A stretch of DNA of 64,000 nt, from positions 1 to 64,000 of the forward strand of contig JAKAUN010000008.1 in assembly GCA_021817605.1 (NCBI GenBank), in the 5' to 3' direction. The first letter of the stretch is position 1. Each line of letters begins with the position of its first letter. This document shows, in pieces, positions 1 to 64,000 of the stretch. This DNA is from Thermoplasmata archaeon (GTDB lineage Archaea > Thermoplasmatota > Thermoplasmata > Lutacidiplasmatales > UBA184). Both the position numbers and the translations under genes were made by a program. Below the pieces are notes generated by a model. The model saw nothing but the letters and a program-made list of their open reading frames with translations, had not been told where the DNA came from and ran no database searches.

Positions 1-3
1 GGA

Positions 4-126
4 GGCTGACAGCTTTCCGCGGTTCCCGTAGGCTCGCGCACTTCAGTACCGCGCGGAACGCCAGTGGGCTTAACTGCCGGGTTCGGAATGGGACCGGGTG
101 TTTCCCCACCGCTTTGGCCGTCAGCC
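4..126 (-). rRNA. rrf: 5S ribosomal RNA
   Basis: Read on the minus strand, the segment starts GGCTGAC and ends GTCAGCC, so its termini pair as helix I of 5S rRNA. It contains the conserved loop region around CCCATTCCGAACCCGG and has the expected length of about 123 nt. The next gene upstream (higher coordinates) is a divergent protein gene and a TATA box lies about 26 nt before the 5' end. The 5S gene is therefore transcribed on its own rather than from a 16S-23S-5S operon. Unlinked rRNA genes are known from Thermoplasma. Confidence 0.93.
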
Positions 127-147
127 GTGCGTCCCATCCGAGCCCGT

Positions 148-155
148 GTATTTAA
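148..155 (-). promoter_or_regulatory. TATA box for 5S rRNA
   Basis: TTAAATAC on the minus strand is centred about 26 nt upstream of the 5S 5' end, the normal archaeal TBP distance, inside otherwise G+C-rich sequence. Confidence 0.75.
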
Positions 156-257
156 CGTTCGCACGCGGCGCGTGGGATCGGCCGCGGAGCCACCGCCGGC
201 AACCTTCATCTCGCTCGAACCCTCGCCTCGGCCTCGGCTGAGGACGGGGGCAGCGGG

Positions 258-2705
258 TTGGCAAGGGATCTTGGGGGTCCGGAAAAGGCTGCACCCGAGG
301 TCCGCCTCCACCTCAACATCGACTTTGCGGCTCTCGCCTGGACCGGCACGATCGAGCTGCCCGTCGCCGCGCTGCCGGCGGACGGGCGCCTGGACGCGGA
401 CGGGCTCGAGATCGCTTCGGTCCGACGCGGGGCGACCCCGATCGCCTTCGAGCCCGCGGAGAACGGCGGCGCGATCGTGCTCCGCGGCGGGGAGGGAGAC
501 GACGGGCCGATCGTCGTCGCGTTCTCGGGGAAGGCCGAGACGAAGACCCTCTTCGGGCTCTACCGCTCGCGCTTTGGGCCGAGCCACCTCCTGACGACCC
601 ACTGCGAGCCGACCGGGGCGAGGAAGATCTTTCCCTGCGTCGACCGCCCCGACCGCAAGGTCCGCCTCCAGCTCACCGTCCGGACCGACCCCGACCTCGA
701 GGTGGTCGCCAATGCCCCGGTTCGCTCCCGGGGACCCGTGGGCAACGCGGCCGAGTGGGTCTTCGAGCCCACCCCGCCGATGTCGACCTACCTGTTCTTC
801 CTGGCCGTCGGCAAGTTCGCCGCCCTCCCCCCGGTCGGTGACCGGGTACGCGTGCGGGTGCTCTCGGCCCCCGGCCTCGAGGATTCGGGCCGGTGGGCCT
901 CCGAGTTCGCGCCCCGGGTGCTGGCGGCATGCGAGGCGTACTACGGGATCCCCTACCCGCTCCCGAAGCTCGACCTCCTCGCGATCCCCGAGCACGCCTT
1001 CGGCGCGATGGAGAACTGGGGGGCGATCAGCTTCCAGGAGTCGAGGCTGCTCGTGAACGGCAGCAGCAGCACCTACGCCCGCCGCGACGTCGTCACGACG
1101 ATCGCCCACGAGGTCGCCCACCAGTGGTTCGGCAACCTGGTCACGATGGTCTGGTGGGACGACATCTGGCTCAACGAGAGCTTCGCGTCCCTCATGGAGA
1201 CGAAGATCACCGAGGCGATCGCGCCGGAGCTCGACCCGTGGACGGACTTCTTCCTTCGTACCGCCGGCACGGCGGATGCGCTAGGCGGCGACTCCCTCGC
1301 CGCGACGCATCCGGTCCGCTCGCGGGTCGAACAGCCCGAGGAGATCAGCCAGATCTTCGACGAGATCAGCTACGGGAAGGGCGCGAGCATCCTCGCGATG
1401 CTGGACGGCTTCCTCGGCCCGGAGAGGTTCCGCGCCGGGGTCACGCGCTACCTCGAGACGTTCCGCTACCGCAACGCCCGCACCGAGGACCTCTGGAACG
1501 CCCTGGAACAGGCCTCGGGCGAGCCGGTCGCCTCGATCGCGGGGCCGTGGACCGACCGATCGGGGTTCCCCGTCGTGACCGCGCGGCTCGGCGAGCGTGG
1601 GCTCGAGCTTCGCCAGCGGCGGTTCTCCTACCTCCCGGGCGCCGATGCACAGCCGTGGCCGATCCCGATGGTCCTGGATGTCGACGGCCGCAAGGAGCGG
1701 CTCCGCTTCGACACGCGCGAGCGGCTCGTCGCCGTCCCGCCCGGCGCGACCGTACACCTCAATCCCGGGGCCGTCGGCTTCTACCGGGTCCTTTACGAGG
1801 GCGTCCTATGGGATCGGCTGCTCCGCGCGTTGCCCGGCAGGCCGGCCCGGGACCGCTGGAGCGTCCTCCAGGATCTCGTGGCCTTCCTCGCGTCGGGGTC
1901 CGTCACCTGGCCCTCCCTGGTCGCCTGCGTCCAGGCGCTCCGGGCGACCGACGACCGCCTGGTCGCCGAGACGCTCTGCGACGAGCTCTCCAGCCTGGCG
2001 ATCACCTTCCCCGACCTCCCGGAGGTCACAAGGACGGTGCGCGATCTCCTCGCCTACCAGACCGAGCGCGTCGGCCTCGCTCCCAAACCGGGCGAGCGCG
2101 CCGAGGCGAGCATCCTTCGCGACCGCGTCAGCTCGGCGCGCGTCGCCGTGGACCGTTCGTTCGCCGCGGAGCTCTCATCCCGGTTCGCCGAGTGGGACCG
2201 GCTCGACCCGAACCTCAGGACCGCCGTGGCGGTCGCCCGAGTCCGGGTGGGGGGAACGGAAGGCTATCGCGAGGTGCGGAGCGCTCTGGGCCGAGCGACG
2301 GTCTCCGTCGATGCCCTGCGGCTCGCGCGCGCTCTGGCCTGGAGCGAGGAGCCGTCCCTCGTCGAGGAGGCGCTCGAGCTCGCCGTCTCCGGCGGGATCA
2401 ACCGCAGCCATGTCCTCTCGGTCGTCCTCCAGGCGGCGGCCAATCCGCGGGGCCGCGGGGTGAGCTGGGAGTGGCTCAAGCGGCGTACCCCGGTCCTCAC
2501 CGAAATGTTCCGGGGGTCCGGTTACCTCCCCCAGCTCTACGAACGGGTCCTCCCTCTTGCCGGCCTTGGCCGGGAAGCCGAGGTCCGCGAGCACTTCCGG
2601 ACGGAGACCTCCGCGGAGGGGGCTCGCGGCCTCGCCAAGGGCCTCGAATGGCTGGAGGTACGCGAGAAGCTCCGCGGCCGCCTCGCGCGATCGGCGGCCG
2701 GCTAG
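258..2705 (+). CDS. M1-family zinc aminopeptidase (tricorn-factor F2/F3 type)
   Basis: An 815-residue cytosolic metallo-aminopeptidase that removes N-terminal residues from peptides. The exopeptidase motif GAMENWG is at about residues 249-255. The zinc site HEVAH is at 284-288 and the third ligand is the Glu of NESFAS near 307, giving the HExxHx18E spacing. The C-terminal half is the helical ERAP1-like region. There is no signal peptide. The length matches the Thermoplasma tricorn-interacting factors F2/F3, which trim proteasome and tricorn products; that role is inferred from the family. The TTG start is chosen because the N-terminal beta-saddle domain begins within 15 residues of it. The gene diverges from 5S rRNA and its 3' end overlaps the convergent hot-dog gene by 4 nt. 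Confidence 0.9.
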   Translation: MARDLGGPEKAAPEVRLHLNIDFAALAWTGTIELPVAALPADGRLDADGLEIASVRRGATPIAFEPAENGGAIVLRGGEGDDGPIVVAFSGKAETKTLFGLYRSRFGPSHLLTTHCEPTGARKIFPCVDRPDRKVRLQLTVRTDPDLEVVANAPVRSRGPVGNAAEWVFEPTPPMSTYLFFLAVGKFAALPPVGDRVRVRVLSAPGLEDSGRWASEFAPRVLAACEAYYGIPYPLPKLDLLAIPEHAFGAMENWGAISFQESRLLVNGSSSTYARRDVVTTIAHEVAHQWFGNLVTMVWWDDIWLNESFASLMETKITEAIAPELDPWTDFFLRTAGTADALGGDSLAATHPVRSRVEQPEEISQIFDEISYGKGASILAMLDGFLGPERFRAGVTRYLETFRYRNARTEDLWNALEQASGEPVASIAGPWTDRSGFPVVTARLGERGLELRQRRFSYLPGADAQPWPIPMVLDVDGRKERLRFDTRERLVAVPPGATVHLNPGAVGFYRVLYEGVLWDRLLRALPGRPARDRWSVLQDLVAFLASGSVTWPSLVACVQALRATDDRLVAETLCDELSSLAITFPDLPEVTRTVRDLLAYQTERVGLAPKPGERAEASILRDRVSSARVAVDRSFAAELSSRFAEWDRLDPNLRTAVAVARVRVGGTEGYREVRSALGRATVSVDALRLARALAWSEEPSLVEEALELAVSGGINRSHVLSVVLQAAANPRGRGVSWEWLKRRTPVLTEMFRGSGYLPQLYERVLPLAGLGREAEVREHFRTETSAEGARGLAKGLEWLEVREKLRGRLARSAAG

Positions 2706-3193
2706 GCGCGCCGTCGGGGAGCCGGAGCCGGCGGCGAGCGGTCCGCAGCGGACCAGATGTACCAGGTCCCGCGGGCTTGGCTCAGGGTGGCCCCGTCGGC
2801 GCCGACCAGGCTTCCCTCGGCGAAGGCGATGTGGCGCCCCCGCCGCAGCACGCGGCCCCGCGCGCTCAGGGTGTCGCCCTCGCGCGCCGCACGGAGGAAC
2901 TCGACGTAGAGCGAGGTGGTGGCGGTCGTCTCCTCGGCCGTCAGGAGGGAGACGACCGAGCCCCCCATCGCGGTGTCGAGGATCGTCGCGTAGACCCCCC
3001 CGTGGACGACGCCGTTGATGTTGAGATGGCGGTGCTCGACCCGGCCGGCGACGGTACAGAAGCCGCGGCCGCTCTTCTCGGGGATGACGCGGAAGCCGAC
3101 CTCGTGATGAAAGCCTCCCCGACGCGCGGCCCGGTACAGGTCGGGAATCGGTCGGGTGGGTCGCGGCTCGGGCAGAGGCTTCCGCGGCGGCAC
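2702..3193 (-). CDS. PaaI-type hot-dog thioesterase
   Basis: A 163-residue single hot-dog protein of the PaaI/YbgC superfamily, which hydrolyses acyl-CoA thioesters, often aryl-CoA. The family signature GVVHGGVYATILDTAMG is at about residues 61-77, with the HGG turn that binds CoA and the Asp serving as general base. The first 30 residues are basic and proline-rich and probably not part of the fold. A start further inside is possible. The gene converges on the aminopeptidase. The PaaA-like oxygenase and enoyl-CoA hydratase 1-3 kb away suggest a shared role in aromatic or acyl-CoA metabolism, but the link is only positional. Confidence 0.8.
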   Translation of the reverse strand: MPPRKPLPEPRPTRPIPDLYRAARRGGFHHEVGFRVIPEKSGRGFCTVAGRVEHRHLNINGVVHGGVYATILDTAMGGSVVSLLTAEETTATTSLYVEFLRAAREGDTLSARGRVLRRGRHIAFAEGSLVGADGATLSQARGTWYIWSAADRSPPAPAPRRRA

Positions 3194-3247
3194 GTCCCCC
3201 CCGAGAGGTCGGCGCGGATAAGTACTGGCCGCGGCCGTCGCGCCCCG

Positions 3248-4300
3248 ATGCCCCGGGAACTGCGCGGCGTGGCGACCTACGACGCGCCGCCGAACATCGC
3301 TCTCGTCAAGTACTGGGGGGTCCGCGACGCCGAGCTCGTCCTCCCGTACAATTCGTCGCTTTCCGTCACGCTCGACCGGCTCAGGTCCCGCACCCGGGTG
3401 CGGTTCTCCCCGTCGCTCGAGGAGGACGAGGTCGTCCTCAACGGGGTGCGGGCTACCGGCGGGGCGCGCGCGGCGGTCCTTAGGATGCTTGAGCTGGTAC
3501 GCGAGCTCGCCCGGGGCTCCGGGAGCGCCGAGGTGCGATCGGAGAACAACTTCCCCACCGCGAGCGGTCTCGCGTCGAGCGCCAGCGGCTTCGCGGCACT
3601 CGCCGCGGCAGCGAGCGCGGCCGCGGGGCTACGGCTCTCCGGCCGGGAGCTCTCCCGGCTCGCCCGTCGGGGCTCGGGGAGCGCCGCCCGCTCGATCTTC
3701 GGAGGGTTCGTCCGCTGGGAGGCCGGGCGCCGCCCGGACGGAAAGGACTCCTTCGCACGCACGCTCTTCGGGCCGGGACACTGGCCCGAGCTCCTCGACC
3801 TGGTCGTCCTGGTCGAGGGAGCACCGGTGAAGTCGGTCCGTTCGGCGGACGCCATGCAGGCGACCGTTCGCACGAGCCCGGAGTATGCTCGACGCCTTGC
3901 CGGGCTTCCCCGCCGCCTCGCACGGATCGAGCGCGCGATCGCCGCCCGGGATCCCGGCAAGCTCTTCCCCCTCGTCATGGAAGAGTGCGACAGCTTCCGC
4001 GAGGTCTGCGAGACGACCTTTCCGTCCCTCGACTACCTCACCCCGAGCTCGCGGGCGATCCTCGAGGAGGTCCGCGCCCTCAACCGCGCCGCGGGCCGGC
4101 CCGTCGCCGGCTACACCCACGACGCCGGGGCGCATGTCCACCTTTTCACCCTCGAGCGGGACGCGAAGAGCCTTCGGCGGCGGATCGCCGCAGTGGCGGG
4201 GGTGCGCTCGGTGCTCGTGGTCCGCCCCGGTCCGGGGACGCGGCGCGTGGACGGGCGGGCGCCCTCCGGAGCGGCACCGGAACGGCGCCGGCAACCGTAG
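3248..4300 (+). CDS. mvaD: Diphosphomevalonate decarboxylase (GHMP family)
   Basis: A 350-residue GHMP-fold enzyme of the mevalonate pathway, which phosphorylates and decarboxylates mevalonate phosphates to an isopentenyl product. The N-terminal substrate loop reads NIALVKYWGVRD then NSSLSVTLD. The GHMP phosphate loop is FPTASGLASSASGFAAL at about residues 100-116, followed by SGSAARSIFGGFVRW, and the catalytic Asp lies in THDAGAHVH near residue 295. The usual Lys of YWGKRD is Val here, so the exact phosphate state of the substrate (mevalonate 5-phosphate, 5-diphosphate or 3,5-bisphosphate) cannot be assigned. The ATG at 3248 starts just before the first conserved strand; a weak TATA-like GGATAAGTA lies about 30 nt upstream. 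No other mevalonate gene is in the window. Confidence 0.85.
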   Translation: MPRELRGVATYDAPPNIALVKYWGVRDAELVLPYNSSLSVTLDRLRSRTRVRFSPSLEEDEVVLNGVRATGGARAAVLRMLELVRELARGSGSAEVRSENNFPTASGLASSASGFAALAAAASAAAGLRLSGRELSRLARRGSGSAARSIFGGFVRWEAGRRPDGKDSFARTLFGPGHWPELLDLVVLVEGAPVKSVRSADAMQATVRTSPEYARRLAGLPRRLARIERAIAARDPGKLFPLVMEECDSFREVCETTFPSLDYLTPSSRAILEEVRALNRAAGRPVAGYTHDAGAHVHLFTLERDAKSLRRRIAAVAGVRSVLVVRPGPGTRRVDGRAPSGAAPERRRQP

Positions 4301-4376
4301 GACAGCTGAGCCCCCGCCGGCGCGGTTCGCTCCGGTCCGGCGGAACCGCCTCCCGCCGAGGGAGGGCGCTTTCCGA

Positions 4377-5204
4377 CTAGAGGACGTGGCGGTCGAAGCC
4401 CTCGGGCGGAAGCTCGAGGCCGACCGAGCGGACAAGCCCGCTCACTTCCTCGATGTAGCGCCGCCGGGCCTCCTCGTTGGTCCAGCGCTTGAGCCCGAAC
4501 TCGATCGCCCGACGGCTGGTCTCCGACTGGGAGTGGCCGAACATGTCGAGCGCCCGAGGGTACCACTTGTTGACCGCGGCCTGGGCCTCCTCGGGCGAGC
4601 CGTAGTAGCGCTCCGCCTCCTGGACCATGCGGCGGAGGACGCTGCCCCCGAAGTTGAGGTGGAGCTGCTCCTCGCTCAGCATGAGGGGCATCGCCCGCGC
4701 GAGCGGGCCGTAGGAGCATTCCTGGAACGCCCGCAGCTGGTAGACGCCCACGCGGTCGACGAAGCAGGTGAAGGCGCCAACATCCGACCAGCGGTCGAAC
4801 TTCATGTTGAACGCGTCGAGCTTGTGCTCCCCCTCGTGCTTGGTGAGGAGCTCGTCGATCCATCGCTGGCCCTCCTCGCCGAAGTCGCGCAGGATCCTGC
4901 ACGCCTGGAGCCCGTGACGCGCCTCGTCGGCGACGATCCGCGCCTCGATCCAGCGGTCCTCCAGGGTCGGCGCCCGGTCGAGCCAGGGTCGGTGCTGCTG
5001 GACGGAGGCGAACTCGGTGTCCGCCTGCACGACCATGAGCTTCACGAGCAGCTTGCGCATCTCCGCGGGGACCTCCTCCGCGGTCTCGTACTTGCGTATC
5101 CCCGCGCTCGTCCCCCAGAGGACCTCGCGGACCGGCTCGACCGTCTTCCCGCCCGAGAGGGTCGAGGCAACCGGGGTGCCGGGAGGGGTCGCGTCAGGGC
5201 TCAT
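4377..5204 (-). CDS. PaaA-like ferritin-fold diiron oxygenase subunit
   Basis: A 275-residue all-helical protein resembling PaaA, the catalytic subunit of phenylacetyl-CoA 1,2-epoxidase. Diiron ligands are visible in two EX(n)ExxH sets: E64 then E94/H97 (ADEARH), and E162 then E179/H182 (EEQLH). SYGPLARAM and YPRALDMFG match the equivalent PaaA segments. PaaB, PaaC, PaaD and PaaE are not adjacent, and the substrate is unknown. The gene lies 32 nt downstream of an enoyl-CoA hydratase on the same strand, so both are probably co-transcribed and act on the same CoA-ester pathway. It could be an orphan paralogue of PaaA or BoxB rather than a true phenylacetyl-CoA epoxidase. Confidence 0.72.
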   Translation of the reverse strand: MSPDATPPGTPVASTLSGGKTVEPVREVLWGTSAGIRKYETAEEVPAEMRKLLVKLMVVQADTEFASVQQHRPWLDRAPTLEDRWIEARIVADEARHGLQACRILRDFGEEGQRWIDELLTKHEGEHKLDAFNMKFDRWSDVGAFTCFVDRVGVYQLRAFQECSYGPLARAMPLMLSEEQLHLNFGGSVLRRMVQEAERYYGSPEEAQAAVNKWYPRALDMFGHSQSETSRRAIEFGLKRWTNEEARRRYIEEVSGLVRSVGLELPPEGFDRHVL

Positions 5205-5236
5205 CGGGGGACCGTCCTTCCTCCACCTAAGAGCCG

Positions 5237-6019
5237 TCAGTGCCCCTTAAAGGAGGGCTTACGCTTCTCGGCGAAGGCGGCGAGCCCCTCCTTCGCGTCG
5301 TCCGTGACGAAGAGCCGGTTCTGCAGCTCCCGCTCGAGGGCGAGGCCGGCCGTGAGCGGCATCTCGATCCCCTCGACGACGGAACGCTTGATGAGGCTTA
5401 TCGCCCGGACCGGCCCCTGCGCCAGGTTCTCGGCGAAGCCCTGGACGTCGTGGGCGAAGGACTCCTTCGGGTAGACGTAATTGACCAGCCCGATCGAGAG
5501 CGCCTCCTCGGGAGTGAGCAACTTGCCCGTGATCATCATGTCGAGCGCACGCGAGGTGCCGACCAGGCGGGGCAGCCGCTGGGTCCCGCCGGTCCCGGGG
5601 AGGACGCCGAGAGTGACCTCGGGCAGCCCGATCCGCCCGGAATCCTTGGCCATCGCGCGGAGGTCGCAGGCGAGCGCGATCTCGAGCCCCCCGCCGACGC
5701 AGTGGCCGTTGATCGCCGCGAGTACGATCTTGGGCGTCGCCGCGAGCTTGTCGAGGGTCTCCTGGCAGTGCAGGCAGAACATCGCCTTGAAGTCCGGGGC
5801 GCTCGTCCGCAGCATGTCGATGTCGGCCCCGGCGCTGAAGAAGCCGGGAAGCTTGCTCGTGAGGACGATGACCCGTGCCTTCTCGTCGAAGCGGAACTCC
5901 TCGACCGCCTGGTCGAGCTCGTGCATCATGCCGAGGTCGTAGGTGTTCGCCTTCGGCTTGCCGATCTCGATGTAGCCGACGTTGTTTTCGATCCGCGTAC
6001 CGATGTACTTTCCTTGCAT
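5237..6019 (-). CDS. Enoyl-CoA hydratase/isomerase
   Basis: A 260-residue crotonase-fold enzyme that adds water to 2-enoyl-CoA. The oxyanion-hole segments FFSAGADI (about residues 61-68) and [17 protein letters not shown] (about 104-120) are present. Both catalytic glutamates are conserved, in GGGLE and in [19 protein letters not shown]. The C-terminal trimerisation helix ends [10 protein letters not shown], typical of short-chain enoyl-CoA hydratases. The ATG gives full family length. It is the first gene of a likely two-gene transcript with the PaaA-like oxygenase, consistent with ring cleavage or beta-oxidation of CoA thioesters, though crotonases vary in substrate. Confidence 0.88.
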
Positions 6020-6107
6020 GGCTGCCTCCGCCGGTTGGACCGTGGAGGCAGTCCAAAGGCAGAGACGGATAACGCCGCCGCCTCTCGTTGTCGGACACGC
6101 CGGCCGA

Positions 6108-6818
6108 CTATCCGACGGGCCGTCCGGTCCCGAGGAGCTCGCGGACGGCCCCGGTGGGCTCGCCGATTACCACGCGTTCGGCGAGACCGACGAAGAGCCC
6201 GGTCTCCACCACGCCCGTGCGCGCCTTGAGCTCCCCATGCAGCCTCTCGGGGCTTGCGACCGGCGAGCTCGGACGGAGGTCGAGCAGTTCGTTGCCGTTG
6301 TCGGTGAGCAAGGGTCTTCCGTCCCGTCCCAGGCGCAGGGTCGGTCGAAGGCCCGCCTCGTGAAGCTCCCCCTCGAGGATCGGGCGGGCGAAGGGGACGA
6401 CCTCGACCGGAATGGGCACCCGGGTGCCGAGCGCCGGGACGAGCTTGGAGGCATCGACCAGGATGACCAGTTGGCGGGAAAGCCGGGCGAGCAGCTTCTC
6501 CCGCAGGAGCGCGCCTCCCCCACCCTTGGTCAGGTCGAGGTTCGGGGCGACCTCGTCCGCCCCGTCCAGCATGAGGTCGAACCGGTCGCCTCGGCGGGGC
6601 TCGCGAACCAGGAGGCCGAGGGAGCGGGCGAGCTCTTCGGTGGCGCGTGAGCTCGCGACGCAGTCGAACGGCTCCTCCGGGTAGCGCGCTCGGAGGGCGC
6701 GCACGGCGTGCGCCGCGGTCGTTCCCGTCCCGAGAGCGAGGCGAAGTCCGGGACGAACGTAGCGCTCGACGGCGTGGCGCGCCGCGAGCTCCTTCGCCCG
6801 TTCGGAGGCCTCCGCCAC
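6108..6818 (-). CDS. rpiA: Ribose-5-phosphate isomerase A
   Basis: A 236-residue enzyme interconverting ribose 5-phosphate and ribulose 5-phosphate. Visible RpiA motifs are LGTGTTAAHAVRAL (substrate phosphate loop), DLMLDGADEVAP (catalytic Asp), LTKGGGGALLREKL and TDNGNELLDL. An open frame extends about 50 codons further upstream with an ATG, but that extension is low-complexity and would overlap the divergent UMP kinase, so I use the GTG at 6818, which gives normal family length. In archaea lacking the oxidative pentose pathway RpiA works with hexulose-phosphate synthase; the HPS-RraA gene at 38.8 kb fits that route. Confidence 0.87.
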   Translation of the reverse strand: MAEASERAKELAARHAVERYVRPGLRLALGTGTTAAHAVRALRARYPEEPFDCVASSRATEELARSLGLLVREPRRGDRFDLMLDGADEVAPNLDLTKGGGGALLREKLLARLSRQLVILVDASKLVPALGTRVPIPVEVVPFARPILEGELHEAGLRPTLRLGRDGRPLLTDNGNELLDLRPSSPVASPERLHGELKARTGVVETGLFVGLAERVVIGEPTGAVRELLGTGRPVG

Positions 6819-6900
6819 GGCCCCCCTACCGCCCCCGGCTTTAGAGCGTCTCCCCCGCGCGGCCGACACGGATATCTCGCTCGGCCGCTCGTCCCACGCG

Positions 6901-7611
6901 ATGCCCTCCTCCACCGGACCGGCCGGTCGGCCCGTGGTCGTCTCGGTCGGAGGGTCGATCCTGCTCACCGGGAAGGACGATCTCGGTTACCTGAGACAGC
7001 TCGCAGAGCTCCTGGGACGGGTGGGACGGGCCGGCCCGCTGGTCATCACCACCGGCGGAGGCCGGACGGCGCGGGAGTACATCGACCTCGGTCGGGGTCT
7101 CGGGCTCACGGATGTCGAGCTCGATGAGCTGGGGATCGATGTCACTCGCCTCCATGCGCGACTCCTTGCCGGCGCGCTGGGGCTTCCCACCCCGACGCAT
7201 CCTCCGACGACCGTCCGTGAGGCGGTCGAGGCGCTCCGCCACGGCTCGCCGGTCGTTCTCGGCGGCACCGAACCTGGCCACACGACCGACGGGGTCGCGG
7301 CGCTGGTCGCGGCCCGGCTGAGGGCCGCGCGGCTCGTGAACGCGACCAGCGTGGACGGCATTTATGACAGCGACCCCCGCACGCACCCTGAGGCGCGGCG
7401 GATCGACCGCCAGAGCTGGCCCGAGTTCCTCCGCTTCGTCCGCTCGGCGGCCACGGGCGAGCCGGGGCAGACGTTCCTCTTCGACAGGCTCGGCGCCGAA
7501 ACGCTCAGCCGGGCCTCCATCCCTCTCCGGGTCGTGGACGGGCGCAACCTCGTCAACTTCGAGCGGGCCTGCCTCGGCCAGCCGTTCGACGGAAGCGAGG
7601 TGGGAGGCTGA
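6901..7611 (+). CDS. pyrH: Uridylate (UMP) kinase, archaeal type
   Basis: A 236-residue amino-acid-kinase-fold enzyme making UDP from UMP. The N-terminal strand-loop VVVSVGGSIL binds ATP phosphates, VITTGGGRTAREYI is the UMP/ATP glycine loop, and ATSVDGIYDSDPR is the typical nucleotide-binding region near residues 150-162. The arrangement matches archaeal UMP kinases rather than bacterial PyrH. The stop overlaps the beginning of adk, so UMP and AMP kinases are translated from one message. The ATG at 6901 is the first in frame and precedes the core strand by 10 residues. Confidence 0.88.
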   Translation: MPSSTGPAGRPVVVSVGGSILLTGKDDLGYLRQLAELLGRVGRAGPLVITTGGGRTAREYIDLGRGLGLTDVELDELGIDVTRLHARLLAGALGLPTPTHPPTTVREAVEALRHGSPVVLGGTEPGHTTDGVAALVAARLRAARLVNATSVDGIYDSDPRTHPEARRIDRQSWPEFLRFVRSAATGEPGQTFLFDRLGAETLSRASIPLRVVDGRNLVNFERACLGQPFDGSEVGG

Positions 7612-8270
7612 CCCCCGGCGGAGAACGCCTGCGCGTCGTCCTGCTCGGTGCTCCCGGGGCAGGAAAGGGGACCCAGGCCGCCGACTTCGCGCGGCGTCTC
7701 GGAGTGCCGCACCTCTCCACCGGGGACCTGCTGCGGGCAGCGGTCGCGGCCGGGACGCCCCTCGGTGTCGAAGCGGACGGCTTCATGCGTCGCGGACAGC
7801 TCGTGCCCGACGCGCTTGTCCTTCGGATCCTTCGTGAGCGGCTTGAGAAGGCCGACGCGAGACGAGGGTTCCTCTTGGACGGGTATCCTCGGACCCTCGC
7901 CCAGGCCGAGGAGCTCGACCGTATCACGACCGTCGATCTCGTCGCCTGGTTCGAGGTCCCCTCGGAGGCGCTGGTCGCGCGGCTCGCCGGTCGGAGGCTC
8001 TGCCCGACGTGCCAGCGGGTCTACAACGTGACGACCAAGCCCCCGCACGAGGCGGGCCGGTGCGACGACGACCACTCCGTCCTCGTCCAGAGGCCGGACG
8101 ACCGGCCCGAGGCCGTCGCCGAGCGGCTGAGGGTCTACGCACGGGACACGGCCCCCCTCCTCGAGCACTACCGGAGCCGAGGGCTGCTTCAGATGGTCGA
8201 CGCCTCCGGCTCCCCCTCCGCCGTCGCGGAGAAGTTCGGCCAGCTGCTCGGGCGGGCGACGCGGGACTAG
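7608..8270 (+). CDS. adk: Adenylate kinase with zinc-type LID, non-canonical start
   Basis: About 220 residues; interconverts ATP+AMP and 2 ADP. The P-loop GAPGAGKGTQ lies near the N-terminus, HLSTGDLLR is the AMP site, LDGYPRT follows, and the LID contains CPTCQRVYN then GRCDDD, so three Cys plus Asp may bind zinc. There is no ATG, GTG or TTG in frame between the upstream gene and the P-loop; the first GTG (7704) would delete the P-loop. The frame can start at CTG 7608, which overlaps the pyrH stop as CTGA in place of the common ATGA, or at CTG 7629. Either is unusual; a sequencing error is the alternative. Confidence 0.85.
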   Translation: MTPGGERLRVVLLGAPGAGKGTQAADFARRLGVPHLSTGDLLRAAVAAGTPLGVEADGFMRRGQLVPDALVLRILRERLEKADARRGFLLDGYPRTLAQAEELDRITTVDLVAWFEVPSEALVARLAGRRLCPTCQRVYNVTTKPPHEAGRCDDDHSVLVQRPDDRPEAVAERLRVYARDTAPLLEHYRSRGLLQMVDASGSPSAVAEKFGQLLGRATRD

Positions 8271-8324
8271 TCAGGCCCCCGGGCGGGCCCGTCCCGAAAG
8301 AACCCCACGGAGGGGCTGAGGGAG

Positions 8325-8333
8325 ATTTTATAG
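8325..8333 (+). promoter_or_regulatory. TATA box for tRNA-Tyr
   Basis: ATTTTATAG is centred about 30 nt upstream of the tRNA-Tyr 5' end. It is the only A+T-rich stretch between adk and the tRNA. Confidence 0.8.
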
Positions 8334-8358
8334 GCCGTGCCCAGGTTGTCGCGGGTGT

Positions 8359-8466
8359 CCCGGCTTAGCTCAGTGGTAGAGCGGGGGACTGTAGGTGAGA
8401 CTGCCGGCAACCCCGGCGGCCCCCGTGGACATCCTCAGGTCGCCTGTTCGAGTCAGGCAGCCGGGA
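8359..8466 (+). tRNA. trnY: tRNA-Tyr (GTA) with a 36-nt intron
   Basis: The acceptor stem CCCGGCT pairs with AGCCGGG, and C1:G72 plus discriminator A are the archaeal Tyr identity elements. The D arm is GCTC-AGTGGTA-GAGC. The anticodon stem GGGGA pairs with TCCTC, with loop C-T-GTA-G-A. The T arm is GCCTG-TTCGAGT-CAGGC. The intron is at 8395-8430, between positions 37 and 38, the canonical archaeal site; it has an internal G+C-rich hairpin compatible with the bulge-helix-bulge signal. Mature length is 72 nt. CCA is not encoded. Confidence 0.93.
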
Positions 8467-8513
8467 CTCCCTCGCCCCGTTCCGGGGAGGGCGCTCGAGG
8501 GAACGAGGGGGGA

Positions 8514-8585
8514 TGCGGTTGTCGGGATTTGAACCCGAGTAGGTAGCTTGGGAAGCTACCGTCCTAACCACTAGACCACAACCGC
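8514..8585 (-). tRNA. trnG: tRNA-Gly (CCC)
   Basis: Reading the minus strand, GCGGTTG pairs with CAACCGC. The anticodon stem GTAGC/GCTAC encloses loop TTCCCAA, giving anticodon CCC for GGG codons. The T loop is TTCAAAT. Discriminator A, no intron and no encoded CCA. Convergent with tRNA-Tyr, about 48 nt between 3' ends. Confidence 0.93.
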
Positions 8586-8637
8586 GTCCGCGCGGGCATC
8601 GACGCCCCCCGGCTCATACGGTTTTGCTGCGAGCCCC

Positions 8638-9126
8638 TCAGAGGAGTAGCCCGACCGACTCGCCCGGTATCGTGGGAGCCCCGGCGAGCAGGTCGCTGTT
8701 GGAGACCGGACCCTCGGCGGCGCGGCTGACGAAGCCGGCCCGCTGCAAGAGGCGACGCGCGCGGAGAAGGTCGCTGGTCGCGATCGCGACCAGCGGCTGG
8801 TTGCCTTCGCGGGCCACGAGGATCGCCACGCTCTGGATGTTGACCTTCTCCCGCTCGAGCACCTCGAGCACGCGCAGGAAGCTCCCCGCCCGGTCCTCGA
8901 GACGGACCGCGAGCATCTCGCGCGCTTCCGTCTCGTAGCCACCCGCCGAGAGGAGGCTTATCGCCCGGTCCGGGTCGTTCACGATGAGACGGATCCGTCC
9001 CTTCCCCGACGAGGAGTCGGCGCTGATGGCGGAGAGGTTGATCCGCGCCTTGGCAAGCGTCCGGGCGACGCCCGCGAGGGCCCCGGGACGGTTCGGCAGC
9101 GTAAGGGAGATCTCGCGCAGGGTCAT
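8638..9126 (-). CDS. Two-ACT-domain regulatory protein
   Basis: A 162-residue protein made of two tandem ACT domains, about residues 3-70 and 71-140, with typical starts EISLTLPNRPGALAGVARTL and LAVRLEDRAGSFLRVLEVL. ACT pairs bind small effectors, usually amino acids. There is no catalytic or DNA-binding domain, so it probably acts by binding a partner or as an amino-acid sensor. It diverges from the pilus operon; the intervening region has a TATA box and a near-perfect inverted repeat that could coordinate both. Confidence 0.8.
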   Translation of the reverse strand: MTLREISLTLPNRPGALAGVARTLAKARINLSAISADSSSGKGRIRLIVNDPDRAISLLSAGGYETEAREMLAVRLEDRAGSFLRVLEVLEREKVNIQSVAILVAREGNQPLVAIATSDLLRARRLLQRAGFVSRAAEGPVSNSDLLAGAPTIPGESVGLLL

Positions 9127-9150
9127 CGACCCCGGCTCAGGGGCTCGCGG

Positions 9151-9217
9151 TCTTTAGGTTCGACGCCGGCAGGCGCCGTCTCCGCGCATGTATTTATACC
9201 CGAACTCGACCTAAAGA
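9151..9217. promoter_or_regulatory. Divergent promoter with inverted repeat flanking a TATA box
   Basis: The arm TCTTTAGGTTCGA at 9151-9163 is mirrored by TCGACCTAAAGA at 9206-9217, an inverted repeat with one base missing. Between the arms, TATTTATAC (9191-9199) can serve as a TATA box for the pilus operon, and its complement GTATAAATA for the ACT-domain gene. The arrangement looks like an operator with two half-sites around the core promoter. The binding factor is unknown. Confidence 0.55.
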
Positions 9218-9256
9218 CGCTCGCTCGGGGTTCGGAGGGAGTTTCCGGGCGCGCGA

Positions 9257-10276
9257 ATGGACGAACGACGCCGAGAAAGATTGCTCCGACGCACGCTCCG
9301 CGCGAGCCGTTTCCGCCGGAACCGGCGGGGGGTCGTCGCGGTCGTCGGCTCGATGCTCTCCCTCCTGGTCTTCTTCGCCCTCTTCGGGGTGTTCATCACC
9401 CAGTACGTTCCGCTCTGGATGTCCCAGAACGAGAACCAGTACTCCAACGACGCCCAGGCGTCGCTCGAGGAGCTCAAGCAGTACGTGGACGACCAGGCGA
9501 TCTTCGGCATCCCGCACACCTACGCGGTGCCCTTCACGCTCAGCTCCCAGGGGATCCCGCTCTTCGCGCAACCGACGCAGGGATCTCTTTCCTATTTCTC
9601 GGGCGGGTGCTCTAAGGGCTTCGTACAGAACGGAAGCCCTGTCAGCCCGTCGGCATGCTCGTTCCAGAGTCTGTCGTACACCTCGGGCGTGTCGCCCCAG
9701 AACGTGACACTCTACGCCGCCACGGATTACTTGGAGATGCAACTCCCCAACCGTTACTACCCCTCCCAGAACCTCTTCTTCGAGGGAGATGCGGTCATCG
9801 TGTCGCAAGGCGGCAGCCATCAGTGGATGCTGGTCCCGCCACCGCTCAACATCTCCGTATCCCCTCCGACCGGCGCCCCTTCCAACGTCACCGTCACAAG
9901 CAGCCTCGTCTCCCTGCTCGGCTCTTCCGGCTCGTTCTCGGGCCAAGGTACCACTGACGTCTACAGCACCCTCCTATCCAACACGAACATCTCGTCCCTC
10001 CACCGCTTTGTCAGTGACAACGTATCGCTCAACTTCACCGTCACGTTCCGCGTGGGTACCCACAACCCCTGCGCGTGGTGGGCGTTCCTCAACGGCCTTG
10101 TGACCCCTGCGAGCGGGGTCACTGTGACACTCATACCGAACGTTCTCCCGGCTGCCACATCCTGCGGGAGCGCTACAGGGCCAACCACGCAGCTCATACT
10201 TGTCGTCCAGGGCGTGAGATTCGCCCAAGCCTACATCGGACAGACCCAGATCTCGGTCAATTCGGGGAGTTCGTAG
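9257..10276 (+). CDS. Type IV pilin-like membrane protein (archaeal class III signal)
   Basis: A 339-residue protein with a strongly basic N-terminus (RRNRRG at about residues 20-25), then one hydrophobic segment to about residue 55 (VVAVVGSMLSLLVFFALFGV). This fits a prepilin/flagellin-type class III signal peptide cut before the hydrophobic helix. The rest is a Ser/Thr/Asn-rich extracellular domain with N-glycosylation sequons (NVT, NIS, NVS, NFT) and a few cysteines. It is first in the operon, 2 nt before the first secretion ATPase, and is probably a pilin or pseudopilin anchoring the machine. It is longer than most archaeal major pilins, so a minor or tip role is equally possible. Confidence 0.7.
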   Translation: MDERRRERLLRRTLRASRFRRNRRGVVAVVGSMLSLLVFFALFGVFITQYVPLWMSQNENQYSNDAQASLEELKQYVDDQAIFGIPHTYAVPFTLSSQGIPLFAQPTQGSLSYFSGGCSKGFVQNGSPVSPSACSFQSLSYTSGVSPQNVTLYAATDYLEMQLPNRYYPSQNLFFEGDAVIVSQGGSHQWMLVPPPLNISVSPPTGAPSNVTVTSSLVSLLGSSGSFSGQGTTDVYSTLLSNTNISSLHRFVSDNVSLNFTVTFRVGTHNPCAWWAFLNGLVTPASGVTVTLIPNVLPAATSCGSATGPTTQLILVVQGVRFAQAYIGQTQISVNSGSS

Positions 10277-10278
10277 CG

Positions 10279-11895
10279 ATGGCGTCCACCACCATGAAGG
10301 TCCGCATCCCGCGAACTGGCCAGAACGCCTCCGGCGACGCCGCCGACCTCCCGGGCACGTTCATCACGGCGATACCCCCGACCGCGGGGCCTTCCGTCAA
10401 GGAGCTGGAGGTCCGGGCGGTCAACCCGCCGTACTCCTACGCGCGCGTCACCTACAACGAGGATACGAAGGAGTACCTCTACGACGTCATCGAGCCGCAG
10501 CTCTCCTCGCACGAGAAGCACTTGGTCGAGCACATCAAGGGGACGCTCACCAAGATCATCGGCTCCGACATCGTCAGCCTCTCCTCGGCCGACAAGCGCA
10601 CCTACCTTCGTGGCGAGGCGGAGAACTACTTCCGCTCCCGAGGGATCACGCTGAGCCCGCTCTCCCTCGAGCGGATCATCTACTACGTCCTCCGCGACTT
10701 CGTCGGCTACGGCTCTATCGACTCACTCATCCTCGACCCCGATGTCGAGGACATCTCCTGCGACGGGGTCGGGGTCCCGATCTTCGTCTTCCACTCCAAG
10801 TTCGAATCGGTGAAGACGAGCGTCGTGTTCCAGGAGGAGGACTCCCTCAACTCGTTCATCGTCATGCTCGGCCAGCGGTGCGGCAAGGCGGTGAGCGTTT
10901 CCTCGCCCATCCTGGACGGGACGACCCCGGAGGGCCACCGCGTCCAGGCAACCTACTCGCGCGAGGTGACCACCCGCGGAGCGAGCTTCACCATCCGCCG
11001 CTTCAAGGAGCGGCCGTTCACCCCGGTAGACCTCGTCCAGATGGGGAGCGCGAGCGACGAGATGGTCGCCTACTTCTGGCTCGCGGCCGAGCAAGGGGAG
11101 TCGCTCATCATCTGCGGCGGGCCGGCGGCGGGCAAGACCAGCACGCTCAACGCCATTGCCCTGTTCATCCCGCCGACCTCGAAAATCGTCTCGATCGAGG
11201 ACACGCGCGAGGTGAACCTCCCGCACGAGAACTGGATCCCCGGCGCGACGCGCAGCGGCTCCGGGGACCGCGGGTCCGACGGGAAGGCCGCCGGGGAGGT
11301 CGACATGTTCGACCTGGTACGCGCCGCGCTCCGGCAGCGTCCGAACTACATCATTGTCGGAGAGGTCCGGGGCAAGGAGACCTACACGATGTTCCAAGCG
11401 ATGGCGACCGGCCACACGACCTATTCGACGATGCACGCCGACAGCGTGAAGTCGATGGTCAACCGCCTGGAGAACCCGCCGATCAACACGCCGCGCATCC
11501 TTCTCTCCGCGCTCAACAACGTCGTCATCCAGATCCAGACACGGACCGAGAAGGGGGTCGTCCGGCGGCTCAAGCAGGTGCTGGAGATCGTCGGGTTCGA
11601 GCCCGAGACGAACGAGCTCATCACCAACACCGTCTACGAGTGGGACCCGGCGAACGACTCGTTCGTGTTCAAGGGCCACTCCTTCCTCTTTGACAAGATC
11701 ATGGAGCTGCGGAACTACACCGCCGAGGAGATGGACTCCGAGTTCAAGCGGCGGACCGAAGTGATCCGCTACCTGGTCGAGCACAAGATCAACGACTACC
11801 GCCAGCTCTGGCAGACGATCGCCCAGTACTACAAGGACCCGAACGAGGTCTTTGCCCGCGTCCACCTCCAAGGCGCGCCGGAGGGAGGGGCTTAG
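10279..11895 (+). CDS. Type IV pilus/archaellum-type secretion ATPase (first copy)
   Basis: A 538-residue ATPase of the GspE/FlaI/TadA superfamily that powers pilus assembly from the inner face of the membrane. The Walker A loop GGPAAGKTSTLN is near residues 280-291, the Asp box IVSIEDTREVNLPHENW near 305, Walker B IIVGEVRGKE near 357, and the His box TYSTMHADS near 383. The N-terminal domain begins around RAVNPPYSYARVTY. The ATG at 10279 is 2 nt after the pilin stop. A second, divergent copy lies four genes downstream. Both copies keep all catalytic motifs. Confidence 0.9.
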   Translation: MASTTMKVRIPRTGQNASGDAADLPGTFITAIPPTAGPSVKELEVRAVNPPYSYARVTYNEDTKEYLYDVIEPQLSSHEKHLVEHIKGTLTKIIGSDIVSLSSADKRTYLRGEAENYFRSRGITLSPLSLERIIYYVLRDFVGYGSIDSLILDPDVEDISCDGVGVPIFVFHSKFESVKTSVVFQEEDSLNSFIVMLGQRCGKAVSVSSPILDGTTPEGHRVQATYSREVTTRGASFTIRRFKERPFTPVDLVQMGSASDEMVAYFWLAAEQGESLIICGGPAAGKTSTLNAIALFIPPTSKIVSIEDTREVNLPHENWIPGATRSGSGDRGSDGKAAGEVDMFDLVRAALRQRPNYIIVGEVRGKETYTMFQAMATGHTTYSTMHADSVKSMVNRLENPPINTPRILLSALNNVVIQIQTRTEKGVVRRLKQVLEIVGFEPETNELITNTVYEWDPANDSFVFKGHSFLFDKIMELRNYTAEEMDSEFKRRTEVIRYLVEHKINDYRQLWQTIAQYYKDPNEVFARVHLQGAPEGGA

Positions 11896-11901
11896 CCGTC
11901 G

Positions 11902-12867
11902 ATGGCCGCGACCTCCAACCTGAGCGTGGGAAGCGCGCGTGCGGGCACGGCCCGCCCGGTCCGCCTCAAGCGGGGCGAGCAGCCGGCGCCGTCGACCATC
12001 TCCGGCTTCCAGCGGTGGGCCTGGCGGACCTTCGGGGCCCGCGCGGGCGCGCGCGCGCCGGACCCTGTCCTCGAGGAGAACCTCGTCAAGGCGCACATGC
12101 GCGTGCGCGCCGACGAGTACCTCGCCAGCGTCCTCGCGACCACCGTGGTGGTAGGCATCGCGACCGCCGTCGTCGGCGTGGGCCTCGGCATCTTCCTGCT
12201 GCTGAGGGGCATCGCGATCCTGGGAGTTCCGCTGTTCTTCCTCCCGGTCGTCGGAGTTCTCGGCACCTACTTCGGCATGCTGTCCACGCCGGGCTCCCGG
12301 GCAAAGGACCGGGGCCGCAAGATCGACCGGCGGATCGGCCCGTCGATGAGCTTCATCTCGGCGATGAGTTCGGCGGACGTCAACGTCGATCAGATCTTCA
12401 AGGAGCTCGGCCGCCAGAAGATCTACGGTGAGGTCGCCGAGGAGGCGGCCTGGATCACGCGGGACACCGAGCTTTTGGGTCTCGACATCCTCTCGGCGAT
12501 CCGGGTCGGGGCCCAGAGGACCCCCTCCAAGAAGTTCCAGGACTTCCTTCAGGGCGTCGTCACCACCGCGACCAGCGGAGGGCTGCTCAAGCCGTACTTC
12601 CTGCTCAAGGCCGAGCAGTTCGAGCGCGAGCACAAGCTCGAGACCCAGCAGCGCGTGGAGACGATGGGGCTGCTCGCCGAGACGTTCGTGACGGTCGTCG
12701 TCGCCTTCCCGCTCTTCCTCGTGATCGTGATCGCCATCTTCGCGATCATCGGCGGTGGTGGCTCGTTCATGATCGATGTCCTCTGGGGGATCGTCGGCGG
12801 GATGATCCCGATCTCTCAGGTCGGGTTCATTTTCTTCATGTATTCGCTCGCACAGGAGATGGTGTAA
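11902..12867 (+). CDS. Archaeal TadB/TadC/FlaJ-type platform protein, copy 1
   Basis: A 321-residue polytopic protein of the type II secretion F family, the membrane platform on which the ATPase acts. Hydrophobic pairs occur near residues 75-125 (VLATTVVVGIATAVVGVG and later ILGVPLFFLPVVGVLG) and 260-318 (FVTVVVAFPLFLVIVIAIF and IPISQVGFIFFMYSLA), flanking a cytoplasmic helical domain with FISAMSSADVNVDQIF. The first 60 residues are basic and low-complexity. It is adjacent to a second F-domain gene, so the platform is probably two different subunits, as TadB/TadC in Tad pili. Confidence 0.85.
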   Translation: MAATSNLSVGSARAGTARPVRLKRGEQPAPSTISGFQRWAWRTFGARAGARAPDPVLEENLVKAHMRVRADEYLASVLATTVVVGIATAVVGVGLGIFLLLRGIAILGVPLFFLPVVGVLGTYFGMLSTPGSRAKDRGRKIDRRIGPSMSFISAMSSADVNVDQIFKELGRQKIYGEVAEEAAWITRDTELLGLDILSAIRVGAQRTPSKKFQDFLQGVVTTATSGGLLKPYFLLKAEQFEREHKLETQQRVETMGLLAETFVTVVVAFPLFLVIVIAIFAIIGGGGSFMIDVLWGIVGGMIPISQVGFIFFMYSLAQEMV

Positions 12868-12869
12868 CG

Positions 12870-13838
12870 ATGGCCGTCGCGGAGGCCCCGACCTCCATAC
12901 GCCGCATGAAGGCGGTCGCCCCGGTGACCGCCACCCGCTCCGAGGGACTCGGCCGCGAGATGCTGCTCCTGCTGGTCGGAGGGGTCGTCGCCATGATGTT
13001 CTTCATCCTCGCGGCGCTCAACGCGGTCGGCGCAGTGAACATCCTTTTGCGGCCGGGCGAGAGCACCGGGGCCAACCCGGCGATCGACTTCGCCGTGATC
13101 GGCCTTCTCTGCCTGATCGCCCCCTACGGCTTCGCGATGACGGCCAAGCAGCGCCGCATCGCGAGGATCGAGGACCGGCTTCCCGACTTCCTGCGCGATG
13201 TTGCCGAGGCCGGCCGCTTCGGCATGACCTTGCCGGACGCCATCGTGGTCGCGAGCACAGGCCGCTACGGCCTCCTCACCGAGGAGATCAAGAAGATGGC
13301 GAGCCAGATCGAGTGGGGCGTGCCGGTCGCCACCGCGCTGCGCCTCTTCGGCGAGCGCGTGCCGACGCCGCTCACCCAGCGGGTCGTCTCGATCATCACG
13401 CGGGCGAACGAGGCGGGAGGCAACGTCGCCGACGTGCTCTCGATGGTCGCGCACGACACCCGTGAGGCCCAGCTCTCCGAGCAGTCGCGCCGGATCTCGA
13501 TGCTCACCTACGTGACGGTCATCTACATCGCGTTCTTCGTCTTCCTCGTCACGATCTACATCATGGCGGCGATCTTCCTGCCGCAGATGATCACCGCAGG
13601 CCTCGGGGTCCAGCAATCCACGCTGGGTTCCGGCGGCGGGGTCGCTCTCCAGTTCGAATTCGTCCCGGTCCTCTTCCTCGCGTTCTTGGTCGCCGTCATC
13701 GTCCACGCGGTCGGGGACGGCATCATGGCCGGTGTCCTCTACAACGGACGGTTCGCCGAGGGCCTCCAGCACGCGACCGTCATGCTCGCGGTCGGCTGGC
13801 TGATGATGCGCTTCGTCGTCCCGATCCTGGTGGTCTGA
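12870..13838 (+). CDS. Archaeal TadB/TadC/FlaJ-type platform protein, copy 2
   Basis: A 322-residue T2SS-F family membrane protein starting 2 nt after copy 1. Membrane segments are near residues 31-52 (MLLLLVGGVVAMMFFILAAL), 70-90, 214-240 (YVTVIYIAFFVFLVTIYIM) and 265-320. The conserved helical domain contains RIEDRLPDFLRDVAEAGRFG and ANEAGGNVADVLSMVAHDT, typical of the family. It likely pairs with copy 1 as a heteromeric platform. Tight spacing on both sides supports one transcript with the two ATPases. Confidence 0.85.
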   Translation: MAVAEAPTSIRRMKAVAPVTATRSEGLGREMLLLLVGGVVAMMFFILAALNAVGAVNILLRPGESTGANPAIDFAVIGLLCLIAPYGFAMTAKQRRIARIEDRLPDFLRDVAEAGRFGMTLPDAIVVASTGRYGLLTEEIKKMASQIEWGVPVATALRLFGERVPTPLTQRVVSIITRANEAGGNVADVLSMVAHDTREAQLSEQSRRISMLTYVTVIYIAFFVFLVTIYIMAAIFLPQMITAGLGVQQSTLGSGGGVALQFEFVPVLFLAFLVAVIVHAVGDGIMAGVLYNGRFAEGLQHATVMLAVGWLMMRFVVPILVV

Positions 13839-13853
13839 AGGGAGGTTCACTCG

Positions 13854-15593
13854 ATGGCAAGCGCAACACCGAAGCCCCGCGAGAGCGACGAGGAAGCGCT
13901 GCGGCCCCGCCCGCGGGGCACCTCCTTCTCACCGTGGCTGCGCATGGGCGCGGTCCTGCGCCGGGGTCTCGAGGACCCGCGGCCGGTCAAGCTCGCGCGC
14001 CTCGGAGTCTCCGGCCAGGGCTCGCAGACGGACATTACGCCCGTCCCTCCGCTCAACGATCCCGCGCTCAAGGAGCTCGACCTTGTGCCGATCGTCCCCG
14101 GCGTCTCCTACGTCCGCGTAACCTTCCACACCCAGCGCAACGAATACCTCTACGAGGTGATCGAGCCACCCCTTTCGCCGATCGAGAAGGACCTCGCCGA
14201 GCGCCTGCGCACGACCCTCGTCGCCGACTTCGAGCCTCTTCCCGAGCACGACCCCGAGACCAAGTCGAACGAGATGCGGCGAATGGTCGATGACAAGCTC
14301 AAGGAGTGGCAGGTCTTCCCGGGCCCGACCACCAAGGGCCGCATCCTCTACTACCTCGACCGCGACTTCATCGGTTACGGGATCGTCGAAGTCCCGATGA
14401 CCGACGCCGAGGTCGAGGACATCTCGTGCGACGGGGTCGGCATCCCGCTCTACATCTACCACCGCAAGTTCGGCTCGATCCGCTCGAACCTCAAGTTCAC
14501 GAGCGCCAAGGAGCTCGACGACTACGTCGTCTGGCTCGCCCAGCGCTCGGGCAAGCACATCTCGGTGGCGAACCCGATCCTGGACGCCACGGTCCCGGAC
14601 GGCTCGCGCCTTCAGGCGACGCTGGGCACGCACGTGACCAAGCGGGGCAGCTCGTTCACGATCCGGCGGTTCCGTGACAACCCGTTCACGCCGGTCGACC
14701 TGCTCAAGTTCAAGACGATGAGCCCGGAGATGATGGCCTACCTCTGGATCGCCATCGAATCCGGCCAGTCGATGATGGTCTGCGGAGGCACGGCGAGCGG
14801 CAAGACCACGACGCTCAACGCGACGCTCCTGTTCATCCCGCCGCAGATGAAGATCGTCTCCATCGAGGACACGCGAGAGCTCAACCTCCCGCACGAGAAC
14901 TGGGTCCCGTCGCTCACGCGCGCCGGCTTCGGCGCGAAGAACGTGGCGAGCGGGAAGGCCCCCGGGGAGATCGACATGTTCGACCTCCTCGCGGCGGCTC
15001 TCCGCCAGCGGCCCCAGTACCTGATGGTCGGAGAGGTCCGTGGCGCCGAGGCGTTCATCGTCTTCCAGGCGATGGCCACCGGCAAGACCTGCTACACGAC
15101 CTTCCACGCGGAGAGCGTGAGCGCGATGGTCCACCGGATGGAGAACCCTCCGATCACGCTCCCCCGCTCGCTCGTCTCGGCGCTCAACCTTGTCCTCCTC
15201 CAGCGCCAGGTCAAGGTCGGAGGCAAGATGACCCGACGCGTCCAGTCGCTCACCGAGATCGTCGGACTCGACCCCGAGACCAACGAGCTCATCACCAACT
15301 CGGTCTACTCGTGGAACCCGGCGGACGACACGTTCCTGTTCTCGGGCCACTCCTACGTCTACGAGCGGGTCGCGCTGATGCGCAACTGGACGATGAAGGA
15401 GATGGAGAAGGAGGTCCGCAACCGCGTCGAGATGCTGGACGCGATGATGGCGCGGGACGCGCGCGCCACCCGACAGAAGCCCTACACCCACCGGGACGTG
15501 GGGCAGATGGTCGCCTACTACTACAAGGAGCCGGAGAAGGCTCTCGCCGAGGCGAGGGCCGAGCTCGCCCGGAACCGTTCCGCCGGGGGCTAG
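13854..15593 (+). CDS. Type IV pilus/archaellum-type secretion ATPase (second copy)
   Basis: A 579-residue paralogue of the ATPase at 10.3 kb. It has Walker A GGTASGKTTTLN near residue 312, Asp box IEDTRELNLPHENWVP, Walker B LMVGEVRGAE near 390 and His box CYTTFHAES. The N-terminal extension of about 60 residues before FVxxYVRVTFH-like sequence differs from the first copy. It starts 15 nt after the second platform gene with the Shine-Dalgarno-like GGGAGGTT. Having two complete ATPases in one pilus operon suggests separate functions, for example two stages of assembly or assembly and disassembly; the sequence alone does not say which. Confidence 0.9.
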   Translation: MASATPKPRESDEEALRPRPRGTSFSPWLRMGAVLRRGLEDPRPVKLARLGVSGQGSQTDITPVPPLNDPALKELDLVPIVPGVSYVRVTFHTQRNEYLYEVIEPPLSPIEKDLAERLRTTLVADFEPLPEHDPETKSNEMRRMVDDKLKEWQVFPGPTTKGRILYYLDRDFIGYGIVEVPMTDAEVEDISCDGVGIPLYIYHRKFGSIRSNLKFTSAKELDDYVVWLAQRSGKHISVANPILDATVPDGSRLQATLGTHVTKRGSSFTIRRFRDNPFTPVDLLKFKTMSPEMMAYLWIAIESGQSMMVCGGTASGKTTTLNATLLFIPPQMKIVSIEDTRELNLPHENWVPSLTRAGFGAKNVASGKAPGEIDMFDLLAAALRQRPQYLMVGEVRGAEAFIVFQAMATGKTCYTTFHAESVSAMVHRMENPPITLPRSLVSALNLVLLQRQVKVGGKMTRRVQSLTEIVGLDPETNELITNSVYSWNPADDTFLFSGHSYVYERVALMRNWTMKEMEKEVRNRVEMLDAMMARDARATRQKPYTHRDVGQMVAYYYKEPEKALAEARAELARNRSAGG

Positions 15594-15714
15594 CGCGCCG
15601 GAGCGCGGCCGGCCCGCCCGCGGGGGGCGTTCCACGAGCGCAGGACCGTTCGCCCGCCTTCCGCTCCCCGGACGACGCTCGGTCGTCCTGTGGAACGAGG
15701 ACGCCGTCGAGCGG

Positions 15715-16590
15715 ATGGCCTCGCGGGTCCGCGAGGCGTCGGTCGTCGTCACGAGCCCGCCGTACAACCGCGGGGTCGCCTACCACCGCTACTCGGACCG
15801 ACGGCCCCGGACGGAGTACCTTGCCTGGATCGGGAGGCTCGGCCAAGAGGTCCGGACGGTCCTCTCCGAGACGGGCTCCTTCTTCCTCAACGTCGGCGGC
15901 TCGCCGAAGGACCCGTGGCTCCCGTGGGATGTCGCCCGAGAGATCGGGCAGAGCTTCGTCCTGCAGAACGTGATCCACTGGGTGAAGTCGATCGCCATCG
16001 ACCGGCGCTCCGTGGGCTCGGCCGTCGGCCTCGAGAGGGACCTGGCGCTCGGCCACTACAAGCCGCTGGTCTCCCGCCGCTACGTGCACAACGCCCACGA
16101 GTACGTCTTCCACTTCACCCACCGGGGGGACGTGCCGATCGACCGTCTCGCGCTCGGCGTGCCCTACCAGGACCGCTCCAACGTGGGCCGCTGGCGGCGC
16201 CCCGCCGCGGAGCTGAGGTGTCGGGGCAACACCTGGTTCCTGCCCTACCCCACGATCCAGTCCCGCGAGCGCGATCGGCCCCATCCGGCCTCGTTCCCCC
16301 CCGAGCTCGCCGAGTGGTGCCTCAAGCTCCACGGCCGTTCGCGGCTCGGCGTGGTGCTCGACCCGTTCGTGGGGATCGGAGCGAGCGCCCTCGCCGCGGT
16401 CCGCCTGGGAGCGGGGTTCGTCGGCTTCGACGTCGACGCGAGCTATCTCGCCGTTGCGGTCGAGCGGCTGAAAGCCGAGCTTGCCGGCGCGGGCCGCTCG
16501 GCCCCCAGGGACAGGGGAGGGCTCCTCCCCGGTGGTCCGGGCCGTCTGACACCCCTCTCGAACGGAGAGGGCCGGATCCCTCGCGACTAG
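15715..16590 (+). CDS. Orphan DNA methyltransferase, beta class (probably N4-cytosine)
   Basis: At least 291 residues. The catalytic motif IV TSPPYN comes near the N-terminus and the SAM-binding motif I DPFVGIGASA near residue 218, the beta-class order; SPPY usually marks N4-cytosine methylation. The fold visibly starts about 10 residues before the ATG (VVLWNEDAVER), but no ATG, GTG or TTG lies in frame between the upstream ATPase stop and 15715. A CTG at 15688 is possible, so the true start is uncertain. No restriction nuclease is adjacent. It follows the pilus operon by about 120 nt on the same strand and its stop overlaps the convergent coiled-coil gene by 4 nt. Confidence 0.85.
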   Translation: MASRVREASVVVTSPPYNRGVAYHRYSDRRPRTEYLAWIGRLGQEVRTVLSETGSFFLNVGGSPKDPWLPWDVAREIGQSFVLQNVIHWVKSIAIDRRSVGSAVGLERDLALGHYKPLVSRRYVHNAHEYVFHFTHRGDVPIDRLALGVPYQDRSNVGRWRRPAAELRCRGNTWFLPYPTIQSRERDRPHPASFPPELAEWCLKLHGRSRLGVVLDPFVGIGASALAAVRLGAGFVGFDVDASYLAVAVERLKAELAGAGRSAPRDRGGLLPGGPGRLTPLSNGEGRIPRD

Positions 16591-17030
16591 CCCGTCTCGT
16601 CCTTGGGGGGCTCGGAGTCGCTCTCGGTCGAAGGGGCAGACCACGAGCGCATCGGGGTGCGTCGCACGCCGGCGGCGGCGGCGAAGGCGTTCTTGGTCCC
16701 TTCCTTCGCACGGTGGCCGGCCTCGACCACGGCGTCGCGGGCCACGCCGGCCGCTCGGGCCGTTCCGGAGCCGAGGGCGACCCCGGCGTCAGCGAGGCGG
16801 TGCGGGAGCCTTCGGATCTCCTCGTCCATCGCCCGCCCGACGCTCGCGAACTCGCTCTGGATGTCCGCGGCGAGGTCGCGCGCGTCCCGGGCCGCTGCGG
16901 TGCCGAACCGCTCGATCTTCCGGTCGAGGTCGGAGAATTCCATGGCGAAGTCGCGTCCGAGCCCCGACGCCGCCTTGCGCATCTCGGTAAGGTGGTGTCG
17001 GAACTGGGCCTCCTGGTCGCTGTCGCCCAT
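16587..17030 (-). CDS. Small helical hypothetical protein
   Basis: 147 residues, unrecognised. It is predicted almost fully helical, with charged heptad-like stretches (HHLTEMRKAASGLGRD, FSDLDRKIERFG) followed by an Ala/Gly-rich part and an acidic C-terminus. It lacks a signal peptide, clear membrane span or cysteines. The composition resembles small apolipoprotein- or LEA-like stress proteins, but I make no functional call. A TATA-like GCTTATCT lies about 35 nt upstream of the ATG. Convergent overlap of 4 nt with the methyltransferase. Confidence 0.6.
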   Translation of the reverse strand: MGDSDQEAQFRHHLTEMRKAASGLGRDFAMEFSDLDRKIERFGTAAARDARDLAADIQSEFASVGRAMDEEIRRLPHRLADAGVALGSGTARAAGVARDAVVEAGHRAKEGTKNAFAAAAGVRRTPMRSWSAPSTESDSEPPKDETG

Positions 17031-17091
17031 CGTCGCCTCGCCCTCGGTACGCGGCGTTCGTCAGATAAGCCTTGATGGCCAGCGGAAGCCG

Positions 17092-18897
17092 CTATCCGCC
17101 CATCCGTCGGTCGCCCTTCCGGCGGCGGCCCCCGGCGACGGGACGGGGCGCGGCCGGCGGGCTCGGGGCGGCGGCGGGCCGACGTTCGACCTCCGAGCCG
17201 TGCGCCCAGCGGACCAGCAGCTCGACCCCAAGATGCCTCGGCTCGGTGACCACCATCTCGCCGCCCAGGGTGCGGGCGAGCTCGCGGGCGGCGACCTCGT
17301 ACTCGGGGTGGTCGGACTTGAGCAGGATGATCGTCGAGCGGAGCAGGCCGACGGTGGCGAGCTCCCGGGCCCGCTCGAGGGCATGTTCCTGGGCGATGTC
17401 GAGCTGCCCGGAGCGCACGCTCCCGTCCTCGTCGGTGAATGCCTCGGGTAGGCCGTCGGTGATGAGGTAGAGCTCCTTGCGGCTCGCCCGAGAGGAGCGC
17501 AGGAGCAGGTGGACGGCCCGCAGCGCTTCGGCGGTGTTGGTGAACGCCCCGGCCTTGCACTCCCAGAGCTCGACCAGGTCAAGGGCGGCGACCGTGTTGT
17601 CAAAGGCGAGGACGTCCACGGTCGCGTCCGGGTAGCGGCGACGCACCGCGACGTAGAGCGCGAGGAGGGCCTTCTTCGCCGCGTCGAGCTTGCCGCTCTC
17701 CTCCATGCTCCCGGAGCGGTCGAACGCCAGGACGACGTGGACGCGCTCGGAGGTCACTTCGCGGAAGACGTAGCTGGTCGATTCCTCGATGTGCCGCGAG
17801 CCGGTAAGCCGTGCCTCGAGCAGCGAGCTCGGCACGTCGAGGTGGGCGATCTCCTCGAGACGGCGGAGCCGCGCCTTCTCGAAGACCCCCGTCGAGCCCC
17901 CGCCCCGGAGCGAGAGCCGGACGTCCCCGGGGAGCTGACGGCTGGTCTCCTCGAGGAGGAGCTTGGCGAACCGCTGCACGAGGCCGTAGGTAACGACCAG
18001 CTCGCCCGCCTTCTCGGCGACGAAGCCGCGCTCCTTGAGCTCGCGCTCGAACCGGCGTCGCTCGGCCTCACGGACCTTCTTGTCGGTGTCGCTCTCGGCC
18101 CGCCGACGGGCCTCCTCCTTCTCCGCCTCGAGCTGCCGACGCTGGGAGTCGGCGCTCCGGCGCTTCTCCTCGGCCTCGCGCTCGAGGTCGCGCTCGCGCG
18201 AGCGGATCGACGACTCGACCCGGCCGGAGAGCTCCTTGCGCTCGGACGGCGAGAGGCTGGCGATCGCCGTGCCGAGCTCCGAAGGTCCGATCGTCCGCCC
18301 TTCGGCCGACAGGAAGGCGAGCGGGATCCTGCGACCGGCGGCCGGCGGCGGCGTAGGGACCTTGCGTCGGCGGAAGAGCCCGGAGAGCCAGGCCGCGAAC
18401 CGGCGGAGGGCGGCGAGGAGGCGGGCGAGGAGCCCGGGAGGCCTCGGCGGCCGGTTCCAGGACGCCTCGGGGATGAGCAGCGCGGAGGTCACGTCCTCGA
18501 GGAGCCCGCCGGAGGGCAGGGCGGACCAGTCGATCCCCCGCGCCTGCCTGAGCCTCTCCTCGAGCTCGGCGATCTGCCGTGCGATCTCCTCATCCGAACG
18601 GCGGGTGACGAGGTTGAGCTCCTCCGCCCGACGGTCGTACTCCTCGAGCGTGCGGGCAACCCCCCGCGCGGCACGACGGCGAAACTCCTCGCGCAGTCGG
18701 TCGAGCCGGGACTTGAGCTCCTGGTCGTCCTCCGAGCGCCGCCGAAGCAGTTCCCTTGCCCCCTCGACCCCCTGCTCGGCGAGGACGCGGACCAGCTCGG
18801 CGCGGTCCAGGGTGTCGAGGAGGTCCTCGGAGACGACGTCGTCGGGGTACTGGCTACAGTCCGGGAGAACCGCCCCGTCGCTAGAGGGGGGCATCAT
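17092..18897 (-). CDS. von Willebrand factor A domain protein (MoxR partner)
   Basis: A 601-residue protein. Residues about 30-130 are strongly charged and helical. A basic hydrophobic patch lies near 155-175. A long coiled coil runs about 225-290 (RSRERDLEREAEEKRRSAD and following). The VWA domain is at about 380-570 with MIDAS motif FDRSGSM near 391 and a second metal-ligand segment ITDGLPEAF. The tail is Pro/Arg-rich. It overlaps the 3' end of the AAA+ gene by 17 nt. MoxR/VWA pairs usually act as metal-dependent chaperones that remodel a target protein; no target gene is next to this pair. Confidence 0.82.
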   Translation of the reverse strand: MMPPSSDGAVLPDCSQYPDDVVSEDLLDTLDRAELVRVLAEQGVEGARELLRRRSEDDQELKSRLDRLREEFRRRAARGVARTLEEYDRRAEELNLVTRRSDEEIARQIAELEERLRQARGIDWSALPSGGLLEDVTSALLIPEASWNRPPRPPGLLARLLAALRRFAAWLSGLFRRRKVPTPPPAAGRRIPLAFLSAEGRTIGPSELGTAIASLSPSERKELSGRVESSIRSRERDLEREAEEKRRSADSQRRQLEAEKEEARRRAESDTDKKVREAERRRFERELKERGFVAEKAGELVVTYGLVQRFAKLLLEETSRQLPGDVRLSLRGGGSTGVFEKARLRRLEEIAHLDVPSSLLEARLTGSRHIEESTSYVFREVTSERVHVVLAFDRSGSMEESGKLDAAKKALLALYVAVRRRYPDATVDVLAFDNTVAALDLVELWECKAGAFTNTAEALRAVHLLLRSSRASRKELYLITDGLPEAFTDEDGSVRSGQLDIAQEHALERARELATVGLLRSTIILLKSDHPEYEVAARELARTLGGEMVVTEPRHLGVELLVRWAHGSEVERRPAAAPSPPAAPRPVAGGRRRKGDRRMGG

Positions 18898-20413
18898 CCC
18901 GGTCCTCCTCCTTGCAGGAGAACAGCGAGAACTCCTCCAAGAGGCGGAAGACCCCGAGAGCGGCGTCCGTGGGGGCGACGGCGGCGTCGGGGCGCTCGCG
19001 CTCCCCGACGAAGCTCACGAAACCGCGAAACTTCGGGAAGAGGCCGGGCTCGGAGATGCGACCGGCCAGCGCCGCGTCGTCCTTGAGGCGGCGACCCTCG
19101 CTCACGAGGGCCTGGGCCTCGGGCGAGTTCTCCTTGAGGACGCTCGCGTAGTAGCGGCACCAGTAGACACCGGCGCTGCGCTTGAGCGCGGGTGCAACGT
19201 ACTGGTCGACGAAGTCGATCACGCGCTTCTCGTTCTGCCGGAACGAGTCGCCGCTGCGGGCGCGGATGCGCCCGCGCATGGCGTGGAGAAGACCCGACCG
19301 CAGGTCCTGGCTCGAGGCGACCGTGCGTCCACCGAGCACGGCGATCGCGGCGGTCCGCTCGCCGACATCGAGCAGGGTGCGGTTCGAACCCACCTCGCCG
19401 ACATCCGGGTTGTCCTCCCCGGCCCTCAGCCGCCAGGCCTCGATGACACGCACGCCGGCATCCCGTAGGATCTCCGGAACGAAGGCCTCGCTGCTGGGAA
19501 CCCGCCCGAGCTCCACGATCTTGCGGTTGTCCGCATGACGGTCGTTGAAGCCGATGTGCAGGCTCGTAAGGCGGTCGGAGAGCGGGTCGTTGATGTTGTC
19601 GAGGTCGGAGAGGTTGGAGGTCGCCACCGCGACGAACTCTCCGGGGAAGCTCTCCCGGGACTTGGACGGGGTGACCGTCCCCTCCTGGAGGGCCTGCAGC
19701 AGGACGTTCTGGGTTCCGAGAGGCAGCTTGCCGATCTCGTCGACGAGCAGGAACCCCCGGTTCGCCTGGAGCAGCTTGCCCGGCTCGAGCACGAGCGGGC
19801 TCATCGGATCGCCGACCTCCTCGAGCTTGCGGAGGTTGATGTTGCCGGTCAGGTGGTCAGGGAAGACCTCGGAACTGCCCTGGATGCGGGCGAACCCGAA
19901 CCCCTCGCGAAGACGGACGAAGACGGCTGGGACCTTCGAGGGATCGACGCTCTTCGGGTCAAAGCGCGCGAGGTCCGAGCCCGGGGCGAACCGCCGGCGG
20001 CAGATGGGACACGGCGGGAAGCGCTCGGCCACTTGCGGGTCGATCAGGGCGAGCGGATGGTCGAGGACCGGACACCCTTCAACGACCCAGACGTTCTTGG
20101 GGAAGAGCTCCCAGAGATCCTTGGCGAGGCTCGTCTTGCCCGAGCCGGACGGCCCGAAGAAGAGCACGTGGGCGCCCGAGACCAGGGCCGCCACGAGATC
20201 CTCGTAGACGGCTTCGGGAAGGATCGTTCGCCCGAAGAGCGCCCGGAAGGTCTCGGAACGGTCGAGACCTCGTGCCCGCAGCGCCTCGAGCGTCTTGAGG
20301 ACCTGGTGGCGGAACCTCTCGGCGGGGGACTCCACGGGGACCCTGGCCGACTTGAGCTCGGCAGCGGTCGCGCGGGAGCCGAGCGCCGTGGTCTGGGGAG
20401 CGGAGAGCGCCAC
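18881..20413 (-). CDS. MoxR/Mg-chelatase-type AAA+ ATPase
   Basis: About 510 residues. Walker A is GPSGSGKTSLA near residue 86 and Walker B FLLVDEIGKL near 217, followed by sensor-1 VAVATSNLSDLDN and a C-terminal lid with helical extension. A CPIC motif between Walker A and B could bind metal with nearby residues. I use GTG at 20413 because TATA CTACATATCTC is centred 26 nt upstream, which would make the message leaderless; a TTG at 20425 lies only about 14 nt from the TATA box and is less likely. It is co-transcribed with the VWA gene and diverges from eS1. Confidence 0.85.
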   Translation of the reverse strand: MALSAPQTTALGSRATAAELKSARVPVESPAERFRHQVLKTLEALRARGLDRSETFRALFGRTILPEAVYEDLVAALVSGAHVLFFGPSGSGKTSLAKDLWELFPKNVWVVEGCPVLDHPLALIDPQVAERFPPCPICRRRFAPGSDLARFDPKSVDPSKVPAVFVRLREGFGFARIQGSSEVFPDHLTGNINLRKLEEVGDPMSPLVLEPGKLLQANRGFLLVDEIGKLPLGTQNVLLQALQEGTVTPSKSRESFPGEFVAVATSNLSDLDNINDPLSDRLTSLHIGFNDRHADNRKIVELGRVPSSEAFVPEILRDAGVRVIEAWRLRAGEDNPDVGEVGSNRTLLDVGERTAAIAVLGGRTVASSQDLRSGLLHAMRGRIRARSGDSFRQNEKRVIDFVDQYVAPALKRSAGVYWCRYYASVLKENSPEAQALVSEGRRLKDDAALAGRISEPGLFPKFRGFVSFVGERERPDAAVAPTDAALGVFRLLEEFSLFSCKEEDRDDAPL

Positions 20414-20433
20414 GGCGGCGCGCAACTGGGTGC

Positions 20434-20444
20434 GAGATATGTAG
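20434..20444 (-). promoter_or_regulatory. TATA box for the MoxR-VWA operon
   Basis: CTACATATCTC on the minus strand, centred near 20439, 26 nt before the GTG at 20413; it decides the start of the AAA+ gene. Confidence 0.6.
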
Positions 20445-20600
20445 CTTTGCTAAGAGGGCCGACGCCCGGGGCGGGCGACGCCGCCGCGGAGCCGGGCGCG
20501 AGCCCTCCGCCGCACGGACAGGGGGCGTGCGGCGACAGCTCACGCCTCGTGTGGGTTGGCGAAGGTCTAAGTAGGCGACCCGGTTCGGCTGCCCCGCGCG

Positions 20601-21311
20601 ATGGCCGAGAAGGAAGGGGGTGCGAAGAAGCCGGCGCTTTCCCGCACGGTCAAGGACAAGTGGCGGTCCAAGCACTGGTACCGCATCCGGGCCCCGGGCC
20701 TCTTCCAGCACAGCGAGCTCGGGGAGACGGCCGCGAACGAGCCCGAGCAGGTCATCGGTCGCAACGTCGAGCTCACTCTTCCCGAGATCGCCGGCTCCAC
20801 GGACGCGGGAAAGGCCCACGTGAAGCTGCGCTTCCAGATCGAACGGATCGGCGGCGACGGCGTCGCCGAGGCTCGGTTCGTCGGGCATGACCTGACCTCC
20901 GACTACGTCCGCCGACTGGCCCGGCGCAAGCGCTCCAAGATCGACAGTTCGATCCTCGTCACGACCAAGGACGGGGTGCAGATCATCCTCAAGCCGGTGG
21001 CGGTGGGGGAGCAGCGGCTCCAGACACGCCTGCGGGCCGAGCTGCGCCACCGCATCGTCGAGATCCTGACCGAAGAGGCGAAGCTGCGGACCTCCCCGGA
21101 GTTCGTCAACGAGATGCTCCAGGGCGACCTTGCGAAGGTCCTCGCCCACGGCGTGAAGTCGCTCTATCCCCTCAAGAAGATCGAGATCCGCCGGTCGGTC
21201 GTCCTCGGGACGATCCCGGACGAGATCGCCGTCCCCTCCGCCGAGCCGGCTCCCGAAGGAACCCCTCCGGCAGAGGTCGTTGCCGCCGGGGACGATACCC
21301 CGGCGGAGTGA
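20601..21311 (+). CDS. rps3ae: Small ribosomal subunit protein eS1 (S3Ae)
   Basis: 236 residues, a 30S subunit protein found only in archaea and eukaryotes. Conserved parts are KDKWRSKHWYRIRAP, FVGHDLTSDYVRRLARRKRSKI and KSLYPLKKIEIRRSVVLG. The C-terminus carries an acidic/Ala-Pro tail of about 30 residues. A TATA-like GTCTAAGTA is centred about 32 nt before the ATG, giving a short leader. It diverges from the MoxR operon and is followed by tRNA-Met after 32 nt. Confidence 0.95.
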   Translation: MAEKEGGAKKPALSRTVKDKWRSKHWYRIRAPGLFQHSELGETAANEPEQVIGRNVELTLPEIAGSTDAGKAHVKLRFQIERIGGDGVAEARFVGHDLTSDYVRRLARRKRSKIDSSILVTTKDGVQIILKPVAVGEQRLQTRLRAELRHRIVEILTEEAKLRTSPEFVNEMLQGDLAKVLAHGVKSLYPLKKIEIRRSVVLGTIPDEIAVPSAEPAPEGTPPAEVVAAGDDTPAE

Positions 21312-21343
21312 GCGGCGCGGGGCGGGAGGCGTTGCTTCTCCGC

Positions 21344-21448
21344 GTCGGAGTGGCTCAGCCTGGTAGAGCACGGGACTCATAGCGGGGCGTCTGCGACGTT
21401 CCGGGAGAGATCCTGGGGCCGGGGGTTCAAATCCCCCCTCCGACACCA
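21344..21448 (+). tRNA. trnM: tRNA-Met (CAT), elongator, with a 28-nt intron and encoded CCA
   Basis: GTCGGAG pairs with CTCCGAC, D arm GCTC-AGCCTGGTA-GAGC, anticodon stem CGGGA/TCCTG with loop CT-CAT-AA, T arm GGGGG-TTCAAAT-CCCCC, discriminator A. The intron is 21382-21409 at position 37/38. G1:C72 rules out the archaeal initiator; tRNA-Ile2 (modified CAT) is an alternative. The bases after the discriminator are CCA (21446-21448). The other three tRNA genes here lack encoded CCA, so this 3' end may have been rebuilt by integration of the element that follows. Confidence 0.9.
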
Positions 21449-21488
21449 CCCAACTAGTTCATATCTCCAACATGCCTTCTCTCGAGGC

Positions 21489-22802
21489 GTGGGGGGGCCA
21501 AAGGAGGACTTCGCGGACGTCCACGGAGTCTCAGGCTACATCTCCAACCGTATCGCTGCTCTAGGCTCAGGCCAGCCGATCGGGGATGAACGGCTGCAAC
21601 TAGGCGAGGCCGAGCGTTCTGAGGTCCTTCGGTTCATACGCGCCCGTCGGGGGGAGGTAGGCGAGCTCAGGACTCGTACCTACCTGGCATGGCTCCCGGT
21701 TGCCGCGGTTCGACTCGGGAAGGACTTCTTGGACCCGACAAGGGACACCCCGCAGTTGTTCAGGGAGGAGTTTTCCAGCTACGCCAGGTCGACCAAGGAG
21801 ACCATCGCATCCTGTCTACAGAAGTTCTGGCGCTGGAGGTTCGATCAGGCTGGGGCTGAGGCTCCTTCTTGGCTCAAGATCAAGCTTGAGGCCTGGAAAC
21901 CTACGAACGGTGCATCCGACATGCTGTCGCTTCCCGAAGTCGCCCAGATTGCCGAGGGCGCCCTCAACTTCAGAGATCGCGCGTGGATATGGACCCTCTT
22001 CAACTCGGGATGCCGGCCCGGCGAAATCTACAGACTCCGGGTTGGGGACGTGGTCCCGCACGACGAAGGCTACATCGAGCTCCACGTCCAGCGCGAGAAG
22101 GGGTCGGCGCCAGAGCCTGCGCCGGTCTACGAAGACGCCGTGCCTGCCCTCCATGCTTGGCTCAACGCGCACCCGACGAGGGACGATCCAACAGCGCCCC
22201 TGTGGGTCGAACTTGGAGGCAGGACTTCTGGGAAGCCAGCCACCTATCGAGCGATGTACAAGGCACTCGAAAGCGCTGCACGGCGGGCCGGAGTGGTCAA
22301 ACCGGTGACTCCGTACGCCCTCCGCCGGTCTCGCCTAACGATGTTGGCGAAGGACCCCGCAATCTCGACCTCGATCCTAGAGCGGGTAGCGGGCTGGGTT
22401 CCCGGAAGCCGGGTAGCCCAGCACTACATTCACCTCAGCGGAAAGGACGTAGTCAACGCCCTGAATGCGAGGTATGGCATCCCGACTGACGGTGAGGCAC
22501 AGCGCCAGAAGCCTCGGACACCAGTTCGATGCGGCCGGTGCAAGACCCCGAACCCGGCTGGCGCCGCTTACTGCACAACGTGCGGAGGCCCACTATCACT
22601 TCCTGCGGTCAAGGAGATCGAGTCAGCTAGGACAGCCGAACGTCAACTCGCCGAGCTACTCCGCCAGCCCCAAGCCATTGAGTTCCTGGCCGGACTCCTC
22701 GCGGAACTCCAGCGGTCAGTCAGCACCACCCCGAATCCGCCCGCCGGGCCTAGAGGTCGGCGGAGTCCTAACCCGCCAAAGGGAACGACCGGAGCAGGAT
22801 AG
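21489..22802 (+). CDS. Tyrosine recombinase/integrase with C-terminal zinc ribbon
   Basis: A 437-residue site-specific recombinase. The SAM-like DNA-binding domain (about 40-140) is followed by the catalytic domain. R176 lies in GCRPGE, R279 in YALRRSR (the usual His two before this Arg is not seen), W303 in VAGW replaces the second His, and the nucleophile Y313 lies in AQHYIHLS. A zinc ribbon CGRC/CTTC at 348-365 and a helical tail follow. It starts (GTG) about 40 nt after the tRNA-Met 3' end in the same direction, the classic layout of a tRNA-integrated element. Base composition is visibly less G+C-rich than neighbouring genes, consistent with transfer. Downstream genes are accessory. Confidence 0.88.
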   Translation: MGGPKEDFADVHGVSGYISNRIAALGSGQPIGDERLQLGEAERSEVLRFIRARRGEVGELRTRTYLAWLPVAAVRLGKDFLDPTRDTPQLFREEFSSYARSTKETIASCLQKFWRWRFDQAGAEAPSWLKIKLEAWKPTNGASDMLSLPEVAQIAEGALNFRDRAWIWTLFNSGCRPGEIYRLRVGDVVPHDEGYIELHVQREKGSAPEPAPVYEDAVPALHAWLNAHPTRDDPTAPLWVELGGRTSGKPATYRAMYKALESAARRAGVVKPVTPYALRRSRLTMLAKDPAISTSILERVAGWVPGSRVAQHYIHLSGKDVVNALNARYGIPTDGEAQRQKPRTPVRCGRCKTPNPAGAAYCTTCGGPLSLPAVKEIESARTAERQLAELLRQPQAIEFLAGLLAELQRSVSTTPNPPAGPRGRRSPNPPKGTTGAG

Positions 22803-23192
22803 AACCCCGACCGGAAATCCTGGTCAGGGGTCCCCCACATCGACACAGTGAGAGGGGTCCAAATCCGAGCGGGATTCGCAGACCCATACGATTGGACTCC
22901 AGTACTTGGCCATCTACCGTCTGAGCTGATGGCCTGATCTTCTCCGATGCCGGTGGAACCCGGCGTTGAAGAGGGAAATACCGCGGACAATTTGGTGTGT
23001 CGCCAACCGCCCTCGAGAAGGTGAGCGACCTCACCGTTGCCGAGGGTTTCGCGCAGGGCACGGAAGGGAGGTGGCCAGGTTCCTTCGCTTCCCCGGCCCG
23101 TCTCCGAAGTCCCAGCATGACGGGGAAGCCGCCACAGCGCCTCGGGCTGGCTTGGCCAAGAACTCCGCTGGGCCGATCGGTACAGGCGTGTT
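22803..23192. other. Intergenic part of the integrated island
   Basis: About 390 nt with no convincing gene. On the minus strand around 22905-22930, GCTCAGACGGTAGATGGC resembles a tRNA D arm, but no matching acceptor or T arm was found. An inverted repeat (ACCGGAAATCCTGGT-like, about 22809-22823) lies just behind the integrase stop. Composition is mixed and less G+C-rich than the core genome. Confidence 0.4.
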
Positions 23193-23606
23193 TCAGGGCA
23201 CAGTCCGCGCGACCCTCGCGATGCGGTGGCCTTTGGCCTTGAGCTCAAGCTCGTAGAAGCTTCCGAAGGAGAGCCGAAGCACTTCGAAGCCTTTCTCGGC
23301 CAAGGCGGCGTAGATCCTTCCGAGCAGGTCAACGGCGATCTCGGGCTTGGAAGGCTCGGCGAACAGGTGGGCGAACGGGTTGAGGACGATGGTTCGGACC
23401 TTCAACTGGCCCGCGATGGAGGCGATCTCGTTCGTGGCCTTCTCCACGACAGCGGCTTGGCGATCCTCGTCGCCCTTCTCCACGTGCACGAAGACCAGGA
23501 GCGCATTCTGGGCGCTCACCGGCCGTGGTTCCTCGACAACGCTCGAGCGGCCCCGCTCGGTGGGCTCGGCCTTGAGGTAGTCCACGTGCCAAGCAAGGAA
23601 CCGCAC
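23193..23606 (-). CDS. Stand-alone archaeal ThrRS editing domain (trans-editing factor)
   Basis: A 137-residue protein corresponding to the N-terminal editing domain of archaeal threonyl-tRNA synthetase (DTD-like fold), which removes Ser from mis-charged tRNA-Thr. Recognised parts are the N-terminal strand RFLAWHVDYLKAEP, VFVHVEKGDE, VRTIVLNPFAHLFAEPSKP (catalytic region) and AALAEKGFEVLRLSFGSFYE, ending KGHRIARVARTVP exactly where the domain stops in full-length enzymes. The GTG at 23606 starts at the first strand; a longer frame adds 50 low-complexity residues. No catalytic ThrRS sequence continues downstream in any frame. Crenarchaea split editing and catalytic ThrRS genes similarly. It sits beside an integrase, so horizontal carriage is plausible. 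Confidence 0.78.
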   Translation of the reverse strand: MRFLAWHVDYLKAEPTERGRSSVVEEPRPVSAQNALLVFVHVEKGDEDRQAAVVEKATNEIASIAGQLKVRTIVLNPFAHLFAEPSKPEIAVDLLGRIYAALAEKGFEVLRLSFGSFYELELKAKGHRIARVARTVP

Positions 23607-23967
23607 AGGGAGCCTCCCACCCACTCGGGCGTCTCTCGGCAGGGGGTGGGACACCAGGAGACAAGACGTCAGCGGGGCCTGCAGCCGATGGCCCCTCGGC
23701 GACGAGGATGATCGGGGCCACACCCCACGTACGACCGGACCCCTTTCTCGGGGCACGAGTTTGGCGAGGGGAGATACCGCACGTTCACGACGTACCTGCG
23801 ATCGGACCTGGCCACCACCTACTACGCACGGCTCCTACGCGTCCGCGTCCGTAAGAGGTAGGCACAAAGGCACGCCGGTCGTGCCGGGTCGAAGAGACGA
23901 GTGTCGTTGCCCACCCGGGTGAGCCCGACACGCAAGCTATGAAGGAGCGGGGGAACGAGGAGGACAC
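23607..23967. other. Intergenic region with a short open remnant
   Basis: No complete gene. On the plus strand 23712-23861 is an open stretch of about 49 codons without a start codon, ending in TAG. Its composition (many Tyr, Arg and Thr; for example HEFGEGRYRTFTTYLRSD) looks protein-like. It may be the 3' remnant of a lost gene of the island. No relative recognised. Confidence 0.35.
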
Positions 23968-24900
23968 ATGAGGGAAGTCGCGCGGATCAAGCTCCCCCCG
24001 CATCGCTCCGAGGGCGACTTCGACCACGCTGCCGTGGACTCGGTCGGGGACCGCCTGTACGTGGCCCACCCGTCGAACGACGCGGTGGAGGTCGTCGATC
24101 TCTCGGCCCGCCGGCACAGCGCGACGTTGACGGGTCTCCGCGGGGTGGCCGGAGTGTGGGTCGACCCGAAGAGCCGCCTTCTGTTCACCTCGAACCGCGG
24201 AGAGGACACCGCCAGCATCTTTCGGCTGGAGGAGGGGGGAGCGCGGGAGGTGGCGCGGGTACCCACGGGGGCCCGGCCGAACGGAATGGCCTTCGACCCC
24301 GGGAGGTCCGTACTCCTGGTCGCGGGTGTCGGAGTTGCTGGCACCCCGTCGAGCCCGCCCACGCTCACGTTCGTGACCGCGCATGACGGACGACGGCTCG
24401 GCCAGGTCGTTGTCCCGGGAAGGACGCGCTGGGCGCTCTATCACCGTCCGTCGGATGCGTTCTACGTGAATGTGGCCGATCCTCCGCAGGTTCTCTCCGT
24501 CCCGGCCGGTACGCTGCCGGCCCTCGGAAGGGAACGGGCCATCCCCGCGCGTGGCCCGCACGGCCTCGAGCAGGACCCCGCCGGCCGCTTCCTCTACTGC
24601 GCCTGCGACGAGGGGGTACTGGTGAGCCTGGAGATCGCCACGGGAGCAACCCGTGTCGCGGGATCGCTCTCCGGCGCCCCGGACGTACTTTGGACCGACC
24701 CGGCAACCTCGCGGCTCTACTGCGCCGTCGGAGATCCCGGGACGGTCGACGTCTTCGACCTCGCTTCCCTTCGACCCGTCCAAAGCGTCCCGACCGCGGA
24801 GGGAGCACACACCCTGACCGTGGACCCCCGACGGAACGAGGTGCATGTCTTCCTGCCCGGCACCGAGGAGGACCTCGTGCTCGGAGAGCAGAGCCGGTAA
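23968..24900 (+). CDS. YncE/YVTN-type beta-propeller protein
   Basis: A 310-residue protein of repeated beta-propeller blades. Repeats of the type DRLYVAHPSNDAVEVVDL, RLLFTSNRGEDTASIF, RFLYCACDEGVLVSLEI and RLYCAVGDPGTVDVFDL recur about every 45 residues, giving roughly seven blades. There is no signal peptide or transmembrane segment, so it is presumably cytosolic, unlike most secreted YncE proteins. The ATG at 23968 has a strong Shine-Dalgarno AGGAGG 8 nt upstream. Substrate or partner unknown. It lies in the accessory island between the ThrRS-editing gene and a decayed channel gene. Confidence 0.78.
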   Translation: MREVARIKLPPHRSEGDFDHAAVDSVGDRLYVAHPSNDAVEVVDLSARRHSATLTGLRGVAGVWVDPKSRLLFTSNRGEDTASIFRLEEGGAREVARVPTGARPNGMAFDPGRSVLLVAGVGVAGTPSSPPTLTFVTAHDGRRLGQVVVPGRTRWALYHRPSDAFYVNVADPPQVLSVPAGTLPALGRERAIPARGPHGLEQDPAGRFLYCACDEGVLVSLEIATGATRVAGSLSGAPDVLWTDPATSRLYCAVGDPGTVDVFDLASLRPVQSVPTAEGAHTLTVDPRRNEVHVFLPGTEEDLVLGEQSR

Positions 24901-25114
24901 CCGGGGTGGCCGTCACGCCGCCTTGGTCGACCCTTCCTCCGGGCGAGTGGATGCCCCTGGAGGAGCATCTCCGACAAGCCCACCGTATTCGGAGGCGAGG
25001 CTACCGGGCCTGCCTTGGCACGCCGGAACCCCTCGCCCGGTGGTGTGACCGGTGCGACTCGGCGGAGCGGAGGGACGGACGCCTGCCGAGTCTATCACGG
25101 CCGCACGGTCGGGC

Positions 25115-25400
25115 CGGCGCCTGGGCCGTCTTCTCGCCCGGAACGACGGGGTCTTCGCCCTCGCGATGCCGGTCCTTTCGACTGGTTTCGCAGTTCCCAC
25201 CAGCGCCGCTCTGAAGGCCGGGCGGCCGAACCAGCCACCGACTCCTAACTCGTGCAGTACCTCGTCAGCAGGAACGGTGCGTGCTTACCCTACGGCCTGG
25301 CGTTCTTCCTCATCGGCAGCTAGGGGTTCTCCCACCGGCGGACATTCCGATACGTTGTCGCCTCGAACCGGCGGGTGTCCCTTCGATACGAGCGGCGGAC
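25115..25400 (+). pseudogene. Decayed TMEM175/DUF1211-type channel gene
   Basis: Two fragments in different frames match consecutive parts of the TMEM175 family. Frame starting 25115: RLGRLLARNDGVFALAMPVL, matching the family helix-1 motif RxxxFSDGVFAIAxTLL. Frame starting 25255: PYGLAFFLIGS, then an in-frame TAG at 25321, then GFSHRRTFRYVVASNRR, matching the family segment FLxIGxxWxxHHxxFRY. The segment between them is shortened and shifted. The gene is therefore inactivated by at least one frameshift and one stop. Family members are four- or six-helix potassium channels in bacteria and archaea. Confidence 0.65.
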
Positions 25401-25438
25401 TCCTTGCGCGGCTGCCCCTTCAGGGCGGACGGAACGGT

Positions 25439-25864
25439 CTACGCCGGAAGGTCGCGGAATGCCAGGTGCAGCTGGTGCGCGAAGCGGTCCGAAGAGATGA
25501 CCCCGACCTCGACACGGACCAGCTTGCCGTTGCGGAAGAACAGGAGCGAGGGAATGCTGCGCACCTTGAAGCGACGGACCAGCGACGGCTCGTGATCCGC
25601 GTGAAGCTTGCCGAACCCCACCCAAGGGCCATACTCCTGGGCGGCCGAGGCGAAGACCGGACCGAAGGCGCGGCACGGTCCGCACCAGGGAGCCCAGACA
25701 TCCACAACGACGCGGGGATGGTCGGTGAGGAACCGCTCGAAGTTGAGGGTCGTCAACCGCTCCGGCGGCGGCACCTTTGGACGGGAGGCTCGCCCCGCAA
25801 CGAGCTCTTCGTCCGCTGGTGCGGACGGCTCCTTCTTTCCGAGGATGTTGCCGAGCCAGCTCAT
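25439..25864 (-). CDS. Thioredoxin-domain protein
   Basis: A 141-residue protein: a 40-residue N-terminal extension, then a thioredoxin fold with active site WAPWCGPCRAF near residues 71-81 and the cis-Pro region VRSIPSLLFFRNGK. It reduces protein disulfides. The ATG at 25864 is preferred over a GTG 20 codons upstream: TATA CATATAC centred at 25907 puts transcription start near 25881, and GGGAGGGGAGG lies just before the ATG. The extension is Lys/Pro-rich without signal-peptide features, so it is cytosolic. Confidence 0.9.
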   Translation of the reverse strand: MSWLGNILGKKEPSAPADEELVAGRASRPKVPPPERLTTLNFERFLTDHPRVVVDVWAPWCGPCRAFGPVFASAAQEYGPWVGFGKLHADHEPSLVRRFKVRSIPSLLFFRNGKLVRVEVGVISSDRFAHQLHLAFRDLPA

Positions 25865-26173
25865 GGATGCCTCCCCTCCCGCAGCTCCTAGGTCGGGCGG
25901 CTCGTATATGGTGTTGACGTGCACCGCATCCTACCCGCGCGCGGTTCGGTCAAGTGGAACGGCCGTTAGGAGACATCCCGCCCCGAAAGGCCCCCCGCGG
26001 CCCTGACGTCTTTGGAGCCGGGTCGTCCGCCCTCCCCGGGGTCCGCAGCCGCCGATGGCGGTCGGAGCGATCGTCCGTCATCGACCCCGAGCCGCTGAGC
26101 GCACCGCTCGGCACGCGAACGGCACCGCACGGCGCCCCGTCCCGACGGCGTCCTGGCGCGTGGGGCGGCTCTG
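25865..26173. other. Intergenic region with the thioredoxin promoter
   Basis: TATA box for trx at 25904-25910 (minus strand CATATAC). The remaining sequence to the hemH stop is G+C-rich with open frames lacking codon bias or family signal; I see no gene in it. Confidence 0.5.
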
Positions 26174-27106
26174 TCACTCCCGCCGCGGTGTCCCGCCCGC
26201 CGCCCGTGCCATCGCCTCGATGAGGCGGGGGTTCAGGTTCGGTACGGGGGCGCGGGCGAACGGGATCCCGCGACGGCGGGCTGCCTCGGCGAGGTCGATG
26301 TCGAGGTCGTAGAGGATCTCGAGGTTGTCGGCGATGAACCCGTAGGGGAGAACGATCACGCCCCGCTCGGGCTCCGGCACGAGCGACTCGACCAGGGCCT
26401 CCACTGCGGGGCCCAACCAGGGCCCTTCCGAACGGCCGACGCTCTGGAAGGCCGAGATCCAACTCTGGAGCGACAGCTCGACGGCCACGGCCCTGCGGGT
26501 CTCGCCCAGGAGGCGGAGGTACGGCTCCCGCGGACCGAGCAGCCGCGTAGGGAGGCTGTGGGCGGTGAACACCACCAACGGGTCGCCCGCTCCCGCGGGA
26601 GCCAGCTGGCGGCGGGCCTGCTCGACCGCGTCGGCAAAGGCGCTCACCAGTCCGGGCTCGAGGTGCCAGCTGGTGACGAAACGCACCCGAGCGGGGTTCC
26701 CGAAAGAACGGACCAGGCGTCGGACCTCGCGGAAGTAGCGCCCGACCCCCCAGCCGGAATAGTACGGGGTCAGAGCGACGCAGGTGAGGTCACGTACCCC
26801 CTCCGCTCGGAGCTCCTTCAGGGCGCTCGCGAGCGACGGAACGCCGACCACGGCCCCGTAACGGCAGGGGACGTTCGCCCCGCGGGAGCGAAAGTGCTCC
26901 TCGAGCGCAGCCGCCTGCTTTCGCGAGATCGCGCCGAGGGGAGAGGCACCCCCAATCCGTTCGTAACGAAGCCGCATCTCCTCGAGGAGCTCCGGAGGGG
27001 TCGGTCGGTTGCCCCGCAGCCCTCGAACGAAGTCGTCGACCTCGGCGAGCGAGCCGGGGGCCCCGACGCCACAGAGTAGCACCCCCCGCGAGCCGTCGGC
27101 GGTCAT
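26174..27106 (-). CDS. hemH: Ferrochelatase (protoporphyrin/coproporphyrin type)
   Basis: A 310-residue enzyme inserting Fe2+ into a porphyrin. The start GVLLCGVGAPGSLAEVDDFV matches the HemH N-terminus. VALTPYYSGWGVGRYF, VVFTAHSLPTR (catalytic His) and VIVLPYGFIADNLEILYDLD (conserved Glu) are the usual motifs. The ATG at 27106 follows AAGGAGG. It is last in an operon with a radical-SAM heme-type enzyme and a CopD-like membrane protein. With an AhbD-like partner, coproporphyrin III is the more likely substrate; that is an inference. Confidence 0.87.
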   Translation of the reverse strand: MTADGSRGVLLCGVGAPGSLAEVDDFVRGLRGNRPTPPELLEEMRLRYERIGGASPLGAISRKQAAALEEHFRSRGANVPCRYGAVVGVPSLASALKELRAEGVRDLTCVALTPYYSGWGVGRYFREVRRLVRSFGNPARVRFVTSWHLEPGLVSAFADAVEQARRQLAPAGAGDPLVVFTAHSLPTRLLGPREPYLRLLGETRRAVAVELSLQSWISAFQSVGRSEGPWLGPAVEALVESLVPEPERGVIVLPYGFIADNLEILYDLDIDLAEAARRRGIPFARAPVPNLNPRLIEAMARAAGGTPRRE

Positions 27107-27128
27107 CTGCCTCCTTGCCGCCGGACCG

Positions 27129-27635
27129 TCACGGATAGTTCTGGAGGAGCACGGCGAGGGCCAAGACGACCACCATGAGCCCGAGGTTCGCGTAGGCGAC
27201 CTTGCGGCTGAACCGGCGCACCGCGGCGAGTTCCTCCGTCCGGCCTGCCCGCGCGAGGGCGACGATCTTCGGCCCGAAGTAGCGCCCGTGGACGTAGACG
27301 AGGACCACCAGGGCCAGGACCGCGACCGACTTTGCGGCGAGCAGCTGGCCCTCGGGAGTGGCAAGCACATCCCAGCCGGGGGGAAGGTACCAGCTCGCGT
27401 TGTAGATGCCCGTGGCGATGAGGACCAGGAGGAGCGGGGTGACGAACCGTCCGAACCGGCGAGCGACCTTCCCGATGAGCGCGGTGCGCTCCGACTCGTT
27501 GGCGATCGTCGCGCGGCTCACCGGCTCGAGTACAAGATAGATGAAGAACGAGCCTCCGACGAAGAGGACGGCGCTGAACAGGTGGATGCCGAGGACCAGG
27601 TTCCTGAGCCATAGCAGGTCGACCAGCGTCCTCAC
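27129..27635 (-). CDS. CopD-like four-helix membrane protein in heme operon
   Basis: A 168-residue integral membrane protein with four hydrophobic helices: about 12-35 (LVLGIHLFSAVLFVGGSFFI), 65-83 (FVTPLLLVLIATGIYNASW), 96-115 (LLAAKSVAVLALVVLVYVHG) and 146-165. The pattern matches the CopD/DUF2269 superfamily, with His in helix 1 and a conserved Lys in helix 3. It overlaps the radical SAM stop as GTGA and precedes hemH by 22 nt. Position suggests a part in heme or copper-heme handling, possibly porphyrinogen oxidation or heme transfer. HemJ is a similar-sized alternative but its signature is not seen. Confidence 0.68.
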   Translation of the reverse strand: MRTLVDLLWLRNLVLGIHLFSAVLFVGGSFFIYLVLEPVSRATIANESERTALIGKVARRFGRFVTPLLLVLIATGIYNASWYLPPGWDVLATPEGQLLAAKSVAVLALVVLVYVHGRYFGPKIVALARAGRTEELAAVRRFSRKVAYANLGLMVVVLALAVLLQNYP

Positions 27636-28855
27636 GCCCCCGGTCCCGGCCCGGAGAGCCGGGGGGGCGATGTCGCGCCGGACCCAGCGGTCCCGAGAAG
27701 CTGCGGGGCGAACGCGCAGGCGGGGTCGGAGCCGAAGAGGTCCTGCCCCACGGCATAGGCACGTCCGCGGCTACCTCCGCAGCAACCGCGGTACGGGCAG
27801 ACGCCGCACGGCCCGTGAAACTCGCGGCGCCGTATCCTCGCAAGAGCCGGATGGTCTCGGTAGATCGTTGCGAGCGGGGTACTTTGAACGTTGCCGAGAG
27901 GGTACTCGGCGAAGCCTCCGGGAAAGACCGCCCCGTCGTAACGGACGAAGATCGTGCCGTCCCCGTCCAGGGGTCCGTGGGGACGCAACGTGCTCGGGCC
28001 GGTCGGAGCTCCCACGATCGCCTCGAGGTCGGAGGAGAGCTTGGCGTACCCCGCAGAAAGGCCTTCCGGCGGCCCTCGGCGGCGCTCGCGGAGGATCCGA
28101 CGGACGAACGGCGCCTCGATCGGACGGACGGCGACACCGTGGCGGGAGGCATCGTAAAGGAATTGCGCGACCGCCTCGTACTCGGCAGGCACGAGGTCCT
28201 CGAGCGTCTCCGCGCGCCCGGTCCTGACGAGGAAGAAGACCTCCCAGGCAGAAAGCCCGAGATCCCGGACGAGGCCGAAGAGGCGGGGGAGCTCGGAGAG
28301 GTTGGAACGCAGGACCGCGGTGTTCATCTGCACCCGCAGACCGGCCGCGACCGCCTCGCGGAAGGCGCGGACGGTCGCGTCGAAGACCCCGGGCTGGCGA
28401 CGGACCGCCTCGTGGGTCGCGGCCAACGCCCCGTCCAAGCTCAGGGAGATCGCCGAGACCTCCTCGCGGGCGAGCCGGCCGAGGACGGCCGGGGTGAGCG
28501 CGGCGGAGACAGCCGGGGAGACGGCCACCGGTAGGCCGCGGTCCCGCGCGGCTCGCACGAGCTCGAAGAGGTCCGGACGGGATAGGGGGTCGCCGCCGGT
28601 CAGGACCAGGACCGGCGGCGTGCCAAAGGCGGCGAGCCCCTCGATCCACCGCACGGCGGAGGAGGTGGAGAGCTCGCCGGGCAGCGCTTCGGTCTGGGCC
28701 CGAGCCCGGCAGTGCACGCAGGCGAGCGGACAGCGTCGCGTGACCTCGTAGAACACGAGGTGCGGGCGCGGGGGAGCTGCGGGAGCTCCGGCCCCGGACG
28801 CCGTCCCGTCCGCTCCCGGCGCGGAGTGTTCGGGCGGGGACTCGGGGGGATCCAT
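27632..28855 (-). CDS. AhbD/NirJ-like radical SAM-SPASM protein (putative heme synthase)
   Basis: 407 residues. The radical-SAM [4Fe-4S] motif C42-x3-C46-x2-C49 reads EVTRRCPLACVHCRA, followed by LTGGDPLSRPDLFELVRAA. The SPASM-type end has FPGGFAEYPLGNV and CGVCPYRGCCGGSRGRAYA plus later Cys for auxiliary clusters. This pattern is that of the AhbD/NirJ-like family found beside heme genes; AhbD decarboxylates Fe-coproporphyrin III to heme b. I use the ATG at 28855; a longer frame to 28996 overlaps the chorismate mutase and is low-complexity. It is second of four minus-strand genes ending with ferrochelatase. A peptide-modifying role is less likely given that context. Confidence 0.78.
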   Translation of the reverse strand: MDPPESPPEHSAPGADGTASGAGAPAAPPRPHLVFYEVTRRCPLACVHCRARAQTEALPGELSTSSAVRWIEGLAAFGTPPVLVLTGGDPLSRPDLFELVRAARDRGLPVAVSPAVSAALTPAVLGRLAREEVSAISLSLDGALAATHEAVRRQPGVFDATVRAFREAVAAGLRVQMNTAVLRSNLSELPRLFGLVRDLGLSAWEVFFLVRTGRAETLEDLVPAEYEAVAQFLYDASRHGVAVRPIEAPFVRRILRERRRGPPEGLSAGYAKLSSDLEAIVGAPTGPSTLRPHGPLDGDGTIFVRYDGAVFPGGFAEYPLGNVQSTPLATIYRDHPALARIRRREFHGPCGVCPYRGCCGGSRGRAYAVGQDLFGSDPACAFAPQLLGTAGSGATSPPRLSGPGPGA

Positions 28856-28880
28856 GGGAGTGACCTGCGGTGGGGCCCCG

Positions 28881-29186
28881 TCAACGCGGGGGGGGCGTGA
28901 CCGCACGCGGAAGCCCCCGACGCCCCTCGGTGAGGATCCAGCGCACAAGCCGCTCCCCTTCGTCAGGTTCCAGTCCGACCTCGATTGCCCGCGCACGGGC
29001 CCTCGTCACGACGCGCTGCTCCTGGACCGGATCGACCAAGGGGAGGCCTTCGAGGGCCTTGAACTCCCAGAGCTGCCGGACGAGGGCGCGGCGCTCCGCG
29101 TAGAGGGCGATCAACTCCTCGTCGACCTTCCTGAGGAGCTCCCGGTAGGCCGCGACCGACGTGGGTGGGGGGGCACGAGGGCGCAT
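28881..29186 (-). CDS. AroQ-type chorismate mutase
   Basis: A 101-residue all-helical protein. RELLRKVDEELIALYAERR, EFKALEGLPLVDPVQEQRV and the final helix match the AroQ fold (active-site Arg, Lys, Asp and Gln/Glu positions) that converts chorismate to prephenate. It is first in the minus-strand operon with the heme genes, 25 nt before the radical-SAM start. No other aromatic-pathway gene is near, so its transcription with heme synthesis is unexplained. A palindromic operator candidate lies 40 nt upstream. Confidence 0.82.
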   Translation of the reverse strand: MRPRAPPPTSVAAYRELLRKVDEELIALYAERRALVRQLWEFKALEGLPLVDPVQEQRVVTRARARAIEVGLEPDEGERLVRWILTEGRRGLPRAVTPPPR

Positions 29187-29225
29187 TCGGGAGCGACGAG
29201 CCGGTAGCGGGCAAAGGCGGCTTTA

Positions 29226-29239
29226 CCTTACCGGTAAGG
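29226..29239. promoter_or_regulatory. 14-bp perfect palindrome between divergent promoters
   Basis: CCTTACCGGTAAGG is a perfect palindrome. It lies 40 nt upstream of the chorismate mutase ATG and 39 nt upstream of the U32-protein ATG. TATA-like sequences (GGTAAAGCC on minus, GGGTTAGCC on plus) flank or overlap it. The geometry fits a shared operator for the heme operon and the U32 gene. Confidence 0.55.
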
Positions 29240-29277
29240 CCGTTGGGTTAGCCCACCCGTGCGCTCGGGGCGAATGC

Positions 29278-30432
29278 ATGGAGCTCGTCCTCGCCTCCAA
29301 TTTCGATCCGGCGCTCGTGGACCGAACCCGGGAGCTGCCCGTGACGTCGTACTTCGGAAGCTTCCCCCGGAGCCTCACCGGTGGGGGGCGGCCACCGTAC
29401 ATCCTCCCCGAGGTCGACGAGGAGAGGTTCCGTGCGCACGTGCGCGGCATCCACCAGGCGGGACGGAAGTTCTACGCCACGGTGAACACCTCCGACCTCG
29501 GGCTCAAGGAGTACGGCCCCGGCTATCTCGAGTCGTTCGACCGGGAGATCGGACGGCTGATCGAGCTCGGCGTGGACGGCTTCGTGGTCGCCGTGCCGCT
29601 CCTACTCCGGCGGATCCGACGTGCCTACCCCGACGTCGGGCTCACGGTCTCCTCCTTCGCGCGGATCCGGACCGTCGCCCAAGGAGAGTACTACCTCAAG
29701 ATGGGAGCGGACACGGTCGTCTTCGAGGAGGCGAACCGCGACCTCAAGCTCCTCGCGGGGCTCGTGCGTGCCGGCGCTCGGGTCGAGGTGCTCGTCAACC
29801 AGACATGCATCCACGACTGCCCGTACCGCTTTCACCACCTCAACACGAGCTCTCTCGCCTCGCAGAACGGGACCCAGGGACCGTGGTTCGAGTTCCCGAT
29901 CCTCCAGTGCGGCCTCGAGGTCGTGCGCGACCCGGCCAAGCTCGTCGCCGGGGTCTTCGTCCGTCCGGAGGATCTTCACGTCTACGAGGAGGCGGGGGTC
30001 GACCGATTCAAGGTCTCCGGGCGCAACCGGTCGACCGACTGGCTCGTCCGCAGCGCCTCGGCCTACGCCGCCCGACGCTGGGAGGGCAACCTGCTTGACA
30101 TCCTGAGCTATGTCCAGAACCTCGGGCCCCGGAGCGCCCTCCGTCGCCTCGCCGAGGAGGGAAAGGATCCGTCGGTGGTCGGCCCGCTGGCCCAGGGGTT
30201 CGATGCGCTCGCCCACCTGGAGATCGACAATCGCGCGTTCCCTGACGGATTCTTCCGGAGGATCGCCGCCACGGATTGTGCCCGGACCTCCTGCGCGGCG
30301 TGCGGCTACTGCGCGGGGGTCGCACGACGCGTGGTGCGGATCAACGGCTCCCCGCTCAGCTCCTATCAGCCTCCCGACGCGCTACCCGACCCGTCCGACC
30401 TCCTCGAGCACTTCGGCTCGCAAGAGGCGTGA
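29278..30432 (+). CDS. U32-family protein (UbiU/YhbU-like)
   Basis: A 384-residue TIM-barrel protein of the peptidase U32 family. The U32 core NQTCIHDCPYRFHH is near residues 176-189, and CARTSCAACGYC near 337-348 provides further cysteines, so four or more Cys could hold an Fe-S cluster as in UbiU/UbiV, which take part in O2-independent hydroxylation. True proteolysis is doubtful for this family. The ATG at 29278 starts just before the first strand. It diverges from the heme operon across a palindromic operator. Confidence 0.75.
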   Translation: MELVLASNFDPALVDRTRELPVTSYFGSFPRSLTGGGRPPYILPEVDEERFRAHVRGIHQAGRKFYATVNTSDLGLKEYGPGYLESFDREIGRLIELGVDGFVVAVPLLLRRIRRAYPDVGLTVSSFARIRTVAQGEYYLKMGADTVVFEEANRDLKLLAGLVRAGARVEVLVNQTCIHDCPYRFHHLNTSSLASQNGTQGPWFEFPILQCGLEVVRDPAKLVAGVFVRPEDLHVYEEAGVDRFKVSGRNRSTDWLVRSASAYAARRWEGNLLDILSYVQNLGPRSALRRLAEEGKDPSVVGPLAQGFDALAHLEIDNRAFPDGFFRRIAATDCARTSCAACGYCAGVARRVVRINGSPLSSYQPPDALPDPSDLLEHFGSQEA

Positions 30433-30506
30433 GCTGCTCCTCCAGGTTGCGCCGCGCACCCGGCGCGCCGGGGCCCGTCGGGAGGTCGAACGGACGTTGG
30501 ACAAGT

Positions 30507-30515
30507 CTACAAATA
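30507..30515 (+). promoter_or_regulatory. TATA box for the small membrane-anchored protein
   Basis: CTACAAATA, centred about 35 nt before the ATG at 30547. GGTGGG precedes the ATG, so a short leader with Shine-Dalgarno is expected. Confidence 0.7.
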
Positions 30516-30546
30516 GGGCCCGGGCGAGGGAAGGATAGGTGGGACC

Positions 30547-30768
30547 ATGATGTCGGCCATCGCCCTCAAGGTAGCGGTCGCGGCGGGTGCCGTGGCCGCG
30601 GGGACGGCTGTCGTCACCACGGGTGTCGTACCCAACGGCCTCGAGGTGGCGCTCCAGCACGTGCCGGCGTGGACCCATGCCCACAGCGTCCTCGAGAGCC
30701 TCCAGCAGGCCTTCTCGGGGGGCAACCATCCGGGCAAGGGTCACGCAGGCCCGCCGCAGGGTACCTAG
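30547..30768 (+). CDS. Small exported or membrane-anchored protein
   Basis: 73 residues, not recognised. Residues 3-28 are hydrophobic and Ala/Val/Thr-rich (ALKVAVAAGAVAAGTAVVTT), acting as signal peptide or anchor. The rest contains several His (LQHVPAWTHAHSVLE) and ends in a flexible Gly/Pro/His stretch. It has its own clear TATA box and ribosome-binding site and seems monocistronic. Coding status rests on promoter, RBS and the orderly hydrophobic profile. Confidence 0.55.
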   Translation: MMSAIALKVAVAAGAVAAGTAVVTTGVVPNGLEVALQHVPAWTHAHSVLESLQQAFSGGNHPGKGHAGPPQGT

Positions 30769-30908
30769 CGCCTGCGGCGAGGAGACCCCTCCGAGAACGG
30801 ACGGGGTCGCGCCCAACCACTTCGGCCCTCCCTTTTTCGGCCCGGTAAGCGGGTGCGGGCGCACCGCGCTCTACGTCGGCCGAGGGAAGGGCGATCGTCC
30901 CGTGACGA

Positions 30909-31208
30909 TCACTCGACCCAGGTCATCCGGCATTTTGGGCAGGTCTTTCCCTCGAGGGTCGTCCCGCAGACGAAGCATTCCGAGTAGTCCGGGCGCAGGT
31001 CGAGCGTGGGGGTCGGGGAGGCCCGCGGCTCCGGTAGCGGAGGAGGGGGTCCGGAGGGAAGCGACGAGCCCGGGGCCGCCGGCGGCGCCACCTTTGAGCC
31101 GGGGGACCTTCGTGCGCGCGGCGGCTGCGGCGACGCCGCGGCCGGCCCGCCCGTGCGGGCCGCCTCGGCTTCTGCCGCGCTCCCGCGCTTGCGCCGGAAG
31201 AGGGGCAT
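30909..31208 (-). CDS. Small zinc-ribbon protein
   Basis: 99 residues. A basic start (MPLFRRKRG) is followed by about 60 residues of Pro/Ala/Ser-rich linker, then a C-terminal zinc ribbon with CFVCGTTLEGKTCPKC (two CxxC pairs). Such proteins are common in archaea and generally of unknown role. A TATA-like GATAATGA is centred about 30 nt upstream of the ATG. Divergent from ridA. Confidence 0.68.
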   Translation of the reverse strand: MPLFRRKRGSAAEAEAARTGGPAAASPQPPRARRSPGSKVAPPAAPGSSLPSGPPPPLPEPRASPTPTLDLRPDYSECFVCGTTLEGKTCPKCRMTWVE

Positions 31209-31300
31209 CCCTTCTCGGGTGGTGCCTTCCTCCTCATTATCCCTCGCCCTCGCCTTGCCCTCCGCGAGCTCTTTTGGCAGCCCCGGCACTGCGCCGCACC

Positions 31301-31765
31301 ATGACGGGCCCTCGGAGCCAGAGACTGCGCGAACTGGGCATCGAGCTTCCGGCACCACCGGAGCCGGTCGGAAGCTACCGCCCGGTCGTTCGGGTGGGCA
31401 GGCTGGCCTGGGTGGCCGGCCAGATCGCCCTGGAAGGGGGCCGGGTGGTCTCGCCCGGCGCGGTCGACCGGGAGGTCCCCGTCGCCGCGGCGCAGCAGGC
31501 GGCACGGCGCGCGACGCTCCAGGCCCTCAGCGCGCTCGCCAAGGAGCTCGGATCGATCGACGCGATACGGCGCATCGTGCGGCTCGGGGTCTTCGTCCAG
31601 AGCTCCCCGGGCTTCGATCGGCAGCACGAGGTCGCCAACGGGGCGAGCGAGCTCCTGGGGGAGCTCTTCGGGGAGGAAGGAAGGCCGACCCGCATCGCGG
31701 TGGGGGTGGCCGGCCTTCCGAAGAACGGCTCGGTCGAGGTCGAGCTTTTGGTCGAGGCGGACTAG
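31301..31765 (+). CDS. RidA/YjgF-family deaminase
   Basis: A 154-residue chorismate-mutase-like fold protein of the RidA family, which hydrolyses reactive enamines/imines formed by PLP enzymes. Recognised parts are SYRPVVRVGRLAWVAGQIAL, QALSALAKELGSIDAIRRIVR and the C-terminal TRIAVGVAGLPKNGSVEVE. The Arg of the classical RxAxxVxxLP box is replaced by ...TRIAVGVAGLP with the Arg retained. ATG at 31301. It lies 7 nt before flpA, so probably one transcript. Confidence 0.85.
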   Translation: MTGPRSQRLRELGIELPAPPEPVGSYRPVVRVGRLAWVAGQIALEGGRVVSPGAVDREVPVAAAQQAARRATLQALSALAKELGSIDAIRRIVRLGVFVQSSPGFDRQHEVANGASELLGELFGEEGRPTRIAVGVAGLPKNGSVEVELLVEAD

Positions 31766-31772
31766 CCGGGCC

Positions 31773-32432
31773 GTGGAGCCGAGCCGCTGGTCCTCCGTCT
31801 ACCGCGACGGCCGCGACCTCTTCACGGTGAACGCCGAGCCGGGCGTTCGCGTCCGTGGCGAGGAGCTGAGGGTCGTAGGCGGGAAGGAGTATCGCCTCTG
31901 GGACCCGTTCCGCTCGAAGCTCGCCGCCTTCCTCGCCAACGGGGCTCCCTCCGATCTCCTTACCGCGCCGCGCGCGGCCCTCTACCTCGGCGCGGCGCAC
32001 GGGACCACGGCGAGCTACCTGTCGGACCTCTGGCCCTCGACCGAGATCTACGCCGTCGAAAAGAGCCCGATTGCTTTCGTGCCGCTCCTCGCGCTCTCCC
32101 GCCGTCGGGCGAACCTCCTTCCGCTCCTCGCGGACGCTCAGCTGCCCGAGCGCTACCGCGCGGAGGTGGGGGAGGTTGACTTTCTCTACCAGGATGTCGC
32201 GCAACGCGACCAGGCCGGGATCTTCCGGGAGAACGCCGACGCCTGCCTCGCTCCCGGAGGGCGGGGGGTACTGATGCTCAAGATACGGTCGGTCACGCAG
32301 CGTCGAGCGGTACCGGTCGTCATCCGGGAGGCACGACGCACCCTCGAGGCCGCGGGCTTCTCGGTCGCCGCCGAGGTCGCTCTCGCCCCGTTCTCCCGCG
32401 ACCACGCGGCGCTCGCCGTCCGTCGCGACTAG
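31773..32432 (+). CDS. flpA: Fibrillarin-like rRNA/tRNA 2'-O-methyltransferase
   Basis: A 219-residue SAM-dependent enzyme, catalytic subunit of C/D-box sRNPs that methylate ribose in rRNA and tRNA. LWDPFRSKLAAFL, the SAM loop ALYLGAAHGTTASYLSDL, IYAVEKSP and the catalytic VDFLYQDVAQRDQ then LMLKIRSV are the standard motifs. The GTG at 31773 gives normal family length. Its usual partner gene nop5 is not adjacent. It follows the RidA gene in the same transcript. Confidence 0.92.
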   Translation: MEPSRWSSVYRDGRDLFTVNAEPGVRVRGEELRVVGGKEYRLWDPFRSKLAAFLANGAPSDLLTAPRAALYLGAAHGTTASYLSDLWPSTEIYAVEKSPIAFVPLLALSRRRANLLPLLADAQLPERYRAEVGEVDFLYQDVAQRDQAGIFRENADACLAPGGRGVLMLKIRSVTQRRAVPVVIREARRTLEAAGFSVAAEVALAPFSRDHAALAVRRD

Positions 32433-32768
32433 CGGCGCCGTTCATCGCCCGCCGGGCGCTGTAAGGCGAACTACCTGCCGCCGCGTCCCCCGAGCCCGGG
32501 GTGGTCGGTTGAGCGCAGGGAGCTACGTCATGGGCGCGTCTCGGAAGGAAGTTTCGATCCTGATGTCCTCGGGGGCCGGGGCTCCCACCGCCCCGCTCGG
32601 GCTTCGAAGCGGCTCGGCCGCGCAGGCGATCGTTCCCTTCGCTCCCGACGCGCTCCCCTGGCCCTTCGCTCGCGGGCCCCTCGTGCGGTGCGCCGACCCG
32701 TGCACAGGTCGGTCGGCACCGCCTGCCACGCCGCCCGGTCCCGCCGCGGTGCGGGCGGAGGGCTAGGA
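32433..32768. other. Intergenic region before the T4SS-like operon
   Basis: 336 nt without a gene I can support. An open frame of 85 codons from a TTG at 32509 is Ala/Pro/Gly-rich and has no family signal. No strong TATA box is evident before the operon; its promoter was not located. Confidence 0.4.
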
Positions 32769-33029
32769 ATGCCCGACCCACGGCCCGTAGAGGAGCCGCG
32801 TCTCTGGCGGCGCGTCCGGCTGCCGCGCGGGACGCGGGACCCCGTCGCAGTCCTCCGGAGGATCATCGAACCGTCGGACGGCGTAGAGCGCTCCGTGGTC
32901 GAGATGCTCGCCGAAGAGGAGGGCGTCGGCCGAGCGCTCGTCGCGGCGACCCTCGATCGCCTGCGTCGTGACGGAAGCCTCCGCGCCGAGCGGGGCCCGG
33001 ACGGGGAGGAGGTGCTCGCATGGGCGTAG
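32769..33029 (+). CDS. Small winged-helix protein leading the T4SS-like operon
   Basis: 86 residues. The C-terminal 50 (SVVEMLAEEEGVGRALVAAT then LDRLRRDGSLRAERGPDGEE) look like a winged helix: a recognition helix followed by a beta wing. It could regulate the operon. The ATG at 32769 is close behind an in-frame stop; the 3' end overlaps the next gene by 10 nt, showing translational coupling with the secretion genes. Confidence 0.65.
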   Translation: MPDPRPVEEPRLWRRVRLPRGTRDPVAVLRRIIEPSDGVERSVVEMLAEEEGVGRALVAATLDRLRRDGSLRAERGPDGEEVLAWA

Positions 33030-33427
33030 CCGACGGCCTCTCCCGAACTCGAGCGACGCGGAACCCCCTTGCGGGGCCCGTGGCCCTCCTGCTCGGCGTC
33101 GTCCTCGTCAGCGCGGGGCTCGGCGTCACGTCGGCGAGCCCCTTGGCCGCGGGGGGCAACGGGGCGCCGGCCAGCTCTTCGTCGGGCCCCGTCGCGAACT
33201 TCACGGCCGCGATCAACCGCCTGGTCGAGCTGGTAGGGGTCTCGGGGGCCGGGATCCTCGCCCTCGTCTGGGCCCGGGTGGCGCTCAGCTGGTTCTCCAA
33301 CGACGTCACGAAGAAGGTCCAGGCAAAGGACCGGGCGCGTGACGCGCTGGTGGGGACGCTCCTGTTCGTCGCCGCGGTGAGCGGGCTCGTCTGGGCGCTC
33401 GCCCACTGGGTCATCACCGGCGCCTGA
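33020..33427 (+). CDS. VirB2-like (TrbC/CedA1-type) small membrane pilin candidate
   Basis: 135 residues: a hydrophobic, signal-like N-terminal segment (about 17-40), a polar loop of Gly/Ser/Ala, then two hydrophobic helices (about 68-92, VELVGVSGAGILALVWARVA, and 108-131, ALVGTLLFVAAVSGLVWALA) separated by a short basic loop (KKVQAKDRAR). This is the layout of VirB2/TrbC pilins and of the archaeal DNA-import pilins CedA1/TedC. Similarity is structural, not by clear sequence signature. It lies between the winged helix and the VirB6-like gene. Confidence 0.6.
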   Translation: MGVADGLSRTRATRNPLAGPVALLLGVVLVSAGLGVTSASPLAAGGNGAPASSSSGPVANFTAAINRLVELVGVSGAGILALVWARVALSWFSNDVTKKVQAKDRARDALVGTLLFVAAVSGLVWALAHWVITGA

Positions 33428-33440
33428 ACGGGGAGGCACG

Positions 33441-34565
33441 ATGAACGCCACCGGCCTCGCCAGCCTGGTCCAGGCGATCCTCTTCCTCCTCTTCACCGAT
33501 CTCACGGCGCTCGTCGCCGCGGTGATCGGGCCGACGTACGACAACCTGCTGGTCCCCGAGCTCTCTCCGGGGGCGCTCTTTCCGCCGCTCTACGGGCACC
33601 CCGGCGCCTCTCCCGACTTCCTCCTGCCCGCCGCCCACTTCTCCGCGTTCCTCATCGCCGGTGTGGTCGACCCGCTTGTCGCCGTCGTCGCGCTCGGGGT
33701 CGCGTTCCTCTACCTCGCCCGGGCGACCCTCCCACGGTGGGCGGCCCGCTTCGATGGGCTGCTCCCTCGCCTCGTCCTGGCGGTGGTGGCCGCGAACTTC
33801 ACCGTCCCGATCGCGGGGGTCCTCCTCGACTTTTCCGGCGCGCTCTACCCGCTTGTCGCGGGGTGGGACGGCGGAGCCTGGCAGCACTGGGTGAACCTGG
33901 GAGGCTACGCCGAGCTCCGCCTCTCCTGGGACAACGGAGCCGTGGCGTTCGTGTTGTCGCTCGCCGAGTTCGCCGCGGTCTTCGGGCTCGTGCTTGCGAT
34001 CGGCATCCGCGACGCGCTGCTCGGCGTCCTGTTGGTCGTCCTTCCCGTCCTCACCCTGCTCTGGCCGTTCCGGCCGCTCTCCGCCCTCCCGCGTCGGGCG
34101 TGGTTCTTGTTCGGCGAGCTGGCGTTCCTCCCGTGCGTTCTCGTCGTTCCCCTCGAGCTCGCCGTGGGGAGCCGCTCTGCCGTGCTCCTGGTGGGCTTCC
34201 TGGGCGCCGCGCTGGCCTCCCCGTTCCTCCTCTCGACCGCGGGCGTCCACCTGGCTGCGCTCGGATTCCCGACCGGGGCGGGCACCGTTCAAGCCGGCGC
34301 GCAGCGGGGCCTGGCCGTCGCTCCGGCTGCGGCTACGGCGGCCGTCATGCCGGTCGGCGCTTCGGTGCGGGGGGCCGGCGCGTTAGGCAGCGCCGCGCAC
34401 GGGGCCCTGCGGACGGCCGGCACGGCGTCCGCGCCCCTGGCGGCGCCTCTCGCGGTCCGCGAGCTCCTCGGACACGCCGCGCTCGGCCTCGCCCGGCACT
34501 GGGGCCGCCAGTCCGCGACTCAGCCTCCGCGGATGCCGCCGATGCGTCCCGGGGGGAGCGAATGA
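33441..34565 (+). CDS. VirB6/TrbL/CedA-like polytopic membrane protein
   Basis: 374 residues with about seven or eight hydrophobic segments through residue 275 (for example AGVVDPLVAVVALGVAFLYL, VLLVVLPVLTLLWPF, VLVVPLELAVGSRSAVLLVG), then a 100-residue Ala/Gly/Pro-rich soluble tail. In VirB6-type proteins this forms the inner-membrane channel of type IV secretion, and CedA has the same place in archaeal DNA import. No conserved catalytic motif is expected. The call rests on topology and operon position. Confidence 0.58.
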   Translation: MNATGLASLVQAILFLLFTDLTALVAAVIGPTYDNLLVPELSPGALFPPLYGHPGASPDFLLPAAHFSAFLIAGVVDPLVAVVALGVAFLYLARATLPRWAARFDGLLPRLVLAVVAANFTVPIAGVLLDFSGALYPLVAGWDGGAWQHWVNLGGYAELRLSWDNGAVAFVLSLAEFAAVFGLVLAIGIRDALLGVLLVVLPVLTLLWPFRPLSALPRRAWFLFGELAFLPCVLVVPLELAVGSRSAVLLVGFLGAALASPFLLSTAGVHLAALGFPTGAGTVQAGAQRGLAVAPAAATAAVMPVGASVRGAGALGSAAHGALRTAGTASAPLAAPLAVRELLGHAALGLARHWGRQSATQPPRMPPMRPGGSE

Positions 34566-34566
34566 G

Positions 34567-35349
34567 ATGGAGGAGCCATCCGCCGTTCCTCCGCGTGCCG
34601 CCGTTCCCTCCCGCCTCCACCGTCGGCTCAGGCTGGGGCCGTTCCCCTCGGGCCGGGACGCGCTCAAGTTCCTCGCCTACGCGGCGGTCGCGGCGATCCT
34701 TGCTCCGACCACCGCTCCCCTCCTCGGGGCCCCGATCGTCCTCGTCGGCCTCCTCGTGGCGGTCTACAAGCCCGGCGGCGAAGCGCTGGACGAGCGGGCC
34801 GCTGTCCTGCTCCGCTACGCGTTGCGTCGCCGGGGGGAGCCGGTCCCGATGAGCGCGCGCGTTCCGCGCGGCGGCCTGCGCGGGTCGATTGTCCCGTTGG
34901 GCGACGGGCGCTCCGCCGCAATCGTGCGGACCGCCGGCGTGCCGCTCGCCTACCTCCCACCGGCCGAGCTCGCGCGTCGGTTCGAGCTCTTCCGCCAGCT
35001 GTTGCGGTCGATCGAAGGGGATCTCTTCCTCCTCGTGACCTCCACGCCGATCTTCCCCGACCCGATCGTCCCGGACCGCCTGGCCCGGGGGAGCCACGAC
35101 GCGTCAGCGAGGGGCGGCTACCGCGAGCTCGTGACGCTCCTGGCCCGCCGACGGGCCGTGCGTCGGGTCTACCTCGGACTCGCTTCCACGGCGTCGGGCG
35201 AGGAGACGATCCCGCGCCTCGAGGCGGCGATGGGGGCGCTGCTCGACTCGCTCGCGGCTCTCGGGATCGGCGCGGAGCGCCTGCGCGACCGGCCCCTCGC
35301 CGACGCGGCCACTCGCCTCGGCCTGGGCGGAGGGCCCCACGGATCATGA
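34567..35349 (+). CDS. PrgI/VirB4 N-terminal-like membrane-anchored protein
   Basis: 260 residues. Two membrane segments near 33-68 (FLAYAAVAAILAPTTAPLLG and IVLVGLLVAVY) resemble PrgI. The soluble part (AIVRTAGVPLAYLPPAELAR then FRQLLRSIEGDLFLLVTSTP and RRVYLGLAS) resembles the N-terminal domain of VirB4/TraC ATPases. Archaeal and Gram-positive systems often carry PrgI next to VirB4. It starts 1 nt after the previous stop and overlaps the next gene by 4 nt. Confidence 0.6.
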   Translation: MEEPSAVPPRAAVPSRLHRRLRLGPFPSGRDALKFLAYAAVAAILAPTTAPLLGAPIVLVGLLVAVYKPGGEALDERAAVLLRYALRRRGEPVPMSARVPRGGLRGSIVPLGDGRSAAIVRTAGVPLAYLPPAELARRFELFRQLLRSIEGDLFLLVTSTPIFPDPIVPDRLARGSHDASARGGYRELVTLLARRRAVRRVYLGLASTASGEETIPRLEAAMGALLDSLAALGIGAERLRDRPLADAATRLGLGGGPHGS

Positions 35350-35717
35350 GCGGCACGTCGTGGGTCGGGGACCGCCTGGGCTTCGAGGCGTTCGGTACCT
35401 CGGTGGGCCTCGCGGTCCTCCTGGGTGCTCTGTCGGTCGCCGTCCCGGGCCTCGTGGCGGTGACCGGCACCCTCGCTGCCCTTGCGGTGGCAGGCTGGGC
35501 TACGCTTCCGCGGAGGCTGGGACCGACCCCGTGGGCGAGAAGGGGCGCGGTGAGCCTCGTGGGGTGCGCGCTGCTCCTCGGGGCGGCCGCCTACCTGCTC
35601 CCTCCGGTGTTCCTCGTCCCGTATCGGGGTCTCGCGATCGCCCTCGGGCTCGTTCCCCTATGGCTTCTCGAACGTCGCGGACGCCCCCGCCGATCCGCAC
35701 GAGGCGTGCCCGCATGA
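35346..35717 (+). CDS. Small four-helix membrane protein in T4SS-like operon
   Basis: 123 residues with four hydrophobic segments (about 15-35, 36-55, 68-86, 92-108), ending in a basic tail. No family recognised. It overlaps both neighbours by 4 nt (ATGA), so it is translationally coupled to the PrgI/VirB4-N-like protein and the VirB4 ATPase and is likely a structural part of the same complex. Confidence 0.62.
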   Translation: MSGTSWVGDRLGFEAFGTSVGLAVLLGALSVAVPGLVAVTGTLAALAVAGWATLPRRLGPTPWARRGAVSLVGCALLLGAAAYLLPPVFLVPYRGLAIALGLVPLWLLERRGRPRRSARGVPA

Positions 35718-37399
35718 GCTCCGAGACCCCGCGCCGGTCGGCCGAAGGACCGAGCTGGCTCCGCGTCGGGCGGCGGTTCCTCGCTCCGCTGCTCCTGCGC
35801 CGGTTCCCGCCCGAGGTCGCTTTCGGGTTCCTCGGACAGGTGATCCCGCCGGGGTCGGCGGTCGAGATGGCTCTCCAGGCGCGACGGGTCCCGGGGGAGC
35901 GGGCGCTCGCGCTCATCGAGGGGGCGCGCGCCGTCGCGGAGACCGAGCTGCTCGCCGGCGCGGGAGGGAGCGACCGGCCCCGCCTCGAGGTCGAGCGCGA
36001 CGAGGCCTACGAGCTCGGACGCTCGGTCGCAGGCCGGTCGCAGGAGCTCTGGACCGTGGGGCTGAGGCTGGTCGCCCACGGCCCGTCACGCCCCAGCGCC
36101 GAGGCGGAGCGGCTCAGGCTCTCCGAGCGGCTCGCGGCCTTCGGCTTCGCGAGCCGGGTTCCCCGCTACGAGGTCGTCCGGGCTCTCCGCTGCGGGCTTG
36201 ACGAGTCGCCCGAGAGCCGGCCCACCGGCTACGTCCAGACGCTCACGACGGACGGACTGGCCGCGCTCTTCCCGTTCTCGGACGAGTCGGTCCTCGACCC
36301 CCGGGGGGTCCTGGTCGGCCTCGCCCTCTCGGACGCGAGCCCGGTGTTCCTCGACCGCTGGAGCCACGCAAGCCACTCTTGGGGCCTGTTCGGGACGACG
36401 GGCTCGGGCAAGTCGTTCGCCAGCGCCCTCACCGTCCTGAGAAGCCGCTGGATGCGCCCCGATCTCGAGGTCGTGGTGCTCGACCCTCTCGGCGAGTACG
36501 GTCCGTTCGTCAAAGCGATCGGAGGCGAGGTCGTCCGCCTCGCCGACGGCGGGGCACGGACCCTCAATCCGCTCGATCCCGCCACTACCGGCGGCGACCG
36601 ACGGGAAAAGGCCGGACGGGTGGCGGCGATCGTCCGCGCGCTCTTCCCGAGCCTGAGCGACGAGGAGGGCGCCGTCCTCGACACGACCGTGAGCCGCCTC
36701 TACGCCGCGGAGGGAGTGCCGACCTTCGCGCAGCTCTCCCGGGAGGTCGGCGCCAGCGGCGGCAGCGAGCGGCTGCTGCGCCTCCTCGAGGTCTTCCTGA
36801 GCGGCTCGCTCCGCTTCGTCGACGGGCCGACGACCCTTGACCCTGAGGTCCGGACCGTCGGCTTCGATTTCTCGGGGATCCCGGACGAGCAGCTTCCGTT
36901 CCACCTCGCCTACGTCCTCGACTGGACCTACGGCCGCCTTCGCAGCCGACCGGGTCCCAAGCTCGTCCTCGTGGACGAGGCCCACCTGCTCGTCCGGGAG
37001 GAGAGCACGGCCGAGTTCCTCGACCGGCTGGTCCGGCACATGCGTCACTTCGCTGCGGGAGTGCTCCTGTTGAGCCAGGGGCCGGAGGATTTCCTCACCC
37101 GTCCGAGCGGGCGGGCCCTGCTGCGGAACCTCCATGCGACGGCCTTCCTCCGCCTCAACGAGGTCTCCGAGGCGACCGGCGCGTTCTTTGGACTTGGGAA
37201 GGCAGAGCGGGAGTGGCTCCCGAAGGCGAGGATGCCCCGAGAGGCCGGCTACGCCGAATCGCTCTGGCGGATCGGCGAATGGCATCTTCCGCTCGCGATC
37301 GTCGCGTCGACCCCCGAGTTCGAATTCCTCAACGAGCTCTTCGCCCGCGCGGCGGCGCAAGCCGCCGGATCCCGTACCTCTGGACGGGGGGGTTTATAG
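35714..37399 (+). CDS. VirB4/HerA-family ATPase of type IV secretion type (CedB-like)
   Basis: 561 residues. The C-terminal motor has Walker A FGTTGSGKSFA near residue 228, VVVLDPLGEYGPFVKAIGGE, Walker B KLVLVDEAHLLVRE near 416-429 and LLLSQGPEDFL (sensor region). The N-terminal 200 residues match the VirB4/TraC/TrbE domain. It powers pilus assembly or DNA transport at the membrane. No transmembrane helix is in this protein; anchoring is probably supplied by the PrgI-like protein. Last gene of the operon. The TAG stop is part of the TATA box of the next gene. Confidence 0.85.
   Translation: MSSETPRRSAEGPSWLRVGRRFLAPLLLRRFPPEVAFGFLGQVIPPGSAVEMALQARRVPGERALALIEGARAVAETELLAGAGGSDRPRLEVERDEAYELGRSVAGRSQELWTVGLRLVAHGPSRPSAEAERLRLSERLAAFGFASRVPRYEVVRALRCGLDESPESRPTGYVQTLTTDGLAALFPFSDESVLDPRGVLVGLALSDASPVFLDRWSHASHSWGLFGTTGSGKSFASALTVLRSRWMRPDLEVVVLDPLGEYGPFVKAIGGEVVRLADGGARTLNPLDPATTGGDRREKAGRVAAIVRALFPSLSDEEGAVLDTTVSRLYAAEGVPTFAQLSREVGASGGSERLLRLLEVFLSGSLRFVDGPTTLDPEVRTVGFDFSGIPDEQLPFHLAYVLDWTYGRLRSRPGPKLVLVDEAHLLVREESTAEFLDRLVRHMRHFAAGVLLLSQGPEDFLTRPSGRALLRNLHATAFLRLNEVSEATGAFFGLGKAEREWLPKARMPREAGYAESLWRIGEWHLPLAIVASTPEFEFLNELFARAAAQAAGSRTSGRGGL
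37393..37399 (+). promoter_or_regulatory. TATA box overlapping the virB4 stop codon
   Basis: TTTATAG, centred about 28 nt before the GTG at 37424, implying a leaderless message. The final TAG of the element is the stop codon of the VirB4-like gene. Confidence 0.7.
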
Positions 37400-37423
37400 G
37401 GCGGCGGCCGACCGACTCCGGTC

Positions 37424-37993
37424 GTGGTGGCCGAACCCACCGCCGAAGGGCCGGCCCGCCGGCGCTCGAGCTGGAGCCTAAGGACGATCGTCGAGGACGT
37501 TGCGGGCAAGCCGATCGGGGAGTTCCAAGACCCCGAGCGGCCGGTGCATCCGTACCTGCGCGCGAAGCTCTCGGTCCCTCCGACCGCAACGGCCTCGGCA
37601 CCGGGCCGGTCTCCCGACGATGACTACGACCCGGTGAGTCGCCTCTACCCTCCGTTGGTGGGGGCGTCGGCACGCGACTTCCACGGACCGGAGCACGAGC
37701 ACCACAGCGAAACGCTCGCCCGCCATCGTCCCGAGCCGCCGGGGCCGGGGGAGCGGGCGCACCTTCCCGGCCCGGCACAGCGTCCCGAGCGCCTCTACCT
37801 GCACTACCTCCTCCTCCACATGGACCGGCTGAGCGACCACGCGCTCCGCTACCTCCTCCACGCCGTCCTCGAGGAGGTCGCGCACCGGCAACGGATCCCT
37901 GTCGCGGGCCCCCTCCCGTCTCCGGACCGCCCCAAGACCACCGCACCGTCGGCGCCCGACGTGCCGGCTAGCGTGGTGGTGACGGGTCCGTAG
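37424..37993 (+). CDS. Hypothetical protein behind the T4SS-like operon
   Basis: 189 residues, unrecognised. A basic N-terminus (RRRSSWSLRTIVEDVAGKPI) is followed by a Pro/His-rich disordered middle and a compact helical stretch (LYLHYLLLHMDRLSDHALRY then LLHAVLEEVAHRQRI). There is no signal or membrane segment. It has its own TATA box, placing the GTG start at +1. Its 3' end overlaps the convergent methyltransferase by 26 nt. Confidence 0.65.
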   Translation: MVAEPTAEGPARRRSSWSLRTIVEDVAGKPIGEFQDPERPVHPYLRAKLSVPPTATASAPGRSPDDDYDPVSRLYPPLVGASARDFHGPEHEHHSETLARHRPEPPGPGERAHLPGPAQRPERLYLHYLLLHMDRLSDHALRYLLHAVLEEVAHRQRIPVAGPLPSPDRPKTTAPSAPDVPASVVVTGP

Positions 37994-38786
37994 CGAGAAG
38001 CCCTCGGGTGCGCGCCTCCTCGGCCAGCGTCGCGAAGGTCGGCCCGTCCCACTCGACGCCTATCGCGTTGCGCCCCAGCGCGGCGGCAGCCCAGAGCGTC
38101 GTGCCGGTCCCTGCGAACGGGTCGAGGACGGTGTCGCCCACCACCGAGAACATGCGCACGACCCGCTCGGCCAGCGCCGTGGGAAACGCTCCCGTGCGGC
38201 CCCGACGGCCCGCCTGACGGGCACCGCGGAGGTCCTCCCAGACCTGGGAGAACCACAGGTCGCGCTCGGCGCGGGTGAACCGGCTCGCGAGGCGGCCGGG
38301 GTCGTGGGGTGGGAAGCGACGAAGCAGTCCCTTGCGGAACAGGAGGACGAACTCGCAGTCGAGGGTCACGTAGGCGTTGGGGGGGACGAAGCCCGACCCC
38401 AGGAACGCGTTCGGCTTGTTGGTCGGTTTCTTCCACAGGACGTAGGGGAGCGGGCGGAAGCCGAGGCGCGCCGCGGCCACCAGGGTATCGGCGTGGTTGG
38501 GCCAGAGCCGAAACTCCCCGTCGGTCCGCCGCAACGCGTCGCCGATGACCACCGCGAGGATCCCCCCGGGGACGAGGACACGGTGGGCCTCCCGCCAGGC
38601 CCCCTCGAGCAGGGCGAGCATCCCGGGGTAATCGACGGCCCCCTGGAGACGGAAGACCTCGTCCCACTGGGGGATCATCGGGTACGGCGGCGAGGTCGCG
38701 ACGAGGTGGACCGTGGCGTCCCTGACCCCGTCCAGGCGACGGGCGTCCCCCCGAAAGAGCCGAACCGTTCCGCGCGCCGGCCTCAC
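37968..38786 (-). CDS. Orphan DNA methyltransferase with SPPY motif (probably N4-cytosine)
   Basis: 272 residues, beta class: VHLVATSPPYPMIPQWDEVF is motif IV near residues 28-47, VLVPGGILAVVIGDA follows, target-recognition sequence lies in the middle, and SAM motif I LDPFAGTGTTLWAAA is near 225. The GTG at 38786 begins just before the first strand (VRLFRGDARRL) and lies about 29 nt from a TATA box, consistent with a leaderless transcript. No endonuclease gene is adjacent. It converges on the hypothetical gene and diverges from the HPS gene from one shared promoter element. Confidence 0.87.
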   Translation of the reverse strand: MRPARGTVRLFRGDARRLDGVRDATVHLVATSPPYPMIPQWDEVFRLQGAVDYPGMLALLEGAWREAHRVLVPGGILAVVIGDALRRTDGEFRLWPNHADTLVAAARLGFRPLPYVLWKKPTNKPNAFLGSGFVPPNAYVTLDCEFVLLFRKGLLRRFPPHDPGRLASRFTRAERDLWFSQVWEDLRGARQAGRRGRTGAFPTALAERVVRMFSVVGDTVLDPFAGTGTTLWAAAALGRNAIGVEWDGPTFATLAEEARTRGLLATDPSPPR

Positions 38787-38810
38787 CGGTCCGCTACGAG
38801 GGTCGGCTCG

Positions 38811-38820
38811 GTTATTACGC
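38811..38820. promoter_or_regulatory. Shared bidirectional TATA element
   Basis: GTTATTACGC is the only A+T-rich sequence between the divergent methyltransferase and HPS genes. It is centred about 26 nt from the HPS ATG (38841) and about 29 nt from the methyltransferase GTG (38786), so one TBP site may serve both directions with leaderless messages. Confidence 0.55.
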
Positions 38821-38840
38821 GTCGGCCCCTTCACGGCGCG

Positions 38841-40145
38841 ATGCGGCTCGAGAGGCCCGTCCTCCAGGTGGCGCTCGACTTCGAGAACCTCTCCCGCGCC
38901 GTGACGGCCGCCCGCGAGGCGGTCGAGGGCGGGGCGGACTGGATCGAGGCAGGCACCCCGCTCATCAAGAGCGAGGGCCTCAACGCCGTCCGGGAACTCA
39001 AGAAGGCGTTCCCCGACCGGCGGATCGTCGCCGACATGAAGGTGATGGACACCGGTGCCTTCGAGGTCGAGCTCGCCGCCAAGGCGGGCGCGGACCTCGT
39101 CACCGTGCTCGGTGCCGCGGACGACGGGACGATCGCCGAGGCCGTTCGCGGAGGCGAGCTCTACGGGGCGGAGGTCGTGGTCGACCTTTTGGGGGTCGCC
39201 GACCCCGTCTCCCGCGCACGACGCGCCGCCGAGCTCGGCGCTGCGGCGGTTTGCTGGCACGTCGGCATCGACATGCAGATGCAGGCCAAGACCCCCTTCG
39301 AGATCCTCGGGGAGCTCGCGCGCGGCTCCCCCATTCCCGTCGCGGTCGCGGGGGGGCTCAACAGCGAAACGGTCGCCCAGGCGACCCGCGAAGGCGCGCA
39401 GATCCTCGTCGTCGGCGGGGCGATCACCAAGAGCCCGAAGATCGCGGAGGCGACCCGGGCAATCGTCCGGGCCATCTCCGAGCGCAAGGAGGTGGCGACC
39501 GACGCGTTCCGCCGCTACGCCGGTGCGGAGGTCCGCGCGGCGTTCCTCAAGGTCTCCACTCCCAACATCTCGGACGCCATGCAACGCGCCGGGGCGATGC
39601 ACGGGCTTTTGCCTCGGCTCAAGGATCCCACCGTCCGCTTCGCCGGGCCGGCCGTGACCGTCGTCACCCTGGACGGCGACTGGGCGAAGCCTGTCGAGGC
39701 GATCGACCGCGCGGGCCCCGGGGACGTCCTGGTCGTTGACGCCGGCGGCGGCACCACGGCGGTCTGGGGCGAGCTCGCCAGCTGGTCCGCCCACGGCCGC
39801 AAGGTCGCCGGGGTGGTGATCGACGGGGCGATCCGCGACCTGGACGCGATCCTTGAGCTCGGGTTCCCCGCGTTCAGCCGGTCGGTGAGCCCGAACGCCG
39901 GCGAGCCGAAGGGCCACGGCGAGATCGGCGTGGAGGTGACGGTCGGCGGGCAGAAGGTGCGGCCCGGCGACTGGATCGTCGGCGACACGAGCGGGCTCGT
40001 GGTGGTGCCGCGCGAGCGGGCCGCGGAAGTGGCGAACCGTGCGCTGGACGTCCTCGAACACGAGAACCGCGTCCGAGAGGAGATCCAGAGGGGCTCGACC
40101 CTGAGCGTCGTCCAGAAGCTCGAGCGCTGGGAGCGCGTCGGCTGA
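38841..40145 (+). CDS. Bifunctional 3-hexulose-6-phosphate synthase / RraA-like protein
   Basis: A 434-residue fusion. Residues 1-215 are HPS, an orotidine-decarboxylase-superfamily barrel (LQVALDFENLSRAV, GADWIEAGTPLIKSEG, IVADMKVMDTGAFEVELA, VAGGLNSETVAQA) that links ribulose 5-phosphate and formaldehyde to hexulose 6-phosphate; archaea run it in reverse to make pentoses. Residues 230-430 are RraA/HMG-aldolase-like (STPNISDAMQRAGAM, VDAGGGTTAVWGELAS, GVVIDGAIRDLDAI). The same fusion is known in other archaea. The partner isomerase PHI is absent here. ATG leaderless from the shared TATA box. Confidence 0.9.
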   Translation: MRLERPVLQVALDFENLSRAVTAAREAVEGGADWIEAGTPLIKSEGLNAVRELKKAFPDRRIVADMKVMDTGAFEVELAAKAGADLVTVLGAADDGTIAEAVRGGELYGAEVVVDLLGVADPVSRARRAAELGAAAVCWHVGIDMQMQAKTPFEILGELARGSPIPVAVAGGLNSETVAQATREGAQILVVGGAITKSPKIAEATRAIVRAISERKEVATDAFRRYAGAEVRAAFLKVSTPNISDAMQRAGAMHGLLPRLKDPTVRFAGPAVTVVTLDGDWAKPVEAIDRAGPGDVLVVDAGGGTTAVWGELASWSAHGRKVAGVVIDGAIRDLDAILELGFPAFSRSVSPNAGEPKGHGEIGVEVTVGGQKVRPGDWIVGDTSGLVVVPRERAAEVANRALDVLEHENRVREEIQRGSTLSVVQKLERWERVG

Positions 40146-40163
40146 CCTGAGCGGCCCCTTCGC

Positions 40164-40991
40164 CTACGAGCAAGAGCCGTCCGGTGGCCCTCCCTCGATC
40201 GCCTCGAGGAGGCGCTCGCGGGTCCAGAGACGTTCGCGCTCGAGGAGAATCCTCTCGGCCTGGCGGCGGTTGGGGCCCTTCCAGCGAACGGTCCAAGCGA
40301 GGGGGTACTCGACGTTCCAGAGCAGGAGCCCCTCCGGCTCGGCCATCGGCAGCGTAAGGCGGGTCTCGCCCCGGGCAGCCTCTTGGAGCCGGGCGAGCGG
40401 CAGGCGTCCGGCGGCATGCTCGCGCAGCGCACCGATCATCTTGCGAACCATCCCCCAGACGAACGATCGGGCGCTGACCTCGATCACGAGACCCCCGTCG
40501 ACCGGGCTGACCGTGACCGCATCGATGCGGCGCGGGCACGGGAGAGCGGGCGGGAGACCTCGCCCAAAGGACCGGCCGTCCAGCTCCCCGACGAGCACGG
40601 CCGCAGCCCGCCGCCACGCTCCGAGGTCGAGCCCGTCGCCCGGGTGAAAGTAGCGGTAGCTCCTGCGCACCGCGGCACGGACCCGGAACTCCTCGGGGAT
40701 CGGAGCTGCCGCGGAGAAGAAGAGATCCGGATCGATCCCGTTGAGCTGTCGCAGGAGCGTGGCCCCTGCGAGCGAGGAGCGGAGGGCGAGGGCGTTGGCG
40801 AGGGCGCTGACGCCGCGGTCCGTGCGGCTGGCGACGTCGAGGCCCACTTCGGTCCCTGGGCGCCGTGCTCCGAGGCGGGCGAGGGCCCCCCGGATCTCCC
40901 CTTCCACCGTGCGCAGGCCCGGCTGGCGAGCCCAGCCCGCGAAGGAGCGGCCGTCGTAGCCGAACCGAACGAGCCAGCGCATGGCGCTCAC
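40164..40991 (-). CDS. truA: tRNA pseudouridine synthase A
   Basis: A 275-residue enzyme making pseudouridine in the tRNA anticodon arm (positions 38-40). The fold starts WLVRFGYDGRSFAGWARQPG. The catalytic Asp is in ASRTDRGVSALANA near residues 55-68, and RSFVWGMVRKMIGAL is the second conserved part. The C-terminal region is shortened and rich in Arg/Glu. Convergent with the HPS-RraA gene, 18 nt between stops. Start ATG 40991 (M4 is an alternative). Confidence 0.9.
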   Translation of the reverse strand: MSAMRWLVRFGYDGRSFAGWARQPGLRTVEGEIRGALARLGARRPGTEVGLDVASRTDRGVSALANALALRSSLAGATLLRQLNGIDPDLFFSAAAPIPEEFRVRAAVRRSYRYFHPGDGLDLGAWRRAAAVLVGELDGRSFGRGLPPALPCPRRIDAVTVSPVDGGLVIEVSARSFVWGMVRKMIGALREHAAGRLPLARLQEAARGETRLTLPMAEPEGLLLWNVEYPLAWTVRWKGPNRRQAERILLERERLWTRERLLEAIEGGPPDGSCS

Positions 40992-41136
40992 GAGACCGCC
41001 GGTCCCAAAGAACCCCGCGCCTGCCTTTCGGAGCGGCGCGTCGGCCTGCCGGGGACGCGAACGATCGCGGACCCGGGACGCGCGGCCGGCTCGGCCGCTC
41101 TGAAACGACTTAAGCGCCGGAGGGACACCGAGGTGG

Positions 41137-41211
41137 GCTCCCGTAGTCTAGTCCGGTCAAGGATTCGGGGCCTTCGACCCCGTAACGCGGGTTCGAATCC
41201 CGCCGGGAGCA
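41137..41211 (+). tRNA. trnE: tRNA-Glu (TTC)
   Basis: GCTCCCG pairs with CGGGAGC and discriminator A. Anticodon stem CGGGG/CCCCG encloses the loop CCTTCGA, so the anticodon is TTC; base 33 is C rather than the near-universal T. T arm GCGGG-TTCGAAT-CCCGC. TATA-like ACTTAAGC is centred about 26 nt upstream. No intron, no encoded CCA. Confidence 0.9.
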
Positions 41212-41359
41212 TTGTCCCGCCTCCCCCGCAGGGTCAGCCATGCCGGGCGGCGATCCTCCGTCCCTGACCGCCGCCACCCTGGGAGAGCGCGATCGGGGGC
41301 GGGCGAAGGCGCCTCACCTTTGGAGCCCGTGAGAATCGGTAGCAAACAACGTGATATTT

Positions 41360-41392
41360 ATTGCTATATAGACTAACATCAATTACTATATA
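41360..41392 (+). promoter_or_regulatory. A+T-rich pst promoter with two direct repeats
   Basis: ATTGCTATATA (41360-41370) and ATTACTATATA (41382-41392) are near-identical direct repeats 22 nt apart, two helical turns, in a strikingly A+T-rich stretch (about 41340-41393). One may be the TATA box and the pair may form a binding site for a phosphate-responsive regulator. They lie 113-145 nt before the pstS ATG, so the leader is unusually long for this genome. Confidence 0.55.
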
Positions 41393-41504
41393 CCTCGACC
41401 CGAGCTCGTTCGTCCGATGACGGCAGCCTGGGACCTCGGATCCGCTCGAAGGGACGGACGCGGTCGCTGACGGTTCGCCGGGATCGAACGGAGTGAGCAA
41501 GAGA

Positions 41505-42827
41505 ATGAGTGCCACGAACCCAAGAGAGACACCAGCATCAGACCAGCTTTCGGCGCCGCCGCGCCGGAGATCCGGGGTCGCGACGGGAACCGCGGTCGCC
41601 GTCGCGGTCGTCCTCCTGATCGGGGGGTTGGGAGGCGGGTACGTCCTCGCGAGCTACACCCAGACGGGTGCCAGCCGCGCCGCCACCACGACCACCATCC
41701 AGCTCACGGAGACCGGCTCGACGCTGCTCTTTCCCCTGTTCAAGTATTACTGGTTCCCGAACTACACCGCCCCGGCGGGCGGCCCGAATGTCGTCCTCAG
41801 CGCCGCCGGCACGGGCAGCGGGGCGGGACAGAGCAGTTCGGAGAACGCCCTCGTGAACATCGGGGCCTCCGATGCCTATCTCGCGAACGCGAGCCAGACG
41901 AACCTCGTGAACTTCCCCGTGGCGATCTCGGCCCAGCTCGTCTACTACAACCTTCCCTCGCCGTTGAACCACGAGCACCTCAACCTGAACGGGACGGAGC
42001 TTGCCATGATCTACGAGGGAACGATCACGACCTGGAACGACCCGATGATCCTCGCGGGCCAGAACACGACCGTCCAGAACCAGCTCAACGCACTCGCCAG
42101 CGAGACGATCTATCCGACGAAGCGGACGGACGCGAGCGGGGACACGTTCATGTTCACGTCCCTGTGCTACGTGTCCTGGAGCGGCTTTACCTACCCCGCC
42201 TCCACCGGCGGATTGGCCGGCGACAGCATCCCGAACATGCAGTCGGGTACCGGGAACGCGGGAATCGTTTCCAGCATGCAAAAGCAGGTCGGCTCGATCG
42301 GCTACATCGGGATCAGCTACCAGTCCGGGGCCTCCCAAGCCGGCCTCTCCTACGCCGCTCTGGGGGACAACCTCTCGCGGAGCGCGTCGGGCGGCACCAA
42401 CCCTACGAACTACGTTCTGCCGACCCCGTCGACGATCTCGGCCGACGCGAACCTCGGTCTCACCCACCTCGACTACGCCCAGACCGGACTCGCGGTCAGC
42501 CTGATCCTAGGCGGTAGCCCGGCCGGGGCGATCCGTCTGCTTCACGGCGGCGGAGGCACCGACCCTCTTCCCGGCGCCTCCGCGCCCCCGTACCCGGACG
42601 TCAACCTCGAGTACACGTTGATCAAGACCGCACCGGTCTCCGGCAGCAAAGTCGTGACCTCGGCGAACCTCCAGGCGACGGTCCAGTTCGAGGAATGGGC
42701 GCTCTCGAAGGGCAACTACCAGGCGAACGGGCAGGCGACGGTGTGGATCGACAACGTGGGGTTCCTCCCGCTGACCCCCGAGGTCGTCGGCTACGACATC
42801 CAGCAGCTCTCTCAGGTCAGCACCTGA
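41505..42827 (+). CDS. pstS: Phosphate ABC transporter, substrate-binding protein
   Basis: A 440-residue lipid- or helix-anchored phosphate-binding protein. A basic N-terminus is followed by one membrane helix (about 27-48, GTAVAVAVVLLIGGLGGGYV). Binding motifs are TGSTLLFPL, GTGSGAG, GASDAYL and RTDASGDTFMFT. The extracellular part is Ser/Thr/Asn-rich with several N-glycosylation sequons. ATG 41505 is chosen over GTG 41493 because GGAGTGAG lies 8 nt before it. First gene of pstSCAB-phoU. Confidence 0.9.
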   Translation: MSATNPRETPASDQLSAPPRRRSGVATGTAVAVAVVLLIGGLGGGYVLASYTQTGASRAATTTTIQLTETGSTLLFPLFKYYWFPNYTAPAGGPNVVLSAAGTGSGAGQSSSENALVNIGASDAYLANASQTNLVNFPVAISAQLVYYNLPSPLNHEHLNLNGTELAMIYEGTITTWNDPMILAGQNTTVQNQLNALASETIYPTKRTDASGDTFMFTSLCYVSWSGFTYPASTGGLAGDSIPNMQSGTGNAGIVSSMQKQVGSIGYIGISYQSGASQAGLSYAALGDNLSRSASGGTNPTNYVLPTPSTISADANLGLTHLDYAQTGLAVSLILGGSPAGAIRLLHGGGGTDPLPGASAPPYPDVNLEYTLIKTAPVSGSKVVTSANLQATVQFEEWALSKGNYQANGQATVWIDNVGFLPLTPEVVGYDIQQLSQVST

Positions 42828-42854
42828 GGACCGACAGACCCGGCAGCGAAGCAG

Positions 42855-43865
42855 ATGGTACCCGCTGCGCCGGCCCTCCTGACACCCGAGAGCCGGCAAC
42901 CCCTTCCCGAGCCGACCCCCCCTTCGACCCACCGAGGAGGGGGTCGGCCGTTCTCTCGCAGGATCCTGCCGTATCTCCCCTACCTCCCCGCGTTCGTCCC
43001 GGTAGCGATCGTCGCGGCGATCGTCCTCGAGCTCCTGGCACAGAGCCGGTTCCATAACTTCGGCTGGGAGTTCTTCGGGAGCACGTTCGTCGGCCCCGGC
43101 AGCAACGACTGGGGCATCGGCGTCTTCGTCGTGGGCTCCTTCGTCACCGCGATCCCCGCGCTCTTCTTCTCGATGTTCTTGGGCTTGGGAATCGCCGTCG
43201 CGTCGGTGGTGTACCTCCCTCGCGTCGTCTCGCGGTTCCTCGACGGGTTCGTCGACCTCCTAGCCGGGATCCCGAGCGTGGTCTACGGCATCTGGGGCTA
43301 CCTCTTCGTCGCCCCGTACTTCGGCTCCGCGCTCAATCCCTGGCTCTTCCACCATCTCGGAGGGATCCCCGGCTTCGGCGGGCTCCCCCCGCCGGGTTCC
43401 GGCCTCGGGCTCCCGCTCGGGGTCTTCATCCTCACCCTCATGGCCCTGCCGATCACCACGCTCTTGATCCGGGACGCGCTGCGCTCGCTCCCGCGGGAGC
43501 TCTGGGAGAGCGGGCTTGCCCTGGGAGCCACCCGGTGGGAGTGCCTTCGCAAGGTGGCCCTACCGCACTCGCGCGCCGGGATCCTGAGCGCCGCGTTCCT
43601 CGGGTTCGGCCGTGCGTTCGGAGAGACCGTCGCGATCGCCATGGTCCTCAACCTGGTCGCGCATTACCCCTCGAACGTCTACTCTGGGACAGCTACGGTG
43701 GCCGCCATGCTGTTCGAGCTGCTGGATTCGGCCTACGGGAATTCGCTCTTCCTTTCCTGGCTGGCGGAACTGGCGCTCGTTCTTCTTGCGATCACGGCGA
43801 CGGTCAACGTGGTCGGCCGGCTGTTCATCTCGCGGCTGAGCGCGACCCAGATCGCGGGGGTGTAG
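42855..43865 (+). CDS. pstC: Phosphate ABC transporter permease PstC
   Basis: A 336-residue permease with six main transmembrane helices. A Pro-rich N-terminal 40 residues precede helix 1 (FVPVAIVAAIVLELLA). The coupling-helix motif ELWESGLALGATRWECLRKV touches the ATPase, and FGRAFGETVAIAMVLNL is the PstC signature. ATG 27 nt behind pstS. Confidence 0.92.
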   Translation: MVPAAPALLTPESRQPLPEPTPPSTHRGGGRPFSRRILPYLPYLPAFVPVAIVAAIVLELLAQSRFHNFGWEFFGSTFVGPGSNDWGIGVFVVGSFVTAIPALFFSMFLGLGIAVASVVYLPRVVSRFLDGFVDLLAGIPSVVYGIWGYLFVAPYFGSALNPWLFHHLGGIPGFGGLPPPGSGLGLPLGVFILTLMALPITTLLIRDALRSLPRELWESGLALGATRWECLRKVALPHSRAGILSAAFLGFGRAFGETVAIAMVLNLVAHYPSNVYSGTATVAAMLFELLDSAYGNSLFLSWLAELALVLLAITATVNVVGRLFISRLSATQIAGV

Positions 43866-43873
43866 GACCGGAC

Positions 43874-44785
43874 GTGGAGCGCGTCGTCCTTCCGACCACG
43901 GCCGCCGCCGGCGAGATCCTCTTTGACCGCTCGGCCCGGACCCGGTGGCGTCTGGGATTCGACCGGTGGGCCGGTCGGCTGCTGCCGTTGCTCTTCCTCA
44001 TCGCCATCCTTCCCATCCTGGACCTCGCCTACTGGACCGCGAGCTCCGCGCTTCCGACGCTGAGCCTCCACGTGCTCACGGACGTCAATTACAAGGATGT
44101 CGACCAGCTCGGCGTTCCCCTCGTCAGCACGGCGGAGGTGATGGCGCTCGCGACGGGCCTCGCGGTGCTCTTCGGGCTCTTTGGAGGAGTCGCCACCGCA
44201 GAGTTCCTTTCCGACCGCGCGGCCGCCTGGGTCCGGGTGTCCGCGAACATCCTCGCCGGCACCCCCTCGGTGATCGTGGGGACGTTCGTCTTCTTCGCCT
44301 TCTGCATCTACCTCGGCTGGGGATTCTCGATGATCGCGGGGGTCCTCGCCCTCGCCTTCTTCATCACCCCCTACATCTATCGGACCGCCGACCTCGCCCT
44401 GACGTCGGTCCCCCGCCACCTCCGCGAGGCGGCCTACGGTTCCGGGGCTCGACCGTACCAGTACATCCTCCGGGTCGCTGCCCCGATCGCACTGCCTCAG
44501 ATCCTGAACGGGATCTTCCTGGCCATGGCCATCGGGGTCGGGGAGACCGCCCCGATCGTGCTGACGACCACGAACTCGGTGATCCTTCCGAACAGCCTCT
44601 TCGGGCCGGTCGCCTTCCTGACGGCGACCATCTGGGAGAACTTCAGCGCCCCGGCAGGGACCCCGGGCCTGGCGATAGCCCTCCAGGCTGCGTTCCTCCT
44701 TCTCGTGGTCGTGGTGGCGCTCAACATCGTGGTGCGTCTCATCGCGGCCCGCTACCGAAAGCGGTTGGAGGGCCTGTATCAGTGA
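43874..44785 (+). CDS. pstA: Phosphate ABC transporter permease PstA
   Basis: A 303-residue permease with six helices; HLREAAYGSGARPYQYILRV is the coupling motif and AIGVGETAPIVLTTTNS the PstA signature. GTG start at 43874, 8 nt after pstC. The 3' end overlaps pstB by 4 nt (GTGA). Confidence 0.92.
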   Translation: MERVVLPTTAAAGEILFDRSARTRWRLGFDRWAGRLLPLLFLIAILPILDLAYWTASSALPTLSLHVLTDVNYKDVDQLGVPLVSTAEVMALATGLAVLFGLFGGVATAEFLSDRAAAWVRVSANILAGTPSVIVGTFVFFAFCIYLGWGFSMIAGVLALAFFITPYIYRTADLALTSVPRHLREAAYGSGARPYQYILRVAAPIALPQILNGIFLAMAIGVGETAPIVLTTTNSVILPNSLFGPVAFLTATIWENFSAPAGTPGLAIALQAAFLLLVVVVALNIVVRLIAARYRKRLEGLYQ

Positions 44786-45573
44786 CCGCAGCCGGCTCTC
44801 CGGCCCCCCCGGCAACGACCGACATCCCCGTCCTCTCCGTCGAAGGTCTCACCGTTCGCGCGAAGCGCCGGGTCCTTCTCGACGACCTCAACCTCGACTT
44901 CCCTCCGACCAGCCTCACGGCCGTCGTCGGCCCGTCCGGATGCGGCAAGACGACGCTTGTCCGCTCGCTCAACCGCATGGTCGAGCTCACCCCCGGTCTC
45001 CGGGTGGAGGGCGTCGTCCGCTACCTCGGCCAGGACATCTATGCCCCGGCCGTCAATCCGGTCGTGGTGCGTCGTCGCATCGGGATGGTCTTCCAGCGTC
45101 CGACCGTCTTTCCCATGTCGGTCTACGAGAACGCCGCCTTCGGCCTGCGGATCGCCCATGAGGACGAGGAGACGATCGACCGGGCGGTGAACGACGCCCT
45201 GCGCCAGGCGGGGCTCTGGGACGAGGTACGGGACGAACTCGACCGGCCGGCGCTCTCGCTCTCGGGAGGGCAGCAGCAGCGGCTCTGCATCGCCCGGGCG
45301 TTGGCGGTGGAGCCTCGGGTCCTTCTCCTCGACGAGCCGACCAGCGCTCTCGATCCGGCGGCAACGCAACGGGTCGAGGCGACGATGCGGAGGCTCAAGG
45401 AGCGCTATGTCCTTGTCCTGGTGACACACAATGTCGACCAGGCCGCCCGGGTCTCCGACCGCATCGCCGTGCTCCGTGCGGGCAAGCTGGTCGAGGTAGG
45501 GCTCACCGCGGACGTCCTCGAGCGGCCGCGGGAGAAATTCTCCGAGCAGTTCATCATCGGGAGAGCCGAATGA
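44782..45573 (+). CDS. pstB: Phosphate ABC transporter ATPase PstB
   Basis: 263 residues. Walker A GPSGCGKTTLVRSLNRM, signature LSLSGGQQQRLCIARALA, Walker B VLLLDEPTSALDP and switch His VLVTHNVDQAARVSD. Drives phosphate import through PstC/PstA. GTG start inside the pstA stop; stop overlaps phoU by 4 nt (ATGA), so translation is coupled. Confidence 0.93.
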   Translation: MTAAGSPAPPATTDIPVLSVEGLTVRAKRRVLLDDLNLDFPPTSLTAVVGPSGCGKTTLVRSLNRMVELTPGLRVEGVVRYLGQDIYAPAVNPVVVRRRIGMVFQRPTVFPMSVYENAAFGLRIAHEDEETIDRAVNDALRQAGLWDEVRDELDRPALSLSGGQQQRLCIARALAVEPRVLLLDEPTSALDPAATQRVEATMRRLKERYVLVLVTHNVDQAARVSDRIAVLRAGKLVEVGLTADVLERPREKFSEQFIIGRAE

Positions 45574-46298
45574 CCGAGGGCAACGTGGCCGGGGGACCAC
45601 CGACGGAAGGAACGAACGCCGAGCTCGGCCGACTGCGGCAGCTGGCACGCGAGATGGGCGAAAGCTCGCTTGCGATGGTGCACGCCGGCTGGCAGGCGTT
45701 CCGCGCAGGGGATCTCGAGCTCGCCCAGAAGGTGCTCGACCTCGACACCCAGCTCGATCGCTACGACCAGGAGATCGAGCATCAGGTGATCCGCTATCTC
45801 GTGACCCAGCGGCCCTCGGCGGGCGATCTCCGCGCGGCCGCCGCCCTCCTCAAGGTCACCACCCATCTCGACCGGATCGGCCGGCTGGGGTTCGACATCG
45901 CGATGATCACCACGCCCGTCGATGGCCACGATCCCCCGGCGCTGGTCGACCTTCTCTCGACCATGGACGAGAAGGTCGAGTCGATGGTGAATCAGGCACT
46001 GGAGGCCCTCGTCCGCGGCGACGCGGCGTCGGCGAAGCAGCTGTTCGTGCGGGACGACGACGTGGATCGCATGCACCGATCGGCCACCCGGCTGTGCATC
46101 CGGGAGCTGGTCCACCACCCGATGTCGGCCGGGCGCCTCTCGGGCGAGCTGCTGGTCGCACGGCATTTCGAACGGATCGCCGACAACGCCTGCAAGATCG
46201 CCGAGCGGACGATCTACGCGGCGACCGGCGAGCGTCGGGCAGAGTACCTGCCCCGTCACCCGTCCCGCCCGTACGCGCTCGAGCCCGAACCGAAGTAG
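45570..46298 (+). CDS. phoU: PhoU-family phosphate signalling protein
   Basis: A 242-residue two-repeat helical bundle. Each repeat has a metal-binding ExxxD-type motif region: DTQLDRYDQEIEHQVIRYL and later RDDDVDRMHRSATRLCIREL, with VARHFERIADNACKIAERTI in the second. PhoU restrains Pst transport and signals phosphate status. Last gene of the operon. Confidence 0.9.
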   Translation: MTEGNVAGGPPTEGTNAELGRLRQLAREMGESSLAMVHAGWQAFRAGDLELAQKVLDLDTQLDRYDQEIEHQVIRYLVTQRPSAGDLRAAAALLKVTTHLDRIGRLGFDIAMITTPVDGHDPPALVDLLSTMDEKVESMVNQALEALVRGDAASAKQLFVRDDDVDRMHRSATRLCIRELVHHPMSAGRLSGELLVARHFERIADNACKIAERTIYAATGERRAEYLPRHPSRPYALEPEPK

Positions 46299-46531
46299 CA
46301 GGCCGCTCGGGGGCCGAGCCGCTCCCCCACGAGGAGGCCCCTGCCCGACGGGCTCACGCGTTCGCGTCCCCGAGCCCCCTCAGTCCGGTCCGACGAGGAC
46401 CAAGAGCTGCCCAAGGCGAGAGGGACTTCGCCCGGGATCGTTCCCCCGGCGGGCTCGGGTCCACGCCGCGCACCGTTTCCTGCCCCGCAGGCGTCGCACG
46501 TCGGAGGAACGGTCGCCGAGCGGAGGCCGGA

Positions 46532-47899
46532 CTAGACCGACTCTTCGATCTCGCCAGCCGCCGGCGCCCCGGCGAGCTGGGAGGCGACCGAGCGGAGGAT
46601 CTCGAGGTGCCGGTCGACGTCGTCCTGCGTGTGCTGCACGGAGATCGTCCACTGCTCGTCCGCGCCGGTCCCTGCGGGGATGAGGCCGCGGTTGAGGCAG
46701 AGGTAGTAGTAGAGCATCGAGCGGTCGCCGTCGACCGAGAGGAAGTCCCTCCAGTTGCGAACGGGGCCCTCGGCGAAGTAGGCGGTTCCCGATACCCCGT
46801 CGGCGACGATCTGGCTGGTCACTCCGGCTTCCTCGAAGACGGTGCGGTACCCTGCCGCGAGGCGCGAGCACAACGACGTCGAGCGCTCCAGGGCCTCGGG
46901 CGTGAGGACGTGGTCGAGCGAGGCGAGGCAGGCCGCCATCGCCAGCGGGTTCGAGTTGTACGTCCCTGCGTGCGCGATCTTCCTCGGCCCCACGCCGTCC
47001 AGGAGGCCGTCGCGGGCCGCGACCGCGGAGAGGGGGACCCCGCAGGCGATCGACTTTCCGAGGGTGATGAGGTCGGGAAGGACCCCGACGCGGCCGGCCC
47101 CTCCGCGGGGGTACTTCGCCCCGGTCTTGATCTCGTCCAGGATGAGCATGGCCCCGAGCTCGTCGCAGAGCCCGCGGAGCCCGGGAAAGAATCCGTCCTC
47201 GGGGAGGATGAAGCCCATGTTCATCGGCACCGGCTCGGCGATGATCGCCGCGAGGTCGTCCTTGTGCTCCCGGGCGATCTGGCGGGTCGCCTCGAGGTCG
47301 TTGAACGGGGCGACCAGGGTCCTCTCGCTCAGCTCGGAGAGGATGCCGGGGGAGGCGGGCACGGACCGGGGGCGGTTCGCGGGCCCGGCGGTCTCCGCGC
47401 GAGGCTTCACCCCCACGAGCAGCGTGTCGTGCGAGCCGTGGTAGGAGCCTTCGAACTTGAGCACGTAGCGACGGCCTGTCGCCGCCCGCGCGATGCGGAC
47501 GGCGTGATGCGTTGCCTCGAGCCCGGTGGTGCTGAACCGCACCTTCTCCATGCCGAAGCGTCGGCAGATCCTCTCGGCGACCTCGGGGGTCCTCTCCCAC
47601 TCGTAGCCGAAGACCGAGCCGCGGGAGAGCTGCTGGCCGAGCGCCTCCACGAGCTTCGGATGCACGTGGCCGCTCTGGAGCGAGCCGAAGGCCATGTTGA
47701 AGTCGAGGTACGGGTTGTCGTCCGCGTCCCAGATGGTCACGCCCTTGGCGCGTCGGATGTAGAGCGGATACGGTTCCGCGTAGCGGTAGTTGGAGTGGAC
47801 GCCGTAGGGGCTCCACCGGCTCGCCGAGGCGTAGAGCGCGCCGGAGCGTGGCGTACGTCGACGGAACTCTTGGTAGGCGCCTTCCAAGTGGGCGTTCAT
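46532..47899 (-). CDS. Class-III aminotransferase, glutamate-1-semialdehyde aminomutase-like
   Basis: 455 residues, PLP-dependent. The entry is GVTIWDADDNPYLDFNMAFG. FEGSYHGSHDTLLVG marks the GSA-aminomutase branch, MLILDEIKTGAKYPRG carries the PLP-nitrogen Asp, and LGKSIACGVPLSA contains the Schiff-base Lys. HemL makes 5-aminolevulinate, but here the neighbours are amine and amino-acid catabolic genes, so a catabolic or other aminomutase role is as likely. ATG 47899 is preferred (GTGAGG about 10 nt upstream); a GTG at 47914 adds five residues. The window has a second protein of this type at 60.0 kb. Confidence 0.8.
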   Translation of the reverse strand: MNAHLEGAYQEFRRRTPRSGALYASASRWSPYGVHSNYRYAEPYPLYIRRAKGVTIWDADDNPYLDFNMAFGSLQSGHVHPKLVEALGQQLSRGSVFGYEWERTPEVAERICRRFGMEKVRFSTTGLEATHHAVRIARAATGRRYVLKFEGSYHGSHDTLLVGVKPRAETAGPANRPRSVPASPGILSELSERTLVAPFNDLEATRQIAREHKDDLAAIIAEPVPMNMGFILPEDGFFPGLRGLCDELGAMLILDEIKTGAKYPRGGAGRVGVLPDLITLGKSIACGVPLSAVAARDGLLDGVGPRKIAHAGTYNSNPLAMAACLASLDHVLTPEALERSTSLCSRLAAGYRTVFEEAGVTSQIVADGVSGTAYFAEGPVRNWRDFLSVDGDRSMLYYYLCLNRGLIPAGTGADEQWTISVQHTQDDVDRHLEILRSVASQLAGAPAAGEIEESV

Positions 47900-48017
47900 C
47901 TGACGGAGCCTCACGCCGGGTCCCGGCGCGAGCGACCCCGCCGGAGCGAGACGCCCTCCCTACTAAACGGGCCGGCCACCTCCGGCGCCCGCGGGGTGTC
48001 GGGGCGGTGGGCTCGGG

Positions 48018-48884
48018 CTACTCGGTCCGACCGCGGGAGCGCGGGAGACGGAAGAGCCGTCGTGCGTTCCCTCCCAGGATCGCCGAACGGTCCTCGGGCG
48101 TGAGGTCGAGCTTCTGGACGAGGTCGACCGCGGCGGAGAGCGCCTCGAGCGGCCAGTCCGAGCCCATCAGGAACCGTTCCGGCATCCCGCAGGCGACGAC
48201 GGCACGTTCGATCAGGCTTCGTGCATTCTCCGTCGAGCGCTGGAAGTAGGGCGACGAGGGAGGACCGAGGAGGCCCGAGGTGTCCGCGTAGACGTTCGGG
48301 TTCTTGTACACGACCTCGGCGGCCTCGTCGATCCATGGGTTCCCGAGATGGCAGAGGACGAACCGGACATCGCGGTAGGCGCCGGCGAGCTCGTCGACCT
48401 CGATCGGTCGGGCGAACTTGAGCAACCCGAGACCGTCGAGCGTATCGCCCTGGTGGATCAGCACCGGGAGGTCCCGGCGATGGGCGAACTCGTAGACGGG
48501 GGCGAGGCGTCCGTCGTGGGGGTAGAACGGTCGGTAGCCAGGAAACAGCTTGACCGCCACGAGCTTTGGCTCCCGCTCCATCGCCTCCACCGACGCCCGC
48601 ACGGCCTCGTCGCCCCTCGTGGGGTCGACCGTAGCGACCGGCAGGAGACGACCTTTGCTCGACGCGTGCGCTCCGCGGCCCTCGCCGAGCGCTTCGGCCT
48701 CGGACGGAGCCTGGAACAGCTGCACGGCGAGCGCCAGGTCGACCCCCGCTCGGTCCATCTCTGCGAGAAGTCCCTGGACGGAGTAGTCGAGGTCGGGGCG
48801 GTAGCCGGTGCGACGGACCTCCGGCCACCAGCGGCTCAGATGAACGTGGGCGTCCACCCACCCCCCTCGGCCCGGTGCCTCCAT
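48018..48884 (-). CDS. Amidohydrolase-2 family metal-dependent hydrolase
   Basis: A 288-residue TIM-barrel hydrolase. DAHVHL at the N-terminus gives the HxH metal site, AVKLFPGYRPFYPHD and PVLIHQGD supply the central His, and FLMGSDWPLEAL the final Asp. The family includes decarboxylases and lactonases such as ACMSD; substrate not identifiable. ATG 48884 starts at the first strand. It diverges from the class-III aminotransferase at 49.0 kb. Confidence 0.8.
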   Translation of the reverse strand: MEAPGRGGWVDAHVHLSRWWPEVRRTGYRPDLDYSVQGLLAEMDRAGVDLALAVQLFQAPSEAEALGEGRGAHASSKGRLLPVATVDPTRGDEAVRASVEAMEREPKLVAVKLFPGYRPFYPHDGRLAPVYEFAHRRDLPVLIHQGDTLDGLGLLKFARPIEVDELAGAYRDVRFVLCHLGNPWIDEAAEVVYKNPNVYADTSGLLGPPSSPYFQRSTENARSLIERAVVACGMPERFLMGSDWPLEALSAAVDLVQKLDLTPEDRSAILGGNARRLFRLPRSRGRTE

Positions 48885-49025
48885 CGTGGGGGTCCTCCCG
48901 AGCCCTGGGGAGCGGTCCGTTCGCTTAACACCCGCGAGAGCGGCCCGAGGCGCGGCGCCCCCCCCACGGAAAGCGGGCTTGAGCCAGAGCTGATATGCGA
49001 GAGACCCCTCGTTGGAGGGAGTCCC

Positions 49026-50531
49026 GTGACGGCAGCCGAGGAGTGGCTGAGCTTTTCGGATGCGCCGCGCATCCTGCACCCGCCGCCAGGGCCCCGTTCC
49101 GCGGCGCTCCTCGCCGAGCAGGGACGGCTCGAGACCGACGCGGTGGGCTATCCACACTACTTCCCGATCGCACCCAAGGTCGCCCAGGGTTCGACGATCG
49201 AGGACCTCGACGGTAACCGGTTCATCGACTGGGTCTCGGGGATCTCCGTCCTCAACCTCGGCCACCGCCACCCCCGCCTGGTCGCCGCGATGGAGGCGCA
49301 GGCCAAGCAGATCTGGCACGCCCTCGAGCTTCCCACCGAGACGCGGCTACGGTTCCTTAGGGCGCTCGAGGACGCCTTGCCCGGCAACCTGCGTGGGCAT
49401 GCCCGCATCTTCCTCACGGTCACCGGCGGCGATGCGGTGGAGACCGCCGTTGCCCTCGCCGACCACGCTCAGGGACGTCAAGGGACGATCGCCTTCTCGG
49501 GAGCGTATCACGGCGTCCACGGCGGCGTCGTGAACCTCACCGCGGGCGCGCGCTACCGTGCTACCTCCTCCTTCCGGGGCGGGAACGTCGTGCGCGTGCC
49601 GTACCCGGACCCGTATCGCCCGGTCCTCGGGGCGGACGAGGGCGCGGCGGGGACGATCCGCTACCTCGAGCATCTGGTGGGCGACCCGCACTCCGGGGTT
49701 GACCGGATCTCCTCGGTCCTGGTCGAACCGATCCTGGGCGAGGGGGGCTACGTCGTGCCGCCGGAGGACTTCCTTCCCTCCCTGCGGGAGTTCTGCGACC
49801 GCCACGGCCTGCTTCTCATCGCCGACGAGGTCCAAACCGGCCTCGGGAGGACGGGGGAGATGTGGGCGGTCGAGCACTCGCGCACCACTCCCGACATCCT
49901 GTGCATCGCGAAGACCATCGGCGGAGGGCTCCCCCTCTCGGTCGTGGCGTACCGGGACGACCTCGTGAAAGAACTTCCGCGGGGATTCCATCTCGGGACC
50001 TACCGCGGCAACCCCCTGGCGCTCGCCGTCGGTGCCGAGACCCTCAAGATCCTCAAGGAAGGGGACCTGCTCGAGAGGACCCGCCGTCGCGGAGGGAACC
50101 TGATCGAGCGGTTCCGCACGATGGCGGACGGGCACCCCTCGATCGGCAGCGTCCGCGGCAAGGGGTTCATGATCGGAGTCGAGTTCGTGCACGACCGTGT
50201 CGGCCGCAAGGCCTGGGGCGACCGGGCGAAGGCGATGCGCTCGGCCCTGCTCGCCCGCGGCGTGCTCATGCACACGTGCGGATCCTGGGAGCAGGTCCTT
50301 CGGTTCATGTCCCCGCTCGTGATCGAGGACGAGCTGCTCGAGCGGGGGCTCCAGGCGTTCGACGAGGCGCTCGACAGCCTCGAGATCGCGCCCGAGTCCC
50401 CCCGTCCGAAGGGACCCCTTCATCCCCCGCCGGCGCCCGGCGAGCTCCGTCGCTTGCCCGAGCACGCCGTGCCGGTGCCGGGGGTTCCCCCGGTGCCCGG
50501 ACCGACCCTCGAGCGGCGCAAGGCCGACTAG
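49026..50531 (+). CDS. Class-III aminotransferase, GABA/putrescine type
   Basis: 501 residues. IEDLDGNRFIDWVSGISVLN and TVTGGDAVETAVALAD bind PLP phosphate, LLIADEVQTGLGRTG holds the PLP-nitrogen Asp, and CIAKTIGGGLPLSVV has the Schiff-base Lys. Similar enzymes transaminate 4-aminobutyrate, putrescine, ornithine or diaminobutyrate. The C-terminal 45 residues are Pro-rich. GTG 49026 follows GGAGGGAG, and a TATA-like TGATATGC is centred about 29 nt before it. Convergent with a two-aldehyde-dehydrogenase operon, which supports an amine-to-acid route. Confidence 0.85.
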   Translation: MTAAEEWLSFSDAPRILHPPPGPRSAALLAEQGRLETDAVGYPHYFPIAPKVAQGSTIEDLDGNRFIDWVSGISVLNLGHRHPRLVAAMEAQAKQIWHALELPTETRLRFLRALEDALPGNLRGHARIFLTVTGGDAVETAVALADHAQGRQGTIAFSGAYHGVHGGVVNLTAGARYRATSSFRGGNVVRVPYPDPYRPVLGADEGAAGTIRYLEHLVGDPHSGVDRISSVLVEPILGEGGYVVPPEDFLPSLREFCDRHGLLLIADEVQTGLGRTGEMWAVEHSRTTPDILCIAKTIGGGLPLSVVAYRDDLVKELPRGFHLGTYRGNPLALAVGAETLKILKEGDLLERTRRRGGNLIERFRTMADGHPSIGSVRGKGFMIGVEFVHDRVGRKAWGDRAKAMRSALLARGVLMHTCGSWEQVLRFMSPLVIEDELLERGLQAFDEALDSLEIAPESPRPKGPLHPPPAPGELRRLPEHAVPVPGVPPVPGPTLERRKAD

Positions 50532-50568
50532 CCCCGCCAGGCCCCCCACCGGAGGAGCCCTCCGCGGG

Positions 50569-52050
50569 TCAGTCGGCGTAGTTGACCGAGACGAGCTTGA
50601 CCTCGGTCATCTCCTGCATCGCGTAGCGCAATCCCTCTCGGCCGAGCCCGCTCTCCCGGACCCCTCCGAACGGAAGCGCGTCCCAGCGGAGGCTGGTCGG
50701 GTCGTTGAGATGCACGCCCCCAACACGCAGCCGCTGGGCGAGGCGGAAGGCCCGGGCGAGGTCGCGGGTGTAGACGGCGGCCTGGAGGCCGTAGGGCGTG
50801 GCGTTGGCGATCCGGATCGCGTCGTCGAGCTTCGCAAAGCGCAGGATCGAGGCCACGGGCCCGAACGGCTCCTCCTGCACGACCCGGGCCTCCTCGGGAA
50901 CCTTGTCAAGGACGGTCGGAGGGAAGAACGATCCGGCTCCTTCGGCGGGGCGCACCCCTCCGACCAGGACCGTGGCCGCCCGACGTGTCGCGTCATGGAC
51001 GAGGGTCTCGAGCCTTGCCGCCGCGGTGCCGTCGATCACGGGGCCCACTTCCGTCGTCTCTTCGAGAGCCGGCCCCACCTTGAGCGCACGGGCGCGCTCG
51101 GCCAGCGCCTGCGAGAACTTCTCGGCGATCCCCTCCTGGACGAGGAGGCGCTTCGAGGCGGTGCAGACCTGGCCGGAGTAGCCGAAGACCCCCCGGACCG
51201 CCGCGGGCACCGCGCGGTCGAGAGGCGCGTCATCCAGGACGACCATCGGGTCGAGCCCGCCCATCTCGAGGATCACCCGCTTGGCGCCGCGGCCGGCACG
51301 CTCGGCGATGTGCTTGCCCATCTCGGTCGAGCCGGTGAAGGTGACGAGACGCGTGGCGGGATGCTCGACGAGGGTGTCGCCGACGCTGCGACCCGGCCCG
51401 ACGACGAGGTTGAACGCTCCCGGCGGCACCCCGGCGGCGACCAGGTGCTCGGCCAAGCGGAGCGCGGTGAACGGGGCGGAACTGGACGGCTTGGCCACCA
51501 CGGGATTGCCGGCGGCGAGCCCGGAGGCGATCTTGTGGGAGAGCAGGTTGAGCGGGAAGTTGAACGGACCGATCGCGACGACCACCCCGATGGGGTCGCG
51601 GACCGTGAACAGCATCCGCGTTTCGTTGCCCGCGGGAAGCTCGTAGGCATCGGCGGGGTAGCTCTCCCCGCCCAGCTGGCGGATCTCCTCCGCGGCGAGG
51701 GCGTAGACGCCGACCGCGCGATCGACCTCGATACGTGCGTCCGCGATCGGCTTGCCGACCTCCGAGGCGATGAGCCGGGAGAGGACCTCGCGGTCGGCGC
51801 GGATCCTCGCGGAGACCTCCCGGAGCACGCGTCCCCTCGCATGCCCGGGAGTCCGCCCCCAGCTCTCCTCGGCTGCCGCCGCGGCCTCGATCGCCGCGCG
51901 GGCATCCTCGGCGGTGGCGAGGGGCGCCTCGGCGAGGGGCTTACCCGTGGACGGGTCGATCACGGGAGCGTAGCGGTGCCCGGTCGGCGGGTGCCAGGCG
52001 CCCCCGATGAGGAGGCTGCCTCGGCCGCTGGGAGGGAGACCCTCGATCAC
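50569..52050 (-). CDS. Aldehyde dehydrogenase (SSADH/GAPN/lactaldehyde type)
   Basis: A 493-residue NAD(P)-dependent enzyme. IGPFNFPLNLLSHKIA (cofactor-binding), VTFTGSTEMGKHIAERAG, catalytic Glu in LEMGGLDPMVVLDDA and catalytic Cys in SGQVCTASKRLLVQEG are present. The branch resembles archaeal glyceraldehyde-3-phosphate/lactaldehyde dehydrogenases and succinate-semialdehyde dehydrogenases. It starts at GTG 52050, 8 nt after the upstream aldehyde dehydrogenase, so the two are co-transcribed. Confidence 0.88.
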   Translation of the reverse strand: MIEGLPPSGRGSLLIGGAWHPPTGHRYAPVIDPSTGKPLAEAPLATAEDARAAIEAAAAAEESWGRTPGHARGRVLREVSARIRADREVLSRLIASEVGKPIADARIEVDRAVGVYALAAEEIRQLGGESYPADAYELPAGNETRMLFTVRDPIGVVVAIGPFNFPLNLLSHKIASGLAAGNPVVAKPSSSAPFTALRLAEHLVAAGVPPGAFNLVVGPGRSVGDTLVEHPATRLVTFTGSTEMGKHIAERAGRGAKRVILEMGGLDPMVVLDDAPLDRAVPAAVRGVFGYSGQVCTASKRLLVQEGIAEKFSQALAERARALKVGPALEETTEVGPVIDGTAAARLETLVHDATRRAATVLVGGVRPAEGAGSFFPPTVLDKVPEEARVVQEEPFGPVASILRFAKLDDAIRIANATPYGLQAAVYTRDLARAFRLAQRLRVGGVHLNDPTSLRWDALPFGGVRESGLGREGLRYAMQEMTEVKLVSVNYAD

Positions 52051-52058
52051 GTGAGCCT

Positions 52059-53555
52059 CTACGACGGCGGGTCGCCGTAGACCGTGTAGTGCCAGCCCTT
52101 GCGCGCTTGCCCCGTGAGGTCGACGTAGATGTTCTTCACGACGGTGTAATCGGCAAGGGAATCGACCCCCAAGTCCTTTCCGAACCCGGACTGCTTGAAC
52201 CCCCCGTGCGGCGTCTCCGAGCCGAGCGGAAGGTGGTCGTTCACCCAGACGTCCCCGAACCTGAGCGCGTGGGCGGCGCGCAGGGCGGTGCGCACGTCGC
52301 GGGTCCAGAGGCTGCCGGCGAGGCCGTAGTCGACGCCGTTGGCCAGGGCGATCGCCTCGTCGAACGTCGAGAACTCGAGCACGTCCAACACCGGGCCGAA
52401 GATCTCCTTCTGGGCGATGGCCATGTCCGGGGCGACTTGGTCGAAGACCGTCGGGAGGACGAAGGCCCCTTGCGGCTTTCTCTCCGGCCAGTCGGTTCCC
52501 CCGACACGGAGCCGGGCCCCCTCCGCCTTGCCCGCCTCCACGAAGTCGAGCACGCGCCGCTGCTGCGTTCGGCTGACGAGCGGGCCGAGATCCGTCGTGC
52601 GGGCAAGGGGGTCGCCCGGCCGGATCGTACCGACCCGTTCGAGAAGATGCTCGACGAACCTCTCCCGTAGGCTCGCGTGGACGATGAGGCGGGTCGCGGC
52701 GGTGCAGTCCTGGCCCCCGTTGACGAACCCGCCGACGATCGCCCCTTCGACCGCGGCCGCGAGGTCCGCATCGTCGAAGACGACAAAGGGTGCCTTGCCC
52801 CCGAGCTCGAGCTGGATGCGCTTCACGGTAGGGCTCGCCGCCTCCATGAGCTTGCGGCCGGTCGCGGTGTCGCCGGTGAGGGAGACCATGTCGACCCGCG
52901 GGCTGCGCGCGAGCTCGTCCCCGATCTGCTCGCCCGGCCCGGTGACGACGTTGAGGACGCCCGAGGGAAGTCCGGCATCCTCGAGGGCGTGCGCGAGTTG
53001 CAAGGAGGACAACGGCGTGAGGCTCGCCGGCTTCAGCACGACCGTGTTACCCACCGAAAGAGCCGGCGCGATCTTCCAGACGGCCATCATAATGGGGTAG
53101 TTCCACGGAGTGATCGCGCCGACGACACCGACCGGCTCGCGACGGAAGATCGTGGTGCCGTCTCCCGTGAACTCCCCGGGGCTGCGCGCGTCCAACGTCC
53201 GGCACGCGCCGGCATAGAAGGTGAGATTGTCGACGCAGAACGGGAGGTCGCCGTCCGCGGCCTGCTTGATCGTCTTCCCCTGGTTGCGGCTCTCGAGCTC
53301 GGCGATCTCGCCGAGGCGTTGGGAGAGCAGCGCGGCGGCCTTGAGCAGGACCTCCCCGCGGGCCCTCGGGGGGAGGCGGGGCCACGGACCGTGGTCGAAC
53401 GCCTCCCGAGCCGCGTCGATCGCCTTGCGGAGGTCCTCCCGCGCGCCGCGCGGAACGGTCCCCAGCTCCGAGCCGTCGTAGGGGTTTGCGAGGGGCATCG
53501 TCGCTCCGCTCTCGGCGAAAACCCATTCCCCCCCGACGAACATCGCGTGGTCCAT
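52059..53555 (-). CDS. Aldehyde dehydrogenase (aminobutyraldehyde/betaine-aldehyde type)
   Basis: 498 residues. TPWNYPIMMAVWKIAPAL, VSLTGDTATGRKLM, catalytic Glu in LELGGKAPFVVFDDAD and catalytic Cys in NGGQDCTAATRLIVH are clear. The sequence around GDVWVNDHLPLGSETPHGGF matches the amino-aldehyde dehydrogenase branch (PatD/BADH). The ATG at 53555 fits family length. First gene of the aldehyde dehydrogenase pair and divergent from the ABC binding protein, which suggests uptake and oxidation of the same compounds. Confidence 0.87.
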   Translation of the reverse strand: MDHAMFVGGEWVFAESGATMPLANPYDGSELGTVPRGAREDLRKAIDAAREAFDHGPWPRLPPRARGEVLLKAAALLSQRLGEIAELESRNQGKTIKQAADGDLPFCVDNLTFYAGACRTLDARSPGEFTGDGTTIFRREPVGVVGAITPWNYPIMMAVWKIAPALSVGNTVVLKPASLTPLSSLQLAHALEDAGLPSGVLNVVTGPGEQIGDELARSPRVDMVSLTGDTATGRKLMEAASPTVKRIQLELGGKAPFVVFDDADLAAAVEGAIVGGFVNGGQDCTAATRLIVHASLRERFVEHLLERVGTIRPGDPLARTTDLGPLVSRTQQRRVLDFVEAGKAEGARLRVGGTDWPERKPQGAFVLPTVFDQVAPDMAIAQKEIFGPVLDVLEFSTFDEAIALANGVDYGLAGSLWTRDVRTALRAAHALRFGDVWVNDHLPLGSETPHGGFKQSGFGKDLGVDSLADYTVVKNIYVDLTGQARKGWHYTVYGDPPS

Positions 53556-53685
53556 CGTTGCCTCCGGCCTCGCCGCGACGGCGGCCGCGCTAATGATGCT
53601 GGCGTGCCGGTGGGTAGCTGCGCGTTCGCCCGGTTTCGAACAGGCTATCAAGGAGGAGTGCCCTCCGCGGACGAGGGAGACCACC

Positions 53686-55575
53686 GTGGACCCGAGGCGG
53701 AGGAACATCCTGGTAATCGCCGTCGTCGTCATCGTCGCAGCCGCCGGCATCGGCGGCTATCTGCTGCTCTCGAGCGTGCCGGCGACCTGCCGTGCAGGGC
53801 AGAAGAGCACGATCTGCGTCGACCAGGCCGAGATCCCGGACTCGCTCGATCCGGCGGTCACGTTCTCCACCCCCGGCTGGGCGGCGGTCCAGCAGGTCTA
53901 CCAGGGCCTCGTGAACTACAACAACTCGAGCTACACCTCCTTCGACGGAGTGCTGGCGAAGAACTGGAGCGTAGGGACGGACCCGTACACGGGGCTTGAC
54001 GAGTACACGTTCTACCTGCGCTCGGGCGTGCACTTCTCGAACGGGGACCCGTACAACGCCTACGTCCAATGGTACAGCCTCTACCGCAGCCTCCTCCTCG
54101 AACAGGGACCCCAGTTCATCCTGGAAGAGAACTTCTACTCGGCCAATTTCTCCAGCCCCATCAACTACTCGTCGCCGTCCAACCAGGTGAACCAGTCCAA
54201 CGCCACGCTCGTGCACGACCTCAACAGCTGGAACTTCTTCGCTCCCACGACGGCCGAGCAGGAGCTCATGGGCATCCCGCAGCAGTCCTTCCAGGTGATC
54301 AACTCGAGCATCATCCGTCTCAACCTGGGCTACGGCTACCTCGTCAGCAACTACACCTACCTGCTCGCGTCTATCTCCGCCCCCAACTCCTACGCGGTCG
54401 ACCCCAGCTGGATCGGCCAGCACGGCGGCGTCGCCGAAGGGCAGGTGAACGACTACGCCAGCACGCACACCTTGGGCACGGGTCCGTACACGCTCTCGAA
54501 CTACAATCCGTCCGCCGGCGGCGGCTACACCCTCACCCCGGACCCCAACTACTGGGGGAAGGCGGCGGCGGCCAAGGACCCCGGCAACATCCTCATCCAG
54601 CCGGCCAAGCTCCCGGTGAAGATCATCTTCCAGGACACGCTCGATTCCACTCTCAACGACCTCAAGAACGGGGTCGTCCAGTCGGCGTCGTTCGCCTACC
54701 TCGGACCGTCCGTGGTCAACGAGACCAAGACGTTCCCGAACGTCAACGTGACGGCCCTGAGCACCATCTACGGCTCCACCAGCGGGTCGTGGTGGATCTA
54801 CCTCAACCAATCGGTGGCCCCGTTCAACAACCTCTCGGTGCGGGAGGCGGTGGCCCACGCGATCAACTACCAGCAGATCATCGACCAGGCGTTCGGAGGC
54901 TACGCGCAGCAGTGGGTCGGCCCGGTCCCGCCCGCCTACCCGTACTACAACCCCTCGGGCTTGTCGCCCTACCCCTACAACCTCAGCCTTGCGAAGACCG
55001 AGATCGCGAACTCGCCGTGCGCGGCCGATGCCTGCAACCACACCCCAATCAAGTACGCCTACCTCACCCCCGGGGCGGACTGGCTCGACATGGCCAACTT
55101 CATCGCCAACGACCTCGCCCAGATCGGGCTCACCATCCAGCCGGTCCCCATCTCCCTGCCGACCCTCTACGTCGAGCAGAACTACGCGAACGGGACGTGC
55201 ACGACCTCGACCAGCGCTAACGGTGGCCCGTTCGTCATGGGCCAGGAGTTCTACACCTCCGATTACATCTCGCCGGACGACTGGACCCAGAACAACGCGC
55301 TCAGCTACGGCAGCGCGAACCTGTGCATGTCCGGCTACAAGAACACGAACGTCGACAACTGGACCCTCGAGGCCGCCGCGGAGTCCAACCCGACCAAGCT
55401 GACCGGCTACTACACCAACATCACGGAGGCGATGTACTACAACTACACGGACATCTGGACGGTCGTTCCGACCTCCTTCTCGGTGACGACGACCAACCTC
55501 CACGGCTACGTCCAGAACCCGATGGCGAGCGCCGAGCCGTTCGCCTTCCTGTTCAATACCGACTACATCAGCTGA
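53686..55575 (+). CDS. Peptide/opine/nickel ABC transporter, family-5 binding protein
   Basis: 629 residues. An N-terminal anchor (NILVIAVVVIVAAAGIGGYL, about 7-28) is followed by an SBP_bac_5 fold: ICVDQAEIPDSLDPAVTFST, GVLAKNWSVGTD, YTFYLRSGVHFSNGDP, GTGPYTLSNYNPSAGG, NNLSVREAVAHAINYQ and a C-terminal lobe. Asn/Ser/Thr/Tyr-rich with many sequons, as usual for archaeal surface proteins. GTG 53686 has GAGGGA upstream; the open frame extends 31 codons more. Its permeases and ATPases are on the opposite strand, and the stops overlap by 8 nt. Confidence 0.87.
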   Translation: MDPRRRNILVIAVVVIVAAAGIGGYLLLSSVPATCRAGQKSTICVDQAEIPDSLDPAVTFSTPGWAAVQQVYQGLVNYNNSSYTSFDGVLAKNWSVGTDPYTGLDEYTFYLRSGVHFSNGDPYNAYVQWYSLYRSLLLEQGPQFILEENFYSANFSSPINYSSPSNQVNQSNATLVHDLNSWNFFAPTTAEQELMGIPQQSFQVINSSIIRLNLGYGYLVSNYTYLLASISAPNSYAVDPSWIGQHGGVAEGQVNDYASTHTLGTGPYTLSNYNPSAGGGYTLTPDPNYWGKAAAAKDPGNILIQPAKLPVKIIFQDTLDSTLNDLKNGVVQSASFAYLGPSVVNETKTFPNVNVTALSTIYGSTSGSWWIYLNQSVAPFNNLSVREAVAHAINYQQIIDQAFGGYAQQWVGPVPPAYPYYNPSGLSPYPYNLSLAKTEIANSPCAADACNHTPIKYAYLTPGADWLDMANFIANDLAQIGLTIQPVPISLPTLYVEQNYANGTCTTSTSANGGPFVMGQEFYTSDYISPDDWTQNNALSYGSANLCMSGYKNTNVDNWTLEAAAESNPTKLTGYYTNITEAMYYNYTDIWTVVPTSFSVTTTNLHGYVQNPMASAEPFAFLFNTDYIS

Positions 55576-56683
55576 CCGAGGAGCCGGGCCGCCCCGGCGC
55601 GGCGACGGCGGGTTCGACCCCGGTCGGCGGCGCCTCGGCGGACTCCAGGAGGGCCGACGGAGGGATCGCTCCCACCTCCTCGGCCCGGACGCAGGCGACC
55701 AGGTGTCCCGACGCCCCCGGGGCGGGTCGCAGGGGAGGGTCGGCGAGCCGGCAAGGCTCCTTGGCGAAAGGGCAGCGAGGGGCGAAGCGGCACCCCGGCT
55801 TCGGATCGATGAGCGTCGGAATGTCGCCGGTGATGCGGTAGCGCGCGTGCCGGCGTGACGGGTCGGTGCGGGGAAGGGCGGCGATGAGCGCCTTGGTGTA
55901 GGGGTGAACCGGCGCGTCGAGGACGGCCCGAACGTCCCCGACCTCGACGACCTGGCCGAGGTACATCACCGCCACGCGGTCCGCCGCAAAGCGCACCGCG
56001 GCGACGTTGTGCGTGATGAGGAGATAGGCGAGGCCGCGCGCGCGCTGGAGGTCGACCAGGCGGTTGAGGATCTGGGCCTGGACCGAAACGTCCAGCGCGC
56101 TGGTCGGCTCGTCGAGGACGATGAGGCGAGGGTCGACCGAGAAGGCCCGAGCGAGCGAGATGCGCTGACGCCCGCCTCCGGAGAACTCGTGGGCGTACTG
56201 GTCGAGGCAATCGGGCGGAAGGCCGACCTGAGGGAGGGTCGCCTGGACCCGGGCACGCATCTCCCCCCGGGAGGGCGAGCTCCCGCCGCGAAGCTTCTCC
56301 TGGACGCGAATCGGCTCGGCGACGATCTCCCAGACCTTGAGACGCGGGTCAAGCGATCCCACCGGGTCCTGGAAGACGACCTGGACGTTGCGTCTCCAGG
56401 CGCGCAGTGCCGCGCCGGTGAGCCGGCCGATCTCTTGGCCGTCGAACCGGATCTCGCCCGAGGTGGCGTCGTGCAGCCGGGAGAGAAGCCAGCCGAAGGT
56501 CGTCTTTCCCGAGCCGGATTCCCCGATGAGACCCAGGGTCTCTCCCGGCTGGAGGGCGAGGCTCACGGAGTCGACGGCGTGGACGGCCCGCGCCGGCCGC
56601 CGGTGGAACGTCTCCGTGACCGTCCGAGGCAGCGGGAACTCCTTGGAGAGGGCAACGGTCTCGACCAGGGGTTCGGGGCTCAC
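55568..56683 (-). CDS. dppF: Peptide-type ABC transporter ATPase (DppF/OppF)
   Basis: 371 residues. Walker A IGESGSGKTTFGWLL, signature FSGGGRQRISLARAF, Walker B LIVLDEPTSALDVS and the C-terminal oligopeptide domain CRFAPRCPFAKEPC, whose Cys may hold an Fe-S cluster. Last of four minus-strand genes dppB-C-D-F; overlaps dppD by 4 nt. Confidence 0.9.
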   Translation of the reverse strand: MSPEPLVETVALSKEFPLPRTVTETFHRRPARAVHAVDSVSLALQPGETLGLIGESGSGKTTFGWLLSRLHDATSGEIRFDGQEIGRLTGAALRAWRRNVQVVFQDPVGSLDPRLKVWEIVAEPIRVQEKLRGGSSPSRGEMRARVQATLPQVGLPPDCLDQYAHEFSGGGRQRISLARAFSVDPRLIVLDEPTSALDVSVQAQILNRLVDLQRARGLAYLLITHNVAAVRFAADRVAVMYLGQVVEVGDVRAVLDAPVHPYTKALIAALPRTDPSRRHARYRITGDIPTLIDPKPGCRFAPRCPFAKEPCRLADPPLRPAPGASGHLVACVRAEEVGAIPPSALLESAEAPPTGVEPAVAAPGRPGSSVS

Positions 56684-57828
56684 GGGGTCGTGCCGACCTC
56701 CTCGGCGAAATGGCAGGCGCTCTGGTGAGGGGCCCGTTCCGCCGAACCTTTCACCGTCCGCAGCGCCGGCGGCGGGTCGACACGGCAGAGGTCCTGCGCG
56801 AGCGGGCAGCGCGGATGGTAGCTGCAGCCGGCCGGAAGACGGGCGAGATGCGGGACCGACCCCGGGATCACTTCGAGGGGCCCGTCCGACTTGTAGCGCT
56901 CCGGCACCGCCCGCAACAGACCGCGGGTGTAGGGGTGACGGGGGGTGCGGAAGACGTCGGCGACCGGACCGAACTCCACCAGACGACCGGCGTACATCAC
57001 GCCGAGGTCGTCGGCGATCTCGGCGATCACTCCGAAGTCGTGGCTGATGAACAGGATGGAGGCCTGGACCTCGTCGATGAGCTCCTTCATCAGGGTGAGG
57101 ACCTGGGCCTGGATGGTGACGTCCAGAGCGCTGGTGGGCTCGTCCGCGATGAGGAGGGACGGCCTCTCCGAGAGGGCCATCGCGATCATGATCCGCTGGC
57201 GCATCCCCCCCGAGAGCTCGTGGGGATACCGGTCAAGGACCGTCTCGGGGTCCTGGATCCTCACCAGGCGAAGGTAACGCAGGACCTCCTCGCGAGCGTC
57301 CAAGCGGTCGGTGAGCCTGCGCTGAGCCTTCTCCGCCACGGCTCCGCCCGGGGTGATCGGGCGGGAGAGCACCGCGGAGGTCTCGGGAAGCGGCCGACGC
57401 GAGTAGTCGAACGGCTTGCTTCCCCCCCGGAAGGTGGGCAGCAGCCCGATGTCCCGCCAGTGACGTATCTGGACCGCCTCGGCGACCTGGTCGTAGACCC
57501 GCAGCGCCGGGTTGAGCGAGTTGAGCGGCTCCTGAAAGATCATGCCGATGCCCGTTCCCCGCACGAGGGGCAGGCGACGCCGAGGCACCGCCACGAGGTC
57601 GGTGCCGCGGAAGACGATGTGACCCGAGACGATCTCGGCCGGCGGCTCGGGGAGGAGGCGGGGGATCGCCTGGGCCAGCGTGCTCTTGCCGCAACCGGTC
57701 TCCCCGACGATCCCGACGACCCTGCCCGGAGGGATGGTGAAGGAGACGTCCGTGACCGCATGTACCCGCTCCGTGCCGGAGCGGTAGTCTACCGAGAGCC
57801 TCTCGACCGAGAGCACCGGGTCCGTCAC
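56680..57828 (-). CDS. dppD: Peptide-type ABC transporter ATPase (DppD/OppD)
   Basis: 382 residues. Walker A VGETGCGKSTLAQAIPRLL, signature LSGGMRQRIMIAMAL, Walker B LLIADEPTSALDVT, terminal CSYHPRCPLAQDLC. It is about 50 residues longer than usual owing to an insertion near residues 120-180 (around PTFRGGSKPFDYSRRPLPE) between the Q-loop and signature. Overlaps its neighbours by 4 nt each. Confidence 0.9.
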   Translation of the reverse strand: MTDPVLSVERLSVDYRSGTERVHAVTDVSFTIPPGRVVGIVGETGCGKSTLAQAIPRLLPEPPAEIVSGHIVFRGTDLVAVPRRRLPLVRGTGIGMIFQEPLNSLNPALRVYDQVAEAVQIRHWRDIGLLPTFRGGSKPFDYSRRPLPETSAVLSRPITPGGAVAEKAQRRLTDRLDAREEVLRYLRLVRIQDPETVLDRYPHELSGGMRQRIMIAMALSERPSLLIADEPTSALDVTIQAQVLTLMKELIDEVQASILFISHDFGVIAEIADDLGVMYAGRLVEFGPVADVFRTPRHPYTRGLLRAVPERYKSDGPLEVIPGSVPHLARLPAGCSYHPRCPLAQDLCRVDPPPALRTVKGSAERAPHQSACHFAEEVGTTP

Positions 57829-58796
57829 GGGCCCGACCCTCCGGCGGACTCCGCGGCCGGCCCGGTGGGCTGCGCGAGCTCCGAAGGAGGTGGCGCCGCC
57901 GAGACCCCTTGGGACTGCACTAGGGCCCGCCGGGTGCGCGGGTCGAGCACGTCCCTAAGGCCGTCGCCGAAGAGGCTGAACGCGAGCGCGGTCACGAAGA
58001 TCGCCAGCGCCGGGAAGGCGATGAGCCACCAGGCGTGGGTGATCGGCTGGTTCACCTGGAACGTCGAGAGCATGTTGCCCCATTCGGGAGGCCTCGGGTA
58101 CGCGATCGCCGCCCCGAAGACGAAGGAGATCGTGGAGAACGACACCAGCACCGTGCCGATGTCGAGGGTGAAGTAGACGACCACCGGCTCGAGCAGGTTG
58201 CGGACCACGTGCCGGCCGAGGATCCTGAGCTCGCCGACCCCCGCCGCCCGGGCGGCGGTGACGTACGGCAGGTGCCGGATCGCCAGCACCTCTCCCCGGA
58301 CGAGCCGAACGTAGTACGGCCACCAGGTGAGCACGAGCGCGAGGAGGAGGGCGTTCAGGTTGAAGCCGAGCGCCGCGACGATCGCGAGGGCGAGGAGCAG
58401 GCTCGGGAACGCGAGGAACACGTCGGTCGTCCTGAGGATCGCGGCGGAGGCCACCGCTCCGATCGTGCCGGGGCGGTCCCAGAAGCCCGCGACCAGGCCG
58501 AGGGCTCCTCCGAGAAGCAGCGCCGAGCCCGCGATGAACAGGCCGATCGCCAGGTCGAGGGGGAGAGCGAGCATGACCTCGGAGTAGAGGTCGAAGCTCG
58601 TCTCGTCGGTCCCGAACGGATGGACGAGCGAGGGAGGCCAGCGCAGCAGGGTGGGAGGCACGGTGTAGGCCTTCGTCTCCTGCGTCGCGCGGTACGGCAC
58701 CAGCAGCTGCGGAGAGAGCACCACCAGGACGGCGGCGACCACCAAGAGGACGACCAGGACGAACCCGAGGAACGTGAGCGGATTGGCCCGAAGCAC
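57825..58796 (-). CDS. dppC: Peptide-type ABC transporter permease (DppC/OppC)
   Basis: At least 323 residues with six membrane helices. LTFLGFVLVVLLVVAAVL begins the first; the coupling motif YVTAARAAGVGELRILGRHV and PRPPEWGNMLS are DppC hallmarks. The GTG at 58796 is used, but it leaves only a few residues before helix 1. An open frame with sensible sequence (RSLRAAGRQAVAFYRVLRAN) continues 34 codons to the dppB stop without ATG, GTG or TTG, and AGGAGGT at about 58858 suggests a start there. The true N-terminus is uncertain. Confidence 0.86.
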   Translation of the reverse strand: MLRANPLTFLGFVLVVLLVVAAVLVVLSPQLLVPYRATQETKAYTVPPTLLRWPPSLVHPFGTDETSFDLYSEVMLALPLDLAIGLFIAGSALLLGGALGLVAGFWDRPGTIGAVASAAILRTTDVFLAFPSLLLALAIVAALGFNLNALLLALVLTWWPYYVRLVRGEVLAIRHLPYVTAARAAGVGELRILGRHVVRNLLEPVVVYFTLDIGTVLVSFSTISFVFGAAIAYPRPPEWGNMLSTFQVNQPITHAWWLIAFPALAIFVTALAFSLFGDGLRDVLDPRTRRALVQSQGVSAAPPPSELAQPTGPAAESAGGSGP

Positions 58797-58898
58797 GCGG
58801 TAGAAGGCGACGGCCTGCCGTCCGGCGGCCCTCAGGGAGCGGCCCGGCGCTCCCGGAGACCTCCTTGCGGTGCGGGCGGGAGCGTCCGACGGCGTGGA

Positions 58899-59918
58899 TC
58901 ACCTCCACTCCACGCGGGGGTCGAGGATCCCGTAGAGGATGTCGGCGACCAGGTTGGCGAGGACCACGCCGAGGGCGAAGACGACCACGACCGCGATCGC
59001 GCCGTCGAAGTTCGGCACCCCCGTGGCCCCGAGCGAGACGTAGGCATACGCGCCGATCCCGGGCCACTGGAAGATCTCCTCGATCACGACCGTCCCTGCG
59101 AGGAGACCGCCGGCGGTCACGCCGAGCACGGTGGTCGTCGTGATGAGCGCGTTGCGGAGCGCGTGCTTGTAGAGCACCACGAAGTTCGAGAGGCCCTTCA
59201 TGCGGGCAGCCCGCACGAAGTCGAGCGGAAGGACCTCGAGCATCGACGCCCGGGTCATCCGGGTGGCAATCCCCATGTTGATGAAGGCGAGAACGGCCGC
59301 GGGGAGCACCAGGTGCTTGAGGGCATCGACGGTGTAGGGAAGGTTGCCCGCCAGAAGCGCGTCCACCACCGACATGTGGGTCCGTTCGGGGAACGGCGGC
59401 GCGGCGCTGTACACCCCGGAGGTCGGAAGCCCCAGCGTCGGGGCGAGGTAGTAGACCACCAGGATCGCGCCGACGAAGGTCGGGGTCGCCCAGCCGCTCA
59501 GGTAGAAGATGCGGACCAGGTGATCGGCCCAGCGTCCCGCGTAGGCGGCCCCGAGGACGCCGAGCGGGATGCCGATGACGATCATGAGGAAGAGCGAGGC
59601 GAGGACGAGCTCGAGGGTCGCCGGCACGCCGGCGAGGATGTGAGGAAGCACGGGGTCGCCGGATTGGGAGGTCCCCCAGTTGCCCGACAACAGCTGGGTG
59701 AAGTAATCGTAGAACTGGACAGGGACCGGCCGCGAGAACTGCGCCTCGCAGTGCATGATCGTCGCGTGGCCGGCTTTCGGGTACCAGCGCGGACACGGGT
59801 CGATCGCCGCCACGTGCGTGATGAGGAAGGCGAGAACGATCACCCCGAAGAGGACCGGCAGCAGCTGCAGCAGACGTTTGCCGACGAAGATCGCCAGGTC
59901 CTCGAGGCTGCGCCCCAT
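58899..59918 (-). CDS. dppB: Peptide-type ABC transporter permease (DppB/OppB)
   Basis: 339 residues, six membrane helices. The typical N-terminus FVGKRLLQLLPVLFGVIVLA, a periplasmic-type loop and the coupling motif DFVRAARMKGLSNFVVLYKH then FQWPGIGAYAYVSL are present. ATG 59918. A TATA-like GTTAATAGC lies about 75 nt upstream. First gene of the dppBCDF operon whose binding protein is convergent at the far end. Confidence 0.9.
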   Translation of the reverse strand: MGRSLEDLAIFVGKRLLQLLPVLFGVIVLAFLITHVAAIDPCPRWYPKAGHATIMHCEAQFSRPVPVQFYDYFTQLLSGNWGTSQSGDPVLPHILAGVPATLELVLASLFLMIVIGIPLGVLGAAYAGRWADHLVRIFYLSGWATPTFVGAILVVYYLAPTLGLPTSGVYSAAPPFPERTHMSVVDALLAGNLPYTVDALKHLVLPAAVLAFINMGIATRMTRASMLEVLPLDFVRAARMKGLSNFVVLYKHALRNALITTTTVLGVTAGGLLAGTVVIEEIFQWPGIGAYAYVSLGATGVPNFDGAIAVVVVFALGVVLANLVADILYGILDPRVEWR

Positions 59919-60012
59919 CCCCGCCCCCGGTCACCGGTCGGCTGGGGGGCCGTCCGAGCAGACCATTGCCGCAGGCACGGTGGGCCGCTATTAACCCCCC
60001 GCGGCCGCCGGC

Positions 60013-61635
60013 CTACGGGAAGAAGTAGTCGCGGGGGAGCGTCCTCAGTTCGGCGAACGTCTCGGCGACCGTCGAGACGAACCTGTCGACGTCGCGCTCG
60101 GTGTGGGCCGTCGAGAGGGTGAGGCGCTCGTAGTTGTCCGGGTGAATGTAGATCCCCCGGTCGAGCAGGAGCTGGTGATGCCGTAGGTAGAGGTTCCAGT
60201 CGATCTGGAGCGACTCGCGGTAGTTGACGATCTTCTTCCTGCGGGTGAAGTAGAACTGGAGCATCCCGGGGACCGACTGGGCGAGGACGATGACCTTCGC
60301 ATCCCGCGCCGCCTCCTCGATCCCCTTCTCGAGCTTGGCGGTGAGACGGGCGAGCTTCTCGTAGAGCTCCGCGCCACCGCGGTGGAGCATCTTGAGGTTG
60401 GCCAGCGTACCGGCCATCGAGAGGTTGTTGGCGTTGTAGGTGCCGCCGAAGGAGATCCGTCCCGGGGCGATGAGGTCCATGTACTCGGCCTTCCCCGAGA
60501 CCGCGGAGACCGGGACGCCTCCGCCCAGGGCCTTCGCCCAGCAGGAGATGTCGGGCTCGACCCCGTAGAGCTGCTGGGCGCCTCCGGGGGCTACCCGAAA
60601 ACCGGTGAACACCTCGTCGAAGATCACCAGCATCTCGTTCTGGTGGGCTATCTCGATGAGCCGCTTGAGAAAGTCCGGGGCCGGCGGGATGATCCCCGCG
60701 TTGGCCATCACCGGCTCGAGGATCACGGCCGCGAGACGGTCGCGGTAACGGCGGACCATCCGTTCGAACGAGGTGATCGAGTTGTACGGGGCGACCATGA
60801 CGTAGTCGATGACCCCGGGAGGAATCCCCGCGGAGTTCGGCAGGGGGCGGGGGTACTCGTCCAGGCCGGCGACCACCGGCGGGGCCTCGGCGCTGATGAG
60901 GGCGAGGTCGTGCTGGCCGTGGTAATGCCCTTCGAACTTGAGGATCGCATCCTTGCCGGTGACCGCCCGGGCGATGCGGATCGCGTTCATGGTCGCGTCC
61001 GAGCCGTTCGAGCAGAACGCGACCCGCTCGGCGTTGGGGACCATCTTCTGGAACATCTTGGCGACGTCGATCTCGAGGGCCGTCGGGGAGGCGAAGTGGA
61101 AGCCGAACTGGGCCGCCTCCTGGACCGCCCGGACCTGCTCGCTGGGGGCGTGGCCGTTGATGAGGACCCCGTAGGCGAGGTTGAAGTCGAGGTACTCGTT
61201 GTCGTCCTCGTCCCAGATACGCGCGCCTTTCGCCCGCGAGATGAAGGGAGGGACGGGGGCGTAGGAGGCCACCCGGATGAGCGAGCTCGAGGAGTTCGGG
61301 ATGTGCTTCTTGCCCTCCTCTAGAAGCCGGGCGCTCTTCTTGAGCTTCGGGACGAGGCGCGCCACGGTGACCGGGACGCTCTGCCCTTCGCCCTCCGCGG
61401 AAGGGCTCTCCGCTGCCGGCTCCTTGTGGGGCTCCTTGGGCTCGCGAGCCTCCCGCGACTCCTTCGCCTCCTTGGGCTCCTTCGGGAGCTCAGGCAACGG
61501 GCTCGCCGGCGGGGCCGCCGGAACGGCGGGATCGACGGTCCCCTCTCCGGTCAGCTTTCCGAGCGTCGGGCGGTCGCCCGCGACGGCCACGGCACGGGCC
61601 AACGACGGGGTGAGGGCGGGTTCCGATTCCGCCAT
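60013..61635 (-). CDS. Class-III aminotransferase (GSA-aminomutase-like) with charged N-terminal extension
   Basis: 540 residues. Residues 1-105 are low-complexity, including a Lys/Glu/Pro run (KEPKEAKESREAREPKEP, about 52-69), not part of the fold. The enzyme starts around KKSARLLEEGKKHIPNSSSS. ARIWDEDDNEYLDFNLAYG, FEGHYHGQHDLALIS, LVIFDEVFTGFRVAPGG and CWAKALGGGVPVSAVSG (Schiff-base Lys) are the PLP motifs. Similar to HemL but with long insertions; substrate unknown. TATA TATATATA (61675-61684) and a GGAGAT before the ATG support the start. Confidence 0.8.
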   Translation of the reverse strand: MAESEPALTPSLARAVAVAGDRPTLGKLTGEGTVDPAVPAAPPASPLPELPKEPKEAKESREAREPKEPHKEPAAESPSAEGEGQSVPVTVARLVPKLKKSARLLEEGKKHIPNSSSSLIRVASYAPVPPFISRAKGARIWDEDDNEYLDFNLAYGVLINGHAPSEQVRAVQEAAQFGFHFASPTALEIDVAKMFQKMVPNAERVAFCSNGSDATMNAIRIARAVTGKDAILKFEGHYHGQHDLALISAEAPPVVAGLDEYPRPLPNSAGIPPGVIDYVMVAPYNSITSFERMVRRYRDRLAAVILEPVMANAGIIPPAPDFLKRLIEIAHQNEMLVIFDEVFTGFRVAPGGAQQLYGVEPDISCWAKALGGGVPVSAVSGKAEYMDLIAPGRISFGGTYNANNLSMAGTLANLKMLHRGGAELYEKLARLTAKLEKGIEEAARDAKVIVLAQSVPGMLQFYFTRRKKIVNYRESLQIDWNLYLRHHQLLLDRGIYIHPDNYERLTLSTAHTERDVDRFVSTVAETFAELRTLPRDYFFP

Positions 61636-61674
61636 AGGATATGCATCTCCGGCGCGGTCGAGAGCCCGGGGTGC

Positions 61675-61684
61675 GTATATATAG
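61675..61684 (-). promoter_or_regulatory. TATA box for the aminotransferase at 60.0 kb
   Basis: An alternating TATATATA run centred about 45 nt before the ATG at 61635, predicting a leader near 18 nt that contains GGAGAT. Confidence 0.75.
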
Positions 61685-61739
61685 ATGCTCGGGCGCGAGA
61701 ATTTAGAGGGCGAGAATGGTTCCTTCGGTCTATCGTTGC

Positions 61740-61757
61740 AAAAAAAACAACAAAAAC
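61740..61757 (-). terminator. Poly-T archaeal terminator
   Basis: On the minus strand the run is TTTTTGTTGTTTTTTTT, about 70-90 nt after the saccharopine-dehydrogenase-like stop and before the next minus-strand promoter. Such T tracts end transcription in archaea. It stands out in an A+T-rich intergenic stretch (about 61670-61835). Confidence 0.7.
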
Positions 61758-61825
61758 TGGCCCGAATCTTATATTTTCCTTGGGTTGTGGGTGCTTTCCT
61801 GTCTTGTTGAGCCCTCTTTGTTCTT

Positions 61826-63025
61826 CTATCTAGCTTCTTGGGTCGGACGGGCGCGCAGGGGCGGCTCGGGCGGGACGATCGCCGACTCGATCCCCCAGCG
61901 GGCGAGCTCGTCACGGAACGGGCGGGCCGGAACACACCGCTCCGGAGGAAGGACCCCCGATTCCTGGACCTGCCCGCGCCCGATCATCTCGGCGCCGATC
62001 GCCCCCGCGATGCCGACCGCGTACTCGGTCGCCGTGAGATGCCAGTCCGGGCGGGGCGGAAACCGGGCGACGGCGTGCCGGACAATCTCCTCGCCCGCCC
62101 GGGTGCCTCGCAGCTCGATGTCGAGGACCTCCCAGTCGTTGACACGGACCCCCTCGGGGACGCCGAGGAGCTTCTCCCGCCGGAGGAGCGCCAGGGTGAA
62201 CTCCCGGGGGACCACCGGCCTTCCCCCGACATCGAGGGCGACCTCCGAGGCGAGGCCGAGGAGGGCCATCGTACGCAGCACTTCGATGCCCGGGCCGCCC
62301 TCCTTCCATTCGCAGTGGCGGAGCCCCTTCTCCGCAAGGCTGGCCGGAAGGGTCGCCGGCTCGGAGTGCAGGGTGCGGTAGACCCGCGTCCTTCCCACCG
62401 GAGGGCCGAAGTCGAACTCCTCGGCCCCGCTCATAGGAGGGTACTCCCGGTACTCCCCGGCCTCGAAGACGATCGCGGGGAGGACCATCTCGTCTAGGAA
62501 GGTGCTCGGCGACCACGTGAAGGAGATCTCCGGCCCGCCCACGGTCAGGTCACGCCAGCCGTCACGAAGGACCAGCGAGGCGACCCGATCGAGGTCCGAC
62601 GCGGCCTCCAGCGCGAGGACGTTGGAGATGCCCGGGACCTGCCCGAGGCCGGGGATGGCGAGCACCCCTGCCTCCCTGAACTCCGCGTCGCGGGCGAGCT
62701 GTCGACGGGTCATGTGGAAGAGCCCTCCGAAGTCGAGGTAGGGCACCCGCGCGGCCAGGGCCGCATCCATGACGGTCAGGTTGAACCCGTACTGGACCGC
62801 GTTGACGACCACTCCCGCGCCCTGGAGGACCCTCGCCAAGGCCGAGGGGTCGCGGACGTCCAGGGCCACGGCACTCGCCCGGGGCCCTGCGGCTGCCGCC
62901 GCGGCATGGGCGAGCTCCGAGGAGAGGTCCGCCGCCACCACCGAGTCGAAGACCGACCCCTGGGCGAGGGCACGGACCGACGCGCGGCCGGTGAGACCCC
63001 CACCGCCCAGCACGACCGCCCGCAT
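61826..63025 (-). CDS. Saccharopine dehydrogenase/lysine 6-dehydrogenase-like oxidoreductase
   Basis: 399 residues. The Rossmann start AVVLGGGGLTGRASVRAL binds NAD(P). VAADLSSELAHAA, DVRDPSALARVLQGAGVVVN and YLDFGGLFHMTRRQLARDA then AIPGLGQVPGISNVLALEA match the saccharopine-dehydrogenase/Lys9 fold. Family members oxidise lysine or saccharopine; with the aminotransferases nearby a role in lysine or related amine breakdown is plausible. A 9-nt gap to the upstream gene suggests co-transcription. A poly-T terminator follows. Confidence 0.8.
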   Translation of the reverse strand: MRAVVLGGGGLTGRASVRALAQGSVFDSVVAADLSSELAHAAAAAAGPRASAVALDVRDPSALARVLQGAGVVVNAVQYGFNLTVMDAALAARVPYLDFGGLFHMTRRQLARDAEFREAGVLAIPGLGQVPGISNVLALEAASDLDRVASLVLRDGWRDLTVGGPEISFTWSPSTFLDEMVLPAIVFEAGEYREYPPMSGAEEFDFGPPVGRTRVYRTLHSEPATLPASLAEKGLRHCEWKEGGPGIEVLRTMALLGLASEVALDVGGRPVVPREFTLALLRREKLLGVPEGVRVNDWEVLDIELRGTRAGEEIVRHAVARFPPRPDWHLTATEYAVGIAGAIGAEMIGRGQVQESGVLPPERCVPARPFRDELARWGIESAIVPPEPPLRARPTQEAR

Positions 63026-63034
63026 GCCCCCTCC

Positions 63035-63712
63035 TCAGCTCCGGTCGGCTCGACCGTTCCGGCGCTTCTTTCCCGGCGCGCCGGCTCGGCCCGAGGCGGC
63101 CGGTCCCGGCACCGTGGCCGGGGTCTTGGCCGCTCCCGTCGGAGCTGGCGCCTCCGTCCCCGGGTTCGGCGCCGAGGTCCTCTGGAGGAGGTCGCGGAAG
63201 GTCTCGAAGTGACGGAGGAACGGGTCGGCCCGGCGTCGGTCCTCGAGCTCCCCGAGGGCGATCTCGAGGAGGGCCTTCGCCTTCGCGTCGCCCTGGGTGG
63301 CCTGGGCGAGGTAGACGCACAGGACCTGATAGTGGGGGAGGACGAAGGCGTCCGTCCGGGGGGTGCTCATGTCCCCTTTGCGGGGACGGTAGATCCGCTC
63401 GATCGGGATCTCGAGCGCCAGCACCTTGCGGTGCGAGAACCCGAGGTAGCGTCCCGGCCCGAGGATGCGGGTCACCTGCCGGATGTTGCCGCTCAGGTTG
63501 TTGGTGAGACGGTCGCACTCATGCCAGCACCACAGGCCGAAGCCGTGGTCTCCCTCGAGATACGCTGCCCAGGCCCGTCCGTAGAGCTCGCGTTCCTTCT
63601 CCTCGGGAGAGGCTTCGGGCGACAGCGCGGCCTTCCAGTCGGAAATGTGGATGTCGACACGCATCGACGGAGAGAGCTCGCGTCTCGGGGGGACCTCCGT
63701 CGCCGCCGCCAT
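63035..63712 (-). CDS. Hypothetical protein upstream of the lysine-dehydrogenase-like gene
   Basis: 225 residues, unrecognised. The core (about 20-165) is compact with conserved-looking aromatic and His residues (HGFGLWCWHECDRLTNNLSG, YLGFSHRKVLALEIPIERIY); the last 50 residues are a Pro/Ala/Gly-rich basic tail. No signal or membrane segment. An internal ATG (M17) is an alternative start. It lies 9 nt before the saccharopine-dehydrogenase-like gene on the same strand. Confidence 0.65.
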   Translation of the reverse strand: MAAATEVPPRRELSPSMRVDIHISDWKAALSPEASPEEKERELYGRAWAAYLEGDHGFGLWCWHECDRLTNNLSGNIRQVTRILGPGRYLGFSHRKVLALEIPIERIYRPRKGDMSTPRTDAFVLPHYQVLCVYLAQATQGDAKAKALLEIALGELEDRRRADPFLRHFETFRDLLQRTSAPNPGTEAPAPTGAAKTPATVPGPAASGRAGAPGKKRRNGRADRS

Positions 63713-63797
63713 CGCGCCGCGAAGACCGGGACGGGGTTAGACGGTTGCCCTTCCCGGTCCGGGGTCGCCGGCGGCAGAGGGCGCCCCCCTTCCGGGA

Positions 63798-64000
63798 TCA
63801 ACCGCCGGCCGGGAACGCTCGACGGCCGCGTATCCACGTCTGGGCGACCGGCGTGGCCGCCTCCAGCGCCGCGGAAAGCCGCCCGGCCGAGAGGACGAGG
63901 AGGTCGGCGGGTGCCCCGGGCTCGAGCAGGCCGGCTCCTTCAAGACCCAGGGCCCGACCCGCCCCCGTCGTGTAGAGCGCGAAGGCCTCTTCGGGAGGGA
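63798..64000 (-). CDS. Amidohydrolase-3 (YtcJ-like) C-terminal part, cut by window end
   Basis: The minus strand from 64000 down to a TGA at 63798 encodes about 67 residues that match the end of YtcJ-type amidohydrolases: EEAFALYTTGAGRALGLEG, LLEPGAPADLLVLSAGRL and TWIRGRRAF. The catalytic part lies outside the window. These enzymes hydrolyse exocyclic C-N bonds; substrate unknown. Confidence 0.72.
   Translation of the reverse strand, partial: PPEEAFALYTTGAGRALGLEGAGLLEPGAPADLLVLSAGRLSAALEAATPVAQTWIRGRRAFPAGG

Follow-up and report, generated by a model that had tools for sequence, protein, structure and literature searches.

A pared-down type IV secretion system on a Thermoplasmata chromosome

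By its sequence, the operon at 32769-37399 on the forward strand of contig JAKAUN010000008.1 encodes a type IV secretion system (T4SS) that is reduced to a minimum and lies on the chromosome of an uncultured Thermoplasmata archaeon; positions are those of the window, the whole 64,000-nucleotide stretch that was analysed. We rate it slightly better than an even guess that this T4SS is a domesticated, vertically inherited apparatus comparable to Ced and Ted, which would serve DNA exchange between cells.

The six coupled genes of the original prediction were confirmed (Table 1). Every reading frame is open, and neighbours overlap or lie almost end to end (gaps of -10, +13, +1, -4 and -4 bp along the operon); all are coding by the codon model. 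With syntenic orthologues of every one in about 15-23 related loci, the six ORFs are far beyond chance. The predicted minimal VirB2/VirB3/VirB4/VirB6-type set was also found, on the chromosome of a Thermoplasmata genome and with VirB6 assigned by position only, as it is in the feature shared with MPF_FATA systems (VirB4 with an adjacent PrgI/VirB3 protein and a polytopic VirB6). The five-gene cassette has no VirB8, VirB10 or VirB11, and VirD4 is missing locally.

Table 1. Features of the operon and its flanks (window positions).
Feature	Position	Strand	Description
Fibrillarin-like gene	31773..32432	+	Conserved left neighbour (synteny); NCBIfam fibrillarin 2.8e-62
Promoter element	32439..32475	+	CGTTCATCGCCCG (32439-32451), 17 nt, TATA-like AACTACC (32469-32475)
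Winged-helix remnant, 86 aa	32769..33029	+	Cytoplasmic tail; PKD ectodomain and TM helix lost in window species
VirB2-like T4SS pilin	33020..33427	+	Signal peptide; KKVQAKDRARD links the two hydrophobic helices
Putative VirB6-like polytopic channel, 374 aa	33441..34565	+	Position; 8 hydrophobic segments (hydropathy)
VirB3-like hairpin and first half of VirB4 N-terminal domain (PrgI/SCO6880-like), 260 aa	34567..35349	+	
Small 4-TM protein	35346..35717	+	Always between 34567 and VirB4 orthologues; 4 segments (hydropathy)
VirB4 ATPase, 561 aa	35714..37399	+	NCBIfam VirB4 CD1110 8.3e-37; VirB4_CagE 8.9e-15
Conserved 189-aa protein	37424..37993	+	3' of VirB4 in most relatives (synteny)
Orphan N6/N4 DNA methyltransferase	37968..38837 (stretch scanned)	-	Convergent with VirB4; PF01555 3.5e-30
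Hexulose-phosphate-synthase-like (HPS) gene	38841..40145	+	Named from sequence; right-hand synteny anchor

VirB4 ATPase, its split N-terminal domain and anchor

The predicted VirB4 and pilin assignments are both strong. In a profile search the 35714 product matched the VirB4 structure 4ag5 at 1.5e-30, and it carries the expected Walker A (GTTGSGKS) and Walker B (LVDEAHLL) motifs, with catalytic residues invariant in 21 orthologues. Its match to the NCBIfam CedD model (2e-9) is far under the cut-off of that model. A search of the same genome with PF12846 gave no match in spite of the VirB4 present, indicating that this model is insensitive here.

The PrgI/VirB4-N-like protein foreseen at 34567 was supported by Foldseek, the check suggested for it, in which the best matches were to R388 TrwK/VirB4 (prob 1.00). 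NCBIfam SCO6880 matches 6 of its 21 orthologues (4.2e-5), its profile matches the PrgI protein of Embleya (9.6e-7), and at locus L106 the homologue is naturally fused to VirB4 as the upstream part of one protein. The reading of 34567 as a split-off VirB3/VirB4-N part rests on these structural, fusion and profile matches. Four hydrophobic segments were seen in the 35346 product, as predicted, and in genome G122 (L104:9198-11126) three TM segments are followed by VirB4 in a single polypeptide; the 35346 product is a probable membrane anchor of the ATPase.

Pilin and putative channel

For the 33020 product, hydropathy gave a signal and two helices, and PF18895 (T4SS_pilin) matched 6 of 17 orthologues (best 1.4e-3). 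The A1 profile also finds a homologue in genome G051 that passes PF18895 gathering (2.5e-8), so that the VirB2-like two-helix pilin of Ced/Ted-type systems is present both by direct match and via this homologue, in line with the prediction of a VirB2-like pilin candidate. G051 also encodes tandem pilin-domain proteins with extra N-terminal parts.

The 33441 product can be called VirB6-like indirectly, from its position, its topology and a chain of profiles leading to a weak TrbL match. Profile-profile comparison linked it to same-position proteins of families f15, f27 and f11 at 95-99% (controls <=1%), and those of f11 match TrbL/VirB6 PF04610 weakly, below cut-off (6.6e-4). No direct link to actinobacterial VirB6 was obtained by profile-profile comparison (0.6-2%), and the AF2 model (pLDDT 53) was too poor for structure comparison. 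Against PDB sequences, the family profiles of the 33020, 33441 and 34567 products found nothing meaningful.

Winged-helix gene and promoter element

The winged helix predicted at 32769 is present. In the family it is not a free-standing regulator; it forms the tail of a membrane protein with PKD repeats, of which the window's gene is a truncated remnant. Orthologues of the genus have 500-751 aa and those of the family 1742-1811 aa, each with an N-terminal signal, PKD repeats, one TM helix and the same winged helix. Most relatives have this large surface protein as the first product of the operon. The wHTH-only form is also found in G002 (L042).

The promoter element of the window is a variant of CGTTCANCGTTCR-17 nt-AAATACC, which is conserved upstream of the operon in relatives with exact 17-nt spacing. 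Among 12 exact occurrences of the motif in 6 genomes, five lie upstream of the operon, one each in five genomes, and only these have AAATAC at 17 nt. The element is operon-specific, a dedicated promoter. A motif marking a larger regulon (e.g. DNA repair) was rejected at the exact-match level, as the other seven sites have no TATA at 17 nt. It is unlikely, in our view, that the machine is a contact-triggered DNA-exchange system in which the surface protein alone senses a partner cell with its extracellular PKD repeats and directly turns on the operon that encodes it, acting on the CGTTCAN repeats of the promoter element. On that reading the sensor part would have been lost in the window species, leaving a regulator that is soluble and perhaps constitutive. 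That the winged helix regulates its own operon is doubtful, since one genome (locus L044) keeps the motif and has no detectable winged helix.

Conserved chromosomal slot and distribution

The slot between the fibrillarin-like and HPS-like genes is common to the window's genus and two sister genera (g1, g25, g29), with the genes intact. The fibrillarin-like gene is a second paralogue (the other copy is at G000:C3), and the HPS-like gene shows 79-87% identity in nearly all relatives. The 189-aa protein had no Pfam match, and a TSPPYP protein occupies the methyltransferase position in relatives. The neighbours RidA, fibrillarin and HPS give no pointer to DNA repair, unlike some Ted loci. Counting genomes at least 80% complete, VirB4 is found in 41 of 47 from the genus and 23 of 24 others from the family; no empty slot was seen, the six VirB4-less genus/family genomes examined being also without both flanks.

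The same five-gene cassette occurs in Thermoplasmata families f1, f15 and f27, and the VirB4 tree separates the family's main copies, which group together (98/94), from the VirB4s of plasmids. In genera g24/g28, second copies of VirB4 were noticed together with a VirD4-like gene. The fixed chromosomal slot, the wide presence and the cassette in other families point to vertical inheritance and not to an integrated plasmid, which is rejected for the window's genus by synteny; confinement of the genes to integrated plasmids with relaxase and VirD4, which had been named as a refutation, does not hold there.

As had been stated, no relaxase, VirD4 or integrase is encoded in the operon or its immediate flanks. 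The features of a conjugative element (relaxase and coupling protein in the module, boundaries) were not found, the flanks being conserved core genes, and a MobA-type relaxase (PF03432, the one relaxase family searched) was absent from 78 genus genomes. The locus thus resembles Ced/Ted-type systems in being chromosomal, outside a mobile element and without relaxase, as judged by synteny and PF03432 only. Absence of VirD4 does not extend to the whole genome, as a VirD4/TrwB-like gene lies on another contig. Traced with PF12696 and PF10412, this ATPase is conserved in the genus, unlinked to the operon, and spread through the class, including genomes without operon-type VirB4 and the operon-less genus genomes G160, G181 and G249.

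G051 of family f15, which we take to be A. boonei T469, has a genome of one 1,486,778-bp contig and carries a homologous cassette. An integrase, a true VirD4 and a weak MobL-like gene are found no farther than about 50 kb from the G051 cassette, so a related cassette may be mobile in f15.

Comparison with known systems

The gene set of the operon matches that of Ced/Ted (PMC9905601). Shared with these systems (Sulfolobales/Desulfurococcales, Thermoproteales) are the chromosomal location, a VirB4-type ATPase, a putative VirB6-type channel, a VirB2-type pilin and the lack of relaxase, the likeness to CedA1/TedC and CedA/TedA being one of gene set and topology. CedB/CedD also divide the VirB4 N-terminal domain over two proteins (PMC11868833). 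Unlike in Ced/Ted, the extra VirB4-N half has no ATPase domain and is fused to a VirB3-like hairpin. The operon further includes a small TM anchor as well as the PKD/winged-helix surface protein, and it belongs to a different phylum. With MPF_FATA modules of monoderm bacteria (Embleya NBC_00896 plasmid, PrgH-PrgI-PrgJ type) it shares gene order, a large protein upstream being followed by the PrgI/SCO6880 protein, a small protein and VirB4. In Embleya these are followed by VirD4, a replication-relaxation protein and an NlpC/P60 hydrolase, all missing in the chromosomal, vertically inherited operon. Patescibacteria also have relaxase-less chromosomal T4SS with T4SS_pilin, PrgI, VirB6 and VirB4, reported without VirB3-VirB4 fusions; these differ by a bacterial VirB4 clade, other associated genes and a link to epibiosis (PMC12102498).

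The term "undescribed" in the original prediction was too strong, because T4SS components of Cuniculiplasma are named in passing in PMC5155288 and PMC3158045 reports an ICE in Aciduliprofundum boonei. The former are annotated in one sentence (CSP5_1185-1189; CSP5_0791); by annotation they are alike in the Thermoplasmata VirB4 cluster with membrane proteins and the separately encoded VirD4, and that report, unlike the present analysis, is without pilin, VirB3/4N, synteny or function (PMC5155288). The latter (Guglielmini 2011) is alike through the homologous cassette of G051, whereas the window's genus has no integrase, true VirD4 or MobL-like gene nearby. The phylum was previously known for scattered T4SS components only (Cuniculiplasma, Aciduliprofundum).

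Proposed function and alternatives

In a DNA-exchange apparatus, the pilin would be exported and cleaved to form a mating pilus or short conduit, the 33441 product would be the membrane pore, and a hexamer of the 35714 ATPase, anchored by the 34567 and 35346 products, would drive assembly of the pilus, passage of DNA or both. The PKD-repeat surface protein that the operon encodes in most relatives would provide cell-cell contact, which the cytoplasmic winged helix may report to the operon's promoter; the window species keeps the winged helix only. As has been proposed for Ced/Ted, single-stranded DNA would probably be made available by repair enzymes of the host, whether or not the unlinked VirD4-like ATPase takes part, and the imported strand would enter recombinational repair. 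Given the VirD4-type proteins in the genome, the substrate could also be something other than recombination DNA.

The machine could instead export proteins into neighbouring cells, in contact-dependent effector delivery or epibiosis, as has been suggested for the relaxase-less chromosomal T4SS of Patescibacteria, with the PKD protein as adhesin and the VirD4-like protein as substrate receptor. We give this a minor share of the probability: the relaxase-less T4SS of Patescibacteria is important for epibiotic growth (PMC12102498), the VirD4/TrwB-like ATPase is conserved in the genus and the operon encodes a large, variable surface protein, but no locus has a linked candidate effector or immunity gene, and the unlinked, class-wide VirD4-like gene also occurs where operon or VirB4 is missing. 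A conjugation-type pilus serving mainly adhesion or biofilm, assembled by VirB4 with nothing translocated, seems rather improbable. The pilin is the best conserved of the operon's small proteins, a large PKD adhesin is co-encoded and the tandem pilin-domain proteins of G051 would fit; yet families f1, f15 and f27 retain the channel in the VirB6 position together with a full VirB3/VirB4 set, and a type IV pilus locus (9281-15593) is present in the genome already.

Uptake of environmental DNA or DNA release, in place of cell-to-cell exchange, is very unlikely: bacteria are known to have T4SS variants with which free DNA is taken in or released (mentioned in PMC12102498), but the co-encoded surface protein suggests cell contact and the locus has no competence genes. 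Marginally less credible still is that the operon belongs to an integrative conjugative element, or is what is left of one, with transfer genes still present; this is disfavoured for the genus by the identical core-gene slot with all genes intact across g1, g25 and g29, by grouping of VirB4 by lineage, and by searches that found no relative of the pilin in viral contigs (one weak ATPase match) and, by tblastn, none of the 34567 product in plasmids. For it speak the element reported in Aciduliprofundum boonei by Guglielmini et al. (PMC3158045), the genes near the G051 cassette and the second VirB4 copies of g24/g28.

The reading as a DNA-exchange apparatus is testable, since there seem to be cultured organisms that carry related cassettes. 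With five genes the cassette is a very small T4SS, and it helps to ask what the minimal translocating core is. To the knowledge of Beltran et al. (2023), domestication of a conjugation apparatus for DNA transfer was unreported outside the Ced/Ted lineages; should the operon be one, DNA exchange encoded by the cells themselves reaches a second archaeal phylum and would help account for gene exchange in Thermoplasmata.

Organization and components of the operon

Six coupled genes predicted at 32769-37399 were confirmed as ORFs in the source genome (16-contig assembly, 1.75 Mb, completeness 100%), whose named relatives are Thermoplasmata MAGs. Neighboring genes overlap or lie 1-13 bp apart, which indicates one transcript.

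Features of the operon and associated loci (window positions unless a contig or locus is named)
Feature	Location	Remarks
Winged helix		First gene; 86 residues in window species
Pilin	33020-33427	Signal peptide, two hydrophobic helices flanking charged loop KKVQAKDRARD
Putative channel	33441-34565	Eight hydrophobic segments
VirB3/VirB4-N protein	34567-35349
Probable anchor	35346-35717	Four hydrophobic segments
VirB4 ATPase	35714-37399	Best NCBIfam models VirB4 families, 8e-37 and 9e-15
Degenerate heptamer copy	32439-32451	17 nt ahead of AACTACC (32469)
Fibrillarin paralogues (two in source genome)	31773-32432; G000:C3:32351-32923	Window copy accompanies the operon
Orphan N6/N4 DNA methyltransferase	37968-38837 (-)	Convergent with VirB4; neighbor of operon in many relatives
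VirD4/TrwB-like ATPase	G000:C3 ~28588-30911 (= L088:8588-10912 (-))	PF10412 28.6 bits, cut-off 20.5
Archaeal type IV pilus locus	9281-15593	Pilin-like first gene (9281); PilB/T2SSE ATPases 10279, 13944; T2SSF proteins 11902, 12870
AAA/MoxR-like ATPase and VWA-domain pair	17092-20413
Larger N6_N4_Mtase protein	G051, L054:7021-9573	Adjoins VirB4
Five tandem pilin-profile proteins	G051, L054:13826-18703	Four of 320-406 aa, with large N-terminal regions and C-terminal pilin part
Endonuclease V-O6-methylguanine-DNA methyltransferase fusion	G200, L101:8498-9394	Immediately 3' of VirB4

The VirB4 assignment of the last gene, including Walker A and B, was borne out: its profile found the solved VirB4 4ag5 at 1.5e-30, and these motifs and the downstream R/H/Q motifs do not vary across 21 orthologues. 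The 34567 product, predicted to be PrgI/VirB4-N-like, gave an AF2 model (pLDDT 76) with a pair of helices at the N terminus and a ferredoxin-like half domain. Foldseek matched this model best to R388 TrwK/VirB4 and to the inner-membrane complex, with probability 1.00 at E 1e-3. SCO6880, an actinobacterial T4SS family, was matched by 6 of 21 orthologues (4e-5) and PrgI weakly by one (0.012). The profile also matched a protein annotated as PrgI family on an Embleya plasmid, where a gene for a large protein comes first, followed by those for PrgI, a small protein, VirB4, VirD4 and a replication-relaxation protein. An unlinked second VirB4 of genus g28 (877 residues) holds both pieces in one chain, the 34567 profile at residues 57-281 and the ATPase profile at 317-849. 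The 34567 product is therefore a part split off VirB4, namely a VirB3-like hairpin and the leading half of VirB4's N-terminal domain. The predicted four-helix protein is probably the membrane anchor of the ATPase, since three hydrophobic segments of this kind precede VirB4 in a single polypeptide of genome G122.

The VirB2-like pilin candidate also held. Its charged loop is almost invariant, Pfam T4SS_pilin was matched by 6 of 17 orthologues (best 1.4e-3), and the same-position pilin of one f11 genome exceeds both the T4SS_pilin and TrbC/VirB2 thresholds. The profile finds proteins of genome G051, apparently Aciduliprofundum boonei, one of them above the T4SS_pilin threshold at 2.5e-8; the tandem G051 proteins are possible minor or tip pilins. 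For the channel, profile-profile comparison recovered same-position proteins of Thermoplasmata families f15 (98.9%), f11 (96.7%) and f27 (95.4%), with unrelated membrane proteins at <=1%. The comparison found no direct link to bacterial VirB6; the f11 proteins match TrbL/VirB6 weakly (6.6e-4, below cut-off), and the AF2 model was too poor for use. VirB6 is the best, though unproven, assignment.

The winged helix stands alone in the window species and G002, but in most relatives the gene described as such encodes a large PKD surface protein (500-750 residues in the genus, 1742-1811 in the family's other genera). These proteins have a signal at the N terminus, PKD-type repeats that are clear in the long forms and weak in the short, one TM helix and the winged helix at the cytoplasmic end. 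In the L044 genome the winged helix was not found.

A tandem heptamer, CGTTCANCGTTCR, lies 5' of the operon, exactly 17 nt ahead of AAATACC in several relatives; some, e.g., L031 and L041, have no clear copy. The exact pair occurs 12 times in six genomes, against 0 in a backward-read control. Five of these sites lie 5' of this operon, and they alone have a TATA at 17 nt, so the operon appears to own a dedicated promoter.

Distribution and inheritance

Among genomes at least 80% complete, VirB4 is present in 41/47 of the genus and 23/24 of the family's other genera. Six genus/family genomes without it also lack both flanks, so the absences may reflect missing sequence; no empty slot was seen. 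The genus and its two sister genera (g1, g25, g29) share one slot, in which the operon comes after a RidA-like gene and the fibrillarin paralogue and is followed, often after a 165-195-aa protein (37424), by the convergent methyltransferase and a hexulose-phosphate-synthase-like gene. The same cassette occurs in f15 and f27, and f11 has a reduced form adjoining core genes.

Within ~50 kb of the G051 cassette lie a true VirD4 gene, an integrase gene and a weak MobL-like gene. This content agrees with the ICE reported in A. boonei in 2011 (PMC3158045). For the window's genus, an integrated-plasmid origin was rejected: the slot is fixed across the three genera, so the genes do not occur only inside integrated plasmids, and the family's main VirB4 copies form one clade (98/94) separate from plasmid VirB4s and second copies, in a tree with uncertain deep branches and some long rows.

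The original prediction that no relaxase, VirD4 or integrase adjoins the operon held. A scan of 78 genus genomes for the MobA-type relaxase family found none, but the source genome has an unlinked VirD4/TrwB-like gene in a conserved locus with three KaiC/RecA-like genes, laid out identically in G026. Its coupling to the operon is putative, because VirD4-type matches also occur in genomes without this VirB4. Genera g24 and g28 (L105, L106) carry a second T4SS-like module with T4SS_pilin, a VirB6-like protein, fused VirB3/4N-VirB4, a 173-aa protein (OB-fold-like by eye, without Pfam match) and a TraG-D_C/VirD4-like protein of >1000 aa. The window's type IV pilus locus has the ATPase-TadC-TadC-ATPase order reported for Cuniculiplasma.

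Novelty and possible function

It had been suggested that the apparatus could be undescribed. T4SS components are mentioned for Cuniculiplasma in one sentence (PMC5155288), and parts were mentioned earlier for E-plasma (VirB4) and A. boonei (the ICE); our open-access literature search found no account of the cassette, split VirB4, surface protein or conservation.

The operon's parts correspond to those of a T4SS core that forms a pilus or channel and can act on DNA. That no relaxase accompanies it, that it is inherited vertically and that it sits at a core locus argue for a role that benefits the cell. Protein delivery, as in Patescibacteria, is unlikely, and a pilus-only role is less likely still. 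The orphan methyltransferase beside VirB4 might mark self DNA. By analogy with Ced/Ted, DNA exchange for repair is the most likely of these uses, with slightly better than even chances.
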